Positions 1 to 64,000 of a stretch of 64,000 nucleotides of DNA are shown here, piece by piece (the first letter of the stretch is position 1; each line of letters begins with the position of its first letter). Source of the stretch: an uncultured Bacteroidales bacterium (GTDB lineage: Bacteria > Bacteroidota > Bacteroidia > Bacteroidales > UBA932); the NCBI GenBank assembly GCA_900316245.1, contig ONCE01000001.1, forward strand, positions 62,001 through 126,000, read 5' to 3'. Made by a program: the position numbers and the translations under genes. Below the pieces are notes generated by a model. That model saw only the letters and a program-made list of their open reading frames with translations, had not been told where the DNA came from and did not search any database.

Positions 1-1
1 C

Positions 2-475
2 CGCAAAATTGAGATCATCCCCCTGCAGGTGGTGGTTCGCAACCGCCTGGTGAACTCCGAAGCGGTACGTCTGGGTGTTGAGGACGGATTCAAGCCCGGC
101 AACACCATCGTGGAAATGCGTTACAACAACTCCGAGCTGGGAGACCCGCTCATCAACAAACACCACGCGGTGGCCCTGGGCTTGATGACTTACGAAGAGC
201 TGGCCCATGTGAAGCAGGTGGCTCTGAGGACCAACGAGCTGCTGGGAGAACTCCTGCACACGGTGGGCATTGAGCTGGTGGATATGCGGCTGGAATTTGG
301 CCGCGCCTCCGACAACGGCCACATCATCATTTCCGATGAGATTTCCCCGGATACCTGCCGTTTCTGGGACGAGGCCACCGGCGAGAAACTGGACAAGGAC
401 CGTTTCCGTCTGGACCTGAGCGATGTAGTGGCCAGCTACCGGGTAGTACTTGACAGACTTAATTCTATTGAATAA
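2..475 (+). CDS. purC: SAICAR synthase, C-terminal part (5' end outside window)
   Basis: Phosphoribosylaminoimidazole-succinocarboxamide synthase joins aspartate to CAIR in cytosolic purine synthesis. The frame is open from base 2, and the translation begins inside the conserved KIEIIPLQVVVRNR segment of the family, so the gene is truncated by the window edge and not broken. Later family features are present: a GDPLINKHHA segment near the middle and ISDEISPDTCRFWD near the end. The stop TAA shares a base with the purF ATG, indicating translational coupling in a purine operon. The identification is firm; the true start is not visible. Confidence 0.95.
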   Translation, partial: RKIEIIPLQVVVRNRLVNSEAVRLGVEDGFKPGNTIVEMRYNNSELGDPLINKHHAVALGLMTYEELAHVKQVALRTNELLGELLHTVGIELVDMRLEFGRASDNGHIIISDEISPDTCRFWDEATGEKLDKDRFRLDLSDVVASYRVVLDRLNSIE

Positions 476-1833
476 TGGGCGTACTTGCAGTATACGGCGT
501 TCAGGACGCATCTACTCTCATCTATTACGGGCTTCACAACCTCCAGCACAGAGGTCAGGAAGGAGCCGGCATCATTACCTTTGACGAGGAAGGCCTTCCT
601 CATTCTTACAGGGGACAGGGCCTTCTGAGTGAAGTATTCACCAACGGGGAGCTCAAGAAACTCCCCGGTAACCTGGGACTGGGCAGCGTCAAGTACGCCA
701 ATGCCTCCAAGGGCGGTCTCCAGAACGTGGAGCCGCTGTTCTTCCGCCACTATACCGGAGACTTTGCCATGGCCGGCGAAGGCAATCTGGTCAATGCTCC
801 CCAGCTCACCGCCTATCTGGAGAAGCAGGGCAGCCTGTTCCAAACCAGCACGGACAGTGAGATTCTGGCCCACCTGATCAAGAAGACGGGCAAGGAAGAT
901 CGCATTACCCGCCTCATCAAGGCTCTCAATATGCTGGAAGGCGGCTTCACCTTTGTGATCGTTACCAAGAACCGCATCTACGCCTGCCGGGACAAATACG
1001 GCATCAAGCCCCTGTGCCTGGGTAAACTGGGAGACGGCTACGTGGTCTCCAGCGAATCCTGTGCCTTTGGCATTATGGGGGCCGAATTTATCCGCGACAT
1101 CAACCCCGGCGAGGTTATTTGCCTGGACGAACACGGCGTTCGCAGCAACCTGTATTCCAAGTTCTCGCGCCACCGTATGTGCGCTATGGAATACATCTAT
1201 TTTGCCCGCCCGGACAGCGACATAGACGGCTGCAACGTGCACGCCTATAGAAAAGAGGCCGGCCGGCGCCTGGCCCGCGAATGCCCCGCCGAGGCCGATA
1301 TCGTAGTAGGTGTGCCGGAGTCCAGCCTCAGCGCCGCCATGGGCTATGCCGAGGAAAGCGGCCTCCCGTACGAGATGGGCCTCGTGAAGCACAAATATGT
1401 GGGCCGAACCTTCATCCAGCCCGTGCAGTCGATGCGCGAACTGGGCGTGAAGATGAAACTTTCTCCCGTTCGCAGCATCGTGGCCGGCAAGCGGATCGTC
1501 CTGGTGGATGATTCCATCGTGCGCGGTACCACTTCCCTGAAGATAGTCCGTATGCTGCGGGAGGCCGGTGCCAAGGAAGTGCACGTGCGCATTGCCAGCC
1601 CTATGATGAAGTACACCTGCCACTACGGAGTGGATACTTCTACCCCTGAGGAACTCCTCTGCTCTCACCGCACCCTGGAAGAGGCCTGCGAGGCCATCCA
1701 GGCCGATTCCCTGGGCTACCTGAGCCCGGAAAGCACCCGCGACTCCTGCTTTGGCTGCGCCGATCCCTGCCAGGCCTGCTTCACGGGCGAGTATCCTACC
1801 TTATTGTATGACGACTTTAACAGCGAAAACTAG
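475..1833 (+). CDS. purF: Amidophosphoribosyltransferase with apparently dead glutaminase domain
   Basis: PurF makes phosphoribosylamine from PRPP and glutamine, the first purine step. The 452-residue protein aligns over its length with the B. subtilis type. The phosphoribosyltransferase half looks intact: PRPP loop VLVDDSIVRGTTS, and four Cys positions matching the 4Fe-4S ligands (RHRMCAME, YTCHYG, and two in the SCFGCADPCQACF tail). The N-terminal class II amidotransferase half is odd. It begins MGVLAVYG where the family has (M)CGV, so the nucleophile Cys1 is replaced by the initiator Met; Lys73 replaces the conserved Arg, Asn76 the Thr, and Glu102 the oxyanion-hole Asn of the HNGN motif. 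Arg26 and Asp127 remain. An in-frame TGA at 469-471 rules out an upstream start with a Cys. It may use free ammonia or a partner amidotransferase. Confidence 0.93.
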   Translation: MGVLAVYGVQDASTLIYYGLHNLQHRGQEGAGIITFDEEGLPHSYRGQGLLSEVFTNGELKKLPGNLGLGSVKYANASKGGLQNVEPLFFRHYTGDFAMAGEGNLVNAPQLTAYLEKQGSLFQTSTDSEILAHLIKKTGKEDRITRLIKALNMLEGGFTFVIVTKNRIYACRDKYGIKPLCLGKLGDGYVVSSESCAFGIMGAEFIRDINPGEVICLDEHGVRSNLYSKFSRHRMCAMEYIYFARPDSDIDGCNVHAYRKEAGRRLARECPAEADIVVGVPESSLSAAMGYAEESGLPYEMGLVKHKYVGRTFIQPVQSMRELGVKMKLSPVRSIVAGKRIVLVDDSIVRGTTSLKIVRMLREAGAKEVHVRIASPMMKYTCHYGVDTSTPEELLCSHRTLEEACEAIQADSLGYLSPESTRDSCFGCADPCQACFTGEYPTLLYDDFNSEN

Positions 1834-1836
1834 TAT

Positions 1837-2868
1837 ATGGCAAAATCTTACGAACAGTCCGGCGTAAATCTGGAAGCCGGTTACGAAGTGGTGCGACGCA
1901 TCAAGCAGCACGTGGCTTCGACCTCCCGTGTGGGCTCGATGGGCAACATCGGTTCTTTTGGCGGTATGTTTGACCTTTCCGTCCTGGGCATCAAGGAGCC
2001 CGTCCTGGTATCCGGTACCGACGGCGTGGGCACCAAGCTCAAGATTGCCTTTGCTATGGACAAGCACGACACCATCGGCATCGACGCCGTGGCTATGTGC
2101 GTGAACGACGTCCTCGCCCAGGGAGCCGAGCCTCTCTTCTTCCTGGACTACGTGGCCCTGGGACACAACATTCCCGCCAAGGTGGAAGCCATCGTGGCCG
2201 GTGTGGCCGAAGGCTGCCGCCAGGCCGGCTGCGCCCTGGTGGGCGGCGAGACCGCCGAGATGCCGGGTATGTACTCCGACGGCGAGTACGACATTGCCGG
2301 TTACACCACGGGCGTTGTAGAGAAATCCAAGCTCATTGACGGCTCCAAGGTCAAGGTGGGAGATGTGCTGGTGGGCATTGCCTCCACGGGCGTGCACTCC
2401 AACGGCTTCAGCCTGGTTCGCAAGATTGTGGCCGATGCCGGCCTGGACTATCAGGACGCCATTCCCGAGTTTGGCGGCCGCAAGCTGGGTGAGGTCCTCC
2501 TGACCCCCACCCGCATTTATGTGAAGCAGATGCTGTCCGTGATCCGTCAGTGTGACGTACACGGTGTGGCCCACATCACCGGCGGCGGCTTTGACGAGAA
2601 CATTCCCCGTGTGCTCCGTCCCGGTCAGGGCCTGGAGATTCACGAGGGTACCTGGGAAATCCTTCCCGTGTTCAAGATGCTGGAGAAGTGGGGCGGCGTT
2701 CCGCACCGCGAGATGTTCAACATCTTCAATATGGGTATCGGTATGATTGCCGTAATGGACGAGGCCGAAGCCCCCAAGGCCATCCAGATCCTGGAGGCCT
2801 GCGGCGAAAAGGCTTCCGTCATTGGCAAGGTAACGGATAAGGAAGGCGTAAACATCATCCTGAAATGA
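1837..2868 (+). CDS. purM: Phosphoribosylformylglycinamidine cyclo-ligase (AIR synthetase)
   Basis: Cytosolic purine enzyme that closes the imidazole ring of FGAM using ATP to give AIR. The 343-residue length is normal. Family motifs include GTDGVGTKL (about 60-68), the GGETAEMPG loop (about 136-144), ASTGVHSNGFSLVRK and the HITGGGFDENIPR segment. It starts 3 bp after purF and its TGA overlaps the purN ATG (ATGA), consistent with a polycistronic, coupled operon. Confidence 0.97.
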   Translation: MAKSYEQSGVNLEAGYEVVRRIKQHVASTSRVGSMGNIGSFGGMFDLSVLGIKEPVLVSGTDGVGTKLKIAFAMDKHDTIGIDAVAMCVNDVLAQGAEPLFFLDYVALGHNIPAKVEAIVAGVAEGCRQAGCALVGGETAEMPGMYSDGEYDIAGYTTGVVEKSKLIDGSKVKVGDVLVGIASTGVHSNGFSLVRKIVADAGLDYQDAIPEFGGRKLGEVLLTPTRIYVKQMLSVIRQCDVHGVAHITGGGFDENIPRVLRPGQGLEIHEGTWEILPVFKMLEKWGGVPHREMFNIFNMGIGMIAVMDEAEAPKAIQILEACGEKASVIGKVTDKEGVNIILK

Positions 2869-3431
2869 AGTCTCTAGCGGTCTTTGCCAGCGGAACCGGC
2901 ACCAACTTCGTGGCCATTGCCAAGGCTTGCGCTGCGGGCGTGATTGACGCCCGGGTGGCGCTCCTGGTATGCGACAAGCCCGGAGCCCCCGTGCTGGACC
3001 GTGCCAGGGAGCTGGGAGTGGATACCTTTGTCTTCAGCGCAAAGGATTACGCCTCCAAGGCCGATTATGAGGCGGAGATTGTAAAGCGCCTGGATGCCTT
3101 GAAGGTAGATCTGGTGTGCCTGGCCGGCTATATGAGAATAGTAGGGGAGACCCTCCTGCAGGCCTATGAAGGCAAGATCATCAACATCCATCCTTCGCTG
3201 CTGCCGGCTTTCCGGGGCGCCCACGCCGTGGAACAGGCGGTCGCCTATGGCGTGAAGGTGTACGGCATCACCATCCACTGGGTCAACTCCGACCTGGACG
3301 GGGGCAAGATCATTGCCCAGCGTGCCTTCCCCTACGAAGGCTCCGACCCTGCCGAGGTTCACGCTATCGGCCAGAAGATCGAACATGAATTATATGTAGA
3401 AACCATTAATAAAGTATTATGCGAGCGTTAG
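2865..3431 (+). CDS. purN: Phosphoribosylglycinamide formyltransferase
   Basis: Transfers formyl from 10-formyl-THF to GAR in purine synthesis. The 188-residue protein has the PurN fold signature: an FASGTGTNF phosphate loop near the start, catalytic Asn107 and His109 in INIHPSLLPAF, and Asp145 in SDLDGGKII. Its first codon overlaps purM by 4 bp and its end overlaps purH by 13 bp. The 10-formyl-THF it needs is supplied through folD at the end of the same operon. Confidence 0.96.
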   Translation: MKSLAVFASGTGTNFVAIAKACAAGVIDARVALLVCDKPGAPVLDRARELGVDTFVFSAKDYASKADYEAEIVKRLDALKVDLVCLAGYMRIVGETLLQAYEGKIINIHPSLLPAFRGAHAVEQAVAYGVKVYGITIHWVNSDLDGGKIIAQRAFPYEGSDPAEVHAIGQKIEHELYVETINKVLCER

Positions 3432-4948
3432 TTAGTGTAAGTGACAAGACTGGGCTGGTAGAATTTGTCCAGGGTCTTGTAGATCTGGGTTGGGAAATCA
3501 TCGCCACCGGCGGAACCCAGAAACTGCTGGAAAGCAAAGGTGTAAAGACCATCGGTATCAGCGAGGTCACCGGATTCCCGGAGATCTGCGACGGCCGCGT
3601 CAAGACCCTGCATCCCAAGGTGCACGGCGGCATCCTGGCCCGCCGCGACGTTCCCGCCCATATGGAAACCCTTAAGGAGAACGGTATCCAGACCATCGAA
3701 CTGGTTTGCGTGAACCTCTATCCCTTCAAGCAGACCATCGCCAAGGAAGGCGTAACCCTGGAGGATGCCATCGAGAACATCGACATTGGGGGCCCTTCCA
3801 TGGTTCGCAGCGCTGCCAAGAACTGGAAGGACGTGACCATCGTCTGCGACCCTTCCGACTACGGCAAGGTGTTGGAGGAACTCAAGGCCAATGGCAAGAC
3901 CTCCGACCAGACCCGTCTGCAGCTGTCGGCCAAGGCCTATACCCATACGGCCGAGTATGATGCCTGCATTGCCACTTATATGCGTGCCCAGGCCGGCCTC
4001 AATGAGAAGCTCTTCCTGGAGTACGACCTCAAGCAGGGTCTCCGCTACGGCGAGAACCCTCACCAGAGCGCCAAGTTCTACGCTACCCTGGAACCCGCCC
4101 CGTTCTCCCTGGCCTTCGCCACCCAGATCCAGGGCAAGGAACTTTCCTATAACAACATCCAGGACGCCAACGCTGCCCTCAATGTGCTGCGTGACTTTGA
4201 AGAGCCCTTCTGCGTGGCCCTCAAGCATATGAACCCTTGCGGCGCCGCCGTGGGCAAGACCATCGAGGAAGCCTGGCAGGCCGCCTATGAGGCCGACAAG
4301 GTGAGCATCTACGGTGGTATCGTGGGTGTGAACCGCACCCTCACCGCCGAGGTTGCCGCCGGTATGAAGCCCATCTTCCTGGAGATTGTGATTGCCCCCG
4401 ATTTCACCCCTGAAGCCCTGGAAATCCTTTCCACCAAGAAGAACCTCCGCGTAATGAAGGTGGATATGACCCGCGACGGAGCCTCCGTGCCCCAGTTCAT
4501 CAGCGTGAACGGCGGTATGCTGGCCCAGCAGCTGGATACCCAGGTGGAGACCGTTACCCCCGAGATGTGCGTGACCAAGGTGAAGCCCACCGCCGCCCAG
4601 CTGGCCGATGCCAACTTTGGCTGGAAGATTGTGAAGCACGTCAAGTCCAACGCCATTGCCGTTGTGCGTGACAACCACACCATCGGTATCGGCGCCGGCC
4701 AGACCAACCGCGTAGGTTCTGCCGAGATTGCCCTGAACGAGGCCAAGAATGCCGGCTTCACCGAGGGTCTGGTGCTCGCTTCCGACGGCTTCCTGCCCTT
4801 CGACGATACCGTGGCCCTGGCCGCCAACTACGGTGTAACCGTGATTGTGCAGCCCGGCGGCAGCATCCGCGACGAGGACGCCATCAAGAAGGCCGACGAA
4901 CTGGGTATCTGCATGCTCTTCACGGGAGTAAGACACTTCAAACATTAA
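3419..4948 (+). CDS. purH: Bifunctional AICAR transformylase / IMP cyclohydrolase
   Basis: Catalyses the last two steps to IMP. The 509-residue length fits the family. The N-terminal part (about 1-190) is the IMP cyclohydrolase domain, with SVSDKTGLVEF, GGTQKLLE and GGPSMVRSAAKN. The rest is the AICAR transformylase domain, with YGENPHQSA, the catalytic KHMNPCG stretch and VVRDNHTIGIGAGQTNRV. It overlaps purN by 13 bp and is followed 3 bp later by purD. The long antisense open frame here is a codon-bias artefact. Confidence 0.97.
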   Translation: MRALVSVSDKTGLVEFVQGLVDLGWEIIATGGTQKLLESKGVKTIGISEVTGFPEICDGRVKTLHPKVHGGILARRDVPAHMETLKENGIQTIELVCVNLYPFKQTIAKEGVTLEDAIENIDIGGPSMVRSAAKNWKDVTIVCDPSDYGKVLEELKANGKTSDQTRLQLSAKAYTHTAEYDACIATYMRAQAGLNEKLFLEYDLKQGLRYGENPHQSAKFYATLEPAPFSLAFATQIQGKELSYNNIQDANAALNVLRDFEEPFCVALKHMNPCGAAVGKTIEEAWQAAYEADKVSIYGGIVGVNRTLTAEVAAGMKPIFLEIVIAPDFTPEALEILSTKKNLRVMKVDMTRDGASVPQFISVNGGMLAQQLDTQVETVTPEMCVTKVKPTAAQLADANFGWKIVKHVKSNAIAVVRDNHTIGIGAGQTNRVGSAEIALNEAKNAGFTEGLVLASDGFLPFDDTVALAANYGVTVIVQPGGSIRDEDAIKKADELGICMLFTGVRHFKH

Positions 4949-4951
4949 TAG

Positions 4952-6202
4952 ATGAAGACAGTGCTAGTAATAGGAGGCGGCGGGCGTGAGCATGCCATAG
5001 TTGACGCGCTCAGCCGTTCTCCCCAGGTTGAAAAGATCTACTGCGCCCCCGGCAATGCCGGAATTGGGGAACAGGCCGTCAACGTGCCCCTCAAGGACAC
5101 CGACGTGGAGGGCCTCAAGGCCTTTGCCATCGAGCACAAGGTAGACCTGACGGTGGTGGGCCCCGAAGCGGCCCTGGCCGCCGGCATCGTGGATGCCTTC
5201 CGGGCGGCCGGCCTCAAGATCTTCGGCCATACCAAGGCTGCTACGGCCATCGAGAGCTCCAAGGAATTTGCCAAGAAGCTGATGGACAAGTACGGCATCC
5301 CTACGGCTGCCTACCGGGGTTTCTCGGATTATGAGGAGGCTTTGGCCTATGTATCGGCCCGTCCTTTCCCGGCGGTGCTCAAATACGATGGCCTGGCTGC
5401 CGGAAAGGGTGTTGTGATTGCCCAGGATCTTCAGGAAGCCAAGGCCGCCCTGGCCGATATGCTCCTGGACCATTCCTTTGGGCAGGGCAGGGTAGTGGTG
5501 GAAGATTTCCTCACCGGTCCCGAGTTCTCTTTCCTGTGCTTTGTAGACGGCTCCCGCGTGTATCCCATGCCGCTTTCGCAGGATCACAAGCGCGCCTTTG
5601 ACGGCGACAAGGGTCCCAACACCGGCGGAATGGGCGCCTATACCGGCCTGCCGTTCATCACGGAAGAGGACCGGGAGTTTGCCTTCAAGGAGATTCTCTG
5701 CAAGACCGCCCAGGCTATGGTTTCGGAGGGATTACCCCTTTCCGGCGTGCTCTACGGCGGCCTTATGAAGACGCCCCAGGGCATCAAGGTCATCGAGTTC
5801 AACGCCCGTTTCGGGGACCCCGAGACCGAGGTAGTGCTGCCCCTGCTGCAAAGCGACATCTACGATATCTTCGAGGGGGTGGCAACCGGCCGTGAAGTGG
5901 AGCAGCCCGTCTGGGCCGATGGCGTGACGCTGGGTGTGGTCCTGGCTTCCAAAGGCTATCCGGGCCACTACGAGAAAGGCGTGGCCATTAACGGTATGCA
6001 CCGCGTGGGCACCCAGGTATACCATATGGGTACGGCCCTGAAGGACGGTCAGCTGGTTACCAACGGCGGCCGTGTGCTTATGGTCATTGCCGCCGGTACC
6101 GATCTGGCCGAAGCCCGCCGCAAAGTATACGCCGAGGTGGAGCAGATCCAATGTGACAACCTCTTCTACAGAAAAGACATAGCACACATAGCATTTGAAT
6201 AA
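4952..6202 (+). CDS. purD: Phosphoribosylamine-glycine ligase (GAR synthetase)
   Basis: ATP-grasp enzyme converting phosphoribosylamine and glycine to GAR, the step straight after PurF. The 416-residue protein has the N-terminal VIGGGGREHAI motif, the ATP-grasp KYDGLAAGKGV segment, the PLSQDHKRAFDGDKGPNTGGMGAY signature and the metal-binding EFNARFGDPE. It lies 3 bp from both purH and folD, inside one operon. Confidence 0.97.
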   Translation: MKTVLVIGGGGREHAIVDALSRSPQVEKIYCAPGNAGIGEQAVNVPLKDTDVEGLKAFAIEHKVDLTVVGPEAALAAGIVDAFRAAGLKIFGHTKAATAIESSKEFAKKLMDKYGIPTAAYRGFSDYEEALAYVSARPFPAVLKYDGLAAGKGVVIAQDLQEAKAALADMLLDHSFGQGRVVVEDFLTGPEFSFLCFVDGSRVYPMPLSQDHKRAFDGDKGPNTGGMGAYTGLPFITEEDREFAFKEILCKTAQAMVSEGLPLSGVLYGGLMKTPQGIKVIEFNARFGDPETEVVLPLLQSDIYDIFEGVATGREVEQPVWADGVTLGVVLASKGYPGHYEKGVAINGMHRVGTQVYHMGTALKDGQLVTNGGRVLMVIAAGTDLAEARRKVYAEVEQIQCDNLFYRKDIAHIAFE

Positions 6203-6205
6203 AGT

Positions 6206-7057
6206 ATGGGAAACATCATTGACGGAAAAGCATTAAGTCTGGCAGTCAAGGACGAGGTAAAGGCCGAAGTCCCCGTTTTGGAGGCCAAATACGGCCGCAA
6301 GCCCTGCCTGGTGGTGATCATTGTGGGTGAAAACCCTGCCAGCCAGGTATATGTACGCAATAAGGTAAAGGCCGCAGCCTACACCGGAATGGAGTCGCAG
6401 CTCATCGAATTGCCGGCCGATATCTCCGAAGAGGCCCTGCTGGGAAAGATTGTGGACCTGAACAACGACCCCAAGGTGGACGGTATCCTGGTCCAGCTCC
6501 CTCTCCCCAAACACATTGACGAGGAGAAGGTGATTGACACCATCGCCCGCGAGAAGGATGTGGACGGTTTCCACCCCGGAAATGTGGCCGGCCTGTGGCT
6601 GGGCAAGGACTGCATTGTCCCTTGCACCCCTGCCGGCATCATGCGCCTCATCGACAGCGTGGGCGTAGAGCTCAAGGGCAAGAACGCCGTTGTGGTGGGC
6701 CGAAGCAATATTGTGGGCAAGCCCGTGGCCAAGCTCCTGCTGGACCGCCACGCTACCGTGACCATCGCCCATTCCCGTACCGCCGACCTGGGAGCCGTTT
6801 GCCGTACGGCAGACGTTCTGGTGGTGGCTGTGGGAAAGGCCGGCCTGGTGACCGGCGATATGATCAAGCCCGGTGCCGTGGTCATTGACGTGGGTATGAA
6901 CCGCAATGCGGAAGGAAAGCTCTGCGGAGACGTAGATTATGAATCCGCCTTGCCGGTGGCCGGTTGGATCACACCCGTCCCCGGCGGCGTGGGTCCCATG
7001 ACCATTGCGATGCTCATGAAAAACACCATCGCCTGCTTCCTCTCCCGTGAAGCTTAA
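6206..7057 (+). CDS. folD: Methylene-THF dehydrogenase / methenyl-THF cyclohydrolase
   Basis: Bifunctional NADP-dependent enzyme that makes 10-formyl-THF, the one-carbon donor used by PurN and PurH. The 283-residue length is typical. Visible motifs are [12 protein letters not shown] (catalytic Tyr and Lys region), [10 protein letters not shown], the Rossmann [12 protein letters not shown], and the C-terminal [14 protein letters not shown]. It is the last gene of the purine operon: it lies 3 bp after purD and is followed within 4 bp by a strong intrinsic terminator, so cofactor supply is co-transcribed with the pathway. Confidence 0.97.
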
Positions 7058-7060
7058 ACG

Positions 7061-7097
7061 AAGACCTCCCCTGGGATGATCCAGAGGAGGTCTTTTT
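7061..7097 (+). terminator. Intrinsic terminator of the purine operon
   Basis: A perfect 9-bp stem, AAGACCTCC (7061-7069) with GGAGGTCTT (7086-7094), is followed by a T run, directly after the folD stop. It ends the pur operon. Confidence 0.9.
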
Positions 7098-7123
7098 GAA
7101 CTTATTTTTTAACCAATTCTTAG

Positions 7124-8161
7124 TTACGGATTAATCTTTGGGCCACTCAGATTAAGGGTTTCCACATTTCCCTCGGCGGTTTGGGTGATGACTTGGTTCA
7201 ACTGAGTGCAAACTTCAGCCGGGTCTGTATTACTGATAATGATAGGACTGGCACTAATGAAAAGATCCGGTTTGTTCAGAGAGTTCTGAATGAGCTGGTT
7301 AACGCCTTCGTTATAAAAAATGTGTCTGGCATCTGGAGTTATAGCAATAGAGAAATCTAACTTCTCATTGCTTGCATCAAAGCTGTTGCGGAAGGGTATG
7401 TAGAAAACGTCTACAGGAAGAAGACCAACAAGCGTATTTCCGCTGATAATGATGCCTGCCTGATTCACAGTTTCAAAGGTCTCAGCAGCCTTTAATGCCT
7501 GTTCGGGAGTCAGGAGCACACCCTTCTTGTCCAGGGCCTTGGCAGCCTTTTTATCTCCTTCCATGGCTGCGGTCATCTGCTGGTATTCCAGCCACAGGTC
7601 ACGGACCAGCATCAGTTCTTCGGTAGCATCGGCCTTCTTGATATACTTGTCGGTGGTATCGATGAAACGGTTGGCCAGGTAGTTCTGCTTCTGGAGGGTG
7701 GTGTAGGACAGGCTGGCGTTGATGGTGCTCTGGGTTACATCGGGGCAAGGCATTCCGCCCAGGACCGTATTGAGGTTGTTGCCGGCCTCTACCAGGGCAT
7801 TGGCTACATTGGTAAAGATGGGGGCCTGCTCATTCATTTCCTTGAGGACATCCTCAAACTCGGGGATGTCTCCGGCTACTTGGTTGGACATATCCACCAG
7901 GTTGCCATACTGAATGGCACGGGCCTGCATAACGGTATAGGCCAGTACGATGCTGTTTTTATAGTCTTCATCGGCCCGGAGGAGTTCCTCCATATTATCT
8001 ATGCGCTCGGTAGTGGTCTTGCGGGAAAAGCGGGAAGACTTGCCGATATTACCGCTGGTGCTGTCTTCGCTGACAGGCCAGCTGAACAGGAAGGAGGCAA
8101 GGAGGCCGATAGCGCACACGGCGACTACGGAGGCCAGGATGATGATGCTTTTCTTTTTCAT
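7124..8161 (-). CDS. Membrane-anchored protein of unknown function
   Basis: A 345-residue protein I do not recognise. Residues about 4-27 form one hydrophobic helix (IIILASVVAVCAIGLLASFL) after a short Lys-rich start, giving a single N-terminal anchor or uncleaved signal with the rest presumably periplasmic. The remainder is mostly helix-like and charged in the first two thirds, then more beta-like (GIIISGNTLVGLLPVDVFYIPF; SASPIIISNTD). There are two Cys. It stands alone between two terminators, and a good TAnnTTTG promoter lies 32 bp upstream, so it is very likely a real, expressed gene. No function should be assumed. Confidence 0.8.
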   Translation of the reverse strand: MKKKSIIILASVVAVCAIGLLASFLFSWPVSEDSTSGNIGKSSRFSRKTTTERIDNMEELLRADEDYKNSIVLAYTVMQARAIQYGNLVDMSNQVAGDIPEFEDVLKEMNEQAPIFTNVANALVEAGNNLNTVLGGMPCPDVTQSTINASLSYTTLQKQNYLANRFIDTTDKYIKKADATEELMLVRDLWLEYQQMTAAMEGDKKAAKALDKKGVLLTPEQALKAAETFETVNQAGIIISGNTLVGLLPVDVFYIPFRNSFDASNEKLDFSIAITPDARHIFYNEGVNQLIQNSLNKPDLFISASPIIISNTDPAEVCTQLNQVITQTAEGNVETLNLSGPKINP

Positions 8162-8192
8162 ATCTAAACGTGGTTAATGAATTTCTCTGTTG

Positions 8193-8226
8193 CAAAGATA
8201 GATACTATTATATAGGCTGTTGTCAA
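8193..8226 (-). promoter_or_regulatory. Predicted Bacteroidota promoter for the 7124-8161 gene
   Basis: On the - strand, TTGACA (8226-8221) is followed after 20 bp by TATCTTTG (8200-8193), matching the -33/-7 (TAnnTTTG) architecture. The 5' UTR would be about 27 nt. Confidence 0.65.
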
Positions 8227-8260
8227 AACTCCACAAATCTTTGTAAAAAAGGGTAAAAAT

Positions 8261-8305
8261 AAAAAGAGCCCCGCAGAATTTGTCGTTTCTGGCAGGGCTC
8301 TTTTT
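8261..8305 (-). terminator. Terminator after the AraC-type regulator gene
   Basis: AAAAAGAGCCC (8261-8271) pairs with GGGCTCTTTTT (8295-8305), giving a stem flanked by A and T runs that can work in either direction. Read on the - strand it lies downstream of the regulator gene at 8494-9651. Confidence 0.8.
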
Positions 8306-8493
8306 ACTACCTATTTATAACCGTTTTTCTATTAGTCTCCGGCTAAGGTACGTTTATCCTTGCTTCCGCGCAATAGCCCGGTAGCAATTATTTACGCAGC
8401 GTCATGAATTGGACCCTATTATTTTACGCAAAATGGATTCTTGCTTCCGTGTTGTTTCAAAAACAGCCTTGAAGCGGAGATATGAAACCTCTT
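8306..8493. other. Intergenic stretch with no recognised feature
   Basis: Between the terminator and the regulator stop codon I see no convincing gene. The only structure is a short direct repeat TTGCTTCCG (about 8360 and 8441). It may be the 3' UTR of the regulator mRNA. Confidence 0.4.
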
Positions 8494-9651
8494 TTAAGCC
8501 GACAGCGTCTGAGCCCATTCACGGGGGGAGATGCCCATGATTTCCGTAAAGGTACGGGAGAATACGGTGGGGGAGGAGAAGCCGCATTGGGTGGCCAGGT
8601 CCTGTAGTTTAAGATTCGGATTCTGCTCCTTCAGGCGCTTGGCTTCTTCAATGCGGTAACGGTTAACAAATTGGTAGAAGTTGCAGCCGAATTCGTTGTG
8701 GATGAACTGGGACAGGTAGGTGCGGTTCATAGGCAGTACGGCCTGCAGGTCGATGAGCTTGAAACCCGGGTTGAGGTAAGGTTTCGCATCGGCCATCCAG
8801 GCTTCCACTTTGGCCCGGTTGACATCGTCGGAACCGGAAGATTCAGGGAACAGATTATTGTCCTGAGCCTTCACCTTTTCTCCCTGGCGGATCAGGGCCC
8901 AAGGGTCCGGTCTGTAGATGATCTGTTCCGTAGCGTAGGACAGAATGACCAGCACCAGCCACTGCTGGGTAAAGCCGCGGGTGTGGCTGTGGGTGGCACA
9001 CATATACACATAGACGATGCCCAAGAGGATCACCATAATCAAGTAGCGAATAATCCATTCCAGGCTGATGTTGTCCAGGGTGGAGTAGTTTTCTTCGCAC
9101 CAGACCTGGTAGGCGTGCATATGATTGAGCAGCAGGAACAGCATCGTAAAAGGATAGAGGGCTATGATGGGCGCCAGTCTGGCGGGCAGGATATAGTCCA
9201 GGGCCACCAGGGCAAACATGGGCAGGAGGTACACCATACTGCGTTTCCAGTTAAGCCATCCGGGCCTCAGCACCTCTGCGGGATACAGCAGCATTACCCA
9301 ACACAGGATGTTGCCGAAGAGAAGTTCGTGGGTGCTGAGTTCGTAAGCGCCCATATTCATCACGGGCGTGGGGGATGTCATCCAGGAGAGTAAATAGAGA
9401 CCGTCCAATATGCCCCAGGTGGCCAGTGCCGTTCCCCACACCTTGCGGATACGGAGGCCCTCGGAATGCTTGAAGATGATGCAGGCTCCGGTAATCTCGA
9501 TGGTGGTGGCTGCTGCCGTTAATATGGGGGTGATGACGTTGTCGAAGTAATCATCGGAGATAAAATGAGCCAACCACAGGCTCAGCAGTACACACACAGT
9601 GAGTACTGTGGCGAAGAGAATGCCGGCTTTGTGTTTGATGATCCATCTCAT
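8494..9651 (-). CDS. AraC-family regulator with integral-membrane sensor domain
   Basis: A 385-residue regulator. Residues 1 to about 250 hold around seven hydrophobic helices (for example IILFATVLTVCVLLSLWLA-like at the start, a LLYPAEVL region, LLPMFALVALDYILP, and YLIMVILLGIVYVYM). Residues about 285-385 form an AraC DNA-binding domain with two helix-turn-helices: LIDLQAVLPMNRTYLSQFI and LQDLATQCGFSSPTVFSRTF, followed by the GISPREW ending usual in AraC proteins. This 7-TM plus AraC layout recurs in Bacteroidales. It probably senses a membrane or periplasmic signal and binds DNA at the membrane, but neither ligand nor targets can be read here. It is monocistronic. Confidence 0.88.
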   Translation of the reverse strand: MRWIIKHKAGILFATVLTVCVLLSLWLAHFISDDYFDNVITPILTAAATTIEITGACIIFKHSEGLRIRKVWGTALATWGILDGLYLLSWMTSPTPVMNMGAYELSTHELLFGNILCWVMLLYPAEVLRPGWLNWKRSMVYLLPMFALVALDYILPARLAPIIALYPFTMLFLLLNHMHAYQVWCEENYSTLDNISLEWIIRYLIMVILLGIVYVYMCATHSHTRGFTQQWLVLVILSYATEQIIYRPDPWALIRQGEKVKAQDNNLFPESSGSDDVNRAKVEAWMADAKPYLNPGFKLIDLQAVLPMNRTYLSQFIHNEFGCNFYQFVNRYRIEEAKRLKEQNPNLKLQDLATQCGFSSPTVFSRTFTEIMGISPREWAQTLSA

Positions 9652-9693
9652 AGCCCGGCTAAGTTAGGAAGAAAAATTGGGAAATCCTAAAAT

Positions 9694-9727
9694 AAAAAGT
9701 TCTGCTGCCCGGGGGAGGCAGCAGAAC
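9694..9727 (-). terminator. Terminator of the histone-H1-like gene
   Basis: GTTCTGCTGCC (9699-9709) pairs with GGCAGCAGAAC (9717-9727), an 11-bp stem. On the - strand it is followed by a T run (9698-9694), downstream of the gene ending at 9763. Confidence 0.85.
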
Positions 9728-9762
9728 CAACCAATAAAAAAGTCTTGTTGAAAAGTTTCGCT

Positions 9763-9915
9763 TTAGATGCTCTTCTTGCGATACTCCTTACCGATCTTCT
9801 CGAGGGCGAGGGTGGCTTTGCGAACGCGAGCCTTTGCGGCCTTGTTCTCAACCTTGTCGATGTCCTTTTCGATGGCAGCAATCTGCTCCTTGATCTTAGC
9901 AATAATAGATTCCAT
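9763..9915 (-). CDS. Small basic histone-H1-like (Hc1-type) protein
   Basis: A 50-residue, Lys- and Ala-rich helical protein, MESIIAKIKEQ to the end KEYRKKSI, similar to the small proteins annotated as histone H1 in Bacteroidetes (shared pattern: NKAA, xxRARKAxLxxEK, KEFRK). It probably binds nucleoid DNA non-specifically, by family analogy. I chose the ATG at 9915-9913: the open frame continues upstream, but that extension runs into the tRNA gene and has no family resemblance. A possible promoter and a clear terminator frame it as a single gene. Confidence 0.75.
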   Translation of the reverse strand: MESIIAKIKEQIAAIEKDIDKVENKAAKARVRKATLALEKIGKEYRKKSI

Positions 9916-9964
9916 TGTTTTGTTAGTTTTAAGATGATTATTGTAATGTGTTATGTTTCTTGCG

Positions 9965-9995
9965 CTAAGGTAAGAATAAAACAGGAAAAAACAAA
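9965..9995 (-). promoter_or_regulatory. Possible promoter for the histone-like gene
   Basis: On the - strand, TTTG (9995-9992), a 19-bp spacer, then TACCTTAG (9972-9965), one mismatch from TAnnTTTG. It lies about 50 bp upstream of the start. Confidence 0.4.
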
Positions 9996-10026
9996 TATTT
10001 TTGCGGTTTTCATCCGGGTGAAATGC

Positions 10027-10056
10027 AAAAAAGCGCCTGATGAACAGACGCTTTTT
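10027..10056 (-). terminator. Terminator after tRNA-Ser
   Basis: AAAAAAGCG (10027-10035) pairs with CGCTTTTT (10049-10056), immediately beyond the tRNA 3' end on the - strand, with a T run in the transcript. Confidence 0.75.
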
Positions 10057-10057
10057 G

Positions 10058-10144
10058 CGGTGAGTGAGGGATTCGAACCCCCGTTGCGCTCGCACGCAAA
10101 CCTGTTTTCGAGGCAGGCTCCTTCAACCACTCGGACAACTCACC
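10058..10144 (-). tRNA. tRNA-Ser (anticodon CGA)
   Basis: An 87-nt class II tRNA. The 7-bp acceptor GGTGAGT / ACTCACC is perfect, T8 follows, the anticodon loop is CTCGAAA (anticodon CGA, reading UCG), a long variable arm is present (TTTGCGTGCGAGCGCAA), and the T loop is TTCGAAT. The anticodon stem has one C-A mismatch next to the loop. No CCA is encoded; the discriminator is G. Confidence 0.93.
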
Positions 10145-10157
10145 TGCTTAGGGGTTG

Positions 10158-10187
10158 CAAAGTTACGAAAAAAATTGAACTCTGCAA
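10158..10187 (-). promoter_or_regulatory. Promoter of tRNA-Ser
   Basis: On the - strand, TTG (10187-10185), a 19-bp spacer, then TAACTTTG (10165-10158), a full match to TAnnTTTG, 13 bp before the tRNA 5' end. Confidence 0.7.
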
Positions 10188-10191
10188 TTTC

Positions 10192-10380
10192 CTACTTGAA
10201 CCACTCTGTGAGGTGGTCTTTGGCGTAGAGGTAGTAGACGGCTATGCCCACCCAGCTGGTGGCCAGCACCAGGATGCTGCAGATAAGTTTTCCAACCAGG
10301 GAGATGGGTTTCTTGAGAATGTCGATGACGGCCAGGACGGCCAGGACAAGACCTGCAATGTAAAGAATGGTTCCAAGCAT
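10192..10380 (-). CDS. Small two-helix membrane protein, PLDc_N-like
   Basis: A 62-residue protein with two hydrophobic helices (about 3-21, ILYIAGLVLAVLAVIDIL; about 32-52, LICSILVLATSWVGIAVYYL) joined by a KKPISLVGK loop. The second helix and following YAKDH resemble the phospholipase-D-nuclease N-terminal (PLDc_N) family found as stand-alone small membrane proteins. It is an inner-membrane protein; no activity can be inferred. The predicted -7 box is 28 bp upstream. Confidence 0.72.
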   Translation of the reverse strand: MLGTILYIAGLVLAVLAVIDILKKPISLVGKLICSILVLATSWVGIAVYYLYAKDHLTEWFK

Positions 10381-10407
10381 AGTGTGAGGTTTTTAGGTTT
10401 ATCTCTG

Positions 10408-10415
10408 CAAATATA
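10408..10415 (-). promoter_or_regulatory. -7 element for the small membrane protein gene
   Basis: TATATTTG on the - strand, an exact TAnnTTTG match, 28 bp upstream of the start. No good -33 TTTG is seen. Confidence 0.5.
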
Positions 10416-10502
10416 ACAAAAAATCGGAATGGTTATCGTCCTCCGCCGACTCGTCCCTCCTTCACAGGGCCTTGCTACGGTGCAAAGATGAGATTTTATT
10501 TC

Positions 10503-10510
10503 TATATTTG
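10503..10510 (+). promoter_or_regulatory. -7 element for the M13 peptidase gene
   Basis: TATATTTG, an exact TAnnTTTG match, 23 bp upstream of the ATG at 10534. The -33 element is weak. Confidence 0.55.
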
Positions 10511-10533
10511 CTGAGGAAATTAACTAAGAGACA

Positions 10534-12369
10534 ATGAAAAAGGTTTTTGTATTAATGGCCATGTGCCTTACGTTCACGGTGATATCTTGCCGTAAAGATG
10601 ACATGGAAGGGAAAACAGATCCGCTTCCGTTCCCGATGGACGATTACAAGGACCTGTCCGTATCGCCCGGTGACGATTTCTTCTCTTACTGCAACGGTAC
10701 ATGGTACAAGAATACTCCCACGCCGGCAACGGGAACCGTGGGAGGAGTTTACGATGCCCAAAGGGCCATGGTCCAAAGGGTGGAGGAAATGAAAAATGAC
10801 GTGCCGGAAGTTCGTCGTTTCTTCGAGGGCATGGATCACATGTGGGACACCCCGGAAGCCTCCATGGCCTATGTGCAGAAACTGGTGGATGCTATACCGG
10901 TGCCTCAAAACCATGAAGAGGCGTTCCGCTATGCTGGAAAACTGCTCATGGAAGGAGTGCCAACAATAGTGGAAATGTTACTGGTATGGCAGGATGGAAA
11001 AAACGTTTGTTCCGTATTTCCCGCTACCGATAAGCCTATAAAGCCATCGGACACGGAGACACTGGAAGATTTGGTTCCCGTCACTCAGACTAAATCCGGT
11101 GAAGACGGAGTTATTTCCCAAATTGTTAAGGGAATGGGTCTCGATATGGAAAACATATACGTTGCACCTTCTGTCGTCTCTACCTTTGAGTCATTCAGCA
11201 CCTGGAGCCTGGAAGATTTGTATCAATCCCTAGTTATGGGTGTGAAACGTCATCTGTATCCATATGTGAGCAGTGAGGCGTTGGAGGAAAGCAATAGCTG
11301 GAAACCTACCCCGCTTACCGAAGAATCCGCCAAGCTAAATGCACGCATGAAGTTTGCATATCCCATATCCTACCACCTTGTGCAGAAATATTTCCCGGCT
11401 TCCATAAAGGAAAAGTACCTTGTAATGACCAAGGAAGTAGTGGAGGCGTTCAGGGAGCGCCTCGTGGCCCTGGATTGGATGAGTGAGACTACAAAGAACA
11501 ACGCCATCAAGAAGATTGATGCAATGCAGCTGTTTGTTGGCTACCCCGACGAGTGGTGCATGGACGGTATCCCCAAGATTGAAGACTGCGAAACTTTTGT
11601 TGAAATCTACCACAGGCTGTCTGCGGCAAAAAACAAACTGCAGGGCTGCCTGAAGGGGAGCAGGGACTCTTTCACGCAGCATATTTTGCTCTATGTCCTT
11701 ACCGACGACGAAGGTATGGTGCCCACAGACCTTACGCTGGTAAATGCCATGTATGATCCTGCCTCCAACAGCATCATGATCTATCCTGCCATGATGATGA
11801 GCCCGGTCGCAAGAGAGGGTATTACGGAAGCCCATACCTATGCCGAGTTTGTTCTAATCGGTCATGAGATCACCCACGGATTCGACCAGAACGGAGCACT
11901 TTACGACGAGATTGGGAGCAAGAAGAACTGGTGGACGGTTGCCGACAAGTTGGCCTTCGAACGGAAGCAGAATAACCTTATAAACTGCTACGGTCACATG
12001 GAATATGACCCAGAGCGTCAGCCCGCCGTCTTCAGCGACGGCACCCGTACCCTTGGAGAGAATATTGCAGACCTTGGAGGTTTTCTTACAGTACTGGATG
12101 TGTACAAAAAGAAACTTGTGCAGGAGGGTTATACCGGGGATAATTACAATGCGCAGCTACGGAAGTTCTATGAATCCTATGCCGATTTCTGGCGTGTAAA
12201 ATATGGCGACGAAAAGCTCTCAGATTTGATGAAGAGCGATGTCCACTCCGTTGCCCGACTTAGGGTGAACGGTGTAGTGATGAATACAGACCTCTGGTAC
12301 GAACTCTACGGAGTTAACCGTAACAATGTCCTCTACCTTGCAGAGGACGAGCGCACCTATATCTGGTAA
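10534..12369 (+). CDS. M13-family zinc metallopeptidase, lipoprotein
   Basis: A 611-residue neprilysin/PepO-type endopeptidase, probably degrading short peptides at the periplasmic or outer face. The first 19 residues are a lipoprotein signal (MKKVFVLMAMCLTFTVISC). The body has the M13 layout: PGDDFFSYCNGTWYKN near the start, the zinc motif HEITHGFDQNGA (about 443-454), the second zinc motif ENIADLGG (about 509-516), and the C-terminal LRVNGVV and final IW that are conserved in M13. Full length is slightly below the usual 670. Base use is more AT-rich than the flanking housekeeping genes. It is single and convergent with the epimerase gene. Confidence 0.93.
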   Translation: MKKVFVLMAMCLTFTVISCRKDDMEGKTDPLPFPMDDYKDLSVSPGDDFFSYCNGTWYKNTPTPATGTVGGVYDAQRAMVQRVEEMKNDVPEVRRFFEGMDHMWDTPEASMAYVQKLVDAIPVPQNHEEAFRYAGKLLMEGVPTIVEMLLVWQDGKNVCSVFPATDKPIKPSDTETLEDLVPVTQTKSGEDGVISQIVKGMGLDMENIYVAPSVVSTFESFSTWSLEDLYQSLVMGVKRHLYPYVSSEALEESNSWKPTPLTEESAKLNARMKFAYPISYHLVQKYFPASIKEKYLVMTKEVVEAFRERLVALDWMSETTKNNAIKKIDAMQLFVGYPDEWCMDGIPKIEDCETFVEIYHRLSAAKNKLQGCLKGSRDSFTQHILLYVLTDDEGMVPTDLTLVNAMYDPASNSIMIYPAMMMSPVAREGITEAHTYAEFVLIGHEITHGFDQNGALYDEIGSKKNWWTVADKLAFERKQNNLINCYGHMEYDPERQPAVFSDGTRTLGENIADLGGFLTVLDVYKKKLVQEGYTGDNYNAQLRKFYESYADFWRVKYGDEKLSDLMKSDVHSVARLRVNGVVMNTDLWYELYGVNRNNVLYLAEDERTYIW

Positions 12370-12397
12370 GTATACTATCGGCCTCCACCGCCGCGTC

Positions 12398-12454
12398 GCA
12401 CCCTCTGGTCCTCTGCCCGGGCGTTCCCCAGGGCAAACAGGACCAGAAGGGTGC
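12398..12454. terminator. Long hairpin between convergent genes
   Basis: GCACCCTCTGGTCCT (12398-12412) pairs with AGGACCAGAAGGGTGC (12439-12454) with one bulged base, and a shorter inner stem. It has no T run, but sits where transcripts of the M13 gene and the epimerase gene converge, so it probably stabilises or ends both mRNAs. Confidence 0.55.
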
Positions 12455-12491
12455 TAAAGAATAGTTTAAGTCTTGTGGCGTTTACGAAAGA

Positions 12492-13622
12492 CTACAGCGG
12501 AATGACGCCGATGCCGGGACGGTCGGGCAGGGAGAGTTTGCCGTCCACTACCTTTACGCCGTCAAAGCGGTCGTTGGCAATGAGGAGGTTGCCATCCAGG
12601 TCTGCAAAGTCTACGTACGGGGAGAACTGGGCGGCGGCGCTGACGGCGCAGGAGGTCTCCGTCATACAGCCCACCATCACTTTCATACCCAGTGCGCGGG
12701 CCATGTTGGCCATCTTCCAGCCCTCGCGCATACCGGTGCACTTCATCAGCTTGATGTTGATGCCGCTGTAGGCTCCCATCAGGGACGGGATGTCCTTCAT
12801 ACGCTGGATGCTTTCATCGGCAAAGATGGGGAGGGGACTGTGCTCGGTGAGCCAGGCTATGTCGTCCAGGCGCTCCTTGGGCATAGGCTGCTCTACCATC
12901 ACGATGCCGTGCTCCTTGAGCCAGAAAATCTCGTCCAGGGCTTTGTTGCGGTCTTTCCAACCCTGGTTGGCGTCTACGGCCAGCGGAACGTCCGTGACGG
13001 TGCGGATGGTCTCGATCATCTGCTCGTCCGTATCCAGGCCCACTTTAACCTTGAGGATATTGAATTTTCCAACGGCTTCCAAAGTCTTTTCCTTGACCAC
13101 TTCCGGCGTATCGATGCCGATGGTGAAGGTGGTGGAAGGAGCCTTGGCGGGATCCAGGCCCCAGAGGCGGAACCAAGGCTGGCCCAGCAACTTGCCCACA
13201 AGGTCGTGCAGGGCAATGTCAATGGCGCACTTGGCGGCTCCGTCACCCTCTGAAAGGCTGTCCACATAGTTCAGGATGTCCTCCATCATAAAGGGATCGT
13301 TGAACTGGGAAAGGTCTACCTTGTTCAGGAAGTTGGTGACCGATTCCACGCTCTGGCCCAGATACGGGGGCATGGAGGCCTCTCCGTAGCCGGTGATGCC
13401 CTCCCATTCCAGTTCTACCTGCACGTCCGGGGTGGTGGTGCGGCTGTAGCTGGCCACGGTGAACACGTGGGCAAGCTTAAGTTCGTAGGGGAAGAACTTC
13501 AGGTGAAGTTTGCCGTCTCCTTTGACAATGTTAAACTTCTGCGGGCCGCCGGTGCAGCCTACGAGGCCGGCGCCCAGGGCTGCCAGACCTGCCGTTTTCA
13601 GAAAGTCTCGTCTATTCTGCAT
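12492..13622 (-). CDS. Dipeptide epimerase (L-Ala-D/L-Glu type), enolase superfamily
   Basis: A 376-residue enolase-superfamily enzyme. The start carries a twin-arginine-like signal (MQNRRDFLKTAG) with a possible lipobox (LVGC, Cys23), so it is exported. The catalytic set of the muconate-lactonising subgroup is present: KVKVG (Lys191, Lys193), Asp217 and Asn219 in DANQGW, Glu244 in VEQP, Asp269 in ADES and Lys291 in NIKLMK, with DLDGN near the end. Its stop-side neighbour is empty, while its start overlaps the NlpC/P60 hydrolase gene by 11 bp. That hydrolase type releases L-Ala-gamma-D-Glu from murein peptides, the substrate of this epimerase class, so the two probably form a murein-peptide scavenging pair. 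Exact dipeptide preference is inferred. Confidence 0.88.
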   Translation of the reverse strand: MQNRRDFLKTAGLAALGAGLVGCTGGPQKFNIVKGDGKLHLKFFPYELKLAHVFTVASYSRTTTPDVQVELEWEGITGYGEASMPPYLGQSVESVTNFLNKVDLSQFNDPFMMEDILNYVDSLSEGDGAAKCAIDIALHDLVGKLLGQPWFRLWGLDPAKAPSTTFTIGIDTPEVVKEKTLEAVGKFNILKVKVGLDTDEQMIETIRTVTDVPLAVDANQGWKDRNKALDEIFWLKEHGIVMVEQPMPKERLDDIAWLTEHSPLPIFADESIQRMKDIPSLMGAYSGINIKLMKCTGMREGWKMANMARALGMKVMVGCMTETSCAVSAAAQFSPYVDFADLDGNLLIANDRFDGVKVVDGKLSLPDRPGIGVIPL

Positions 13623-14562
13623 AATAGGGATTGGTTATAGTCGTGTTGAGGCCTTCCTGCTTGTCAATGTAAGGAAGGATGCGGTCTCCGAAGAGGTATC
13701 GGCCCGTATTGTAGGCGTCGTAGTAGGGGTCCGAAGGATCGAAGCTGCCTATCTGCACCAGGCCCATCGAATGGAGGAAGCGGTTGTTGCCCAGGTAGAA
13801 CCCTACGTGGGAAGGGCGGGGAGAACCGTCTTCCCTGTATCGGCCAAAGAAAACGAGGTCTCCGGGAACCAGCTGGGAACGGTCGTTGATGCGCTCTCCG
13901 GTGAGGTAGATCTGGCTGCAGTCGCGCGGGATGATGATGTCGTGCATAAAGAGGGCTGTGCGTACGAAACCGCTGCAGTCCATGCCCTTGGGAGACATCC
14001 CGGCCCAGAGGTAGGGGAAGCCCATCATGCTCCGGGCGGTCTCCAGGATGGCTTCGGCACTCTGGTCCAGACCTTTTCTCCATTCGGCCTCCGTCTGGGC
14101 GATGCTCTTGTTTACATATCCTTTTCGGCCATCCGGGAATTCAACCTGGAACCATTTTCCTTTCTTGCCCACGAACTTGAGGCGGTCTCCGGCCACTACG
14201 TCCGATACCACGGGGCTCTTTTCCGAGGGCTGCCTGTAGATGACTCCGGTGAGGGCGGTGACCACCACCTTGGGGGCGGCGTTCCAGGCGCTGTAGTTCT
14301 CCTTGCTCATCCTTGTGATGCCGGCGTAGTGCACCCAGCCGGTGTAGTTGTCCGGGGTTTGCACCTGCGGCCAGGGATTGCCGTTTTCGCTCATCTGCAG
14401 TACGTGAACGGGCGTTCCCAGCAGAGCCTGGGACACCATTTCGGCATCAAAATCTGCGGTGCGGCGGAGGTTGCAGACGGAGATGTTCACTACTCCGTAC
14501 TCTTGGGCAAAAACGGAAAGGCAGCAGAAGGCTGCTAAAAGGAGTGTGGTCAGTCGTTTCAT
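13612..14562 (-). CDS. NlpC/P60 (C40) murein endopeptidase with SH3 domains
   Basis: A 316-residue exported cysteine peptidase, probably cutting gamma-D-Glu-diaminopimelate bonds. A signal peptide ends about residue 20 (SVFAQ). Two bacterial SH3-like segments follow (about 21-90 and 97-155, the latter with GDRLKFVGKKGKWFQV). The catalytic C40 domain occupies about 170-300, with Cys196 in GMDCSGFVR, His252 in RPSHVGFY and a third polar residue His264 in RFLHSMG. It overlaps and is co-transcribed with the dipeptide epimerase. The -7 box is only 4 bp from the ATG, which suggests a leaderless mRNA. Confidence 0.93.
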   Translation of the reverse strand: MKRLTTLLLAAFCCLSVFAQEYGVVNISVCNLRRTADFDAEMVSQALLGTPVHVLQMSENGNPWPQVQTPDNYTGWVHYAGITRMSKENYSAWNAAPKVVVTALTGVIYRQPSEKSPVVSDVVAGDRLKFVGKKGKWFQVEFPDGRKGYVNKSIAQTEAEWRKGLDQSAEAILETARSMMGFPYLWAGMSPKGMDCSGFVRTALFMHDIIIPRDCSQIYLTGERINDRSQLVPGDLVFFGRYREDGSPRPSHVGFYLGNNRFLHSMGLVQIGSFDPSDPYYDAYNTGRYLFGDRILPYIDKQEGLNTTITNPYYAE

Positions 14563-14566
14563 ACCT

Positions 14567-14574
14567 CAAATATA
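14567..14574 (-). promoter_or_regulatory. -7 element abutting the NlpC/P60 start codon
   Basis: TATATTTG on the - strand with only AGGT between it and the ATG at 14562. The pnp terminator lies immediately upstream, so this must be a separate promoter if it is real. Confidence 0.5.
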
Positions 14575-14576
14575 AT

Positions 14577-14604
14577 AAAAAAAGACATCCGAAGATGTCT
14601 TTTT
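14577..14604 (-). terminator. Terminator of pnp
   Basis: AAAAAGACATC (14579-14589) pairs with GATGTCTTTTT (14594-14604) around a 4-base loop. It reads as stem plus T run on the - strand, just past the pnp stop. Confidence 0.9.
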
Positions 14605-14626
14605 CTTAAATTATTTAGAAATAGTC

Positions 14627-16957
14627 CTAGAATACGTCGGACTCGTTGTTCTTGGACTCTTCGTTTTCGAAGCGGGGCTTGCGGGGACGGTCCTCGTGGC
14701 GAGGTCCGCGGTCTCCGTCACGGCGGGGCTTGCGGTCGCGGTCTCCATCACGGCGGGGTCCGCGGTCACCGCCCTCGCGGCGCGGGCCACGGGGCTCACG
14801 CTTGGGCTCCACATAGCCTTCGGGCTTCTCGGTGAGGGCGCGCATGGAGAGGCGCATCTTGCCGGTCTTGGGATCGATCTCGAGGAGCTTCACATCTACC
14901 TCGTCACCCACCTTGAGCACGTCTTCCACCTTGTCGGTCTTGCCCCAGGCAATCTCGCTCACGTGGAGGAGACCTTCCTTACCGGGCAGGATCTCGATGA
15001 AGGCGCCGAATTCCAGGATGCTCACCACCTTGCCGTGGTACACCTGGCCGGCCTCGGGAACGGCGCAGATACCCTTGATACGCTCCAGAGTGGCATCCAT
15101 AGCAGCCTTGTCGGTGCCGAAGATGTCCACGACACCCTTGGTGGTGCCGTCTCCGTTGTCCACCTCGTCGATGGTGATGGTGGTGCCGAATTCCTTCTGC
15201 ATACCCTGGATGGTCTCGCCACCCTTGCCGATGATGGCACCGATGAACTCGGCAGCCACCTCGATCTGAACCATGCGGGGAACGAAGGGCTTGTAGTCCT
15301 CACGCGGCTCGGGGATGGTCTTGAGCATCTCGCCCATAATGTGGAGGCGACCCTGACGGGCCTGCTCCAGGGCTTTCTCCAGTACTTCGTAGGACAGGCC
15401 GTCCACCTTGATATCCATCTGGGTGGCGGTGATGCCGTCCTTGGTACCGGTTACCTTGAAGTCCATATCACCGAGGTGGTCCTCGTCACCAAGGATATCG
15501 GTGAGGATGGCGTAACGGTCGTTGGGATGGGTCTCGTCGGTGATCAGGCCCATAGCCACACCGGCTACCGGCTTCTTGATCTTGACACCGGCATCCATCA
15601 GGGCCAGGCAGCCGCCGCAGACGGAAGCCATGGAGGAAGAACCGTTGGATTCAAGGATATCGGAAACTACGCGTACGGCGTAGGGGAATTCAGGAGCCGT
15701 GGGAATGACGGGCTTGAGGGCGCGCATAGCCAGGTTACCGTGGCCGATTTCGCGGCGGCCGGTGCTACGCTGGGGCTTGGCTTCACCGGTGGCGAAGGGA
15801 GGGAAGTTGTAGTGCAGGACAAACTGCTGGTCGTCCTGGATGAGCACCTCGTCCATCTCCTTCATATCCATCTTGGTGCCCAGGGTGACGGAAGCCAGGG
15901 ACTGGGTTTCACCGCGGGTGAAGATGGCGGAACCGTGGGCGCAGGGCAGATAGTCTACCTCGCACCAGATGGGACGCACCTCGTTGGTGGCACGGCCGTC
16001 CAGGCGCTTGCCCTCGTCCAGGACGAGGTTGCGCATGGCCTCTTTCTCCACGTCGTGGTAGTAGCGGTCAATCATGGCACCCTTGAGCTCCAGGTCTTCC
16101 TCGGAGAACTGGGCCTTGAATTCGTCGCGGATGGCGTTGAAGCCGTCTTCGCGCTCGTGCTTGGGCTTGGCGCTCTTGGCGAGTTCGTAGCACTTGTTGT
16201 AGCAAGCCTCGTGGACGGCGGTCTTGAGGGCCTCGTCCTCTTCATCGTGCGGGTAGTCGCGCTTGTTCACGTCCGTACCCAGCTCCTTCATGAGCTCCTT
16301 CTGCACGCGGCAGTGCTTCTTGATTTCTTCGTGGGCGAACTTAATGGCCTCCAGCATATCGTGCTCGGAAACCTCGTTCATTTCGCCTTCTACCATCATG
16401 ATGTTTTCCTCGGTAGCGGCCACCATCAGGTCGAGGTCTGCGCGCTTGTTGTCTTCAAAGCCGGGGTTGATCACGAACTGACCGTCGATGCGGGATACGC
16501 GTACTTCGGAGACGGGGCCGCCGAAGGGGAGGTCAGAGGTTGCCAGGGCGGCGGAGGCAGCCAGGCCGGCGAGGGCGTCGGGCTGGATGTCCTTTTCGGC
16601 CGAAATGAGCATCACGTTTACAAAAACTTCCAGGTGGAAGTCACTGGGCCAGAGCGGACGGATGGGACGGTCCACCAGGCGGGCGATGAGCACCTCGTAG
16701 TCGGAGGGACGGCTCTCGCGCTTGAGGAAGCCTCCGGGGAAACGGCCGGCGGCGTAGTATTTCTCACGATAATCCACGGTGAGGGGCATAAAGTCGGTAC
16801 CCTCTTTCACCTCCGTGGCGCAGGTGACGGTGGCCAGCAGCATAGTGCCACCCATTTTCACAACGGCAGAACCGGCAGCCTGTTTGGCGAGTTTTCCGGT
16901 TTCGATCTCGATTACCCTTCCATCGGGTAATTCAATGGTTTTTTTGATAATGTTCAT
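14627..16957 (-). CDS. pnp: Polyribonucleotide nucleotidyltransferase (PNPase)
   Basis: Phosphorolytic 3'-5' exoribonuclease of the RNA-decay machinery. The 776 residues comprise two RNase PH domains ([17 protein letters not shown] in the first; [23 protein letters not shown] and the [18 protein letters not shown] segment in the second), then a KH domain ([13 protein letters not shown]) and an S1 domain ([28 protein letters not shown]). The last 67 residues or so are a low-complexity Arg/Gly/Asp/Pro tail with repeated RRDGDR blocks, longer and more basic than the usual PNPase tail; the DNA coding for it is an imperfect 30-bp tandem repeat. It lies downstream of rpsO, the classic rpsO-pnp order, but a hairpin separates them. 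Confidence 0.97.
14707..14758 (-). repeat. Tandem repeat coding for the PNPase RG-rich tail
   Basis: Two 22-bp copies beginning CGCGGTCTCC (14707-14728 and 14737-14758, 21 of 22 identical, period 30) encode the repeated RRDGDR blocks of the PNPase C-terminus. A degenerate third copy may follow at 14761. Confidence 0.75.
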
Positions 16958-17015
16958 TATAACTTCTATTACGTCTTTATCGTCTTGCCCCCAATGGGCA
17001 TAGTCTTTTAATTTG

Positions 17016-17057
17016 AAAAGGGGGCGGGAGTTCAGCCTGGCTGAAATCCCAACCCCC
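17016..17057 (-). terminator. Hairpin terminator after rpsO
   Basis: On the - strand, GGGGG, then a GGGATTTCAGCC / CTGAACTCCC stem, closes on CCCCC and is followed by TTTT (17019-17016). It lies between rpsO and pnp; it could be partly read through, as in other rpsO-pnp loci. Confidence 0.65.
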
Positions 17058-17077
17058 GTGTTTTCCTATCCTTTTGC

Positions 17078-17353
17078 TTATCGGCGGAGACCTAACTCCT
17101 TAACGATAGCCCTGTATCTCTCGATGTCGATTTTCTGAAGGTAGTTCAGAAGCTGACGACGCTTGCTGACCAGGCGGAGAAGGCTGCGGCGCGTTACCAC
17201 GTCTTTCTTGTTCTTCTTCACATGCTCAGTGAGGTGAGCGATACGGTAGGAAAATAAAGCAACCTGACTCTCAGGAGAGCCGGTGTCCTTATTGGACTTT
17301 CCGTACTTCGCGAAAATCTCTTGCTTTTTCTCAGGCTGTAAATATTCTGCCAT
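17078..17353 (-). CDS. rpsO: 30S ribosomal protein S15
   Basis: A 91-residue protein close to the universal length of 89. It shows the S15 signature: [29 protein letters not shown], then [20 protein letters not shown] and a terminal [12 protein letters not shown]. It binds 16S rRNA in the platform. A strong promoter with both -33 and -7 elements precedes it by 37 bp, and pnp follows. Confidence 0.98.
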
Positions 17354-17390
17354 GATGCAATGAGTTTAATTATTAAAAAATTTTAGCCCG

Positions 17391-17422
17391 CAAATGTACG
17401 AATTTATTTTGGAACTGCCAAA
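17391..17422 (-). promoter_or_regulatory. Promoter of rpsO
   Basis: On the - strand TTTG (17422-17419), a 20-bp spacer, then TACATTTG (17398-17391). This is one of the best -33/-7 matches in the window. The -33 box abuts the stop codon of the upstream gene. Confidence 0.8.
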
Positions 17423-17423
17423 T

Positions 17424-18530
17424 TTACTTGACTTCGGCCTTCAATGCCTCTTCCAGGGCGTCCCAGTGCTCGGGGCTCATACGGACGGGGTTGAACAGGC
17501 AGATGCCGCTGGCGCCGGAGGCCAGGGAGTTGCGGATGGCCGTACCCAGTTCGGAGGGCAGGAGACCGGTGGCGGAGGGACTCTCCTTGGACTTGGGGTC
17601 CTTCCAGTTGCGGCAGATGCGGAGGCTGCTGACCACGGGCACGCCGCCGGCCGACTGCACTTCTTCCTCCACCACGGGGCCCAGCCAGTCGGGTCCTTCA
17701 TTATAGAGGTCGTTGTAATTCATGGGGAAGAACATATCCACCATCCACTGGTTCCACTGCTGGCGCACCATATGCTCAGCGTAGGAGCTGGGGCCGGGGA
17801 ACACGTCCACACTCACTTTCTTGCCCAGGTCGTGGATGGCACGGCCCACGCGGTCTACGAAGAAGGTGAGCTGGTCGCAGCGGAACTGGGCCCACTGGGG
17901 CACGGTGGCCGGATCTTCCACGGCCTTGATGTCGATGCCGGTCTGCTTGAAGAAAGTTTGGGTGCAGTAGTCGCAATAGCAGTAGTCTGCGGGAGCGTAC
18001 TCCTCGCCGTCATTTTCAATGCCGTAAAGTTCTCCCAAGGCACGGGCCAGGATCACGTCCGGGTAGCGGATGAAATCCAGACGGACATAGTCCACGTCCG
18101 GAATCTGGGCCATCTGGGTATATTGCTCAATGAGGAATTCCTGTACTTCCGGATTGGCGGGATCCAGGAAACGGTAGTTGTTCAGGTAGTTGGGATTGTC
18201 ATCTGCGCTCTGTCCCAGGCGGTTTACGGCGTACCAGCTGTGGGGGAGGTCGCTTCGGAGCATGGAGGGTACCCAGGCGTGGTACTCCAGGCCTTCCTCG
18301 TGGGCGCGGCGGGCGGCTTCGGCCGTGGCTTCCAGTCCGCGTGCGTCCAGGCATACGCCGGTAACCCCCTTGCTCTTCCAGATATGGAAGCTCTTCTGGA
18401 GGGAATCCATGTTGGGGTTGTTGGAAAGGCGATGCCAAAGGTATACGGAAACGGGTTCCTTGTTAGCTCCGGTGCAGGAGGCTAGGATGAGAGCGGCGGC
18501 TGCAAGGCCAATGAAACGTCTGATTGTCAT
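17424..18530 (-). CDS. GHL10-like (glycoside-hydrolase-like) lipoprotein
   Basis: A 368-residue lipoprotein (signal MTIRRFIGLAAAALILASC). The body looks like a TIM-barrel glycosyl-hydrolase-like protein of the GHL10/DUF187 kind: GVTGVCLDARGLEATAEAARRAHEEGLEYHAWV, then VDYVRLDFIRYPD (the typical YxxLDYIRYP strand with an acidic residue at the barrel end), MFFPMNYND, and GASGICLFNP. A CYCDYCT cluster in the middle (about residues 170-176) could bind metal or form disulfides. I start at the ATG 18530-18528; the longer open frame upstream only shadows rpiB. The substrate is unknown; peptidoglycan or polysaccharide is a guess by family. Confidence 0.82.
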   Translation of the reverse strand: MTIRRFIGLAAAALILASCTGANKEPVSVYLWHRLSNNPNMDSLQKSFHIWKSKGVTGVCLDARGLEATAEAARRAHEEGLEYHAWVPSMLRSDLPHSWYAVNRLGQSADDNPNYLNNYRFLDPANPEVQEFLIEQYTQMAQIPDVDYVRLDFIRYPDVILARALGELYGIENDGEEYAPADYCYCDYCTQTFFKQTGIDIKAVEDPATVPQWAQFRCDQLTFFVDRVGRAIHDLGKKVSVDVFPGPSSYAEHMVRQQWNQWMVDMFFPMNYNDLYNEGPDWLGPVVEEEVQSAGGVPVVSSLRICRNWKDPKSKESPSATGLLPSELGTAIRNSLASGASGICLFNPVRMSPEHWDALEEALKAEVK

Positions 18531-18549
18531 ATTGATTTTTTGCGTCGGG

Positions 18550-18557
18550 CAAATATA
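18550..18557 (-). promoter_or_regulatory. -7 element for the GHL10-like gene
   Basis: TATATTTG on the - strand, 19 bp upstream of the start. It is back to back with the rpiB -7 box 21 bp away, so the two promoters share the same DNA for their -33 regions. Confidence 0.55.
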
Positions 18558-18578
18558 GCGATTTTCCGTGAAATGACC

Positions 18579-18586
18579 TATCTTTG
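18579..18586 (+). promoter_or_regulatory. -7 element for rpiB-truB
   Basis: TATCTTTG, an exact TAnnTTTG match, 22 bp upstream of the rpiB ATG. It diverges from the box at 18550-18557. Confidence 0.6.
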
Positions 18587-18608
18587 CAGTACCAAAATTG
18601 GAATCATT

Positions 18609-19037
18609 ATGAAAATTGGCATCTGCAACGACCACGCTGGCGTGGAGTACAAATTCAAGCTCGTCAAAATGCTTCAGGGCCGGGGAATCGAAGTCGTGAA
18701 CTTCGGAACCGATACCGAGCAGAGCGTAGACTATCCGGACTTTGCCCACCGCCTGGCCCAGGCCGTGGAAAACAAGGAAGTAGACCTCGGAATAGCCCTT
18801 TGCGGAACCGGCAACGGTATGGCGATGACGCTCAACAAGCACCAGGGTATCCGCGCCGGTCTGGCCTGGGGTACCGCCATCGGCAAACTGGTGGCCCAGC
18901 ACAACAACGCCAACGTCCTGGTCCTGCCTGCCCGCTTCATCAGCTATCCCATGGCCTCGTCCATCGTCCGCGCCTGGCTGGATACGGACTTTGAAGGCGG
19001 CCGCCACCAGAAGCGCATAGACAAGATTCCTTGCTGA
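18609..19037 (+). CDS. rpiB: Ribose-5-phosphate isomerase B
   Basis: Interconverts ribose-5-phosphate and ribulose-5-phosphate (pentose phosphate pathway). The 142-residue length is typical of RpiB. The catalytic Cys65 sits in ALCGTGNGMAM; NDHAG near the start matches the family DHAA/DHAG phosphate-binding motif; the HNNANVLVLPARF segment is also conserved. I start at the ATG at 18609; an upstream extension would run into the -7 box. The stop overlaps the truB ATG (TGATG). Confidence 0.95.
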   Translation: MKIGICNDHAGVEYKFKLVKMLQGRGIEVVNFGTDTEQSVDYPDFAHRLAQAVENKEVDLGIALCGTGNGMAMTLNKHQGIRAGLAWGTAIGKLVAQHNNANVLVLPARFISYPMASSIVRAWLDTDFEGGRHQKRIDKIPC

Positions 19038-19936
19038 TGGGCTTTACCCACGACATAGCGGATTACCCGGAAGGAATTGTCCTTGCGGTGGACAAGCCGT
19101 ACCGCTGGACGTCGGCCGATGTCATCCGCAAGCTCAAGTTCGCCGCCATCAAGCACTTTCAGAAGAAGAACCTGAAGGTGGGACACGCCGGCACCCTGGA
19201 CCCGCTGGCCACCGGCGTGCTGCTGGTGTGCATCGGCCCGGCCTGCAAAAGGGCGCAGGAACTCCAGGATCACGACAAGGAATACATCGCCCGCATCCGC
19301 TTCGGCGCCACAACCCCTTCCTACGATCTGGAGAAAGACGTGGACCGCACCTTCCCTTACGAGCATATTTCACGGGCCGATGTGGAGGCCGCCCTCCCTG
19401 CTTTCCTGGGAGACCAGGAGCAGGTTGCGCCCCTTTTCAGCGCCAAAAGCGTAGACGGCGTCCGTGCCTACGAACTGGCCCGGAAACTCTATAAAGCCCA
19501 TCGCTCCGGCTCCGTCATTCCCGGCTCCGACCGGGAATCCCAGTTTGACGCCGCCGCACTGGAGACCCTCCAGCGCAACAAGATCCATATTTCAGAACTG
19601 GAACTTCTGGATTTCATTCCAGGAGATACGCTCGGCCCCAAGGGCCTCGGTATGACAAACGACTCTTCTGTCATACCGAGCGAAGCGAGTGTATCTCACA
19701 CCGCCTCTTCGCGCATCAACGTGGCCGATACATCGGCCCTGGGCCTACCGGAGGCTGTGATCCGCATTGCCTGCTCCAAAGGCACCTACATCCGCGCTTT
19801 CGCCCGCGATCTGGGTGAAGCCCTGGGCTCCGGCGCCCACCTGAGCGGCCTCATCCGCTCCCGCAGCGGCTCCTTCCGCGTGGAAGACGCCCTCTCCGTG
19901 GACCAGGCCCTGGCCCTATTTCAGCCTGGCACTTAA
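19037..19936 (+). CDS. truB: tRNA pseudouridine-55 synthase with two repeat-derived insertions
   Basis: Makes pseudouridine 55 in the tRNA T loop. The 299-residue protein has catalytic Asp55 in GHAGTLDPLATG, SYDLEKDVD, VAPLFSAKSVDGVRAYELAR and the late CSKGTYIRAFARDLGEALGSGAHLSGLIR. Compared with the usual 230-240 residues of Bacteroidetes TruB there are two extra segments: about residues 158-170 (GSVIPGSDRESQ) and about 198-236 (through SVIPSEASVSHTASS). Both are encoded by palindromic DNA that looks like intergenic repeats inserted in frame. The ATG at 19037 is chosen because it couples to the rpiB stop. Function is probably kept, since the core is intact. Confidence 0.93.
   Translation: MGFTHDIADYPEGIVLAVDKPYRWTSADVIRKLKFAAIKHFQKKNLKVGHAGTLDPLATGVLLVCIGPACKRAQELQDHDKEYIARIRFGATTPSYDLEKDVDRTFPYEHISRADVEAALPAFLGDQEQVAPLFSAKSVDGVRAYELARKLYKAHRSGSVIPGSDRESQFDAAALETLQRNKIHISELELLDFIPGDTLGPKGLGMTNDSSVIPSEASVSHTASSRINVADTSALGLPEAVIRIACSKGTYIRAFARDLGEALGSGAHLSGLIRSRSGSFRVEDALSVDQALALFQPGT
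19514..19541 (+). repeat. Palindromic repeat inside truB (first)
   Basis: The sequence GTCATTCCCGG-CTCCGA-CCGGGAATC contains the inverted pair ATTCCCGG / CCGGGAAT. It resembles small palindromic intergenic elements and here encodes VIPGSDRESQ in frame within TruB. Confidence 0.7.
19646..19705 (+). repeat. Palindromic repeat inside truB (second)
   Basis: A perfect 12-bp inverted repeat, CTCGGTATGACA (19646-19657) and TGTCATACCGAG (19669-19680), is followed by CGAAGCGAGTGTATCTCA. The GAGCGAAGCG core occurs again at intergenic positions 47452 and 61782. Confidence 0.75.
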
Positions 19937-19961
19937 ACCGTAGATTATCAGTGTTTTACAA

Positions 19962-19996
19962 TAACGGACGGGTACCGAAATGATACCCGTCCGTTA
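19962..19996. terminator. Long hairpin between convergent truB and gltX
   Basis: TAACGGACGGGTA (19962-19974) pairs perfectly with TACCCGTCCGTTA (19984-19996), a 13-bp stem. Only weak T tracts follow on either strand, but the position between converging genes fits a bidirectional terminator. Confidence 0.7.
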
Positions 19997-20035
19997 CTAT
20001 AACTGTTTGTTAGTTAATCAGATAACTGCCAGCGC

Positions 20036-21820
20036 TTATTTGCGTCCCAGCCGCTCGGCGATGAAGCCCATGCGGCGGGCGAACTCTTTTCGGCCTATGA
20101 AACTCAGGATGGCGGCTATGCCCAGGCCGCTGGCTGCACCCGTGAGGGCGAGCCGCAGGCTGTTCATCACCTTGCCCATGGGGTACTCGTACTTCTTGAT
20201 GTACTCCTCGATGGCCACTTCCAGGGCCTCGGTGGTCATAGGACCGCGGTAGCTGTCCAGATCGTCGAAGCCAAAGGCGGCGCCGGTGATGTACTGGCAC
20301 ACCTCGAAGCAATACTCGTAGTGGTCCTCCTTCCAGAACTTGTCCACGTCCTTGGCCAGGAAGGGAGCGGTAGCGGCATCGTCAAAGACTTTGGCGCGGG
20401 GATCTACGGGCCGATTGGGGTCCGCAGCCTTGGTGGGAAGACCTGCTCCAGCCTTGACGCCGAAGGCCTCGAACTGCTCGGGGCTCACGAAGAGGTAGGC
20501 GGCGATGTCCCACATATCGGCCACGAAGGTGGCACGCTCCTTCACCAGTTCCACAACGGCCTCTACGTATTCACGCGTGAAGATGTGGTTGGCAAAATCG
20601 GCCCCGAAGCCTTCAAAGGTGGCTCCGGCGGTGAGGGCGTTGCAGGGGCAGTCCACCACCTTGATGCCGTGGCTTTCCAGCACGGGGATGAACAGGTCCG
20701 TAAGCTGGGCCGTGGTCTTGAGGCGGAGGTATTCTTTATTGTACCATTTGGCTTTTTCGGGGTTGAACTTGGCGCCGGCTTTCTGCACCTTGTCCAGGGA
20801 GAAGGCCTTCACCAGTTCCGGCAGGGTAAACATCTCGCGGTCGTCTCCGGGGTTCCAGCCCAGGAAGGCGAGGAGGTTCACGAAGGCCTCGGGGAAGTAG
20901 CCGTCTTCACGGTAACCGTGGGACACTTCTCCGGTCTCGGGGTTCTTCCAGGCCAGCGGGAACACCGGGAATCCCAGCTTGTCACCGTCACGCTTGGAAA
21001 GTTTGCCATTGCCGATGGGCTTCAGAAGCAGCGACAGGTGGGCAAAGCGGGGCATGGTATCGGTCCAGCCGAAGGCTTCGTACAGCAGGTAGTGCAGAGG
21101 CAGGGACGGCAGCCATTCCTCGCCGCGGATGACCTCGGTGATTTCCATCAGGTGGTCGTCCACGATGTTGGCCAGGTGGTAGGTGGGGAGCTCATCGGCC
21201 CGTTTCCAAAGCACCTTGTCGTCCAGGGTGTCGGTGTTTACTTCCACGTGGCCGCGGATGAGGTCGTCCATTTTGACGATGCGGTTCTCCGGCATCTTGA
21301 AGCGGACGGTCCAGTCCGTGGTCTCTTCCAGCAGGCGCTTTACCTCGGCCTCCGGAAGGGTGAGGGAATTGCGCAGCTCCTTGCGGGAAGCGGCGTTGTA
21401 CATAAAGGTTTGCCCGGCGGCCTCGGCGGCGGCGCGGCGCTCGTTGAGGTCGTCGGCGCTGTCAAAGGCGTAATAGGCCCAGCCGGCGGCTACCAGTTGC
21501 TCGGCGTACTGCCTGTAGATGGGCCTGCGCTGGCTCTGGCGATAGGGAGCGTGCGGGTGCTTGGGGGAAGCCACCTCCACCACCTGGCCGTTCTCGTCTA
21601 CGCCTTCGTCGGGGATGATCCCGCACCAGTTCAGGGCCTCGATGATATACTGCTCGGCTCCCGGAACAAAACGATGGGAGTCGGTATCTTCGATACGGAT
21701 AATAAAGTCTCCACCTTTCTGCTTGGCATACAGATAGTTATACAATGCCGTGCGGACACCGCCCATATGCAGCGGTCCGGTGGGAGACGGGGCAAATCTT
21801 ACACGTGTTCTTCTTTCCAT
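20036..21820 (-). CDS. gltX: Glutamate-tRNA ligase
   Basis: Class I aminoacyl-tRNA synthetase charging tRNA-Glu. It has the HIGH-type motif in FAPSPTGPLHMGG and the KMSKS-type motif GKLSKRDG. At 594 residues it is about 90 longer than the usual Bacteroidetes enzyme (around 505). The extra length appears mainly in the C-terminal anticodon-binding half (about residues 435-500, a stretch with AGAGLPTKAADPNRPVDPRAK) and in a short insertion around residue 75-85. It follows ftsZ with a 21-bp gap but has its own -7 box 5 nt from the ATG, so it may be made from a leaderless mRNA as well as by read-through. Confidence 0.95.
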   Translation of the reverse strand: MERRTRVRFAPSPTGPLHMGGVRTALYNYLYAKQKGGDFIIRIEDTDSHRFVPGAEQYIIEALNWCGIIPDEGVDENGQVVEVASPKHPHAPYRQSQRRPIYRQYAEQLVAAGWAYYAFDSADDLNERRAAAEAAGQTFMYNAASRKELRNSLTLPEAEVKRLLEETTDWTVRFKMPENRIVKMDDLIRGHVEVNTDTLDDKVLWKRADELPTYHLANIVDDHLMEITEVIRGEEWLPSLPLHYLLYEAFGWTDTMPRFAHLSLLLKPIGNGKLSKRDGDKLGFPVFPLAWKNPETGEVSHGYREDGYFPEAFVNLLAFLGWNPGDDREMFTLPELVKAFSLDKVQKAGAKFNPEKAKWYNKEYLRLKTTAQLTDLFIPVLESHGIKVVDCPCNALTAGATFEGFGADFANHIFTREYVEAVVELVKERATFVADMWDIAAYLFVSPEQFEAFGVKAGAGLPTKAADPNRPVDPRAKVFDDAATAPFLAKDVDKFWKEDHYEYCFEVCQYITGAAFGFDDLDSYRGPMTTEALEVAIEEYIKKYEYPMGKVMNSLRLALTGAASGLGIAAILSFIGRKEFARRMGFIAERLGRK

Positions 21821-21825
21821 GGGTG

Positions 21826-21833
21826 CAAAGATA
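21826..21833 (-). promoter_or_regulatory. -7 element abutting the gltX start codon
   Basis: TATCTTTG on the - strand, followed by CACCC and the ATG. The same TATCTTTGCACCC precedes miaB. A transcript from here would start at or within a few bases of the ATG. Confidence 0.6.
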
Positions 21834-21841
21834 CTGCTTTT

Positions 21842-23083
21842 TTAGGAATGCGCACGGCGGATGGCGGGGATGTTCTCCAGATCGGCCTTCTTTTCGCCGG
21901 GGGCTACGCAAAGGGCGGGCTTCTTCTCGGTGGTGAAGTCAAAGCGCTTGGCGTTGTCCGAGTTGTTGTAACCGATCTTGATGGTTTCGGCGCCGATGGG
22001 GATGGAGAGCTCGCCCTCGTGGTGCGGCTCCTCCCACTGGAAATCGTCGTCAATGATGACCAGGTTGCCCAGGTCCTTGTTGAGGCCCAGTCCGCCCAGG
22101 TCCATCTCGAAGCCCGTCACGATGGCGGTGATGCGCACCTTGTCTCCAAATTCGGGATCGTCGTCCCAGATGATGCCCTTCTTGAAGTGGTTGGCGTCGC
22201 CGGTGTACTCGGTAATCATATCGTCAATGCGCTCGAGGTCGCTCATCTTGGCGCCGCGCTCGTTGTTGCCGGTGGTGATGTTGATGAGGACGTTCTTGGC
22301 GGTCTTCAGGTCAAAGTCGTTCAGCAGCGGGCTCTCGAAAGCGCCCTTCACGGCCTCTTCCAGGCGGTCGTTGCCGGAACCCTCGCCGCTGCCCATCAGG
22401 GCCATACCGGAGTTGCGCATCATCTTGCACACATCCTGGAAGTCCACGTTGATGTAGCCGGGGCAGTTGATCACCTCGATGATGCCCCTGACGGCGGTAG
22501 CCAGCACCTCATCGGCCTTGGGGAAGGCTTCCTGGATGAGGGTGTCGCCAAAGAACTGATACAGTTTCTCGTTGTTGATGATCAGGAGGGAGTCTACGTT
22601 CTTCTCCAGTTCGTGGATGCCGTCCACGGCCTTGGACTGGCTCTCGTTGCCTTCGTTGCGGAAGGGGATGGTCACTACAGCCACCGTGAGGATGCCGCGG
22701 TCCTTGGCCATCTTGGCTATGACCGGTGAAGCGCCCGTTCCGGTACCGCCACCCATACCGGCGGTGATGAACAGCATCTTGGTGCCGCAGTCCAGGACCT
22801 TGGCGGCAATCTCGTCCTGGCTTTCCAGGGCGGCGTTGCGGCCGGCGGTGGGATCGGTGCCGGCTCCCAGGCCGTTCTGACCCATCTGGATCTTCACGGG
22901 AACCTCGCTGGAGGCCAGGGCCTGCGCATCCGTGTTGCAGACAATGAAGCTGCAGCCCAGGATGTTCTGGCGGTACATATAGTTCACGGCATTGCAGCCG
23001 CCGCCACCTACGCCAATCACTTTGATAATGGCATTCTCGTCGGTCCAGTCGGTGGGCTTGATGTTGAATTTATCGTATTTCAT
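21842..23083 (-). CDS. ftsZ: Cell division GTPase FtsZ
   Basis: Tubulin-like GTPase forming the Z ring. The 413-residue protein has the GVGGGGCNAV start, the tubulin signature GGGTGTGASP (111-120) and a conserved T7 loop NVDFQDV. The far end is a linker followed by the ENIPAIRR C-terminal peptide that binds FtsA and other partners, then a short AHS tail. It is the last dcw gene, 3 bp after ftsA. Confidence 0.98.
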   Translation of the reverse strand: MKYDKFNIKPTDWTDENAIIKVIGVGGGGCNAVNYMYRQNILGCSFIVCNTDAQALASSEVPVKIQMGQNGLGAGTDPTAGRNAALESQDEIAAKVLDCGTKMLFITAGMGGGTGTGASPVIAKMAKDRGILTVAVVTIPFRNEGNESQSKAVDGIHELEKNVDSLLIINNEKLYQFFGDTLIQEAFPKADEVLATAVRGIIEVINCPGYINVDFQDVCKMMRNSGMALMGSGEGSGNDRLEEAVKGAFESPLLNDFDLKTAKNVLINITTGNNERGAKMSDLERIDDMITEYTGDANHFKKGIIWDDDPEFGDKVRITAIVTGFEMDLGGLGLNKDLGNLVIIDDDFQWEEPHHEGELSIPIGAETIKIGYNNSDNAKRFDFTTEKKPALCVAPGEKKADLENIPAIRRAHS

Positions 23084-23086
23084 GGC

Positions 23087-24541
23087 TTACTCCTCCTTGT
23101 TTTCGTCATCGTAAAAATCCAGGGCGCTGCTGCGGATCTTGGTCCAGGCAATGCTCAGGATGCCGGGCCGTTTGGGCATCTTGACCTTCTGGGTCTTGGG
23201 CTTTTCTTTCTTGACGGCCTCGCCGAAGTCCTCGTCCGGAAGCAGCTTTCCGGTTTCTCCGGTCTCCAGCTCCTCGTCGGAGATGGTGTTGCGGGTCTCG
23301 TCGGTCACTTCCACCTCCATCATCTCCTCTTCGGGAACTTCCGGAGCCTTTTCCGGCAGGGTCACGCAGTCGGGGAGGCTGTCCTCCTTGGCGCTGAGCA
23401 CCATACCGATGGCCGATGTGGCAGCGGCAGAATAGGCGCGGCTGCCCACGGGGGCCGAGAAGAGGGAATAGCGCGTGGTGCCGCGGCGTACCTCGTAGCC
23501 GGACATCTCCTTCACCAGCGGAACCAGGTTGGTGAGTTCGGCGCCGCCGCCGGTGAGCACGATACCGCTGCGCAGGGAGTTCTGCAGCCCGCTCTCCTGG
23601 ATGTAATAGAGGACGGCCTCCACAATCTCGCGGCAACGGCAGTCGATGATTTCGGAAATATAGCGTACCGGAACCTCCTTGTACGGTTCGGTCACTCTGA
23701 TCTGAAGAACCTTCTCGCTCAGGGTAGCCAGCTTGCCGGGCATGCAGGCGCCGAAGCGCTTCTTGATCTTTTCGGCCAGGTCCTCGGAGATGGAGCATTC
23801 CGTGCGGATGTCTCCGGTGATGACCTTGCCGCCGAACGGGATGGAAGCGTAGTAGCGCATAATGCCGCCGTGGTAGATGGCCAGCGAAGTAACACCGGCG
23901 CCTACATCTACGAGGGCCACGCCGCTGGAGCGTTCCTCCTCGGTGAGAACGGTGCGGGCCACCACCTCGGGCAGGAAGTATTTCTTGGCAATGGAAATGC
24001 CCAGCTGGTTGAAGATCTTGTCCAGGGCGGTGGTGGCGGTGCGGTTGCCCAGGAACACCTTGAAGTTGCCTTCCAGGGAACTGCTCAGGGTACCTACCAC
24101 CTCTTCCTCCACCAGTTGGATCTCGTCGTCAATGGAGAACGACTGGGCCACGGCTCCGTAGATAATCTGCTTCTCGGGGTTGTCCAGCGGATAGGTCTCC
24201 AGGGCGATGGATTTGAGGGTGGCTACTTCTTCGGCCGTAATGTAGTCGTCCGGCCGGGAGCGGTCAATGCGGGCCGATGCCGTCACCTGCGCCACCTCGC
24301 TGCGGGGCATACCCACCACCACCTGCAGGATCTGGATCATCAGTTCCCTTTCGGCCTCCTGGACAGCTTCCTTGAGCTTCTGGGATGCCTTCATAGGATT
24401 GGCGATGAGGCTGGCGCGGATACCCTCCGAAGGGGTTTCCTTGTAGTAGACAATCTGGACGTCGTCGCCGGTCACGCGCGCTACGCACAGGCCGAACTTG
24501 GAACTGCCCAGGTCAATGGAGGCTATGTACTTTTCTTCCAT
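23087..24541 (-). CDS. ftsA: Cell division protein FtsA
   Basis: Actin-like ATPase that tethers FtsZ to the membrane. The 484-residue protein begins with IASIDLGSSKFGLCVARV (phosphate 1), and has VDVGAGVTSLAIYHGG (phosphate 2) and IVLTGGGAELTNLVPL (adenosine). Compared with E. coli FtsA it has a long acidic and basic C-terminal extension (from about residue 395) ending in a KRPGILSIAWTKIRSSALDFY segment that could be the membrane-binding amphipathic helix, before a DDENKEE tail. It sits between ftsQ and ftsZ as usual. Confidence 0.96.
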   Translation of the reverse strand: MEEKYIASIDLGSSKFGLCVARVTGDDVQIVYYKETPSEGIRASLIANPMKASQKLKEAVQEAERELMIQILQVVVGMPRSEVAQVTASARIDRSRPDDYITAEEVATLKSIALETYPLDNPEKQIIYGAVAQSFSIDDEIQLVEEEVVGTLSSSLEGNFKVFLGNRTATTALDKIFNQLGISIAKKYFLPEVVARTVLTEEERSSGVALVDVGAGVTSLAIYHGGIMRYYASIPFGGKVITGDIRTECSISEDLAEKIKKRFGACMPGKLATLSEKVLQIRVTEPYKEVPVRYISEIIDCRCREIVEAVLYYIQESGLQNSLRSGIVLTGGGAELTNLVPLVKEMSGYEVRRGTTRYSLFSAPVGSRAYSAAATSAIGMVLSAKEDSLPDCVTLPEKAPEVPEEEMMEVEVTDETRNTISDEELETGETGKLLPDEDFGEAVKKEKPKTQKVKMPKRPGILSIAWTKIRSSALDFYDDENKEE

Positions 24542-24554
24542 ATATTATAGTTTT

Positions 24555-25343
24555 TTATTTCTTGCAAACTACTTGTTTCCGGTAGCGGAGGTCTACCTTG
24601 GAGTAATAGCCCGCATTCTTGGAAGGGGCAATGCTCCGGTAGTAGGTGGTCAGGAGCTTGAATTTCTCGTCAATCCTCACAGGCGGGCCGAAGAGGAATT
24701 CCTCCCGTCCCTGCACGGGATAGAGAACCAGCTCTCCGCCCTGCCGGACGGTAAGCCGCCGGATGTCCTTTTCCCAAACCTTTCCTTTCATATAGGAGAC
24801 CAGGCCGATGACGCGGCTCAGCCAAAGCGCCTCCTCGGGATTCTCCAGATAGCCCTTGAAGCCCTTGGGAACGTTGAAGGGCAGCTTCCCACTCACTACC
24901 GGCACGGACACGCTGCCGCGCGACTGCAGGGGGAAGAGGTAACCGGTCTCGTCGGCGTAGCAGGCGTTCTGCCCGTTCTCCAGCCGGATTACCGGTTCCC
25001 GCTGGCTCAGCGCCACGTGCAGCACGCCGTCGTCCGTGATCCAGGCCTCGGCGTCGCGCACAGCGCTGTGGGAGCAGATGAGCTTTTCTATGCGGGTGAG
25101 GTCCACGCTGTCCAGCGGAAGGCCCGCATAGGCCCCATATTCCTTTTCCAGCCAGTCCTGGACATCGGCCTTGGCTACAAAGCGGCGCTTCAGGGAGTCG
25201 GTTACCGTCACTTGCAGCTTGCCCTTGCCCTGGCACGTACGGGTACGCAGTTCGCGCCGGGCCATCCCGGTGGTGAGCACCCAGACGGCCACACAGACGC
25301 CTACAAGCAGCAGTCCTAGAATATGACGGTAGATACGCTTCAT
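24555..25343 (-). CDS. ftsQ: Cell division protein FtsQ
   Basis: Bitopic divisome protein. The 262-residue sequence has a short cytoplasmic start, one transmembrane helix (about 8-26, ILGLLLVGVCVAVWVLTTG), then a POTRA-like region with VTVTDSLKRRFVAKADVQDWLE and an FtsQ domain. Similarity of FtsQ proteins is low, so the call rests on topology, size and its place between murC and ftsA. It overlaps murC by 4 bp (ATGA). Confidence 0.88.
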   Translation of the reverse strand: MKRIYRHILGLLLVGVCVAVWVLTTGMARRELRTRTCQGKGKLQVTVTDSLKRRFVAKADVQDWLEKEYGAYAGLPLDSVDLTRIEKLICSHSAVRDAEAWITDDGVLHVALSQREPVIRLENGQNACYADETGYLFPLQSRGSVSVPVVSGKLPFNVPKGFKGYLENPEEALWLSRVIGLVSYMKGKVWEKDIRRLTVRQGGELVLYPVQGREEFLFGPPVRIDEKFKLLTTYYRSIAPSKNAGYYSKVDLRYRKQVVCKK

Positions 25344-26689
25344 AAGCGGCTCTTCAGGAGTTCGGTAATGGGTTCAATAAAACGGTCAATGTTGCCGGCT
25401 CCAAAGGTGGCCAGCACGTCAATGGGCTCGTCGGCCAGGTAGTCCATCAGCTCCTCTTTCTTGAGCAGCACCTTCTCCGGGGCGGTTACGTCCTTGAAAA
25501 TCATTTCGGACGTCACGCCGGGAATGGGCTCCTCGCGGGCGGGGTAGATGTCCAGCAGGATGAGTTTGTCCACGGCTGAAAGGGCCTTGGCAAACTCGGC
25601 TGCGAAGTCCCGCGTGCGGGTATACAGGTGGGGCTGGAAGATGCCGGTGATCTTTCGGCCCGGGAAAATGTCACGTATGGACGTGATGGCGCTGGTCAGT
25701 TCCGACGGATGGTGCGCGTAGTCGTCTATGTACGACAGGGTAGGGGTGTTCACGTGCACCTCCAGGCGGCGCTTGACGCCTTCAAACGTGCCGATGGCGG
25801 CCTTCACGGCTTCCGGCTCCAGGCCGTAGGTGAGGGCTATGGCGGCTGCGGCAATGCTGTTTTCCGCATTCACCCAGCCGGGGGCGCCTACGCGGATGTC
25901 CTTCAGGATGCCACCCGGCCAGTGGAGGTCGTAGTGGAAGTAGCCGCAGGCGTCGGGATGGGGATTTTCGGCATAGAAATGGGCCGAAGAATCCGTATAG
26001 TGATAGGTTAGAACTTTCGCTTTTGTATGCTCCTGCGTCACAGGGGCGCCTTTCTTGACGATGACGGTGCCGCTTACCTGGCTGGCAAAGGCCCGGAAGG
26101 CTTCCACCACGTGCTCGTAGTCTCCGTAGATGTCCAGGTGGTCGGCCTCCACGGAGGTGATCACGGCAATCTCGGGATAGAGCTGCAGGAAGGAACGGTC
26201 AAACTCGTCGGCCTCCACCACCACGGTGTTGTTCTTGGACATCAGGAGGTTGGTGCCGTAGTTGCGGGAAATGCCGCCCAGGAAGGCGCTGCAGCCTTCG
26301 CCCGTCTGGGTGAGGATATGGGCGGTAAGGGTGGAGGTGGTGGTTTTGCCGTGGGTGCCGGCTACGGCCAGGCAGCGCTGTCCACGGGTAATTTCACCCA
26401 GGGTGCGGGAGCGCTTGAGCACGGTATAGCCCGTGTCCAGCACTTTGCGCAGTTCCTGGAGGTCGGCGGGAATGGCGGGGGTGTACACCACCAGGGTCTC
26501 GGCCTTGTCCACGGGGACCAGGTCCGGGCGGTCTTCGTAGTGCACGGCTATGCCTTCGGCCTCCAGTTTGGCGGTGAGGTCGGAGGGCGTGCGGTCGTAT
26601 CCGGCCACGTTATAGCCCTTGAACTTGTAATACCGGGCAATGGCACTCATGCCGATGCCGCCTATGCCTATGAAATATACGTTCTTCAT
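25340..26689 (-). CDS. murC: UDP-N-acetylmuramate-L-alanine ligase
   Basis: Adds L-Ala to UDP-MurNAc, the first amino-acid step of peptidoglycan. The 449 residues show the Rossmann start VYFIGIGGIGMSAIA, the ATP loop GTHGKTTT (111-118), EADEFDRSFL and the DDYAHHPSE segment. It overlaps murG and ftsQ by 4 bp each. Confidence 0.97.
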   Translation of the reverse strand: MKNVYFIGIGGIGMSAIARYYKFKGYNVAGYDRTPSDLTAKLEAEGIAVHYEDRPDLVPVDKAETLVVYTPAIPADLQELRKVLDTGYTVLKRSRTLGEITRGQRCLAVAGTHGKTTTSTLTAHILTQTGEGCSAFLGGISRNYGTNLLMSKNNTVVVEADEFDRSFLQLYPEIAVITSVEADHLDIYGDYEHVVEAFRAFASQVSGTVIVKKGAPVTQEHTKAKVLTYHYTDSSAHFYAENPHPDACGYFHYDLHWPGGILKDIRVGAPGWVNAENSIAAAAIALTYGLEPEAVKAAIGTFEGVKRRLEVHVNTPTLSYIDDYAHHPSELTSAITSIRDIFPGRKITGIFQPHLYTRTRDFAAEFAKALSAVDKLILLDIYPAREEPIPGVTSEMIFKDVTAPEKVLLKKEELMDYLADEPIDVLATFGAGNIDRFIEPITELLKSRL

Positions 26690-27816
26690 ACCAGCTTGTA
26701 AATCTCGTCACAAATGATCTGGGCGGCGTTGCGAAGGGCCATGGCCTCTGCGTTTTTGCTCAGCTGCTCCATCCGCTCGGGGCTGTGGAGCAGGCCCAGG
26801 GCCGTGGGCAGGAGGTCATCCAGGGCCTCGCTGTCCTTGACCAGCATAGCGGCTTTCTTACGCACCAGCGCCATCGCGTTGTGGGTCTGGTGGTCTTCGG
26901 CCACGTTGGGGGAAGGCACAAAGACCGTGGCCTTGCCCATGGCGCAGAGCTCGGAGACCGTGCTGGCGCCGCTGCGGGAAATGACCACGTCGGCCGCTGC
27001 GTAGGCCAGGTCCATCCGGCCTATGAAATCAAAGTGCTTGATGCCTTGCACGTGGGAGTGGGCCTGCATAAAGTTGTCCACTTCCTTCTTATAGTACTTG
27101 CCGCACTGCCAGATCACTTCCACGCCTTCGCCGTCCTGGCAGCCGTCCTGGATCCAGTGCTCCATCGCGTGGTTGAGGGTACCGCTGCCCAGGCTTCCGC
27201 CCACTACGAACAGGTGTTTCTTTTCAGGAGACAGGCCGAAGAATTCCATCGCCTCGGCCCTCATCTCGGGCGTGGCGGGCTGGGAGAGAATCTCGCGGAT
27301 GGGGTTGCCGCTCATCACAATCTTCTCGGCCGGGAAGAAGCGTTCCATCCCTTCGTAGGCCACGCAGATGCTCTGCACGCGGCTGCCCAGAATCTTGTTG
27401 GTAAGACCGGCAAAGCCGTTCTGTTCCTGGATGAGGGCGGGGATCTTCATTCCCGTGGCAGCCCACAGCAGGGGAGCGCTGGCATAACCGCCCACACCCA
27501 CCACTACGTCGGGCTTGAAGTCTTTCACAATGCGGCGGGCGTGCGCCACGCTCTCCAGCACGCGGAACGGAACGGAGAGGTTGTTCATAAGGTTCTTCAG
27601 GGACAGGCGTCTCTGCATACCGGCTATGGGAAGGCCCACGATCTTGTAGCCTTCGGCCGGTACCTTTTCCATTTCCATCTTTCCTTCGGCCCCTACAAAC
27701 AGGATTTCCGTCTGGGGGCACAGCTGCTTGAGCTTGTTGGCAATGGACACGGCCGGGAAGATATGGCCTCCCGTGCCGCCGCCGCTGATGATTACTCGTA
27801 AAGGTTTGTATTCCAT
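26686..27816 (-). CDS. murG: UDP-GlcNAc:lipid I N-acetylglucosaminyltransferase
   Basis: GT28 enzyme making lipid II at the inner membrane. The start chosen is the ATG at 27816, which shares a base with the ftsW stop; an 8-residue longer frame exists but begins inside ftsW. The 376-residue protein has VIISGGGTGGHIFPAVSIAN, GVGGYASAPLLWAA, ALIQEQNGFAGLTNK and the donor-site segment SRSGASTVSELCAMGKATVFVP. It is in the dcw operon. Confidence 0.97.
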   Translation of the reverse strand: MEYKPLRVIISGGGTGGHIFPAVSIANKLKQLCPQTEILFVGAEGKMEMEKVPAEGYKIVGLPIAGMQRRLSLKNLMNNLSVPFRVLESVAHARRIVKDFKPDVVVGVGGYASAPLLWAATGMKIPALIQEQNGFAGLTNKILGSRVQSICVAYEGMERFFPAEKIVMSGNPIREILSQPATPEMRAEAMEFFGLSPEKKHLFVVGGSLGSGTLNHAMEHWIQDGCQDGEGVEVIWQCGKYYKKEVDNFMQAHSHVQGIKHFDFIGRMDLAYAAADVVISRSGASTVSELCAMGKATVFVPSPNVAEDHQTHNAMALVRKKAAMLVKDSEALDDLLPTALGLLHSPERMEQLSKNAEAMALRNAAQIICDEIYKLV

Positions 27817-29177
27817 TATACCGTACTGTCTTGGGTCCAACTGTTGGCGGCCTCGGCTTCCAGTTCGGCCTTCTTGCGGGCCATATTGTCACGGGCGTCC
27901 TTGGAGATGCTCAGCAGGATGCCGAACACCACGCTGAAGACCAGGAAGGCGTTGGTTCCGTGGCTCACCAGCGGAAGCGTCTGGCCCGTCTGGGGTACCA
28001 GCGGCATATGCACGTTCACGCACATATGCATAAAGGCCTGTCCCGTGACCAGGATAATGAGACCGGTCACTATGATTTTATCGTAATAATTGTCGCACAT
28101 CCGCGCCACCAGGGTTCCGCGGGCAAAGAGGCTGAAGTAGAGCAGGATGAGGATGAGGGCTCCAAAGAGGCCCGTCTCTTCCACAATGAAGCTGAACATA
28201 TAGTCTCCGAAGATAACCGGCACCTGGTACTTCTGGGTGCTGTTGCCTATGCCCTTTCCAAAGGCGCCGCCTTCCTTGATGGCCAGGAGCGCCCCCACGG
28301 GCTGGTCCAGCTTGCCGCGGGCCTTGAGCCAGTCCTGGCTCTCGCGCGGGCTGTTGAGGAGAATCTTCATAGTGGCGTCGTCGTCCTGGGTGATGCGGCC
28401 TATGGCGGTGCCGAAGCGGCTTCCCTCCAGCCAGCCGGCCTTGTAGGCGGCAAACATTCCTCCGATGGCTATGGCTATGACCACGGCAAAGATGCCCACG
28501 TCCTTCATATCCAGGCCGCCCACCATCACCATCAGCACCATAATGGCGCCAATGAACAGGGCCGATGAGTTGGAACCCATCATCACCATCAGGCTCACGG
28601 CACCGATGGGGAAGTAGATGTACAGCACTTTCTGCCAGCTTTCCTTGCCCAGGAAGGCCAGGCGTTCGAACTTCTCCGACAGCTGCTTGGCGCGTTTGAA
28701 ATCTCCGTTCTTGAAGGTGTTCAGGGCCCAGCCCAGATACATAATCATAAACAGCTTGATGTACTCGTATATGTGCACCTGGAAGCCTCCCACGATGAGG
28801 ATACGGCGGGCACCGTTGATTTCACCGGCGCGCACCACGCCCAGGTTCAGATTGAGTACCAGAATGGTCAGCAGCACGAAACTTACCCCAAATCCCCATT
28901 TGGACAGGGCGTGGAGCCAGTCCTGCCGGCCAAAGAAATACAGTCCGAAGATGATGACAAAGCCCATCCCTACCACCTTGAGCTGACTCACCATAATGGA
29001 CACGCGGTCTATTCCGTGACCTTCGTTTACCAGACGGGGGGTAGACGAGAACACGGAAATGACAGAGATGAGCATCAGGAACAGGGCAATCAAAAAGATC
29101 ACCTTGTCTCCGCTGAAGCGGTCCATCAGCTGGGTCAGGTAGCCCAGGAAGCCGGTTTTGGTCTTTTCTTCGGCCAT
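27816..29177 (-). CDS. ftsW: Lipid II polymerase FtsW (SEDS family)
   Basis: Integral membrane septal glycosyltransferase of the SEDS family. The 453 residues have about ten hydrophobic segments and the conserved loops: GARRILIVGGFQVHIYEYIKLFMI (SxQPSE-like region, diverged here), KEGGAFGKGIGNSTQKYQVP and the C-terminal MPLVPQTGQTLPLVSHGTNAFLV. The late part varies from the more usual LPxTGxxLPxxSxGGSS. It is 3 bp from murD. Confidence 0.95.
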   Translation of the reverse strand: MAEEKTKTGFLGYLTQLMDRFSGDKVIFLIALFLMLISVISVFSSTPRLVNEGHGIDRVSIMVSQLKVVGMGFVIIFGLYFFGRQDWLHALSKWGFGVSFVLLTILVLNLNLGVVRAGEINGARRILIVGGFQVHIYEYIKLFMIMYLGWALNTFKNGDFKRAKQLSEKFERLAFLGKESWQKVLYIYFPIGAVSLMVMMGSNSSALFIGAIMVLMVMVGGLDMKDVGIFAVVIAIAIGGMFAAYKAGWLEGSRFGTAIGRITQDDDATMKILLNSPRESQDWLKARGKLDQPVGALLAIKEGGAFGKGIGNSTQKYQVPVIFGDYMFSFIVEETGLFGALILILLYFSLFARGTLVARMCDNYYDKIIVTGLIILVTGQAFMHMCVNVHMPLVPQTGQTLPLVSHGTNAFLVFSVVFGILLSISKDARDNMARKKAELEAEAANSWTQDSTV

Positions 29178-29180
29178 ATC

Positions 29181-30515
29181 TTAGAGTTTGCGGACGGCAG
29201 CCTTGAACTGCTCGCCCCGGTCTTCGTAATTCTTGAAGAGGTCAAAGCTGGCGCAGCAGGGGCTCAGGAGCACCACGTCTCCGGGCTGGGCCAGTTCGGC
29301 CGATTTGCGCACGGCCTCCTCTGCACTTGCGGTATCGGTAATGATAGGGACCAGTTTCTCGAAGGCGGCGTGAATCTTGGTGTTGTCCACACCCAAACAC
29401 ACGATGGCTTTCACCTTCTCCTTCACCAGGTCGTTGAGCACGCTGTAGTCGTTGCCCTTGTCGGTTCCGCCCACAATCCAGATCACGGGCTTCTTCTGGC
29501 ATTCCAGGGCATACCAGGCGCTGTCTACGTTGGTGGCCTTGGAGTCGTTGATGTACAGCACGTCCTTGATGCTCAGCACGGGCTCCAGGCGGTGCTCGAT
29601 GGGCTGGAACGTGGCCAGCGACTTGCGGATGACCTCGTTCTCGATGCCCGTAGCCTTGGCGGCCAGGGCTGCGGCCATGGAGTTGTAGATATTGTGCTTG
29701 CCGCCCAGGGCCAGTTCTTCCAGGAAGAGGTCGGTTTCCTCCTTTTCGTAGCGGATGACCATCTTGCCGTTCCGGAGGAAGGCACCCTGCTGCACCTCTT
29801 TCTCCTGGGAGAAGGGCAGCATCTTGCAGCGCAGGATGATGTTGTTCAGATGGCCCACGGTGATGGCATCGTCGGAGTCGAAGATGAAGCAGTCGTCCTG
29901 CGTGAGGTTGCGGGTGATGTTGAACTTGGCGGCCACGTAGTTTTCCATCTTGTGGTCGTAGCGGTCCAGGTGGTCCGGAGTGATGTTGGTGATGATGGCA
30001 ATGTCCGGCTTGAAGTCGTAGATGTCGTCCAGCTGGAAACTGCTGATCTCCAGCACATAGTAGTCAAAGTGCTCGGTGGCCACCTGATAAGCGTAGCTCT
30101 TTCCGATGTTGCCGCCCAGGCCCACGTTGAGGCCGGCGTTCTGCAGCAGGTAATAGATGAGGCTGGTGGTAGTGGTCTTTCCGTTGGATCCGGTGATGCA
30201 GATCTTCTTGGCGCTGTCGTAGCGGCTGGCGAACTCAATCTCGGACACGATGCGGATGCCCTTCTCACGGATCTTCTGAACCATCGGAACGGTGCCGGGG
30301 ATACCGGGGCTCTTGACCACCTCGTCGGCGTTCAGGATCAGTTCCTCGGTATGCTGGCCCTGCTCGAAGGGAATCTCCCATTTCTGAAGGGTCTTCACAT
30401 AGTCTTCCTTGATCTGTCCCTTGTCGCTCAGGAACACATCGAATCCCTTAACTTTTGCCAATACGGCTGCGCCTACTCCGCTTTCGGCGCCACCTAAAAC
30501 AACAACGCGTGCCAT
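29181..30515 (-). CDS. murD: UDP-MurNAc-L-Ala:D-glutamate ligase
   Basis: Adds D-Glu to the muropeptide precursor. The 444 residues include the N-terminal UDP-binding VVVLGGAESGVGAAVLA, the ATP loop GSNGKTTTT (109-117), LEISSFQLDD, and a late VLLSPCCASFD that fits the MurD LSPACASFD motif. Dcw operon member. Confidence 0.97.
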   Translation of the reverse strand: MARVVVLGGAESGVGAAVLAKVKGFDVFLSDKGQIKEDYVKTLQKWEIPFEQGQHTEELILNADEVVKSPGIPGTVPMVQKIREKGIRIVSEIEFASRYDSAKKICITGSNGKTTTTSLIYYLLQNAGLNVGLGGNIGKSYAYQVATEHFDYYVLEISSFQLDDIYDFKPDIAIITNITPDHLDRYDHKMENYVAAKFNITRNLTQDDCFIFDSDDAITVGHLNNIILRCKMLPFSQEKEVQQGAFLRNGKMVIRYEKEETDLFLEELALGGKHNIYNSMAAALAAKATGIENEVIRKSLATFQPIEHRLEPVLSIKDVLYINDSKATNVDSAWYALECQKKPVIWIVGGTDKGNDYSVLNDLVKEKVKAIVCLGVDNTKIHAAFEKLVPIITDTASAEEAVRKSAELAQPGDVVLLSPCCASFDLFKNYEDRGEQFKAAVRKL

Positions 30516-30519
30516 GTAA

Positions 30520-31812
30520 TTATCTAATCTTTAATAATGCTAACGTACTAACTGCCAATAGGATCTGGACAATCCAGAAACGGACGGTAATCTTTGCCTC
30601 GTGCTGCGCAGGAACCGGCTTGGGGAAGAGGACCGGACCTTCCGGAGCCTTCTTGTCCTGGTAGTGGTGGTGCAGCGGAGCCATGCTCCAGATGCGCTTG
30701 CCGGTGCCCGTGCGCTTGCGGGTAAACTTGAAGTAACCCCGCTGGAGCAGCACGGAGAGGCTCTCGGCAAAGAACACTCCGCACAGCAGCGGGAGCAGCA
30801 GTTCCTTGCGCATCAGCACGGCGCTTACGCCTATGATGCCGCCGATGGTCAGGCTGCCCGTATCTCCCATAAACACCTGGGCCGGGAAGGAATTGTACCA
30901 GAGGAAGCCCACCAGGGCGCCCACAAAGGCACTCATAAAGATGGCTATCTCTCCGGATCCCGGTATATACATAATGTTCAGGAAGTTGGAATCGATGAGG
31001 TTGCCGCCCAGCCAGGCTATCACGCCCAGCACCACTCCCACTACGGCCGATGTCCCCGCCGCCAGGCCGTCCAGGCCGTCGGTGAGGTTGGTTCCGTTGG
31101 AGCAGGCGGTGATGACCAGCACAATCATAAGCACGTAGATGGCCCATTTGCAGTACCAGCCCCAGGCGCCCTTGACGGGGGAGAGCCAGCGGTAGTCAAA
31201 CTCGTGGTTCTTCACGAAGGGGATGGTGGTCTTGGTGCTCTTGACCACGTTCTCCTGTTGGAAGCGGCCGCTGGTAACGGTGGTTTCCGTCTCCAGGGTG
31301 CGCTCTATGCTTTCTTTCACCATCACTTTTTCACGGACCACGATGTCCGGGCTCATCCACACGGTAAGGCCGATGACAAAGCCCAGCACCACCTGGGCAA
31401 TGAGCTTGCCTTTCTCGCTCATTCCTTCCTTGCGGTGCTTGAACACCTTGATGTAGTCGTCGGTGAAGCCCAGCGCACCGCACCAGACCGTGCTCAGCAG
31501 AAGCAGGAGCACATAGATGTTGGTGAGGTCGCAGAACAGCAGGACGCCGCTCAGGATGCTCAGGATGATGATGATGCCGCCCATCGTGGGGGTGCCCTTC
31601 TTCTGGATCTGGTCGGCCAGGCCCAGGTCGCGCACCGTTTCGCCAATCTGCTTGCTGCGCAGCCAGTCAATGATCTTGTTGCCGGCAAACAGGGATACCA
31701 GCACGGCCGTCACCGCCGCCATCATAGCGCGGAAGCTCAAGTAGTGCATCAGGCCGATGCCGGGAAAATCGACGCCGATTTTCTCCAGGTACTGAAACAG
31801 ATGGTAAATCAT
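30520..31812 (-). CDS. mraY: Phospho-MurNAc-pentapeptide transferase
   Basis: Ten-helix membrane enzyme that makes lipid I on undecaprenyl phosphate. The 430 residues contain the MraY signatures KKGTPTMGGIIII, ALGFTDDYIKV (catalytic DD), NGTNLTDGLDGLAAG and the GTGKRIWSMAPLHHHYQ segment. It is longer than E. coli MraY (360) because of an insertion of about 60 residues around 165-225 (VKESIERTLETETTVTSG region), a feature I recall in Bacteroidetes MraY. It overlaps murE by 4 bp. Confidence 0.97.
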   Translation of the reverse strand: MIYHLFQYLEKIGVDFPGIGLMHYLSFRAMMAAVTAVLVSLFAGNKIIDWLRSKQIGETVRDLGLADQIQKKGTPTMGGIIIILSILSGVLLFCDLTNIYVLLLLLSTVWCGALGFTDDYIKVFKHRKEGMSEKGKLIAQVVLGFVIGLTVWMSPDIVVREKVMVKESIERTLETETTVTSGRFQQENVVKSTKTTIPFVKNHEFDYRWLSPVKGAWGWYCKWAIYVLMIVLVITACSNGTNLTDGLDGLAAGTSAVVGVVLGVIAWLGGNLIDSNFLNIMYIPGSGEIAIFMSAFVGALVGFLWYNSFPAQVFMGDTGSLTIGGIIGVSAVLMRKELLLPLLCGVFFAESLSVLLQRGYFKFTRKRTGTGKRIWSMAPLHHHYQDKKAPEGPVLFPKPVPAQHEAKITVRFWIVQILLAVSTLALLKIR

Positions 31813-33218
31813 TGCAGCATCAGTTTAAAGGTTTCGTTCACTATGTCTTTTTCTACGAAGGGGCGCTTCTCGTGGCCCACAATCTGGTAATCTTCGTGTC
31901 CCTTTCCGGCCAGCAGGATGATGGCTCCGTCCGGGGCGGTGAGGATGGCGGTGCGGATGGCCTCCTTGCGGTCGGTGATGGTCAGCGTCTTGGCCAGGCT
32001 CAGGGGATCCAGGCCCGCCTTGATATCGGCAATGATGGCCTCCGGATCCTCGGTGCGGGGGTTGTCGGAGGTGATGACCACGCGGTCGCTCAGCTGCTGG
32101 GCAATCTGGGCCATCTCCGGGCGTTTGGTCTTGTCGCGGTCACCGCCGCAGCCGAACACGCAGATGAGCTGGCGGTCGGAAGAGATGGTGCGCAGGCACT
32201 TGAGCACGTTCTCCAGGGCGTCGGGGGTGTGGGCGTAGTCCAGCACCACGGTAATGCCTCTGGGACCGCTGATGTTCTCCAGGCGTCCGGGGGCCGATTC
32301 CAGCTTGGACAGGGCCACCAGCGTCTGGGAAGGGTCGGCGCCCAGGCAGACGGCGGCGCTGTAGATGGCCAGCACGTTGTAGGCGTTGTGTACGCCAATC
32401 AGCCGTACCCAGGTCTCCACGCCGTCAATCTTCAGGAGCATCCCCTCCACACCCTGTTCCAGGATGCGGGCGGTATGGTCGGCCAGGCCGCGGACCGAGT
32501 AGGTGACGGTGGTGGCGTTGCAGTTCTGCACCATCACGGAACCGTTCTTGTCATCGGCGTTGATGAGGGCGATGGCCTTCTGCGGCAGGTTGTCAAAGAA
32601 GAGCTTCTTGCAGCGCAGGTACTCGGCAAAGGTGCCGTGGTAGTCCAGGTGGTCGTGGGTGAGGTTGGAGAAGATGCCCATGGCAAACTCCAGACCGGTC
32701 ACACGGTCCTGCTCCACGCCTATGGAGCTCACTTCCATAAAGCAGTATTCGCAGCCCTTCTCCACCATCTGCGCCATCAGGGCGTTGAGGGAAACCGGGT
32801 CTACGGTGGTGTTTTCGGTTTCGTAACGCTCGTCTCCCACGTAGTTGGCAATGGTAGAGAGCAGGCCGCACTGGTAGCCCAGGCTTCGGAACAGGCGGTA
32901 CAGCAGGGTTACGGTAGTGGTCTTGCCGTTGGTGCCGGTGATGCCCACCAGGGTGAGCTTGCCGGACGGATGGTCGTAGAAGGCATCGGCGGCCAGGGCC
33001 AGGGCCCGGCGGCTGTTTTCCACCACCTCCACTTCTACGCCGGCGGTGTCCACGCCTTCGGGAATCCTTTCGCAGATGATGCCCGTGGCACCTTTTTCAA
33101 TGGCACCGGCAATATAATCGTGACCGTCACTGCTGAAGCCTTTCACGGCCACAAACAGGGCTCCGGGAATCACTTTCCTGGAATCGGCGGTAATCAATGT
33201 GAAGTTTTTGTAGTTCAT
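31809..33218 (-). CDS. murE: UDP-MurNAc-tripeptide synthetase (meso-DAP adding)
   Basis: Adds the third residue of the stem peptide. I start at the ATG 33218, which overlaps the ftsI stop by 4 bp; the longer open frame runs into ftsI. The 469-residue protein has ADSRKVIPGALFVAVKG, ATP loop GTNGKTT (95-101) and, near 385-388, DNPR, the motif that reads meso-diaminopimelate instead of lysine. This predicts DAP-type peptidoglycan, as expected for a Gram-negative. Confidence 0.97.
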   Translation of the reverse strand: MNYKNFTLITADSRKVIPGALFVAVKGFSSDGHDYIAGAIEKGATGIICERIPEGVDTAGVEVEVVENSRRALALAADAFYDHPSGKLTLVGITGTNGKTTTVTLLYRLFRSLGYQCGLLSTIANYVGDERYETENTTVDPVSLNALMAQMVEKGCEYCFMEVSSIGVEQDRVTGLEFAMGIFSNLTHDHLDYHGTFAEYLRCKKLFFDNLPQKAIALINADDKNGSVMVQNCNATTVTYSVRGLADHTARILEQGVEGMLLKIDGVETWVRLIGVHNAYNVLAIYSAAVCLGADPSQTLVALSKLESAPGRLENISGPRGITVVLDYAHTPDALENVLKCLRTISSDRQLICVFGCGGDRDKTKRPEMAQIAQQLSDRVVITSDNPRTEDPEAIIADIKAGLDPLSLAKTLTITDRKEAIRTAILTAPDGAIILLAGKGHEDYQIVGHEKRPFVEKDIVNETFKLMLQ

Positions 33219-35134
33219 TTTTCCTTGTTTTCCATTACAGGCACCGCTTCGGTGGGGTGCAGCACCGGGCTCCATTCATTGTCCAGGGCATAGAGCTGGT
33301 CCACGATGTCGCGGACGGCCAGGGCGGGCATCGTGCCGCCGTAGAAACTCTTGTTGGACAGGTACGAGTACACCGTAATCAGGATGGTGTACTTGGGCTT
33401 GTCGGCCGGGAAGAAGCCCACAAAGGTGCCCTGGTTTTTCTTGCGGCCGCTGGCGTCCTGGTACTGGCCGTTGGGCAGCACCACACGCGCGGTACCGGTC
33501 TTGCCGGCTACCGGCAGCTTGGCCCCCTTCAGGCGGGTGGCCGTACCGGTTTTCACCACAGCCCGCAGGGCGCGGGTTACCGTATCGGCCGTAGCAGGGG
33601 AGCAGATGCTCTCGTTGAGGGCCGAAGGGACAAATTTCTTGATCACCTTTCCGTCTTTCTCCACGCTTTCCACCAGGTAGGGCTTCATCATACGGCCGTG
33701 GTTGGCAATGCCGTTGTAGAAGGTTACCACGTGAAGCGGGGTTACGCTGAGGCCATAGCCGTAAGCCACGGTGCCCAGGGTGCTGTTGGACCAGCCCGGC
33801 GATCCGGGGCGGGTCACGGACGGGGTACGCAGACCCTCGATGTCAAAGTCGAAGGCTTCTCCCAGGCGGTAAGAGTACAGGTGGTCAAACAGTTCCTGCG
33901 GCTTCTTGCCGTAGTAAGTCTCGGCCAGCTGGGCAAATACGTAGTTGGAAGAAATCTCGAAGCCGTGCATCACGGAAATGTCGCGGCGGCCCGTCTGGCG
34001 CTGGTAGTCGGAGATGTGGTCGTCGTGCGGGTATTCGGAAGCGCTGCCGGGATGGCGCCAGTTGGGCACCCAGCCGTTGTTGGTGGGCAGCGTCTGGTCC
34101 AGTCTCTTCACGTAGCCGTCCTCCACCAGCGAGAGCAGCGTGGCGGTCTTCATCACGGAGCCCTGCTCGCCCCTTTCGGTGAGTACCAGGTTCTCACGCT
34201 CCCATAGCACCGTCTGCGGTGTTTCTCCGCGGGAGAGGTTCACCATAGCGCGGATGGCTCCGGTCTTGGTTTCCATAATCACGCAGATGCCGGCGCGGAC
34301 GTCCGGGTTCTCGTTGATCTGGGCGCGGAGGGCGCGGTCGGCAATGTCCTGGAAGTCCACGTTGATGGTGGTGCGGATGTCGTTGCCGTCCTGTACGGAC
34401 ACGGCGGCCGAATCCAGGTCGCGGACCCAGCGGTTGTTGTCCGTCACGCGGCGCCATTCGTAGCCCTCGTGGCCGTGAAGCTCGCTGTCAAAGCTGTCCT
34501 CCAGGCCCTTGCGGGAGAGGTCTTTCACGTAGCCGATGGTGCGGCGGGCCAGGGAGTCGTACGGGTAGATGCGCTCATCGTGCTTCTCCACGATGATGCC
34601 GCCGGTATAGGTTCCCTCGCGGTAGAGGGGGAAGGTCTTCAGCAGTTTGACCGTCTCCAGATCCACGTTTTTGCGGATGCTCAGGTAGCGGTTGTTGTTG
34701 TCACGGCCCTTGAGGATGGCGTTGGCGTACTGGTCGGCGCTCTTGTCACGGAACTGGTTGCTCAGGTACACGCCCAGTTCGCGGGCTTTGGACCTCCAGA
34801 CACGCTCCAGACTGTCTTTTCCGCTCTGCTTGTAGTACTGCTTCTTGACGGTGCAGTCCATATAGATGTCATAGAGGGGGGCCGAAAGGGCCAGCGGACG
34901 GCCGTCCGTGGCCAGGATGCGACCGCGCACGGGCGGATCGATGTGCAGTTCCACGGAAGGACGGAACAGGCCGATCACCTTGTCATCCACGTGATAGGTG
35001 GTCTGGATCTTGACAATGCAGACGAGGATTCCTACGCCCAGGGCCAGGAATACATAGGACAGGAAGAACATAACCACGTGAATTCGGTCGCGGTTTTCTA
35101 TGGTGTCCGATATTTCTCGTCTCTCTTTGCTCAT
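33215..35134 (-). CDS. ftsI: Septal transpeptidase (class B PBP, FtsI)
   Basis: Cross-links septal peptidoglycan. The 639-residue protein has one N-terminal transmembrane helix (about 19-42), a pedestal with RGRILATDGRPLA, and the penicillin-binding domain with all three motifs: Ser326-x-x-Lys329 in EQGSVMKTA, SSN at 395-397 and KTG at 545-547. There is no PASTA tail. The active-site box is GSVMK where many FtsI have GSTFK or GSTMK. It overlaps ftsL and murE by 4 bp. Confidence 0.95.
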   Translation of the reverse strand: MSKERREISDTIENRDRIHVVMFFLSYVFLALGVGILVCIVKIQTTYHVDDKVIGLFRPSVELHIDPPVRGRILATDGRPLALSAPLYDIYMDCTVKKQYYKQSGKDSLERVWRSKARELGVYLSNQFRDKSADQYANAILKGRDNNNRYLSIRKNVDLETVKLLKTFPLYREGTYTGGIIVEKHDERIYPYDSLARRTIGYVKDLSRKGLEDSFDSELHGHEGYEWRRVTDNNRWVRDLDSAAVSVQDGNDIRTTINVDFQDIADRALRAQINENPDVRAGICVIMETKTGAIRAMVNLSRGETPQTVLWERENLVLTERGEQGSVMKTATLLSLVEDGYVKRLDQTLPTNNGWVPNWRHPGSASEYPHDDHISDYQRQTGRRDISVMHGFEISSNYVFAQLAETYYGKKPQELFDHLYSYRLGEAFDFDIEGLRTPSVTRPGSPGWSNSTLGTVAYGYGLSVTPLHVVTFYNGIANHGRMMKPYLVESVEKDGKVIKKFVPSALNESICSPATADTVTRALRAVVKTGTATRLKGAKLPVAGKTGTARVVLPNGQYQDASGRKKNQGTFVGFFPADKPKYTILITVYSYLSNKSFYGGTMPALAVRDIVDQLYALDNEWSPVLHPTEAVPVMENKEK

Positions 35135-35472
35135 TTCTTCTTCACAATGGCAGCGGGTTCCTTGGGTACGGTAACCGGGGAACCCAGTTCGCGCAGGCGC
35201 TTCTCGGCGCTGGATGCGCTATGCAGTTTTACCAGCTGTGCCTCTTTCTGGGCGTGGTAAATCTTCAGTTCTTCAATGGCGGCCTTGTTGTCTCCTACCC
35301 GCGAGAGGGTCTTGTCTACCTTCAGGCTCAGGAAGATGCTCAGCCACATCAGCAGGAACAGGTACATAATGTGCATATAAAACTGGTCTGCTCCTACCAG
35401 CAGGAGAAACTCTCCGTTCCGGAGGGATTTCATTCCCTTGCGGAAGCCCCGCCAAAGTCCCAGGAGGTTCAT
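35131..35472 (-). CDS. ftsL: FtsL-like division protein
   Basis: A 113-residue bitopic protein: basic cytoplasmic start (LWRGFRKGMKSLRNGE), one transmembrane helix (about 31-49, MHIMYLFLLMWLSIFLSLKV), then a periplasmic coiled-coil-like helix with the heptad pattern IEELKIYHAQKEAQLVKL. FtsL proteins share little sequence; identification rests on topology, size and position between rsmH and ftsI, with 4-bp overlaps on both sides. Confidence 0.82.
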   Translation of the reverse strand: MNLLGLWRGFRKGMKSLRNGEFLLLVGADQFYMHIMYLFLLMWLSIFLSLKVDKTLSRVGDNKAAIEELKIYHAQKEAQLVKLHSASSAEKRLRELGSPVTVPKEPAAIVKKK

Positions 35473-36380
35473 TCTTCGGCCCTCCTTTCCGCTATCCGGA
35501 GCTTCGCGCTGCGGGCACGGGTGTTGCCGGCAATTTCTTCTTCCGAGGGCAGGATGGGCTTGCGGTTCACGGCCTCCAGCGGGGCCTGAACGCGGCCGTA
35601 CATATCCTGGATCATTTCTCCCTCTACGTTTCCGGTCTTGATGAAGTTCTTCACCATCCGGTCTTCCAGACTGTGGTAGGTGATTACCACCAGGCGGCCG
35701 CCGGGCCTCAGGCTGCGGCAGGCGCCGTCCAGGAACTTCTCCAGGGAACGCATCTCCTGGTTTACTTCAATGCGCAGGGCCTGGTATACCTTGGCCAGCA
35801 CTTTGTGCTCGGCCCCGCGGGGGAGCATCCGGGCTATGGCGCGGTCCAGGTCTCCGGTGGTGCGGATTTCCCCGTTGCTGCGGGCGTCGGCTATGAGGCG
35901 GGCCATGTTGCGGGCTCCGTCCACTTCTCCGTACAGTTTCAGGATGCGCTCCAGATCGGCCTCGGCATAGCTGTTCACCACCTCGGCGGCGGTGAGTCTG
36001 GCCTCCTGGTTCATACGCATATCCAGCGGGCTCTCCTCGAAGCGGAAACTGAATCCGCGCTCGGCGGTGTCAAACTGATGGGAGCTGACGCCCAGGTCTG
36101 CCAGCACGCCGTCGAACTGTACGCCCTCGTGGCGGGCATAGTTCTCGATGAAGCGGAAGTTGTTGTGAACCAGGGTGAGCCTGGGGTCCTTGAGGGCACC
36201 GTTTATAGCATCGATGTCACGATCGAAGGCGATGACACGTCCGTCATCGTTTAAGCGTGAAAGTACGGCAGCGGTGTGCCCACCGCCTCCGAAAGTGGCA
36301 TCTGCGTATGTTCCGTCGGGGTTTGTGATGAGGGCGGAAACGCTCTCCGCCAACAACACAGGAATATGATATTCAGACAT
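35469..36380 (-). CDS. rsmH: 16S rRNA m4C1402 methyltransferase
   Basis: SAM-dependent methyltransferase acting on 16S rRNA C1402. The 303 residues have the SAM motif DATFGGGGHTAAVL (27-40), ADLGVSSHQFDTAERGFSFR, PLDMRMN and the late VVITYHSLEDRMVKNF. It lies second in the dcw operon, 12 bp after mraZ. Confidence 0.97.
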   Translation of the reverse strand: MSEYHIPVLLAESVSALITNPDGTYADATFGGGGHTAAVLSRLNDDGRVIAFDRDIDAINGALKDPRLTLVHNNFRFIENYARHEGVQFDGVLADLGVSSHQFDTAERGFSFRFEESPLDMRMNQEARLTAAEVVNSYAEADLERILKLYGEVDGARNMARLIADARSNGEIRTTGDLDRAIARMLPRGAEHKVLAKVYQALRIEVNQEMRSLEKFLDGACRSLRPGGRLVVITYHSLEDRMVKNFIKTGNVEGEMIQDMYGRVQAPLEAVNRKPILPSEEEIAGNTRARSAKLRIAERRAEE

Positions 36381-36392
36381 GCTCGGGACCTC

Positions 36393-36854
36393 CTATTTTC
36401 TAGCGGATAGTCTCGATGCGGTTTCTTTGAACTTCTCGTCGGAGAGAAGGTCGGCTTTCATAGTTTCAGCATCCCAGATCTGGAGCTTGTAGCCAACACC
36501 GCCGAATACTACCTCTTTGGTAATACCTGCACTTTCAAGCAGCTCTGACGGGATGTTCAAGCGGCCCAGCTTTCCGTCCGGGACCAGGGTGAAGACACCG
36601 TCATTGTACTTGGTCCAAAATTCAGCGTCTTCGATATTGAGTTCAGGATCGCGGCTTTCCAGCACTTTGTCGCTTCTGCGGACCCACTCCTCGTACGGGA
36701 AAAGATCCAGGCAGCGCTGGTGCACATTCCTTTTGACAACGAGGGTCATATCCTCGGCGCAGCCACGGATCATGGCATCACGGAAGATGGAAGGGAACAC
36801 GAGGCGTCCCTTGTCATCTACTTTGCCGGTGGCTTTGCCGAAAAATCTAACCAT
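36393..36854 (-). CDS. mraZ: MraZ, dcw transcriptional regulator
   Basis: AbrB-fold DNA-binding protein that in other bacteria represses the dcw promoter. The 153 residues hold two SpoVT/AbrB-like halves, each with the DxKGR-type motif: KVDDKGRLVFPSIFRD and the second in LVPDGKLGRLNIPSELLE. It is the first gene of the operon. I did not find a clean array of TGGGN repeats upstream, but DnaA-box-like sites and two -7 boxes are there. Confidence 0.95.
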   Translation of the reverse strand: MVRFFGKATGKVDDKGRLVFPSIFRDAMIRGCAEDMTLVVKRNVHQRCLDLFPYEEWVRRSDKVLESRDPELNIEDAEFWTKYNDGVFTLVPDGKLGRLNIPSELLESAGITKEVVFGGVGYKLQIWDAETMKADLLSDEKFKETASRLSARK

Positions 36855-36889
36855 TGTCTATTAAACTTCTTATACTTTCACGCTGGGGA

Positions 36890-36897
36890 CAAAGTTA
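36890..36897 (-). promoter_or_regulatory. -7 element for the dcw operon
   Basis: TAACTTTG on the - strand, 36 bp upstream of mraZ. A second TAACTTTG lies at 36943-36950, overlapping the DnaA-box-like sites. Neither has a clear -33 TTTG at the right distance. Confidence 0.5.
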
Positions 36898-36935
36898 GGA
36901 AAAATTTTCCATTTTCTTCCATTTCCTTACAAATT

Positions 36936-36967
36936 TTTCCACAAAGTTATCCACAGATTATTCCACG
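36936..36967 (+). promoter_or_regulatory. DnaA-box-like cluster upstream of mraZ
   Basis: TTTTCCACA (36936-36944) and TTATCCACA (36948-36956, the E. coli consensus box) are 12 bp apart, and a weaker TTTTCCACG follows at 36959-36967. AT-rich DNA lies next to them. They could regulate dcw through DnaA or belong to an origin; gene orientation to the right does not favour an origin. Confidence 0.45.
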
Positions 36968-36973
36968 ATATCT

Positions 36974-37141
36974 TCTGTCCCCTACGGGAAGTAGATCCCG
37001 GGGGTACGGACCTTCGGTCCTATCCCTCCCACCAACAGTCATACTGACGGTTCCCGTCAGCATAACTGCCGGCGGGCCCCTCCCGTTCACGGAGCCACGG
37101 GCGGCTACGCCCCCGGGACCTACATTCCCTCCGGGGACAGA
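36974..37141. repeat. 168-bp palindromic element with ~30-bp terminal inverted repeats
   Basis: Both ends begin TCTGTCCCC reading inward, and continue with matching GGGAA-GTAG-TCCCGGGGG blocks (left 36974-37005, right the complement of 37110-37141). Inside are further hairpins, including GGACC-TTC-GGTCC (37008-37020) and CTGACGG / CCGTCAG (about 37044-37060). No gene is encoded and no target-site duplication is evident. It fills the gap between the ABC transporter gene and the mraZ upstream region. Confidence 0.75.
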
Positions 37142-37169
37142 AAAAAAATGATGGAGAAAAAAAGAATGA

Positions 37170-38789
37170 TCAGAGTTCCACTACGGCGTCGGCCAGGGAG
37201 GCGGCGTAGGGACGGTGGGAGATGAAGAGGATGGTTTTGCGGCCGTGATAGCGGGAGTGAAGGGTTTGGATCAACCTCTCTTCGGTGGTTGCATCCAGGG
37301 CCGATGTGGATTCGTCCAGAATGAGGACGCCTCCGGGTCTGAGCAGGGCGCGGGCCACGGCGATGCGCTGGGCCTGGCCTTCGGAAAGGCCGCTGCCTAT
37401 CTCGCCGCACGGTGTGTCAAGGCCCCGGGGCAGGTCGAAGACAAACGAGGCCTGTGCCATCGTAAGCACTTCCCGGAGCTCGTCTTCGGTAGCCTGGGGG
37501 GCGGCCAGCAGCAGATTGCTGCGGATGGTTCCGCTAAGGAGCGTATTTCCCTGCGGCACATACATAAAGTTGCCCCTCAGGGCACTTCCGGCAGGGAATC
37601 CACCCACAGTGACGGAGCCTTCCGTGGGCTGCATCAGCCCCAGAATGAGCCGGATGAGCGTGCTCTTGCCCACCCCCGTGGGCCCGGAAATGACCGTGAG
37701 CAGGCCCGCTTCAAACTTGCAGGAGAAATCCGAGAGCACGGGCTCGTCCAAGCCCGGATACGCATACGAGACGTGCGATACCACCACTTCCGGTGCACCC
37801 TCCAGAATCTTGACTTCTCCCAGCGGCTCCTCCTCCAGTTCCTGGAGCTCCATCAGTCGCTCGATGGAAGTGATGGCCTGGATGAAGGAAGGAATCTGTC
37901 GGCCCAACTCGGCTATGGGTCTCTGCACCTGACCTACCAGTTGCAGGAAAGCCGTCATCATACCGTAAGTGACCGTGCCGGCGAGGATGCCGTAGACGCC
38001 CCAGAGGAAAGCGGCGGCGTGGCCGGCCTGGAAACCGAAGAACATAAGGCCGCGGGCTACGGCGTTGTAGTTGAGCCGTTTGCGGGTGTCGTTTTCTACA
38101 GAGGCCTGCAGCCAGCCAAACTTCTCCAGCACCCGCTCAACATTGGTAAGCGTGAGCACCAGCACGCGGTGCTGGAGGCTCTCCTGCATCAGCTGCTGGA
38201 GCTCGCTCTCGCGGGCGCGGATGGAGGCCATGATGCGCCGGAGCTGCTTGAAAAACAGCTTGGAGCCAAACACCGTGGACGTCATCAGAATGAGGAGCAC
38301 CCACAGCAGGTTGGGAGCCAGGATGAGCAGATAGGCCGATGCGGCAATGAGCTGCAGCAGCGTAACCACCAGACCGGGAATGCGCTCTACCAGAAGTTCG
38401 GAAGTGACCCGGATGTCTTCCTCCAACCGGTTCACGGTATCTCCGGAGAGGAAGCGGTCACGGCCGTCCCAGCGGGCGCGCAGCACGTGGCCGAAGAGTT
38501 CCCGGCGCAGCAGGTTCTGTGCCTTGACGTTGTTGTAGCTGTCCCACCAGTTGGCAAAGATGATGGTGAGAAGCTGCACAAACAGAACTCCCACAAAATA
38601 GCCGATACCCCACGACAGAGGGTCCTGGCTAACGCCCGTGGCTATGTCTACCAGATGCTTGCTGGCCCATACGAAGCCCAGGGACGCAGAAATGCGTACC
38701 AGGCCTACGGCCACGCTGACCGCCATTCTCCAGCGAATGGGGCCCGACATGGCCCAGAGGGCCTTCATGCAAGCACGGAAACTTTTCAT
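37170..38789 (-). CDS. ABC exporter, fused permease and ATPase
   Basis: A 539-residue type I exporter half-transporter. Residues about 1-320 form the six-helix membrane domain; the ATPase follows with Walker A GPTGVGKST (369-377), signature LSEGQ (about 469), and Walker B VLILDEST (about 486-493), then the H-loop FISHRP. It has no N-terminal C39 peptidase domain. It starts directly after the PqqD-like gene (no gap), so it is the last gene of the kinase/peptidase/PqqD cassette, where a peptide exporter is the natural guess. Lipid or drug export is the alternative. Confidence 0.9.
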   Translation of the reverse strand: MKSFRACMKALWAMSGPIRWRMAVSVAVGLVRISASLGFVWASKHLVDIATGVSQDPLSWGIGYFVGVLFVQLLTIIFANWWDSYNNVKAQNLLRRELFGHVLRARWDGRDRFLSGDTVNRLEEDIRVTSELLVERIPGLVVTLLQLIAASAYLLILAPNLLWVLLILMTSTVFGSKLFFKQLRRIMASIRARESELQQLMQESLQHRVLVLTLTNVERVLEKFGWLQASVENDTRKRLNYNAVARGLMFFGFQAGHAAAFLWGVYGILAGTVTYGMMTAFLQLVGQVQRPIAELGRQIPSFIQAITSIERLMELQELEEEPLGEVKILEGAPEVVVSHVSYAYPGLDEPVLSDFSCKFEAGLLTVISGPTGVGKSTLIRLILGLMQPTEGSVTVGGFPAGSALRGNFMYVPQGNTLLSGTIRSNLLLAAPQATEDELREVLTMAQASFVFDLPRGLDTPCGEIGSGLSEGQAQRIAVARALLRPGGVLILDESTSALDATTEERLIQTLHSRYHGRKTILFISHRPYAASLADAVVEL

Positions 38790-39056
38790 TTATTCCATTA
38801 CACCTTGGTTCTTCCACTCCTCCAGCAGCTTCTTCACATCTTCCAAAGCGCGCTCGGGAGTTACGTCGTATTTGTCCGTGAGGAGCCGGACGGCGTCTTC
38901 CTCGGTGAACTCCTTGCCCTTGAGCTGCTCCCACAGATAGGCGGCAGACCCGTTGAGGGACAGCATCTTGTTAAAGTTCACCTGGGCCAGGCCCTCTCCA
39001 ATGACAATATGTTCTCCGCAAATGGTGCGGAGCGTGAATCCTTCTTTGATTTTCAT
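38790..39056 (-). CDS. PqqD-like peptide-binding protein
   Basis: An 88-residue protein with the PqqD/RRE fold pattern: a beta-rich start (MKIKEGFTLRTICGEHIVIGEG), the NGSAAYLWEQLKG turn-helix typical of PqqD, and the final helices FTEEDAVRLLTDKYDV and ALEDVKKLLEEW. Proteins of this family hold leader peptides of RiPP precursors and present them to modifying enzymes. I start at the ATG 39056, overlapping the upstream peptidase stop by 4 bp; the longer frame would run through that gene. No radical SAM partner or precursor peptide is visible nearby. Confidence 0.85.
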   Translation of the reverse strand: MKIKEGFTLRTICGEHIVIGEGLAQVNFNKMLSLNGSAAYLWEQLKGKEFTEEDAVRLLTDKYDVTPERALEDVKKLLEEWKNQGVME

Positions 39057-39466
39057 ATGATGCGTCTGTAAATGGCTAAGATAATGCGGCGGAAAGGTTT
39101 GAGGATTCCGCACCAGAACGTTCCTCTGGAAGGCTTTTCTCCGTTGATGGCCGTCACCGTTCCAATCACATCTTCCCGGGTGCAGCCTTCCAGGCCCCGG
39201 ATGTTGCCGTCTCCCTGCAGGATGAGCCGGTTGTTGTTGCGGTCTACCACGCGGTGCAGTACATACTGGGGGCCGGGAAGCCTTGCCAGCACAATGTCGC
39301 CCACATCTACATTGGGAACAATCTTGAGGGTTACGGTGTCCTTTCCACCGTGGATGAAGGGCAGCATACTGTCTCCAAGCGGCGTAAAGCAGACTTCACG
39401 GCCCTCTTCCAGCAGTTTACCGGCTTCTTCTAAAATAAATTCGTTGGGGAGAACTTTTTTAGTCAT
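39053..39466 (-). CDS. S24/S26 peptidase, ER-type signal-peptidase-like
   Basis: A 137-residue serine peptidase. Ser33 in PLGDSMLPFI is the expected nucleophile, and VLHRVV (His71) stands where bacterial leader peptidase has Lys, as in the Ser/His signal peptidases of the ER/SipW type. GDGN (85-88) matches the GDNN box. Only one hydrophobic patch is seen, at the C-terminal end (ILKPFRRIILAIYRRII), and it looks amphipathic, so it may be a soluble or peripherally bound processing protease. It overlaps the kinase gene by 8 bp and the PqqD gene by 4 bp. It may cleave the cassette's unknown peptide substrate. Confidence 0.85.
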   Translation of the reverse strand: MTKKVLPNEFILEEAGKLLEEGREVCFTPLGDSMLPFIHGGKDTVTLKIVPNVDVGDIVLARLPGPQYVLHRVVDRNNNRLILQGDGNIRGLEGCTREDVIGTVTAINGEKPSRGTFWCGILKPFRRIILAIYRRII

Positions 39467-40322
39467 GGATCGTTTTATAACAGAGTTCGGCGGCTGCCTG
39501 GTCCGGCAGGCAGTCCAGATGATAGCAGGGAACGCAGGAAGCCAGTCCTTCCAGGGTATGGTGCCATCCGTCGGCCAGTTCTTTCAGAGGCCTGAAGGAG
39601 GAGGCCGATGCCATCAGGGACGCATAGGCCTGGACCAGCGTGAGCCGCGTGATGCGGTTCTCGGGGGCCTGGCTCAGGCGCACTACGGCGCCAACGGGCA
39701 CGTCCTGGGCTTTGTAGCAAGGGGTTTTGCCGCTCCAGGGACTGCCGTAGACCCGGGCGCTGCCGTCCGGCATCAGGCGAAGGATGGGGTTGTCGTCGTT
39801 CAGAAGCTCAGAGCCGGGGATGTACTTGAGCCAGAGCCGGCTGTGCGTGCTCTTTCCCGTTCCGCTCTTGCCCAGGAACAGGAAGCCTTTCCCGCCCTGC
39901 ATAATCACGGAGGAGTGCATTTCCAGCGCACCCTTATTGGCAGTAGAAAAGGCGTAAAGCAGCATCAGGGAATTATTCAGGCCGAAGGTGTCGTCCTTTC
40001 CTTCCAGGCGGATCCAGGCTTCATCCCACCGGTCCGATACATCCATCACCGCAGCCACCGGCCGAGAGGGGAGCGGCCGCATCTGAATGCGGTAACCTCC
40101 GGTCTTTTTCCAGAGGGTAATCTCCGGATAATCCGGACCGTCCTGGGTTTGGTAGAAGGGCTCGATGGGGTCCTCTTCCAAAGAAGGAACGACGTGCAGG
40201 GTAAAGAGGGTTTCCTGGGGTTTGCTGGCTACTTTGAACGGCTCCAGGTTAGCCGGCTGAAAAGGGGCGCCGTCTACGCAGAAGCCGAAGCCTGCCACGG
40301 AATATGAGCAAACCCTCTCCAT
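39459..40322 (-). CDS. HPr-kinase-like protein
   Basis: A 287-residue protein with the C-terminal kinase core of the HPr kinase/phosphorylase superfamily: P-loop GKSGTGKST (151-159) and LLNDDNPIL (175-178 NDDN, matching the DD motif), followed by a YGSPWSGKTP strand. It lacks the N-terminal HprK domain; the first 130 residues are unlike HprK. Such HprK-like kinases accompany PqqD-like proteins in RiPP loci, where a related kinase phosphorylates a peptide. I start at ATG 40322 (5 bp after rpoN); the longer frame only shadows rpoN. Confidence 0.85.
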   Translation of the reverse strand: MERVCSYSVAGFGFCVDGAPFQPANLEPFKVASKPQETLFTLHVVPSLEEDPIEPFYQTQDGPDYPEITLWKKTGGYRIQMRPLPSRPVAAVMDVSDRWDEAWIRLEGKDDTFGLNNSLMLLYAFSTANKGALEMHSSVIMQGGKGFLFLGKSGTGKSTHSRLWLKYIPGSELLNDDNPILRLMPDGSARVYGSPWSGKTPCYKAQDVPVGAVVRLSQAPENRITRLTLVQAYASLMASASSFRPLKELADGWHHTLEGLASCVPCYHLDCLPDQAAAELCYKTIHD

Positions 40323-40327
40323 ATCCT

Positions 40328-41782
40328 TTAAAGCTCCCTTCTGAGCCTTGCTTTGGGAATATCCAGCAAGGCGCGGTATTTGGCAATGGTACGGCGGGCC
40401 ACTTTGTAACCCTTGGCGGCCAGGCCGTCTACCAGTTCGTCGTCCGTGAGCGGATTGTGCTTGTCTTCGCCATCCACCATTTCGCGGAGGACCTTCTTGA
40501 TTTCGCGGGTGCTCACTTCCTCTCCTTCGCTGTTTTCCAGGCCTTCCGAGAAGAAGTATTTGAGCGGGAAAATGCCAAAGTGGGTCTGGATCCACTTGCT
40601 GTTGACCACGCGGGAGATGGTGGAGATGTCAAAGCCCGTGCGCTCTGCTATGTCTTTGAGCACCATAGGCTTGAGAGAGGTCTCGTCTCCGTCGATAAAG
40701 TAATCGTGCTGGAAATCGATGATGGCCTTCATAGTGCTTTCCAGCGTATTCTGGCGCTGCCTGAGGGCCTCGATGAACCATTTGGCCGAATCGATCTTCT
40801 GCTTGACGAAAGTGGCTGCGTCCTTATCGGCCTTGGATTCCGAGAGACGGCCGTTTTCCATAATCTCCGAGTACTTGCGGTTGATGCGGAGTTCGGGGAT
40901 GGAGAAACGCGGCATGGTCAGGATGAGCTGGCCGTTTTCGTAATCCAGCTGGAAGTCCGGGACCACCTGCTGGGCTTGGTCGTTATAGGAATCGTCTATC
41001 TGGCCGCCGGGGGCGGGGTTGAGGCGACGGATCTCATCCAGCACGGCCTTCATCTCCTCCTCAGAGAGGTGCAGGCGGGTCATGATCTTCTGGAAGTGGC
41101 GGTTCTTGAAGGCCTCGAACTGGTTCTCCAGCACGCGGATGGCGTTGTCTACGGACGGGGTTCGCTTCTTGTCTTCCAGTTGCAGGAGGAGGCATTCGCG
41201 GAGGTCGCGGGCACCTACGCCGGAGGGCTCGAACTCCTGGATGATTTTAAGCATCTTCTCCACTTCTTCGGCCGAAGATTCCACGCCGGCGCGGAAGGCG
41301 AGGTCGTCTACCAGGGACTCGATGTCTCTGCGGAGGTAACCGTCCTCGTCCAGGGAGCCGATGATGAAGGAAGCCACGGTGCGCTCGTGCTCCGTCAGGT
41401 TGCGGTAGCCCAGCTGCTCCAGCAGGCTCTGGGTAAAGCTCTGCTTCACGGAGAAGGTGTTGTATTCAGGGCGCTCGTCCTTGCCCCAGTTGTTCACGTG
41501 GAGGTTGTAGGAAGGGATGTCGTCGTCCTGCGGACCGTAGTTCTCTTCCAGGGAGCCGCCGCTCTGCTCCTGGGCCTCTACCTGGGAGATGGAGACATCG
41601 CGGGGTTCGTCGTCGGAACCGCCCTGCGGGGTGTCGTCCACTACCGGGTTGTCGTTGAGGACTTCACGGACGTGCTGCTCCAAAGCCTGCACCGGCATCT
41701 CGATCAGCTTGATGGTCTGGATCTGGAGCGGAGAAAGCTTTTGCTGCAGTTTCTGTTCAAGTCCTTGTTTGATGGAGGCCAT
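40328..41782 (-). CDS. rpoN: RNA polymerase sigma-54 factor
   Basis: Alternative sigma factor. The 484-residue protein has the Gln-rich region I (LEQKLQQKLSPLQIQTIKLIEMP), an acidic region II, the core-binding domain, a helix-turn-helix with FDISTISRVVNSKWIQTHFGIFPLKYFF and the RpoN box ARRTIAKYR (462-470). Its start shares a base with the stop of the SPOR-protein gene and it lies 5 bp before the HPr-kinase-like gene, so it is in the same operon as the cassette. Confidence 0.97.
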   Translation of the reverse strand: MASIKQGLEQKLQQKLSPLQIQTIKLIEMPVQALEQHVREVLNDNPVVDDTPQGGSDDEPRDVSISQVEAQEQSGGSLEENYGPQDDDIPSYNLHVNNWGKDERPEYNTFSVKQSFTQSLLEQLGYRNLTEHERTVASFIIGSLDEDGYLRRDIESLVDDLAFRAGVESSAEEVEKMLKIIQEFEPSGVGARDLRECLLLQLEDKKRTPSVDNAIRVLENQFEAFKNRHFQKIMTRLHLSEEEMKAVLDEIRRLNPAPGGQIDDSYNDQAQQVVPDFQLDYENGQLILTMPRFSIPELRINRKYSEIMENGRLSESKADKDAATFVKQKIDSAKWFIEALRQRQNTLESTMKAIIDFQHDYFIDGDETSLKPMVLKDIAERTGFDISTISRVVNSKWIQTHFGIFPLKYFFSEGLENSEGEEVSTREIKKVLREMVDGEDKHNPLTDDELVDGLAAKGYKVARRTIAKYRALLDIPKARLRREL

Positions 41783-42234
41783 TAGAGGGGATACTCTATA
41801 TTATCCTTTATAATGTAAGCGGTGGGATACGTCTTCTTGAGCTGGTTAAAGATGCGCAGGGCCTCGTCCTTGGAGCGGAAATTGCCCAGCATCACCTTGT
41901 AGTTGGGGCTCTCGAAGCTGCGATAGACTTTGTGCTCCGGATACAGGGTTTCCAGCGTGTTCACTATGGCTTCCGAACGGGTTCTGGCCTGGGGGGAATT
42001 GTCATAGTACACGCGGATGCGGTAACCGCTGATGGTCTTGGAAGCATTGGCCTTGACATAGTCCGCGAGGGCCTGCTTGATTTCTGCACTCTGGTACACC
42101 TGCGCGCCGGGGCCCAGGACGGTAAGGATGTCCTTGCCCAGCAAGGTGGAGTCTACGGGGGCGCTTTCCACTTCCTGCGCCTGCATACCGGCACAGAACA
42201 GGGCGAATCCCAATATGAGAAGAATACGTTTCAT
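41782..42234 (-). CDS. Exported SPOR-domain-like protein
   Basis: A 150-residue protein with a signal peptide (MKRILLILGFALFCAGMQAQ, end about 20) and a single SPOR-like domain (about 67-145: YRIRVYYDNSPQARTRSEAI and YKVMLGNFRSKDEALRIFNQLKKTYPTAYIIK). SPOR domains bind denuded septal glycan, so it is probably periplasmic and peptidoglycan-associated. It is 3 bp after the LEA-like lipoprotein gene and overlaps rpoN by 1 bp. Confidence 0.82.
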   Translation of the reverse strand: MKRILLILGFALFCAGMQAQEVESAPVDSTLLGKDILTVLGPGAQVYQSAEIKQALADYVKANASKTISGYRIRVYYDNSPQARTRSEAIVNTLETLYPEHKVYRSFESPNYKVMLGNFRSKDEALRIFNQLKKTYPTAYIIKDNIEYPL

Positions 42235-42237
42235 AGT

Positions 42238-42711
42238 CTATTGCTGTGAGAGCTCGTGAAGGTCCAGATCCCTGAAGCGGAAGGGGGCCCGGAGCACTCC
42301 GTGTTTCTTAAGGGCTGCCTGCACATCCACATCGGCCTTCAATCCCTTGAGGTTTCCCTTGGAGGCTATGATGAGCACATCCAGGAGGGAGGCCCCTTCG
42401 GCCAGGGTGATGGTGCAGGGGAAGTCGTACGTCTGGGAGCTTTTGGCGCTCAGTTCCAGGGGACCGGTCACAAAGTGGGCCACTTCCTTGCTGTTGTAGC
42501 GGATGGTGCCGGTCACTTCCTGTACGGCAAAACTCCTGGAGGGGTTGTCTATCCCCAGCAAAAGCTTGGCATCCATCGAGCGGGCCGATGTGGGGACGAT
42601 GTACTGGATGCCCACCGAAGTAAGGGCAATGTCCTTCACTTTGGATACCCCGCAGGAGCAGGCCAGGAGGGCTGCTACAAGAAAGATGCCGATTTGACGA
42701 ATGACTTTCAT
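42238..42711 (-). CDS. LEA/WHy-like lipoprotein
   Basis: A 157-residue lipoprotein (signal ending LLACSCG). The rest resembles the water-stress/late-embryogenesis (LEA type 2) beta sandwich: SMDAKLLLGIDNPS near 50-63, a KEVAHFVTGPLELSAKSSQTYDFPCTITL stretch and an ending FRFRDLDLHELSQQ. It is the first gene of the rpoN operon. I use ATG 42711, since the longer frame passes through the promoter. Its function is unknown beyond envelope location. Confidence 0.78.
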   Translation of the reverse strand: MKVIRQIGIFLVAALLACSCGVSKVKDIALTSVGIQYIVPTSARSMDAKLLLGIDNPSRSFAVQEVTGTIRYNSKEVAHFVTGPLELSAKSSQTYDFPCTITLAEGASLLDVLIIASKGNLKGLKADVDVQAALKKHGVLRAPFRFRDLDLHELSQQ

Positions 42712-42716
42712 AAACA

Positions 42717-42724
42717 CAAAGGTA
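42717..42724 (-). promoter_or_regulatory. -7 element for the lipoprotein-rpoN operon
   Basis: TACCTTTG on the - strand, 5 bp from the ATG at 42711, so the mRNA would be leaderless. It is divergent with the miaB -7 box 13 bp away. Confidence 0.55.
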
Positions 42725-42737
42725 GTGATTTTTTTCG

Positions 42738-42745
42738 TATCTTTG
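42738..42745 (+). promoter_or_regulatory. -7 element abutting the miaB start codon
   Basis: TATCTTTG followed by CACCCG and the ATG at 42752. It shares TATCTTTGCACCC with gltX. Confidence 0.6.
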
Positions 42746-42751
42746 CACCCG

Positions 42752-44065
42752 ATGAAAAAAAGAGCATACATAGAGACCTACGGCTGTCAGATGAACGTTA
42801 ATGACACCGAGGTCATATTTTCCATATTGGAGGGTGCCGGCTATTCCAGAACGGAAAAAATGGAAGAGGCAGACCTCGTGATGGCCAACACCTGCAGCAT
42901 CCGCGACAACGCCGAGCAGCGCATCTGGGGTCGCATTGAAGTGTTCCATCAGCTGCGCGCCTCCCGCCCCGGCCTCATCGTGGGCATCGTGGGCTGTATG
43001 GCCGAAAGACTCAAGGACAAACTCCTGGATACCCATAAGGTAGATCTGGTGGTGGGCCCGGACGCCTACCGTTCGCTGCCCCGCCTGCTGGAAGCCGTAA
43101 GGCCCGACGCACCCCAGATTGACGTCCTCCTTTCCCGGGACGAGACCTACGCCGACATTACCCCCGTCCGCACGGACCGTGGCGGCATATCGGCCTTTAT
43201 CTCCATTATGCGCGGATGCAACAACGTGTGCTCCTACTGCGTGGTGCCCTATACCCGCGGAGCCGAGCGTTCCCGCGATGCCAACTCCATCGTGCGGGAG
43301 GCCTGCGACGTGTATCAGAGGGGTTACAAGGAGGTGACGCTGCTGGGCCAGAACGTGGACAGTTACCTGTGGAAGAGCGAGACCGAGACGGTGACTTTTG
43401 CCAACCTGCTGGAGCGGGTGGCCGCCATAGCCCCGGATCTCCGTGTGCGCTTCGCCACCTCCCATCCCAAGGACATTTCGGACGAGGTCATCTACACGAT
43501 GGCCGCCCATCCCAATATCTGCAAGCACATCCATCTGCCCGTCCAGAGCGGCAGCAGCCGGATGCTGGCCCTGATGCGCCGCAAGTACGACCGCGAGTGG
43601 TACCTGGAGCGCGTGGCCAAGATCCGCGAAGTGATGCCGGACTGCGGCCTCACCACGGACGTGATTGCGGGCTTCTGCACGGAAACGGAGCAGGACCACG
43701 CCGACACGGTTTCCCTGATGGACCAGGTGGGCTTTGACTGGGCCTTTATGTTTGCCTACTCGGACCGCCCGGGTACGCTGGCCAACCGCACGATGCAGGA
43801 CGACGTTCCGGCCGATGTGAAGAACCGCCGCCTGTCGGAAATCATCGAACTTCAGAACCGCAAGTCGCTGGAGCGTTACCGCTCCCAGATAGGCAAGGAA
43901 CTGGAAGTGCTGGTGGAAGGTCCCTCCAAACGGGACCCCAATAGGCTTTGCGGCCGCGCTTCCAACAATATGATGTGCGTATTCCCCGCCACGGGCCGGT
44001 CCAAGGGAACCTACACCACCGTCAAGGTAGTGGACTGCACCTCCGCCACCCTTATCTGCGAGTAA
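42752..44065 (+). CDS. miaB: tRNA-2-methylthio-N6-dimethylallyladenosine synthase
   Basis: Radical SAM methylthiotransferase acting on A37 of tRNAs. The 437 residues contain the N-terminal methylthiotransferase cluster Cys12, Cys48 and Cys82, the radical SAM CxxxCxxC (Cys156, 160, 163 in MRGCNNVCSYCVVPYTRGAERSR) and a TRAM domain at the end. The ATG at 42752 is chosen because the longer frame runs through the -7 box. Confidence 0.97.
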   Translation: MKKRAYIETYGCQMNVNDTEVIFSILEGAGYSRTEKMEEADLVMANTCSIRDNAEQRIWGRIEVFHQLRASRPGLIVGIVGCMAERLKDKLLDTHKVDLVVGPDAYRSLPRLLEAVRPDAPQIDVLLSRDETYADITPVRTDRGGISAFISIMRGCNNVCSYCVVPYTRGAERSRDANSIVREACDVYQRGYKEVTLLGQNVDSYLWKSETETVTFANLLERVAAIAPDLRVRFATSHPKDISDEVIYTMAAHPNICKHIHLPVQSGSSRMLALMRRKYDREWYLERVAKIREVMPDCGLTTDVIAGFCTETEQDHADTVSLMDQVGFDWAFMFAYSDRPGTLANRTMQDDVPADVKNRRLSEIIELQNRKSLERYRSQIGKELEVLVEGPSKRDPNRLCGRASNNMMCVFPATGRSKGTYTTVKVVDCTSATLICE

Positions 44066-44102
44066 GGCTGCTCCGGGCAGACCTATTTTCCGATAAAATT
44101 TG

Positions 44103-44110
44103 TATCTTTG
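44103..44110 (+). promoter_or_regulatory. -7 element for the OadA-like gene
   Basis: TATCTTTG, an exact TAnnTTTG match, 27 bp upstream of the start at 44138. Confidence 0.55.
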
Positions 44111-44137
44111 TGGATACGACAAATTGCACATTATCAT

Positions 44138-45922
44138 ATGGCTAAAAGAGAAATCAAGTTCTCCCTGGTATACAGGGATATGTGGCAGAGTTCGGGACGG
44201 TATCAGCCGCGCGTAGACCAGCTGGTACGGGTAGCTCCGGCTATTGTGGATATGGGGTGCTTCGACCGCGTGGAAACCAACGGCGGCGCCTTCGAGCAGG
44301 TGAACCTGCTGTATGGCGAGAACCCCAACGTTTCCGTACGCAAATGGACGGCTCCTTTCCACAAGGCAGGCATCCAGACGCATATGCTGGAGCGAGGCCT
44401 TAACGGTCTCCGTATGAACCCCGTGCCGGCCGATGTCCGTGAACTTATGTTCAAGGTCAAGAAGAAACAGGGCACCGATATCGCCCGCTCTTTCTGCGGC
44501 CTTAACGACCCCCGCAACCTCAAGCTTTCCATCGAGTTTGCCAAGAAGGGCGGAATGATTTCTCAGGCAGCCCTGTCCATCACGCACTCCCCGGTGCACA
44601 CCGTAGATTACTACCTCAAGCTGGTGGACCAGCTGGTAGAATACGGAACCGACGAAATCTGCCTCAAGGATATGGCCGGCGTAGGCCGTCCCACCGAACT
44701 GGGTCAGATTGTGGCCGGCATCAAGAAATCCCATCCGGAAATCAAGGTCCAGTACCACGGACACACCGGTCCCGGCTTCTCTCCGGCCTCCATGCTGGAA
44801 GTGGCCCGCGCCGGCGCCGATTATCTGGACGTAGCCGTGGAGCCTCTCTCCTGGGGTAAGGTCCATCCGGATGTGATCACCATCCAGCAGATGATGAGGG
44901 CCGATGGCTTCCAGGTGAAGGACATCAATATGGACGCCTATATGGAGGTCCGTCGCCTCACGCAGGAGTTCATTGACGATTTCCTGGGCTACTGGATCAA
45001 CCCCACCAACTCCCAGATGACTTCCCTCCTGGTAGGCTGCGGCCTGCCCGGCGGTATGATGGGTTCGATGATGGCAGACCTCAAGGGCTTCCAGGGCGCC
45101 ATCAACGCCGCCCAGCGTGCCCACGGCCGTCCCGAGATGAGCCTGGACACCCTGATGGTGAAACTCTTCGAAGAGGTAGAATACGTATGGCCCCGCCTGG
45201 GCTACCCGCCGCTGGTTACCCCGTTCAGCCAGTACGTGAAGAACACGGCCCTGATGAACCTGTTCAATATGCTCAACGACAAACCCCGCTGGACCACCAT
45301 CGACAAGGACACCTGGGGAATGATCCTGGGCAATATGGGTAAACTTCCCGGAGAACTGGCTCCCGAGATTGTGGCCCTGGCCAAGGAAAAGGGTATGGAA
45401 TTCTACACCGGCAACCCGCAGGATATGTATCCCAACGAACTTCCCAAGTTCCGCAAGATGATGGACGAAGAAGGCTGGGACTACGGCGAGGACGACGAAG
45501 AACTCCTGAATATGGCTATGTTCGAGCGCCAGTACAGAGACTACCGCAGCGGCATTGCCAAGGAGCGTTTCAACAAGGACCTGGAGGAAATGAAGGCCAA
45601 GGCCGGCGCCCCCATCGTGGTGGAGCGTCCCGTGGTGGAAATGCCCAAGTTCAAGGTGGAAGACTATGTGGAGCGCTATCCCAAGGCTACGCCCATCCAG
45701 TGCCCCGTCAAGGGCCAGCTCCTGTGGGAACTGGACGTGGACGACACCTCCAAGGCCCCCGTCGTGGGCAAGAAGGTGAAGGCCGGCGAGGTAGTGGGTC
45801 ACGTACAGACCTTCTACGGAATCGAAGACGTGGTGGCCGCCGTGGACGGTCTCCTGGTAGCCGTGCTGGGCAAGCAGGGAGACAACGTTGCCAAGGGCGA
45901 AATCATTGCCTTCATCCAGTAA
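44138..45922 (+). CDS. oadA: Oxaloacetate decarboxylase alpha / pyruvate carboxylase B-like protein
   Basis: A 594-residue carboxyltransferase-type protein. Its barrel carries RDMWQSSGRYQPRVDQ, CLKDMAGVGRPTELG, YHGHTGPGFSPAS and ADYLDVAVEPLSWG, like the OadA/PycB family, then the conserved carboxylase domain (about 300-500) and a C-terminal barrel-sandwich domain (about 515-594, QCPVKGQLLWELDVDD onward). The usual biotinylation motif AMKM is missing; the hairpin turn reads TFYGIED (558-564), so no lysine is available there. I recall the same variant in other Bacteroidetes, so this is probably not a mutation. It may need biotin on another subunit or act differently. It is monocistronic; the start is the ATG at 44138. 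Confidence 0.88.
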   Translation: MAKREIKFSLVYRDMWQSSGRYQPRVDQLVRVAPAIVDMGCFDRVETNGGAFEQVNLLYGENPNVSVRKWTAPFHKAGIQTHMLERGLNGLRMNPVPADVRELMFKVKKKQGTDIARSFCGLNDPRNLKLSIEFAKKGGMISQAALSITHSPVHTVDYYLKLVDQLVEYGTDEICLKDMAGVGRPTELGQIVAGIKKSHPEIKVQYHGHTGPGFSPASMLEVARAGADYLDVAVEPLSWGKVHPDVITIQQMMRADGFQVKDINMDAYMEVRRLTQEFIDDFLGYWINPTNSQMTSLLVGCGLPGGMMGSMMADLKGFQGAINAAQRAHGRPEMSLDTLMVKLFEEVEYVWPRLGYPPLVTPFSQYVKNTALMNLFNMLNDKPRWTTIDKDTWGMILGNMGKLPGELAPEIVALAKEKGMEFYTGNPQDMYPNELPKFRKMMDEEGWDYGEDDEELLNMAMFERQYRDYRSGIAKERFNKDLEEMKAKAGAPIVVERPVVEMPKFKVEDYVERYPKATPIQCPVKGQLLWELDVDDTSKAPVVGKKVKAGEVVGHVQTFYGIEDVVAAVDGLLVAVLGKQGDNVAKGEIIAFIQ

Positions 45923-45975
45923 GAAACGTAAATTTTTCTTACGAAAAGTCGGGTAAAACCCACAAAATACCATCT

Positions 45976-46019
45976 GAAACAACACAATCTTTTTTACGGT
46001 TGTGTTGTTTCTGTTTTTT
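45976..46019 (+). terminator. Terminator after the OadA-like gene
   Basis: AAACAACACAA (45977-45987) pairs with TTGTGTTGTTT (46000-46010), extended by one G-C pair and followed by TGTTTTTT. Confidence 0.88.
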
Positions 46020-46025
46020 GTATCC

Positions 46026-46033
46026 TATATTTG
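46026..46033 (+). promoter_or_regulatory. -7 element abutting the radC start codon
   Basis: TATATTTG followed by GTTCCC and the ATG at 46040. This rules out the TTG at 46031 as the start and implies a leaderless mRNA. Confidence 0.6.
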
Positions 46034-46039
46034 GTTCCC

Positions 46040-46726
46040 ATGAAAATGAAAGACTATGTTCTAGGGGAGAGACCTAGGGAGAAACTGAGACTGCGGGGAG
46101 CCAAATCGCTTTCCAATGCGGAACTGCTGGCCATCCTGCTGGGGAGCGGAACAGGCGGCAAGAACGTGCTGGAAGTGTCGCAGGAACTGATGGTGTCGGC
46201 CGGAGGGAGGCTGACGCTGCTGGGAGCGATGCCGCTGGAGCAACTGATGCAGCAGAAAGGGGTGGGGGAGGTACGCGCCATAGGAATAGCCGCCGCCTTG
46301 GAACTGGGCCGAAGATGCTTTGAAGAAATGGCTATGGTGGACAAGAGGGCCATCACCTCGCCGGAACTGGTGTACAGGGTGATGCTTCCCTTCCTCAAGC
46401 ACCTGGACCACGAAGAGTCGTGGGTGCTGTATCTCAATCGCTCCAACTACCTTATCGGCAAAGAGATGATAACGGTGGGCCGATTGGAGACCACCCTCAT
46501 AGACACCCGCCGCATCGTTAGGAAGGCCATCGAGAAGCAGTGCTGCCAGGTGGTGCTGGTACACAACCATCCCTCCGGGCAGGCCCTCCCTTCGGAGGCC
46601 GATATCCGCCAGACGGATATCCTGCGGAAGGCGCTGGCGGCGGTGGAAATCGGTCTGATGGACCACGTCATCGTGTGCGAAGATTCCTTTTTTTCATTTT
46701 CCGAGGAGAAGCTGGTGAAGATGTAA
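46040..46726 (+). CDS. radC: RadC-like JAMM-domain protein
   Basis: A 228-residue RadC. An N-terminal UPF0758 and helix-hairpin-helix part (about 20-95, with MQQKGVGEVRAIGIAAALELGRR) precedes the JAMM/MPN domain, which has the metal motif HNHPSGQALPSEAD (His175, His177, Asp188) plus an upstream Glu. Historically named as a DNA repair gene; its actual biochemical role is unsettled. It stands between a terminator and upp. Confidence 0.93.
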   Translation: MKMKDYVLGERPREKLRLRGAKSLSNAELLAILLGSGTGGKNVLEVSQELMVSAGGRLTLLGAMPLEQLMQQKGVGEVRAIGIAAALELGRRCFEEMAMVDKRAITSPELVYRVMLPFLKHLDHEESWVLYLNRSNYLIGKEMITVGRLETTLIDTRRIVRKAIEKQCCQVVLVHNHPSGQALPSEADIRQTDILRKALAAVEIGLMDHVIVCEDSFFSFSEEKLVKM

Positions 46727-46738
46727 GCGGGATTTTAT

Positions 46739-46746
46739 TATATTTG
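46739..46746 (+). promoter_or_regulatory. -7 element for upp
   Basis: TATATTTG, an exact TAnnTTTG match, 26 bp upstream of the upp ATG. Confidence 0.55.
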
Positions 46747-46772
46747 TAGGTGGAATCTTAAGCTAGTAGCCT

Positions 46773-47426
46773 ATGAAAGTCGTTAATCTCGGAGAGAACA
46801 ACTCTGTTCTCAATAACTTCATCGCCGAAATTCGCGATGTACGCATCCAGAAAGACCGCCTGCGTTTCCGCACCAATATGGAGCGGGTGGGCGCCATCTT
46901 CGCCTATGAGATTTCCAAATCGCTTTCGTACTCGGAGAAGGAAGTGACCACCCCGCTTGGCGTGGCCAAGGTCTCCACAACGGACACCACCCTGGTGCTG
47001 GCCGCCATCCTGCGCGCCGGCCTCCCGCTTCAGGAAGGTTTCCTGAACGTCTTCGACCACGCTGAAAGCGCCTTCCTGGCTACTTTCAGAAAATCCGGCA
47101 AGGGAGACTATTTCAAGGTGCACGCAGACTACTGCACCTGCCCTTCCCTGGAAGGCAAGACCCTCATCCTGGTAGACCCTCTCCTGGCCACCGGCGCCTC
47201 TATGGAAGTAACGCTCCAGAAACTGCAGGAAGAAGGCGGCACGCCCAACCACATCCATATGGTATGCCCCATAGCCAGCCGCTACGCCGTAGACCAGCTT
47301 AGTCAGAAACTGGACAACAACTACACCCTCTGGGTAGCCGCCATCGACGAAGAACTCACCAGCCACAACTACATCATCCCCGGAATGGGAGACGCCGGAG
47401 ACCTGGCTTTCGGAGAAAAATTGTAG
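46773..47426 (+). CDS. upp: Uracil phosphoribosyltransferase
   Basis: Salvages uracil to UMP using PRPP. The 217 residues include the PRPP loop VDPLLATGAS and the uracil-binding PGMGDAGDLAFG at the end, both diagnostic of Upp; the length is near the usual 209. It is monocistronic, with its own -7 box and a terminator some 140 bp downstream. Confidence 0.95.
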   Translation: MKVVNLGENNSVLNNFIAEIRDVRIQKDRLRFRTNMERVGAIFAYEISKSLSYSEKEVTTPLGVAKVSTTDTTLVLAAILRAGLPLQEGFLNVFDHAESAFLATFRKSGKGDYFKVHADYCTCPSLEGKTLILVDPLLATGASMEVTLQKLQEEGGTPNHIHMVCPIASRYAVDQLSQKLDNNYTLWVAAIDEELTSHNYIIPGMGDAGDLAFGEKL

Positions 47427-47434
47427 AGGTAGAT

Positions 47435-47560
47435 TATCATCCACCCTTCCGGAGCGAAGCGACAGGGCCTGCAGGCCCGCACGCCGTCTTCTGACGGCGA
47501 GCCCCTTCCCCGAGGGAAGGGGTTTGGGGATGGGGTAACGTGAGTTGTGGTATCATCCAC
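47435..47560. repeat. GC-rich palindromic block bounded by a 10-bp direct repeat
   Basis: TATCATCCAC occurs at 47435-47444 and again at 47551-47560. Between them lie the GAGCGAAGCG core (47452-47461), the perfect palindrome GGGCCTGCAGGCCC (47465-47478), the hairpin CGCCGTC / GACGGCG (47482-47499) and CCCCTTCCC / GGGAAGGGG (47502-47522). No gene is encoded. ATCATCCACCC (47437-47447) also equals, in inverted orientation, the 3' end of the neighbouring tRNA-His. Confidence 0.7.
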
Positions 47561-47564
47561 AACG

Positions 47565-47606
47565 AAAAAAATGAGAGGTCCTTTATCCAAGGACCTCTTC
47601 ATTTTT
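47565..47606. terminator. Bidirectional terminator between upp and tRNA-His
   Basis: AAAATGAGAGGTCC pairs with GGACCTCTTCATTTT (one bulge), with an A run on one side and a T run on the other. It can end upp from the left and tRNA-His from the right. Confidence 0.88.
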
Positions 47607-47611
47607 CAGTG

Positions 47612-47685
47612 GGTGGATGATGGGGCTCGAACCCACGACACTCGGAACCACAATCCGATGCTCTACCAGCTGAACTACATCCACC
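47612..47685 (-). tRNA. tRNA-His (anticodon GTG)
   Basis: A 74-nt tRNA with the extra G(-1) opposite C73 that marks tRNA-His, acceptor GTGGATG / CATCCAC, anticodon loop with GTG in CGGATTGTGGTTCCG, and T loop TTCGAGC. CCA is not encoded. Confidence 0.95.
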
Positions 47686-47698
47686 ATATTTGGGACTG

Positions 47699-47729
47699 CA
47701 AATGTAAGGATTATTTTCGGGATTCCAAA
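47699..47729 (-). promoter_or_regulatory. Promoter of tRNA-His
   Basis: On the - strand TTTG (47729-47726), a 19-bp spacer, then TACATTTG (47706-47699), 13 bp before the tRNA 5' end. Confidence 0.75.
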
Positions 47730-47757
47730 AATAATTTACAAGGGTCCCACAATTTCA

Positions 47758-48402
47758 TTATCGAATGTTGTAACTTTCCTCATCCAGGACAGGGGTACCG
47801 CTGCCATTGTCTCTCAGGTAGTGGTAAACCATAGTGAACTGGTTGTAGTGGGGAATCTCGTCTACCGGAACGTGGTACAGGCGCTGCTCGTAGGTGAGAT
47901 CGTCCTTGGACATAAAGCGGAGATCCTCGCCGTTACCGACGTGCACGACGTGCAGGTACAGATGGTTGTTGTCCATCTGGAGGTAGAAGTTCACGGGATG
48001 GGCGTTGTTGGTGTTCTTGGCCTTGGTGATGTAGAAGCCGACATTGAGGAATCCGCCGCTGAAAGCTGCCAGGTAAGGCTCAATGGGGTCGGTGGGATAC
48101 TCCTCGGACTCATCGTAGTCAAAGAATACAAGGTAACGGGAGCGGACCATCTCCTTGAGGTTGATGTCCAGCTGGCGGTTGAGAACGTCGTAGAGGGCAA
48201 AGTAGCGGGCGTCTTCCACTTGCCAGTTGGCACGGCCCACGGCATCCTGCACCACGGTGAGGGTGTAGCCGAAGTCGTTGATCAGGTTGTCACCCTTGAC
48301 CGTAACCAGGTCCTGGACATTGGTCTGGGTGTAAGTGTCTTCTAATTTGCAGGCCGTGAGAGCCAACAGGCCGCAAACGATGAAAAGGATGTGCTTTCTC
48401 AT
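47758..48402 (-). CDS. NigD-like lipoprotein
   Basis: A 214-residue lipoprotein (signal MRKHILFIVCGLLALTAC). It resembles the NigD-like lipoproteins of Bacteroidales in size and layout: an early small beta domain (TVKGDNLINDFGYTLTVVQD, ALYDVLNRQLDINLKEMVRSRYLVFFDYDES) and a second half with GGFLNVGFYIT and FYLQMDNNHLYLHVVHVGNGED. No catalytic motif is visible. Its first codon overlaps the Fur-family gene by 4 bp. The family assignment is tentative. Confidence 0.7.
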   Translation of the reverse strand: MRKHILFIVCGLLALTACKLEDTYTQTNVQDLVTVKGDNLINDFGYTLTVVQDAVGRANWQVEDARYFALYDVLNRQLDINLKEMVRSRYLVFFDYDESEEYPTDPIEPYLAAFSGGFLNVGFYITKAKNTNNAHPVNFYLQMDNNHLYLHVVHVGNGEDLRFMSKDDLTYEQRLYHVPVDEIPHYNQFTMVYHYLRDNGSGTPVLDEESYNIR

Positions 48403-48854
48403 ATGCTTTTGGTTTTGCTTCTTGTAGGATGTGCTATTAACTGGATGTCAATGTCTTCCACCGTGTAGCCCTTGAACTTGCGGCGGCGCATGTGGGAAGC
48501 CACCAGCATGCTCAGCTCTTCGTCAATGATGTCACGGTAGGTGTGGTTCTCGCGGTCGTACAGATGGATGTGGCGTACGGCGTTGACGTCAAAGAACATC
48601 TTGCTGCCGGCCGAAAGGCGACGCGAATAGATGCGGTTGTCGGCCAGTTGGGTGAGGATGTTGTAGACGGAGGCTACGGTTACGTGGGAACCGCGGTTGG
48701 CCAGTTCCTGGACAACCATATCGGGCGATGCGTGACCCAGGCCCATCATAACCTCGTGAACGGCCAGTCTTTGACGGGTGGCCTTGAGATTGTGACGGCG
48801 CAGCTGCGTGCGGAACTCGTCCATGGTAGGGATGGGGAGAAGGGGTTGGGGCAT
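48399..48854 (-). CDS. Fur-family transcriptional regulator
   Basis: A 151-residue Fur-type protein. The winged helix has LKATRQRLAVHEVMMGLGHASPDMVVQELANRGSHVTVASVYNILTQLADNRIYSRR, and the dimerisation half has AVRHIHLYDRENHTYRDI with His ligands. The CxxC pairs that bind structural zinc in many Fur/PerR/Zur proteins are absent, so the metal and role are unclear; PerR-like peroxide sensing is one option. A start at a Met ten residues downstream (MDEFRTQ) is possible. Confidence 0.88.
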   Translation of the reverse strand: MPQPLLPIPTMDEFRTQLRRHNLKATRQRLAVHEVMMGLGHASPDMVVQELANRGSHVTVASVYNILTQLADNRIYSRRLSAGSKMFFDVNAVRHIHLYDRENHTYRDIIDEELSMLVASHMRRRKFKGYTVEDIDIQLIAHPTRSKTKSI

Positions 48855-48858
48855 ATTG

Positions 48859-50454
48859 TTAAGCGTTTAAAAGGGCTTTGGCATTGGCAATGGCGGCCTC
48901 CGAAACCGTGGCGCCGGAGAGCATCCGGGCCAGTTCGAGTACGCGGCCCTGGGCATCCAGGCAGGTTACGGAAGTGACGTCATTCTTCTTGCTTACGAGG
49001 TAGTGGGCGTTGCCTTTGGCCGCCACCTGGGGAAGGTGGGTAATGGCAAAGACCTGCATATCGGCCCCCATCTCGCAAACCAGGGAACCCATCTTGTCGG
49101 CGGCCGATCCGGAAACACCGGTGTCGATCTCGTCGAAGACCAGGGTGGGCATCTTGGTAAGGCGGGCCATCACGGACTTGAGGCTCAGCATCACGCGGGA
49201 GAGTTCACCTCCCGATGCGGCTTTGGCCAGGTCCGTGGGATTCTTTCCTGTAGAGGAGAAGAGGAAGCGGACGGAGTCTCCTTCAACGGCAACCTGGAAG
49301 AGGGCTTTGTCCAGTTCCAGGGCCTTCAGCTGCTTCTCAATGGCCTCTGCAAAGGGCTCTGCAGCCTGGCGCCGCTCGGCCAGGAGGTCTTCGTGAAGGG
49401 TATCGTAGGTTTGACGGGACTGCTTGACCTGGGCTTCCAGGGCCACCTCTTCCTCTTCCAGGGAGGAGATGTCCTGCACCAGGGCCCCCAGGCGTTCCCG
49501 TTCCTCAATGAGTTCGTCTATGGAGGTGGCGCCGTACTTCTGCATCAGTTCGAGCAGCAGGGACAGCCGGTCTTCCACTTGCTGGAGCCGTTCCGGAGAC
49601 ACCTCCGTGCGGCTGCCCAGTTTCTCCACCTCTTCATTGATATCTTCCAGTTCCAGACGGGCGCTTTCCAGACGGGCCGAAAGTTCTTCCAGCGAAGGAA
49701 TGAACTTGGCCCCTTTGTCCAGCTGGCGCACGGCGTCTTTCAGTTGAAGCTGTTCCAGCGCGTTCTGAACGCCAAAGAGAATCTCCTTGAGTTCTTCTGC
49801 GTGGGCCAGCTGCTTTTGCTCGGCGTCCAGGGTTTCCAGTTCGCCGGGCGTAAGGCGGGCATCCTCCAGCCGCTGCCACCGGGAGCGGTTGTACTCCTGG
49901 TCGCGCAGGGCCAGGGCCTTTTTCTCCCGCAGGGCTTCCAGGGCGTGGGTATGCGCCTGCCATTCCCTTTGGGCACACAGCGTCTTTTCCCTCAGTTCCG
50001 TGCAGCCGGCAAACAGGTCCAGCGCTTCGATGCGGAAGCGTTCGTCGGCCAGGCGGAGGGTCTGGTGCTGCGAGTGGATGTCTACCAGCTCCTGGGCCAG
50101 TTCCTGCAGCACGGGCAGGTTCACGGGCTCGTCGTTGGCAAAACTGCGCGAGCGGCCGCTGCGGGCCACCGTGCGGCGCAGGATGAGACGGTCTCCTTCG
50201 TCGGGTAAATCGGCCCTCCGGAGGATTTCCCTCACGGCGGGCGTTACCCCAAACTCGGCTTCCACTATACAGTTCTCTCCTTCCGGGCCCACCATGGAAG
50301 CATCGGCCTTGGCACCCAGCACCAATGACAGCGCTCCCAGCAGGATGGACTTACCGGCTCCGGTCTCTCCGGATATAATGATGAGACCCTCCGGAAAACT
50401 AGTATCCAGAGAGCCTATCAAAATGTAATTGGAGACCGAGAGACTGTACAGCAT
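48859..50454 (-). CDS. recN: DNA repair ATPase RecN
   Basis: SMC-like protein of double-strand-break repair. The 531 residues have an N-terminal ABC half with P-loop SGETGAGKS (28-36), a long coiled-coil middle (about 150-350, with the Glu/Arg-rich LEDINEEVEKLG and ERLQQVEDRLSLLLEL stretches) and a C-terminal half with GGELSRVMLSLK (signature) and TLVFDEIDTGVSG (Walker B). It lies between rpoZ and the Fur-family gene, 3-4 bp from each. Confidence 0.95.
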   Translation of the reverse strand: MLYSLSVSNYILIGSLDTSFPEGLIIISGETGAGKSILLGALSLVLGAKADASMVGPEGENCIVEAEFGVTPAVREILRRADLPDEGDRLILRRTVARSGRSRSFANDEPVNLPVLQELAQELVDIHSQHQTLRLADERFRIEALDLFAGCTELREKTLCAQREWQAHTHALEALREKKALALRDQEYNRSRWQRLEDARLTPGELETLDAEQKQLAHAEELKEILFGVQNALEQLQLKDAVRQLDKGAKFIPSLEELSARLESARLELEDINEEVEKLGSRTEVSPERLQQVEDRLSLLLELMQKYGATSIDELIEERERLGALVQDISSLEEEEVALEAQVKQSRQTYDTLHEDLLAERRQAAEPFAEAIEKQLKALELDKALFQVAVEGDSVRFLFSSTGKNPTDLAKAASGGELSRVMLSLKSVMARLTKMPTLVFDEIDTGVSGSAADKMGSLVCEMGADMQVFAITHLPQVAAKGNAHYLVSKKNDVTSVTCLDAQGRVLELARMLSGATVSEAAIANAKALLNA

Positions 50455-50457
50455 CGC

Positions 50458-50802
50458 TTATTGGCCGCTCTCGATATCGATGGGATTCTCGTTTTGGGCC
50501 TTGCGATAGAAGAGTTCTCCGTTTTCAAATTCTGCGATGGCGGTCAGGTCCGGCTTGGGCTGACGCTCGTAGTACTTGGAGATTTCAATCTGCTCCTTGT
50601 TCTCAAACACTTCTTCCATGGTGTCGCGGTCTCCGCGGAACTCGTCCAGTTTCTTCATGAGTTCCTTCTTTTCGGCCACGGCAATCTGGTTGGCCCGCTT
50701 GTAAAGAATTACAACGGATTCATAAATGTTTCCAGTGGGAGCGGCGAGGTTCTTGATGTCTCGCGTCACCGTGTTCACAGGTACTTTTTTCTTGTTTTCC
50801 AT
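50458..50802 (-). CDS. rpoZ: RNA polymerase omega subunit, Bacteroidota type
   Basis: A 114-residue protein matching the Bacteroidetes omega form: VNTVTRDIKNL, YESVVILYKRANQIAV, LDEFRGDRDTMEEVFENKEQIEISKYYERQPKP. This form has a longer C-terminus than the proteobacterial one. It lies between bamD and recN in the - strand run; the recN start is 3 bp away. Confidence 0.9.
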   Translation of the reverse strand: MENKKKVPVNTVTRDIKNLAAPTGNIYESVVILYKRANQIAVAEKKELMKKLDEFRGDRDTMEEVFENKEQIEISKYYERQPKPDLTAIAEFENGELFYRKAQNENPIDIESGQ

Positions 50803-50865
50803 TCTAAAAATTCTCCTTATTCTATTATAGTACCGATGCTGATTCAGCTTAGTTTCAAAAATTTT

Positions 50866-51693
50866 TTATTCGGCCTTGTCTGCAGTTTCGCCTCCACGGC
50901 CCAGAATCTTCTGAACCTGGCGGTACAGGCGGTCCATCTCGGTGCGGTGGGAAGACTCGGGATACTCGCCGATGAAGTTGAGGTAGTCGTCCACGAAGGT
51001 AAGGAAACGGTCTTTCTGCTTGGCCTCCACGCTCAGGCGGGCGTAGTGGTAGGAAGACATGGCCGTATAGTAGAGGACCTCCTCTCTGTAGTTGTTCTCT
51101 GCGTTGGTCTTGAGCACGTTCTGCAACTTGAGGCGGGCGGCGGGGTAATCCTCCATCTTGTAGTAAAGCTTGCCGGCTTCAAAGTCCTTCCGGTCCAGAC
51201 GGTCCTGGAGGTCCTTGAGCATATTCTGGCAGGCGGGGATGTGGATGTCGTCGGGTTCGCACTCCTTGAGGTACTGGTTGATGGCCGCCATACACGAGCG
51301 GGTGGGCAGCTGATCCAGTTCCCAGCGGTACGTGGCCCGGTACAGGCAGTCCAGACGGTAGAACTGGGCGTCCGGTGCGAAGGGGCTGCGCGGGAAATTC
51401 TCCACAAAGCTGGCAAAGTTGGATTCGGCCGTGTAATAGTCCTTGAAACGGTAGTTGGACAGGCCCCAGTAGTACTGAACAGTGTCGTCTCTCTCGGTGC
51501 CACTGGTGAGAACCGCCATGGATTCAAACAGCTGGGCCGCTTTCTGGTACTTCTTGTTGTTGAAGTAGTTCATGGCGGCGTCATACTTGGCGTCCAGGTC
51601 TCCGGAAGCCAGCAGAAGTTCATACTGGGACTTGCAGGAAACGGCGGCCATCAGGCCCAGGGCAAGAAAAACGCAAAGTTTGGTGAATTTCAT
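50866..51693 (-). CDS. bamD: Outer-membrane assembly lipoprotein BamD
   Basis: Lipoprotein partner of BamA. The 275-residue protein has a lipobox (AAVSC, Cys20) and then TPR repeats (about 38-230: AAMNYFNNKKYQKAAQLFESM, YRFKDYYTAESNFASFVENFPRSPFAPDAQFYRLDC, FEAGKLYYKMEDYPAARLKLQNVL). Size and the PxSPFAPDAQF segment fit BamD. It is monocistronic-looking with 63 bp to rpoZ. Confidence 0.92.
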   Translation of the reverse strand: MKFTKLCVFLALGLMAAVSCKSQYELLLASGDLDAKYDAAMNYFNNKKYQKAAQLFESMAVLTSGTERDDTVQYYWGLSNYRFKDYYTAESNFASFVENFPRSPFAPDAQFYRLDCLYRATYRWELDQLPTRSCMAAINQYLKECEPDDIHIPACQNMLKDLQDRLDRKDFEAGKLYYKMEDYPAARLKLQNVLKTNAENNYREEVLYYTAMSSYHYARLSVEAKQKDRFLTFVDDYLNFIGEYPESSHRTEMDRLYRQVQKILGRGGETADKAE

Positions 51694-51702
51694 CGTCTAT
51701 TT

Positions 51703-52632
51703 TTAATTAGCTTGTTCCAAAAGGAATTTTTCTGCGTCACGGGCAGCCATGCAACCCGATGCGGCGGCCGTGATAGCCTGGCGGTAGGTAGGATCCTGTA
51801 CGTCTCCGGCGGCAAACACGCCCGGGACCGAAGTCTGCGAGCTCTTGCCCTTGGTTACGATGTAACCGGCTTCGTTGGTTTCCACCCAAGGGGAGAACAG
51901 GGCCGATGCAGGCGTATGGCCGATGGCCAGGAAAAATCCGTCGATGGCAATATCAAAAACGGTGCCGTCTTTGCGGAGCAGGCGGGCACCGGTGACGCCC
52001 ATCATATCTCCCAGCACTTCCTGGGTGTTGCAGTTCCAGAGCACCTCGATGTTCTCGGTGGAGAAGACCTTTTCCTGCATAATCTTGGAGGCGCGGAAAA
52101 CGTCACGGCGTACAATCATATACACCTTCTTGGCCAGGCTGGCCAGGTACAGGGCGTCCTCGCAGGCGGTGTCTCCGCCGCCCACCACGGCCACGGTGCG
52201 GTTGCGGTAGAAGAAACCGTCGCAGGTAGCGCAGGCGCTCACGCCGGCTCCCTTGAATTTTTCCTCGGAGGGAAGGCCCAGATAGCGGGCCTGGGCACCG
52301 GTGGCGATGATCAGGGTTTCGGCCTCCAGTTCTTTCTCTTCATCGATGACCACTTTGTAGGGCCGATGGGAGAGGTCTACGGACGAGGCGTTACCCTGGC
52401 GGATATCGGCCCCGAAACTGCGGGCCTGTTCTCTCATATTTTCCATTAAGGTATTGGCGTCCACTCCGCCGGGAAAGCCCGGGAAGTTCTCTACCACGGT
52501 AGTAGTGGTAAGCTGACCGCCCGGCTGGATTCCCTCATAAAGGACGGGGGAAAGGTTGGCACGGGAAGCGTAAATGGCAGCGGTAAAACCGGCAGGGCCA
52601 CCACCCAGGATCAGGCATTTGATTCTTTCCAT
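51703..52632 (-). CDS. trxB: Thioredoxin reductase
   Basis: NADPH-dependent flavoenzyme that reduces thioredoxin. The 309 residues have the FAD motif GGGPAG (10-15), redox pair Cys134-x-x-Cys137 in SACATCDG, the NADPH motif GGGDTA and the late GVFAAGDVQDPTYRQAITAAASGCMAA. Part of the - strand run, 9 bp before bamD. Confidence 0.96.
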   Translation of the reverse strand: MERIKCLILGGGPAGFTAAIYASRANLSPVLYEGIQPGGQLTTTTVVENFPGFPGGVDANTLMENMREQARSFGADIRQGNASSVDLSHRPYKVVIDEEKELEAETLIIATGAQARYLGLPSEEKFKGAGVSACATCDGFFYRNRTVAVVGGGDTACEDALYLASLAKKVYMIVRRDVFRASKIMQEKVFSTENIEVLWNCNTQEVLGDMMGVTGARLLRKDGTVFDIAIDGFFLAIGHTPASALFSPWVETNEAGYIVTKGKSSQTSVPGVFAAGDVQDPTYRQAITAAASGCMAARDAEKFLLEQAN

Positions 52633-52637
52633 AATTG

Positions 52638-54323
52638 CTACTGTAATAAAATAGTAGTGTAATCTGGTTTGTAGACGATACGGCGGACCGCAATGTTGCG
52701 GCGGTTGTCGTTGTCGTCCGATTCAAATAGGAAGTCCGTGTGCAGGCCGCGGTTGCGTTCCAGGCCCAGCTTTCCGGTCCAGACACTTCCGTAGCGGGCC
52801 ACGCGCTGTACAAAATAGCAGGCTGTGTCGTAGCCCTGGAAGGCAAATTGGGAAGGTTCTGTGCGGAAGAGGGCCCGGTAGCTGCGGACAAAGCTGTCCA
52901 CTTCCGGGCTGCCATAGTTTACGTGATAGGCTGTACTGATATGGGCCGAGACATCGTGCAGGGCCGTTCCGTCAATGGAATCGAAGTTGCGCACCTTGGA
53001 GGGAGCGTACATCACTACGTCGTAACCCTTGCCCAGCATAATGGTAAGGTTGCGGACGGCGTCTCCCACAAAGGCTTCGCTTTCTGAGGCCACCACCACC
53101 CGGTTCACCCCATTCTTGACCATCATGGGGGCCAGGGAATCCGGAACGGCACGGCCGTCGGCGATGGCGTAGTTGAGGATCTGGTAGGTAAGCTCGCGGC
53201 GGGCCATGGCGGTGCGGATGTTCACGGCAGCCTGCACATTGCTGGCATTCTTTTCGGCAATGAACAGGACCTTGTCACCCTCGGCGAGGTCTTCCTGGAT
53301 CCACTGGGCCAGGTCTTCATACTGGTTGTCGGTCCCGGTAGGAGCCTGGATGAAGTTGCGGTAGCCCGCGCTGAGGCCCGCGGCCTTCTGGTCCAGCGGG
53401 GAAATCACGGGCACGCGGCCTTCGATGAGCTGCAGCATCACCTCGATATCGCGGGTGGCTACAGGACCCAGAACAAAGTCGGAGCGGCAGAGGGCGTCCA
53501 CGTCGGGCATACCGGCGTAGAGGTCGTTCACGTGCATCTGGACCTTGAGTCCCTGGGCTTCGAGGTCTTTGACGGCCATGAGCACACCGGAATAGAAGTC
53601 CATATTGAGCTCGCTGGCGGTGTTGCCTACCTTGAGGGGAAGCAGCAGCGAGAAGTCCACCACATCCTTGGGATGACCCAGGAACAGGGTGCTGTCCACA
53701 GCTTCTTCCTGTACCTCCTCGGCGGTAGTGGGCACAAACTCGATGACGGGAGCCACTTCCTCTTCGGCCTGGACCGGCTGCTCCACCTTGGGGGCCACGG
53801 CGCCGCCCAGCGGGATGCGAAGCACCTGACGGGTGGTGAGCTTGCGGCTCTTGAGGTGGTTGTAGTCAATGATTTCCTGGGCCGTTACGTTGTAGCGGCG
53901 GGCAATGTCTTCCAAGTCTTCGTACCAGCGTACGGTATGCTCCTTATACTCGCCCTGGGGTTCCTGGGTGGCCGGAGCGGGAGCCTGGGCCTCCTGACGG
54001 ACAGGCTGCTTGGCGGGCTGGGCCACCGGCTTCTCGGTTACCTTCTGCTTGTCTACGGGAATGAGCAGGACGCTGCTTTTCTGCAGGCCGGTCTCACGCA
54101 GGCTGGGGTTGGCCTCGTAGAGGTCTCCCTCGGTTACGTTGTAGGCCTTGGCAATGCTGTAAAGGGTCTGACGCTCCAGCACCAGGTGGGCGTAGTACAC
54201 TTTACCGTTCAGTTTCACTTTCTCCGTAGAGATGGTCACCGGCGTGGGCACAAATTCCTGAGCCACGGCAGCGGTGCTGCACAGCACAAACAGAGAGGCC
54301 AGAAGGGCGATGTGTTGTTTCAT
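52638..54323 (-). CDS. LysM protein with periplasmic-binding-protein-like domain
   Basis: A 561-residue exported protein (signal ending AAVA-QEF, about 22). Two LysM domains (about 42-90, YYAHLVLERQTLYSIAKAYNVTEGDLYEAN; about 127-172, EHTVRWYEDLEDIARRYNVTAQEIIDYNH) are linked by a Pro/Gln/Ala-rich stretch. Residues about 225-561 look like the type I periplasmic-binding fold of LeuD/Lppc-type proteins (SLLLPLKVGNTASELNMDFYSGVLMAVKDLE). LysM binds peptidoglycan, so it may be a wall-anchored envelope assembly or sensing protein. It lies next to trxB and a glycosyltransferase. Confidence 0.88.
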   Translation of the reverse strand: MKQHIALLASLFVLCSTAAVAQEFVPTPVTISTEKVKLNGKVYYAHLVLERQTLYSIAKAYNVTEGDLYEANPSLRETGLQKSSVLLIPVDKQKVTEKPVAQPAKQPVRQEAQAPAPATQEPQGEYKEHTVRWYEDLEDIARRYNVTAQEIIDYNHLKSRKLTTRQVLRIPLGGAVAPKVEQPVQAEEEVAPVIEFVPTTAEEVQEEAVDSTLFLGHPKDVVDFSLLLPLKVGNTASELNMDFYSGVLMAVKDLEAQGLKVQMHVNDLYAGMPDVDALCRSDFVLGPVATRDIEVMLQLIEGRVPVISPLDQKAAGLSAGYRNFIQAPTGTDNQYEDLAQWIQEDLAEGDKVLFIAEKNASNVQAAVNIRTAMARRELTYQILNYAIADGRAVPDSLAPMMVKNGVNRVVVASESEAFVGDAVRNLTIMLGKGYDVVMYAPSKVRNFDSIDGTALHDVSAHISTAYHVNYGSPEVDSFVRSYRALFRTEPSQFAFQGYDTACYFVQRVARYGSVWTGKLGLERNRGLHTDFLFESDDNDNRRNIAVRRIVYKPDYTTILLQ

Positions 54324-54334
54324 ACTCTTTTAGG

Positions 54335-55453
54335 TTATAGGGTGGCGGCAAAGTCTGAGAGGGCCTCCGAGAAGGCGTCCCAGCCCAGCCGTTTCTTTTC
54401 CTGCAAAATGGCCGCGTGGCAGCTTTCCTGCAGGGAAGGGTCTTCAAAATAGCGCAAAATCTCTTTGCGGATGGCAGGGGCCGAAGCTTCAGGTGCGACA
54501 ATTCCCGTGCCACGGGCACCGATGGTTCCCTTAAGTCCTCCCACATCCGTAACCACCATAGGGAGGTCGAAGTGGCAGGCAATGGAACTGATGCCGCTCT
54601 GGGTAGCGCTGCGATAGGGAAGGACCGCCAAGTCTGCAGCGCTGAAATAGCGTTTTACCTCCGAATCGCGGATGTAGTCCGGGAACACACGCACGCGGTC
54701 TTTCCCGGGCAGGGAGTCAATGATCTGCCGGTACTTGTCAAAAGAACCGTAAGGCTCTCCGGCAATGACCAGCTGGTAGTCTTCCGGCAAATCGCGGAAA
54801 GCCTCCAGCAAGATGTCCAGCCCCTTGTATTCCCGGATGAGGCCGAAGAAAAGAAGGGTCTTGCGGGCCGGGTCCAGCCCCAGGGCGCGGATGGCTTCCT
54901 CCCGCGGCAGTTTCTCCCCGAAATGGGTGTAGAGGGGATGGGGCCGAAGGATATGGGGAGCGTCCGGACGCAGGCTCAGGAGGTCTTTCTCCACGCTTTC
55001 CGACATGGAGATGAAGCCGGTGCAGCCGTTAAGGAAATAGCGGGTGAGGGGCTTGTCAAACCAGTGAGGCTCGTGCGGAATCACGTTGTCCAGCACCACG
55101 ATGCTCTTGCAGCCGCAGTGACGGGCTACATATCCCAGCGACGGGGCAAACCAGCTCATCCAGTATTTCATTACCAGAAGGTCTGCCTTCCAGTCCCGGA
55201 TGGCTCGGGCCGTCTTGATCCAGGTGAGCGGGTTGATGGTATCCAGCATAGCCTCCGCCTCCACGGGCGTGGCTTCGTCTTCCGGGGTAACGTACTGCGT
55301 CTTGCCGGGGAAGAGGAAATCCGGGTACTGCCGGGAGAAACTGAAGGCCTTTACTATATGACATTTTCCCAGTCCTTCCAGCAAGCTGGCGTTGAACTGG
55401 GAAATGCCCCCGCGTAGCGGGTAGAAACTGGATAAGAGGGCGACCCTCATCAA
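54335..55453 (-). CDS. Glycosyltransferase family 4-like
   Basis: A 372-residue GT-B glycosyltransferase. The N-terminal half starts with VALLSSFYPLRGGISQFNASLLEGL and the C-terminal half has the GT4 pattern KTLLFFGLIREYKGLDILLEAF, VIAGEPYG and the E-x7-E-like region replaced by RSATQSGISSIACHFDLPMVVTDVGGLKG. It is probably cytoplasmic and may act on lipid or polysaccharide; the acceptor cannot be read. It abuts the Skp-like lipoprotein gene. Confidence 0.87.
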   Translation of the reverse strand: MMRVALLSSFYPLRGGISQFNASLLEGLGKCHIVKAFSFSRQYPDFLFPGKTQYVTPEDEATPVEAEAMLDTINPLTWIKTARAIRDWKADLLVMKYWMSWFAPSLGYVARHCGCKSIVVLDNVIPHEPHWFDKPLTRYFLNGCTGFISMSESVEKDLLSLRPDAPHILRPHPLYTHFGEKLPREEAIRALGLDPARKTLLFFGLIREYKGLDILLEAFRDLPEDYQLVIAGEPYGSFDKYRQIIDSLPGKDRVRVFPDYIRDSEVKRYFSAADLAVLPYRSATQSGISSIACHFDLPMVVTDVGGLKGTIGARGTGIVAPEASAPAIRKEILRYFEDPSLQESCHAAILQEKKRLGWDAFSEALSDFAATL

Positions 55454-56062
55454 TTATTTCTTGGTAGTTTCCTTGGTCTTGATGTAGGCGGCGTTGAGGC
55501 CGGCGAGGATGTCTTCGGTGATGTCCAGACGGGCGTCTCCGCAGACCACGGGAGTGGAGATGATGCTGCCGGCGGTGGAGAGGATCATAGCATACTGATG
55601 CTCCACGTTATACTCCTGAACGAACTCGGAGATGGCGTTGGCAATCTGGTTCATCATCACGGTCTGTTCTTCCTGCATTTCCTGCTGCTTGCGCACGGCG
55701 TACTCCTGGTACTCCTGCTGCTGCTGCTGGAGCTTCTGGTACTGGGCCTGGGCCACGGAAGTGGTGAGGAGGCCTTTGTCTACCTTGTTCTGGAAGTCAT
55801 TGGCGTCTTTTTCGAGCTTCTTGCCGCGGCGGTCAATCTCTGCCTGGATACCGCTGGCCTTGGTCTCGAACACGGAGTTGAGGTCGTTGGCCATATCATA
55901 GCCTTCCAGCACTTTGTCCATGTTGAAGTAAACGATGCTGCCGGCGACGGCGGTGCTGTCCTTTGCGGGAGCGGCCTGGGAGGCGTTACCACCATTCTGG
56001 TTGCAGGATGCGGCGAGAACCACGGCAGCGGCTACGCCAAAAATGAGAAGAGTCTTTTTCAT
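55454..56062 (-). CDS. OmpH/Skp-like lipoprotein
   Basis: A 202-residue Skp-family chaperone variant with a lipobox (LAASC) and not the usual cleaved signal. It has a beta start SIVYFNMDKVLEGYDMANDLN and then a long Gln-rich coiled coil (YQKLQQQQQEYQEYAVRKQQEMQEEQ). It may hold unfolded outer-membrane proteins in the periplasm. The start is ATG 56062; the longer frame leads into the -7 box. The second, non-lipid Skp lies at 61130. Confidence 0.9.
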   Translation of the reverse strand: MKKTLLIFGVAAAVVLAASCNQNGGNASQAAPAKDSTAVAGSIVYFNMDKVLEGYDMANDLNSVFETKASGIQAEIDRRGKKLEKDANDFQNKVDKGLLTTSVAQAQYQKLQQQQQEYQEYAVRKQQEMQEEQTVMMNQIANAISEFVQEYNVEHQYAMILSTAGSIISTPVVCGDARLDITEDILAGLNAAYIKTKETTKK

Positions 56063-56104
56063 TATAATTACTTTTAAAATTAATCGTATATGGTTGCAAA
56101 CGTG

Positions 56105-56112
56105 CAAAGTTA
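56105..56112 (-). promoter_or_regulatory. -7 element for the Skp-like lipoprotein
   Basis: TAACTTTG on the - strand in the gap after pdxJ, 42 bp upstream of the start. No clear -33 element. Confidence 0.45.
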
Positions 56113-56113
56113 A

Positions 56114-56836
56114 CTATTTTTTGCGGATTTCCGAAAGATAAGCCTGAATAGTTTTCTCCAGGCCCATATACAGCGCATCGGAGATAAGGGCGTGGCCGAT
56201 GGATACCTCGTCCGTCCAGGGAATGGTCTGGATAAAGTACGCCAGGTTCTCCAGGGAGAGGTCGTGGCCGGCGTTCAGGCCCAGGCCGCATTCGCGGGCT
56301 CGCTTGGCGGTTTCCAGGTAGCGGATAATGGCTTTTTCAGGGTTCTGGGGGAACTGGGCGGCATAGTCTGCCGTATACAGTTCCACGCGGTCTGCTCCGC
56401 AGGCTGCGGCGCCTTCGGCCATCCGGGGATCCGGATCGATGAAGATGGAAGTGCGGATGCCCTTGGCCTTGAACGTTTTGCACAGGTCGGTAAGGAGGTC
56501 CCTGTTCTCCAGGGTGTTCCAGCCGGCGTTGGAGGTGATGGCGCTGTGGCTGTCCGGAACCATCGTTACCTGGTCCGGCACCACTTCCAGCACCAGGTCC
56601 ACGAAACTGGGCACGGTGGGGTTGCCTTCAATGTTGAATTCGGTCTTGAGCAGGGGACGGATTTCCCTTACGTCCGCATAGCGGATGTGGCGCTCGTCGG
56701 GTCTGGGATGGACGGTGATTCCCTCCGCTCCGAAAGCCTCGCAGTTGAGGGCGGCGCGGGTTACGTCCGGCACGTTTCCACCCCTCGAATTGCGGATGGT
56801 CGCTACCTTATTTATATTGACACTGAGTCGGGTCAT
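56114..56836 (-). CDS. pdxJ: Pyridoxine 5'-phosphate synthase
   Basis: Makes PNP from DXP and aminoacetone phosphate. The 240-residue TIM barrel has LSVNINKVATIRNSRGG, GITVHPRPDERHIR, EFNIEGNP, TMVPDS and the late GLNAGHDLSLENLAYFIQ, all PdxJ signatures. I start at ATG 56836; the longer frame lacks family support. It is divergent from nadK. Confidence 0.96.
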   Translation of the reverse strand: MTRLSVNINKVATIRNSRGGNVPDVTRAALNCEAFGAEGITVHPRPDERHIRYADVREIRPLLKTEFNIEGNPTVPSFVDLVLEVVPDQVTMVPDSHSAITSNAGWNTLENRDLLTDLCKTFKAKGIRTSIFIDPDPRMAEGAAACGADRVELYTADYAAQFPQNPEKAIIRYLETAKRARECGLGLNAGHDLSLENLAYFIQTIPWTDEVSIGHALISDALYMGLEKTIQAYLSEIRKK

Positions 56837-56860
56837 TTTCTCATTTGTTTTAATGTGGCA

Positions 56861-56868
56861 CAAAAATA
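56861..56868 (-). promoter_or_regulatory. -7 element for pdxJ
   Basis: TATTTTTG on the - strand, 24 bp upstream of the start. It is divergent with the nadK box at 56891. Confidence 0.5.
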
Positions 56869-56890
56869 AGGAAAATTCTAAGAAATGTGT

Positions 56891-56898
56891 TAATTTTG
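56891..56898 (+). promoter_or_regulatory. -7 element for nadK
   Basis: TAATTTTG, a TAnnTTTG match, 22 bp upstream of the nadK ATG. Confidence 0.5.
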
Positions 56899-56920
56899 GC
56901 GTTTGATTTTAGACACTACT

Positions 56921-57745
56921 ATGAAAATAGGATATTTCATTCTTCGGGAAGAATTAAAGTCCGACCAACGGATGCTCTCCCTTGTGCGTGACCTGGAGCA
57001 GGCCACCTTCGAGGTCTATGAGATCCGGGACAAAAACGATGTCCAGCCCAATACGGACCTTGTCCTCTCCATGGGTGGAGACGGGACTTTCCTTTCGGCC
57101 GCCCACGTGGTGGCAGACATCGGCCTTCCCATCCTGGGCGTCAACTTCGGCCGCATCGGTTTCCTCTGCGAAAATCGGCCCGAAGATGTGCGAAGAGCCC
57201 TTCTGGAGGGGGACTTCCGCATCGAGTACCGTACCGTGCTCAACGCTACCCTCAAGGGGCCCGACGCCCGCAAATCCATTGGTATGCTGCCTTATTCCGT
57301 GAATGAAGTAGCCCTTCACCGCAGCGGCTCCGCCGTTCTGGGCATCCACGTGAGCATTGACGGAGAACCCCTTCCCACGTATTGGGCCGATGGCCTGATT
57401 GTGGCTACCTCCTCCGGCTCCACGGCCTATTCCCTCAGTGTGGGAGGCCCCATCTGTATGCCCGACACCAAGGTGCTGGTAGTGGCTCCTATCGCCCCGC
57501 ACAACCTTAATGTTCGGCCCATTGTATTGCCGGAAACCGCCAAAGTGGACATTTCTTTCGAGTCCCGTGACGGCCGCGCCACTATGTCTACGGACAATCG
57601 CGTTGTAGAAATCCAACCGGATTGGAGCATCCACGTAGAGATGGCACAATTTTCGCTTAAACGAATCCGGCTTGCCCAGTCGGGCTTCGTGAAGGCTCTC
57701 ACTTCACGTCTGTTCTGGGGAGAAGATATGAGAAACAATGGATAA
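56921..57745 (+). CDS. nadK: NAD kinase
   Basis: Phosphorylates NAD to NADP. The 274 residues have the GGDGT motif (52-56, LSMGGDGTFL), GVNFGRIGFLCE, and the late STAYSLSVGGPICMP plus MSTDNR. I use the ATG at 56921 since the TTG six codons earlier has no support. It overlaps uppS by 8 bp, so the two are co-transcribed. Confidence 0.95.
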   Translation: MKIGYFILREELKSDQRMLSLVRDLEQATFEVYEIRDKNDVQPNTDLVLSMGGDGTFLSAAHVVADIGLPILGVNFGRIGFLCENRPEDVRRALLEGDFRIEYRTVLNATLKGPDARKSIGMLPYSVNEVALHRSGSAVLGIHVSIDGEPLPTYWADGLIVATSSGSTAYSLSVGGPICMPDTKVLVVAPIAPHNLNVRPIVLPETAKVDISFESRDGRATMSTDNRVVEIQPDWSIHVEMAQFSLKRIRLAQSGFVKALTSRLFWGEDMRNNG

Positions 57746-58442
57746 AAACAGATTACCCAAGCACGTGTCCATCATTATGGACGGTAACGGCCGCTGGGCC
57801 AAACTCCAGGGAAAGGAGCGGGTTCAAGGCCATATGGAGGGAGTAGAAAGCGTCCGCGCCTGTCTGGAAACAGCGGCCAAACTGGGCCTTGAGTACCTGT
57901 CGGTATATGCCTTCTCGGAAGAGAACTGGAACCGTCCCCAGGAAGAGGTGATAGGCATTATGGAGCTCATTATGAAGGCTATGGAGCACGAGCTTCCCAA
58001 TTTCCTGGAACATAACATCCGTTTTATTGTGTTGGGTAACCGGGCCCGCCTGGGTGAGAAACTCAACCAGACCATAGACCGCATCTGCGGCGCCACGGCC
58101 CATTGTACCAGAACCACCTTTATCATGTTCCTGAGCTACAGCGGAAAGTGGGACATCCTGCAGGCCACCAAGAAGGCCGCAGCCACCCTTACGCCGGAGC
58201 AGTTCCAGCAGATGGAAATCAAGGATCTGGATAACTATCTGGTCACCGCCGGCATCCCGGATCCGGATCTGGTCATCCGTACTTCCGGAGAACTCCGCAT
58301 CTCCAATTACCTGCTGTGGCAAACCGCATATTCCGAGTTCTATTTCACCGATGTCCTGTGGCCTGAATTCCGTGAGCCGCAGTTTATGGAGGCCCTGGAA
58401 GCCTATGCCGCCCGGGACCGCCGTTATGGAAAAGTGAAATAA
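57738..58442 (+). CDS. uppS: Undecaprenyl diphosphate synthase (isoprenyl transferase)
   Basis: Makes the C55 lipid carrier used by MraY. The 234 residues have catalytic Asp15 in IIMDGNGRWA, YAFSEENWNRP, RTSGELRISNYLLWQTAYSEFYF and FREPQF. The gene ends 6 bp before a -7 box that drives bamA. Confidence 0.96.
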   Translation: MDKNRLPKHVSIIMDGNGRWAKLQGKERVQGHMEGVESVRACLETAAKLGLEYLSVYAFSEENWNRPQEEVIGIMELIMKAMEHELPNFLEHNIRFIVLGNRARLGEKLNQTIDRICGATAHCTRTTFIMFLSYSGKWDILQATKKAAATLTPEQFQQMEIKDLDNYLVTAGIPDPDLVIRTSGELRISNYLLWQTAYSEFYFTDVLWPEFREPQFMEALEAYAARDRRYGKVK

Positions 58443-58448
58443 AATGCT

Positions 58449-58456
58449 TACCTTTG
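58449..58456 (+). promoter_or_regulatory. -7 element for bamA
   Basis: TACCTTTG, an exact TAnnTTTG match, 21 bp before the bamA ATG. It overlaps the TTG that would give a longer frame, which argues for the ATG at 58478. Confidence 0.6.
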
Positions 58457-58477
58457 CAAGATAACAATTTAGCTGGA

Positions 58478-61063
58478 ATGACAGGAAAAAAGATACTCTG
58501 CATCGCTGCCCTGCTGCTTGCGGCCGTCTCTCTCAAGGCCCAGAGCGGGACTAGCGGCATAGAAGTAGACTATAACCGTCCCAAAAAGTATGTAGTGGGC
58601 GGCGTAGGTGTAGAAGGAAACCAGTATTTCAACGAGCATCAGATTATTCAGCTGACGGGTATGCAGCCCGGTCAGGAAATCATAGTCCCCGGTGACGATG
58701 TAACCGGTATAGTCAAGCGCCTGGTGGCCCAGCGTTACTTTGAAGACGTGGCCGTGGTCATCGACTCTCTCAGCGCATCGGCCGATACGGCCTGGTTCAA
58801 GGTGTGCATCCGCGAACGTCCCCGTGTATCCCGCTGGACTTACAGCGGCGTCAAGTCCGGAGAAAAGAAAGACCTCCAGGAGCGTCTGAACCTCCGCCCG
58901 GGCCGTGAATACTCGGACTATGTGAAGAACACTTCCATAGACATTATCAAGCGTTACTATAAGGAGAAGGGTTACCTCAAGGTAGACGTAGACGCCCAGG
59001 TGGTTCGTGACAGTATGATCCGCAGCGCCATCCGCGTCAATTTCGCCGTAGACCGCGGTCCCAAGGTCCGTATCAAGAACATCAACTTCTACGGCAACGA
59101 GCACGTGAAGGAGCGCAAGTTGGCCAAGAACATGCACGAGACTCACTCCAACAAGTGGTACAACTTCTTCAAGAGCAAGAAATTCAAGGAAAAGGAATAC
59201 GAGACAGACCGCAAGACCGTCCTGGACGCCTTCAATGAGGCCGGTTACCGGGATGCCCGTCTGATCCGGGATTCCGTCTATTATCTGCCGGACGGCAAAC
59301 ATCTGGCCATCGATATGTTCTTTGAAGAAGGCCCGCAGTACTATTTCCGCGATATCAAATGGACGGGTAACTCCGTTTATCCCACCGACGCCCTTAACGA
59401 GATTCTCCAGGTCAAGAAGGGAGACATCTACGATATGGTTACCCTCAACAAGCGTCTGCTGGGCGGCGGCAAGGAAAATGAGTACGATGTTTCCAAACTG
59501 TACCGCGACAACGGTTACCTCTTCCTGCAGCTCACTCCGGTGGAGGTCAATATCCAGAAGGACTCCGTAGACCTGGAAATCCGTATTTCCGAGGGTAAGC
59601 CCGCCACCATCAACGACGTCATCATCAACGGTAACGATCTTACCAACGAGCGTGTAGTCCGCCGTCAGGTCATGACGCGCCCCGGCTACCTGTTCAGCCA
59701 GTCCGACTTTGAACGTTCCATCCGTGAAATTGCCTCTATGGGCCAGTTTGACCCCGAAGCCATCATGAAGCAGGGCGTAGGTTATTCCATCCTGCCCAAC
59801 CAGATCAGCAACACGGTGGACGTTGTCTATAATGTAACGGAGAAACCCTCCTCGCAGCTGGAACTTTCCGGCGGTTGGGGCGGTAACACCTTCGTGCTCA
59901 CGGCCGGTGTAAGCTTCAACAACTTCTCTACCCGCCGTATGCTGGAGAAGGGCGCCTGGCGTCCGGTTCCTCTGGGAGACGCCCAGAACCTCGCCTTCCG
60001 CTTCCAGACCAACGGTAAGTACTACACTTCCCTCAGCGCCAGCTTCTCCGAGCCCTGGCTCTTTGGCAAGAAGCCTACTTCCCTGAGCCTCTCCGCCTAC
60101 TATTCCAGAATGACGGACTCCTACCTGGCCATCGGTATCCTGTCCACGGACAAGATGTTTGAGGTATTCGGTTTCAACGCCGGTATCGGCACCCGCCTCA
60201 AGTGGCCGGACAACTACTTCGTCCTGTACAACGGTCTCAGCTGGCAGACTTATAAGCTCACCAACTGGACCAACAGCTACTTCGCCTTCAACGACGGTAT
60301 TTCCCACAACCTGAGTTATACCATCAACCTGTCCCGTAACTCCTCCGACCAGCAGATCTACCCTCGTACGGGTTCCGAGTTCACTGCTTCCCTGCAGTTC
60401 ACTCCTCCGTACTCCCTGCTCAGAAAGTACACGTATGACGACGAGGGCAACAAGGTGCCGGTCAAGAGTTGGAGAGACGTCAATTATGACAAATGGACCT
60501 CTGCCCAGCGCTACAAGTGGATCGAGTACCACAAGTGGAAGGTCAGCGGTACCGTATATACCAAACTGGTGGGAGACCTGGTCCTGATGACCCGCGCCCA
60601 GTTCGGTTACCTGGGTTACTACAACCGCAACTGGGGTTATTCTCCCTTCGAGAACTTCCAGGTGGGCGGTGACGGTATGTCCGGTTACATGACCTATGGT
60701 GCAGAAATCATCTCCCTGCGTGGTTACGAGGACTATTCCCTCACGCCCAAGAAGCACACGCCTTACAGCCAGAATCTGGAGAGTTACGCCGGTAACGTAT
60801 ACGACAAGTTCACGGTAGAACTCCGTTACCCGGTGATCCTGCAGCCGCAGAGCACCATCTACGCCCTGGTCTTCCTGGAGGGCGGTAACTGCTGGAGCGA
60901 TATCCGCGAGTTCAACCCGTTCCAGATCAAGCGAAGCGCCGGTGTGGGTGTGCGTGTGTTCCTCCCTATGATCGGCCTGCTGGGTGTTGACTGGGGCTAC
61001 GGCTTCGACGACAAGACCAACGGCGGAAGCCAGTTCCACTTCGTGCTGGGTCAGCAGTTCTAA
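58478..61063 (+). CDS. bamA: Outer-membrane protein assembly factor BamA
   Basis: Central insertase of the BAM complex. The 861 residues have a signal peptide (LLLAAVSLKAQ, end about 22), five POTRA-like domains (about 40-430, with GVEGNQYFNEHQIIQLTGMQPGQ and GNDLTNERVVRRQVMTRPGYLFS), and a 16-strand barrel whose late strands carry NLESYAGNVYDKFTVELRYPVILQ, the VFLEGGNCW segment and the terminal aromatic FVLGQQF. It is upstream of skp. Confidence 0.95.
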   Translation: MTGKKILCIAALLLAAVSLKAQSGTSGIEVDYNRPKKYVVGGVGVEGNQYFNEHQIIQLTGMQPGQEIIVPGDDVTGIVKRLVAQRYFEDVAVVIDSLSASADTAWFKVCIRERPRVSRWTYSGVKSGEKKDLQERLNLRPGREYSDYVKNTSIDIIKRYYKEKGYLKVDVDAQVVRDSMIRSAIRVNFAVDRGPKVRIKNINFYGNEHVKERKLAKNMHETHSNKWYNFFKSKKFKEKEYETDRKTVLDAFNEAGYRDARLIRDSVYYLPDGKHLAIDMFFEEGPQYYFRDIKWTGNSVYPTDALNEILQVKKGDIYDMVTLNKRLLGGGKENEYDVSKLYRDNGYLFLQLTPVEVNIQKDSVDLEIRISEGKPATINDVIINGNDLTNERVVRRQVMTRPGYLFSQSDFERSIREIASMGQFDPEAIMKQGVGYSILPNQISNTVDVVYNVTEKPSSQLELSGGWGGNTFVLTAGVSFNNFSTRRMLEKGAWRPVPLGDAQNLAFRFQTNGKYYTSLSASFSEPWLFGKKPTSLSLSAYYSRMTDSYLAIGILSTDKMFEVFGFNAGIGTRLKWPDNYFVLYNGLSWQTYKLTNWTNSYFAFNDGISHNLSYTINLSRNSSDQQIYPRTGSEFTASLQFTPPYSLLRKYTYDDEGNKVPVKSWRDVNYDKWTSAQRYKWIEYHKWKVSGTVYTKLVGDLVLMTRAQFGYLGYYNRNWGYSPFENFQVGGDGMSGYMTYGAEIISLRGYEDYSLTPKKHTPYSQNLESYAGNVYDKFTVELRYPVILQPQSTIYALVFLEGGNCWSDIREFNPFQIKRSAGVGVRVFLPMIGLLGVDWGYGFDDKTNGGSQFHFVLGQQF

Positions 61064-61129
61064 CAAGGCACAATATTTGAAAGATTTGTCCGGAACTCAT
61101 TTAGAAGAAAACAAAAATTAATTGAAGAT

Positions 61130-61702
61130 ATGAAAAAACTATTTGTTATTGCTCTCGCAGCACTTGCTACCATCACCGCCTCTGCCCAGCAGTTTGGTAA
61201 GGTGAACTTCAGCGAACTCGTGGCCCTCGCCCCCGAGATGGACGCAGCCCGTACCACCATCGCCGCTTCCCAGAAAGAGGCCGAAGAAACCTACGCCGCC
61301 ATGGTGGAGGAATATCAGGGCAAGATGACCCAGTATCAGCAGAAGCAGTCCACCTGGACCGCCGCCATCCGCGAATCCAAGGAGCGTGAACTGATGGAGA
61401 TCCAGAACCGCATTCAGGAATTCCAGCAGTCCATCTCCCAGGAACTCCAGCAGCAGCAGGACCAGCTCACCGCTCCCATCCAGGAGAAGGCCAGCAATGT
61501 AGTAAAGGAAATTGCCAAGGCCAAGGGTCTGGTAGCCCTCTTCGATGTTTCCCAGGCCATCTACTTCGATGAGTCCAAGGTTCTGGACATCACCGCCGAG
61601 GCCCGCAAGGCTATGGGTATCCCCGAAGGCCGCACCATCGAGTCCCTCCAGGCCGAACTTCAGGCCCAGGCCGAAGCCGCCCAGGCTGCCGCCACCAAGT
61701 AG
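61130..61702 (+). CDS. skp: Periplasmic chaperone Skp/OmpH
   Basis: A 190-residue Skp-family protein with a cleavable signal (about 1-19, ITASAQ) and a FGKVNFSELVALAPEM start, a central coiled coil (QKEAEETYAAMVEEYQGKMTQYQQKQ and IQEFQQSISQELQQQQDQL) and an Ala/Glu-rich tail. It escorts outer-membrane proteins to BAM, and it follows bamA directly, the classic arrangement. Confidence 0.93.
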   Translation: MKKLFVIALAALATITASAQQFGKVNFSELVALAPEMDAARTTIAASQKEAEETYAAMVEEYQGKMTQYQQKQSTWTAAIRESKERELMEIQNRIQEFQQSISQELQQQQDQLTAPIQEKASNVVKEIAKAKGLVALFDVSQAIYFDESKVLDITAEARKAMGIPEGRTIESLQAELQAQAEAAQAAATK

Positions 61703-61723
61703 TAATCATTAATCCAAAATATG

Positions 61724-61758
61724 AAAAAGGTTAACTCAACTGCGGGTTAACCTTTTTT
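61724..61758 (+). terminator. Terminator of the bamA-skp operon
   Basis: AAAAAGGTTAAC (61724-61735) pairs with GTTAACCTTTTT (61746-61757), and the T run continues to 61758. Confidence 0.9.
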
Positions 61759-61779
61759 GTTTTGATAGGCCGGAGTGGA

Positions 61780-61800
61780 GCGAAGCGGAACGGAGTCCCC
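61780..61800. repeat. GAGCGAAGCG-type intergenic repeat fragment
   Basis: GGAGCGAAGCGGAACGGAGT carries the same GAGCGAAGCG core as the block at 47452 and the element inside truB (19679-19688). Confidence 0.55.
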
Positions 61801-61828
61801 CCGGTATACCATACCCTCCAGCCAGAAA

Positions 61829-61861
61829 GAAAAAAAAGGCCGACGGTGAAGTCGGTCTTTT
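61829..61861 (-). terminator. Terminator of gdhA
   Basis: Reading the - strand, AAAAGACCGAC (61861-61851) pairs with GTCGGCCTTTT (61844-61834), then a T run. It lies 22 bp past the gdhA stop. Confidence 0.88.
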
Positions 61862-61882
61862 CTGTGAGTATTTAGGCTAATC

Positions 61883-63226
61883 CTAGATCGTGCCTTGTTC
61901 AAGCATTGCGGTTGCGACCTTCATAAAGCCGGCGATGTTGGCGCCCTTTACGTAGTCGATGGTGCCGTCGGGCTGGGTGCCGTACTTGACGCACTGCTCG
62001 TGGATGGACTTCATGATGAAATGGAGTTTGTCGTCCACTTCCTGGCCGCTCCAGGAGATGTGCTCTGCGTTCTGGGTCATTTCCAGACCGGAAGTAGCAA
62101 CACCACCGGCGTTCACGGCCTTACCGGGAGCGAAGAGGATACCGTTGTGCTGGAAGTAGTGGATGGCACCGGGCTGGCAACCCATATTGGAAACCTCGCA
62201 GCAGCACCAGCAACCGTTGGCTACCAGTTCCTTGGCGTCCTCCTCGGAGAGTTCGTTCTGGAAGGCGCAGGGGAGAGCGATGTCTACGGGAATGCTCCAG
62301 GCCTTCTTGCCGGCAGTGAATACAGCCTTGCCGGGGAACTTGTCGGCCATATCCTGGACCTTGTTGCGGTTGGAGGCGCGCATGACCAGCATATAGTCAA
62401 TCATTTCCTTGGTGATGCCGTCAGGGATGTGGCAGACGCCGTCGGGGCCGGAGATGGCCACAACCTTGGCGCCCAGTTCGGTGGCCTTGATGCAGGCGCC
62501 CCAGGCAACGTTACCGAAACCGGAAACGGCTACCTTCTTGCCCTTGATGTCCTTGCCGGCTTTCTCCAGCAGGTGATGGGTGAAGTAGAGGGCACCGAAA
62601 CCGGTGGCTTCCGGACGGAGGATGGAACCGCCCCAGGTGCTGCCCTTACCGGTGAGAACGCCGGTGTTGTACTGGCGGGCCAGTTTCTTGTACATACCAT
62701 AGAGGTAACCGATCTCGCGGCCGCCTACGCCTACGTCACCGGCAGGGATATCCTGGTCGGGTCCGATGCAGTTCCAGAGCTCCAGCATGAAGGCCTGGCA
62801 GAAGCGCATGATTTCGTCGTTGGACTTGCCCACGGGGTCGAAGTCACTACCGCCCTTGGCGCCGCCCATAGGAAGGGTGGTGAGGGCGTTCTTGAACGTC
62901 TGCTCGAAGCCCAGGAATTTGAGCATGGAAGGCGTCACGGCCTTGTGGAAGCGGAGACCGCCTTTATAGGGACCAATGGCACTGTTGAACTGGATACGGT
63001 AGCCGGTGTTGGTCTGGACTTCGCCCTTGTCGTCAATCCAGGTTACGCGGAAGGTGAAGATACGGTCCGGTTCTACCAGACGCTCCACGATCTTGGCTTT
63101 CTCGAATTCGGGATGCTGGTTGTACACATCCTCGATAGACTCCAGCACTTCCTGAACAGCCTGAAGGTACTCTTTCTCAAGCGGGTACTTGGCCTGAAGG
63201 CGTGCCATGATGTCAGTAGTTTTCAT
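61883..63226 (-). CDS. gdhA: Glutamate dehydrogenase
   Basis: Hexameric glutamate dehydrogenase linking 2-oxoglutarate and ammonia. The 447 residues have GPYKGGLRFHKAVTPS, the catalytic PMGGAKGGSDFDP and a GKKVAVSGFGNVAWG Rossmann loop. A segment at 336-351 reads ANGCWCCCEVSNMGCQ, with five Cys in twelve residues and EVSNM where the family usually has EGANMP; this is near the cofactor or substrate side. Cofactor choice (NAD or NADP) is not decidable here. A good promoter lies 58 bp upstream. Confidence 0.94.
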   Translation of the reverse strand: MKTTDIMARLQAKYPLEKEYLQAVQEVLESIEDVYNQHPEFEKAKIVERLVEPDRIFTFRVTWIDDKGEVQTNTGYRIQFNSAIGPYKGGLRFHKAVTPSMLKFLGFEQTFKNALTTLPMGGAKGGSDFDPVGKSNDEIMRFCQAFMLELWNCIGPDQDIPAGDVGVGGREIGYLYGMYKKLARQYNTGVLTGKGSTWGGSILRPEATGFGALYFTHHLLEKAGKDIKGKKVAVSGFGNVAWGACIKATELGAKVVAISGPDGVCHIPDGITKEMIDYMLVMRASNRNKVQDMADKFPGKAVFTAGKKAWSIPVDIALPCAFQNELSEEDAKELVANGCWCCCEVSNMGCQPGAIHYFQHNGILFAPGKAVNAGGVATSGLEMTQNAEHISWSGQEVDDKLHFIMKSIHEQCVKYGTQPDGTIDYVKGANIAGFMKVATAMLEQGTI

Positions 63227-63284
63227 GATAAATGAAATAGTTTTGGTTAATTAATATTGATAAGTAATAGTGTCAAAAGTGATA

Positions 63285-63315
63285 CAAATTTAAAGAGAAA
63301 AACGGGAATAAGCAA
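63285..63315 (-). promoter_or_regulatory. Promoter of gdhA
   Basis: On the - strand TTG (63315-63313), a 20-bp spacer, then TAAATTTG (63292-63285). The 5' UTR is about 55 nt. Confidence 0.65.
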
Positions 63316-63372
63316 GCATTCTTTACGAAAGATTCTTTTGGCAAAAAAGCTGGTTATCTAATAAGAAATGAT

Positions 63373-63380
63373 TAACTTTG
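63373..63380 (+). promoter_or_regulatory. -7 element for the M49 peptidase gene
   Basis: TAACTTTG, an exact TAnnTTTG match, 41 bp upstream of the start. Confidence 0.5.
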
Positions 63381-63421
63381 CAAGATTGTTTGTAGAATAG
63401 TATAGTATCAATTCAATAGCA

Positions 63422-64000
63422 ATGAAAAAGCTCAGAATCGCACTGGTTCTCACCGTGGCTGCCGCAGGGCTCTGGTCCTGCCAGGAAGGCCGCACCAAGG
63501 CCGAGCGCCTGCTGGAGAACTATGCAGAGGTGGTCATTCCCGCACCGGATCTCTCGGGGATCACCGACAATGGAAAAGAGGTTCTCAACCTGTACCGCTT
63601 TGCAGCAGACGAAGCCGATGCCATCTATTGGCAGCAGGCTTTCGGGGACAAGGCTTTCTTCAGCGCCCTTCCCTATGCCGAGCGTGAATTCGCCTACGTG
63701 AACTACGGCCCCTGGGACCGCATTGACGAGCAGCCCTTCCTGGATGGCTTCGGCCCCAGACCTGCCGGCGCCCGTTTCTACCCGGAGGATATGACCGTAG
63801 AGGAATTCGAGGCCTGGAACAACCCCCTCAAGGACAGCCCCTACACGCTGGTGGAGCGCACCCCCGACGGCTCTCTGGAAGCCGTCTGGTACCACGACGC
63901 CTACTCCGCCTACGTGAAGAAGATTTCCCACTATCTCAAGGCTGCCGCCGACATCACCATCAAGGCCAGCGTCCGCAACTACCTTCTCAAGAAGGCCGAT
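63422..64000 (+). CDS. M49-family (dipeptidyl peptidase III-like) lipoprotein, N-terminal part
   Basis: An open frame of 193 codons runs off the window end. It begins with a lipoprotein signal (MKKLRIALVLTVAAAGLWSC, Cys20). The rest resembles the N-terminal region of Bacteroidetes M49 peptidases: LNLYRFAADEADAIYWQQAFGD, FAYVNYGPWDRIDEQPFLDGFGPRPAGARFYPEDM and YHDAYSAYVKKISHYLKAAAD. The zinc motif (HEXXGH) would lie beyond the edge, so the peptidase call rests on these N-terminal blocks. It is divergent from gdhA. Confidence 0.8.
   Translation, partial: MKKLRIALVLTVAAAGLWSCQEGRTKAERLLENYAEVVIPAPDLSGITDNGKEVLNLYRFAADEADAIYWQQAFGDKAFFSALPYAEREFAYVNYGPWDRIDEQPFLDGFGPRPAGARFYPEDMTVEEFEAWNNPLKDSPYTLVERTPDGSLEAVWYHDAYSAYVKKISHYLKAAADITIKASVRNYLLKKAD

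Follow-up and report, generated by a model that had tools for sequence, protein, structure and literature searches.

A Bacteroidales PurF lacking its glutaminase nucleophile that probably uses free ammonia

The purine operon of an uncultured Bacteroidales bacterium encodes a PurF in which the glutamine site has been dismantled while the PRPP site is intact, and the protein probably synthesizes 5-phosphoribosylamine with PRPP and free ammonia as substrates, having lost glutamine cleavage. PurF is the textbook enzyme of the glutamine-dependent first step of purine synthesis. The gene was found in the window, the 64,000-nucleotide stretch of DNA analyzed here (Table 1). Support comes from its residues, its single origin, its place in the operon, the pattern of selection and 17 near-complete relatives in which no other PurF-like gene was found. 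An initial annotation of the window had left three options, namely free ammonia, a separate glutaminase or a second, complete PurF elsewhere in the genome, and judged from sequence the first of these appears to be the best supported. The counterpoint is a complete PurF in the window's own genome and in 21 others of the 50 that were compared.

Table 1. Features of the window and of related loci (L-numbers).
Feature	Position	Strand	Basis
purC, cut by the window start; complete copy at L272:7760-8476	2..475	+	name assumed from sequence features
purF without glutaminase nucleophile, 452 aa	475..1833	+	ORF; TIGR01134; alignment to solved PurFs
Start codon standing where catalytic Cys1 would be	475..477	+	Met in 109/109 no-Cys proteins, Cys in 47/47 relatives
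His71 to Ser	685..687	+	window sequence, residue census
Arg73 to Lys (Arg73 contacts a bound glutamine analogue in an excerpt of PMC7953260)	691..693	+	window sequence, residue census
Tyr74, retained in all	694..696	+	alignment, residue census
Thr76 to Asn	700..702	+	window sequence, residue census
His101-Asn102 to Gly-Glu; acid at 102 in 109/109	775..780	+	window sequence, residue census
Fe-S ligand Cys236	1180..1182	+	sequence; ligand role assumed
PRPP loop VDDSIVRGTTS (residues 344-354)	1504..1536	+	sequence
Fe-S ligand Cys382	1618..1620	+	sequence; ligand role assumed
Fe-S ligands Cys432 and Cys435 (CQAC)	1768..1779	+	sequence; ligand role assumed
purM	1837..2868	+	name assumed from sequence features
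purN	2865..3431	+	name assumed from sequence features
purH	3419..4948	+	name assumed from sequence features
purD, consumer of phosphoribosylamine	4952..6202	+	name assumed from sequence features
CarA-like small subunit of carbamoyl phosphate synthase, catalytic Cys to Gly	L273:9706-10788; L276-L298		

Glutamine site and PRPP site of the window PurF

The window PurF, with the N-terminus MGVLAVYG, scores 455.1 bits against the NCBIfam purF model TIGR01134 (cut-off 350). The initial annotation had recognized the gene correctly and had given its range as 475-810, which covers only the first quarter. Alignment to Bacillus subtilis PurF (PDB 1ao0, 1gph) runs from residue 2 onward, Met1 occupies the place of Cys1 and the propeptide is absent. 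The purF ATG overlaps the purC stop and is preceded in frame by TGA (469-471) and then ATA; no upstream start can therefore supply the Cys, a possibility that had been named as fatal to the original claim. The operon has the order purL-purC-purF-purM-purN-purH-purD, in which the names purC, purM, purN, purH and purD are ones that we presume from sequence features and the identity of purL is also backed by a search of the genomes for PurL.

To define the altered site, 109 distinct no-Cys proteins from several MAG series were examined residue by residue. All of them carry Met1 and Asn76, none carries His71 or His101, and residue 102 is always acidic (Glu in 70, Asp in 39). Arg73 is gone in 106 of the 109, where residue 73 is Lys (86), Gln (17), Met (2) or Cys (1), with Arg in the other 3. 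Ordinary Cys-bearing relatives possess the usual residue at positions 1, 71, 73, 76, 101 and 102 in 47 of 47 cases. In the simulations described in an excerpt of PMC7953260, Arg73, Thr76 and Gly102 (E. coli numbering) touch the bound glutamine analogue; the window protein lacks Arg73 and Thr76, together with Asn102. Arg26, Gly27, Tyr74, Gly103, Asp345, Asp346 and Arg350 are kept in every no-Cys protein, and Asp127 in 98. Equally invariant are Cys236, Cys382, Cys432 and Cys435, which we take to be the Fe-S ligands of PurF. The residues reported at the outset, that is the missing nucleophile, Lys73, Asn76, Glu102, the intact PRPP loop and the Fe-S cysteines, were all found as described, and Ser71 and Gly101 add to them.

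Among PRPP-domain positions that are at least 97% conserved in Cys copies, 57 of 61 stay in at least 90% of no-Cys copies, compared with 35 of 51 positions of the glutaminase domain (39 thinned Cys copies against 35 thinned no-Cys copies). A third PurF class, CysNNG, comprises seven Cys-bearing proteins (L014, L015, L017, L018, L207, L209 and L215) with Asn76, Asn101 and Gln104. These read ANNGQ instead of AHNGN, so that their glutamine site is partly degenerate with the nucleophile kept, and purL is present in the same locus in 7/7.

A wrong start, a sequencing error or a binning artefact has a negligible chance of explaining the missing Cys. As far as titles tell, the assemblies are metagenomic, and an excerpt of PMC3261824 describes 58 archaeal purF genes of which 3 had start-site errors, but the in-frame stop lies two codons 5' of the ATG, the 109 distinct proteins, drawn from several MAG series, agree and altered residues are also located far from the start. 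In the reading frames of the no-Cys genes, a Cys occurs somewhere before Met1 in 9 of 109 and at the place of Cys1 in none. The upstream stop and the 109 proteins sharing the dead site rule out a sequencing or start-site error, in agreement with the earlier argument that several substitutions together speak against one.

Descent, spread and copy number

In a tree of PurF, 35 no-Cys proteins form one clade (SH-aLRT 100) nested among Cys-bearing PurFs; the tree was built by a quick method without bootstrap from 81 thinned rows, with active-site columns removed. A single loss of the Cys, one change, is sufficient. The initial annotation had proposed to look for the loss in relatives, and it is indeed shared by the 109 proteins. 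Gene order is likewise stable, with purC directly preceding the no-Cys purF in 109/109 and purM directly following in 106.

Selection acts differently on the two domains. In no-Cys copies, omega is 0.068 for the PRPP domain and 0.192 for the glutaminase domain; the 24 nearest Cys copies give 0.064 and 0.093, respectively. The glutaminase domain is thus relaxed two-fold, all values being taken from pairs of similar dS (about 1, rough) that are not independent and comprise 2764 no-Cys and only 20 Cys pairs. The nearest Cys copies are those scoring over 580 against the window PurF, and some of them lie away from other pur genes; they replace an earlier set that pooled all Cys classes (0.366/0.219, 93 pairs). 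These values indicate that constraint on the synthase part is undiminished and that the glutaminase part is relaxed yet not free. Purifying selection on the glutaminase domain, combined with the retention of Asp127 in most copies, argues for some role beyond dead weight.

To investigate the distribution of the no-Cys PurF, we scanned a genome collection with the window protein and obtained 434 relatives. The best 80 of the 434, selected by similarity to the query, show 77-98% identity, and each of them has this dead site. Of these best 80, 63 carry a rumen or ruminant label in their titles: RUG (32), which we take to be the rumen MAG series of PMC6785717, goat (9), deer (7), buffalo (6), yak (3), reindeer (2), sheep (2), cattle (1) and rumen (1). 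Among 400 genomes sampled from the window's genus, at least 127 possess a match aligning from residue 1, with identity down to 65%. Judging from its habitat, size and number of species, this genus is probably Cryptobacteroides. An order-wide sample of 295 near-complete genomes from 177 genera gave a match at E 1e-100 in 11 genomes and none in 284; two genomes of the window's genus are among the matches listed, and only the window's own genome yielded the no-Cys class. Eight new loci from this sample (L310-L317, one of them of the window's genus) all keep the Cys, GHVRY and HNGN. Other Bacteroidales carry PurF-like proteins that also lack the Cys and begin with MGGFFG (L026-L033); these are only 30-34% identical, and the two scanned (L027, L028) score 188 and 183 bits, below the TIGR01134 cut-off of 350.

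The second PurF with Cys1 that the initial annotation proposed to search for exists in the window's genome. It is a complete protein of 462 aa (L002), 49% identical and encoded behind pyrG, with the motifs ...HEECGVFGCYG, GHVRYPT and AHNGN. Redundancy, which had been offered as one explanation, thus fits this genome; as a general explanation it is ruled out by genomes without a second copy. For copy number we used 50 genomes with the no-Cys PurF that are at least 90% complete (90-99%), out of at least 127 and including the window's. A second canonical PurF is present in 23 and absent in 27. Of the 23, 22 were read and all have the Cys, the remaining one (G022) consisting of fragments with the N-terminus missing. 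Ten of the 27 hold a long PurF-like protein of 586-627 aa, and the two that were read have the Cys. The other 17 of the 50 yielded no PurF-like protein besides the no-Cys copy in the TIGR01134 search, which returned GlmS or nothing. Genome incompleteness would account for an expected 2.6 misses of one given gene in 50, with a maximum of 13 in 1e6 simulations. The 17 include G369, with 9% contamination, and G249, with two no-Cys copies. By position, G249 corresponds to a MAG (JAEEVG) in which two contigs (L053, L055) carry differing no-Cys purF genes, both starting MAVLAVYG, as would result from a duplication or from a bin mixing two strains. Long Cys-bearing PurF-like proteins L171 and L172 come from the window's genus.

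The two-copy state of the window's genome is real and could suggest a non-catalytic or regulatory role for the no-Cys paralogue, with phosphoribosylamine made by the Cys-bearing PurF. We consider this very improbable: the protein retains the PRPP loop and the Fe-S cysteines, its PRPP domain is constrained like that of the nearest Cys copies, and in 17 genomes it is the sole PurF-like protein found, its gene kept beside pur genes. A borrowed glutaminase is somewhat less improbable, though still unlikely. Here, the no-Cys PurF would form a mixed oligomer with a Cys-bearing PurF or, elsewhere, receive ammonia from another amidotransferase such as PurL. This explanation is favored by the second PurFs of 23 of 50 genomes, among them the window's (all 22 read have the Cys), and by a PurL with an intact glutaminase in the same operon, but 17 of the 50 genomes lack any second PurF-like protein and the second PurFs fall into several unlike clades in the tree, a poor fit to one co-evolved partner. 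Moreover, no stand-alone amidotransferase and no candidate for a separate glutaminase gene was seen among the loci of the pur operon. A PurL search of the 27 genomes that lack a second canonical PurF was positive in 26, the exception being G231.

CarA and other amidotransferases

A second amidotransferase of these genomes shows a comparable change. In G173, pyrC, a CarA-like gene and a full carB are arranged divergently from the pur operon. The active-site motif of CarA is GICLGHQ; the CarA-like protein of G173 (CarA') reads GIGLGMEAIG at this site, and ordinary CarA copies in this set read GICLGNQ, GVCLGSQ and GICMGNQ. Relatives of CarA' with at least 54% identity were found in 27 of 165 near-complete genomes, split over two contigs in G088. 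The catalytic Cys is replaced by Gly in 23 (four of which also have His replaced by Gln) and by Ser in one, and three keep it. Twenty of the 23 genomes with the Gly form also possess the no-Cys PurF; the remaining three are G190, which has a Cys-bearing PurF (L200), G332, in which the PurF match is no better than E 2.5e-49, and G425, which lies outside the PurF census.

CarA' thus occurs in 20 of 50 genomes with the no-Cys PurF and in 3 of 115 comparison genomes, in which PurF was only partly read (G425 outside the census); the Fisher p value of 1.6e-9 ignores descent. Since both genes share a contig and are no more than 10 kb apart in 19 of the 20 genomes (different contigs in G242), the association says little beyond co-inheritance. 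The Cys-to-Gly CarA is the sole CarA in five genomes (G165, G188, G231, G369 and G425; family model, E 1e-25). In three of these, G188, G231 and G369, the no-Cys PurF is also the sole PurF and no GlmS was found. We regard the change in CarA as a parallel decay in support of ammonia use by the no-Cys PurF.

Glutamine use in general continues, as judged from PurL, whose glutaminase Cys is kept in 145/145 loci that include the PurL C-terminus (pattern match in 144, L105 seen separately; several loci per genome in some cases, and some from genomes with a Cys-bearing PurF), and from two GlmS proteins that were read and retain the Cys. The intact PurL means that glutamine is still consumed in the same pathway, which counts against ammonia use by PurF. 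Loci of five genomes that we take from motif and length to be PyrG-, GuaA- and HisH-like also keep the Cys, and together with PurL they rule out a general loss of glutaminases. GlmS (E 1e-60) was found in only 128 of 400 genomes of the genus and 59 of 150 near-complete ones, and was not found in the window's own genome. Its presence in 27 of the 50 genomes with the no-Cys PurF, compared with these 59 of 150, shows no link between the no-Cys PurF and GlmS loss. NagB was above the cut-off in 13 of 15 genomes tested and could make glucosamine 6-phosphate from ammonia in reverse; alternatively, the cells could import amino sugars.

Proposed function and relation to known systems

A dismantled glutamine site and an intact PRPP site, in a protein that is the sole PurF in many operon-bearing genomes, indicate that the no-Cys PurF should use ammonia. 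The N-terminal domain would persist, folded and still under selection, as a scaffold for the ammonia path, with the old glutamine site filled or opened by residue 73, which is basic or polar in most copies, and by the invariant acid at 102. This acid may hold ammonium, or it may only fill the pocket together with residue 73. Ammonia reaches millimolar levels in the gut and rumen, and it is plausible that this supply is sufficient for the no-Cys PurF; abundant gut ammonia may have made the loss of the glutaminase tolerable. The window's genome would then hold the ammonia-type enzyme in the operon and a glutamine-type PurF behind pyrG, and in many relatives the putative ammonia-type PurF is the only one found. 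Such chemistry has precedent in E. coli, where Cys1 mutants of PurF lose glutamine use and can still use ammonia (Mei and Zalkin, 1989, as cited in an excerpt of PMC3261824), and rumen microbes use ammonia as a nitrogen source according to an excerpt of PMC12021266.

Compared with the enzymes of B. subtilis (1ao0) and E. coli (1ecc), the window PurF has the same length, both domains, the PRPP loop, the Fe-S ligands and a place in the pur operon, and differs in lacking the Cys nucleophile, His71, Arg73, Thr76, His101, Asn102 and the propeptide. The PurF' proteins of Crenarchaeota are similar in that they lack the N-terminal Cys and are encoded beside purine genes, and passages of Brown et al. 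(2011; PMC3261824) suggest ammonia-dependent activity for them, as a proposal only. As these passages describe it, each crenarchaeal genome also has a Cys-bearing PurF alongside PurF', whereas 27 of the 50 genomes compared here lack a second canonical PurF. The loss described here is nested in Bacteroidales PurF and likely has a separate origin, the archaeal proteins being known to us by description. Among top-ranked literature matches, none treats inactive PurF glutaminases in Bacteroidota, and PMC3261824 alone treats a Cys-less PurF. A Cys-less PurF is thus known from Crenarchaeota; the present one is bacterial, often alone and probably separate in origin.

For CarA', the land-vertebrate carbamoyl phosphate synthetase I offers a parallel, as a glutamine amidotransferase that works with ammonia only, its catalytic Cys having been lost (excerpt of PMC7657897). 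By analogy, CarA' may work in the same way; with respect to PurF, the vertebrate enzyme differs in fold and pathway. Vertebrate carbamoyl phosphate synthetase I depends on N-acetylglutamate.

A broader scenario is tentative and, on balance, doubtful. According to this scenario, the genus would have moved the entry of purine synthesis and, in part of the genus, of pyrimidine synthesis to free ammonia, with PurF and CarA keeping dead glutaminase scaffolds and GlmS missing from most members; acid 102 of PurF would capture ammonium where the old channel opens, and the protein would be a dedicated ammonia enzyme instead of a crippled glutamine enzyme.

If ammonia use by the no-Cys PurF is correct, free ammonia can carry the entry step of purine synthesis in nature, which the available text of PMC3261824 only proposed for Crenarchaeota. 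Combined with the parallel change in CarA, it would tie nucleotide synthesis to the ammonia-rich gut. The clade is natural and of single origin, with a glutaminase dead for so long that its proteins have diverged to about 65% identity, and it would offer a ready experiment on the ways in which amidotransferases lose and rebuild a nitrogen source. Many gut relatives have lost the glutamine-cutting part of the enzyme and kept the product-building part, suggesting, from sequence, that they may make building blocks of DNA and RNA straight from ammonia.

Elsewhere in the window, three long ORFs on the minus strand have no NCBIfam match at E 1e-40 (42308-45985, 1225 aa; 52638-54323, 561 aa; 58469-61066, 865 aa). 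Positions 21842-35134, also on the minus strand, hold an ordinary division and cell wall cluster with ftsZ, ftsA, murC, an ftsW-like gene, murE and a penicillin-binding protein gene.
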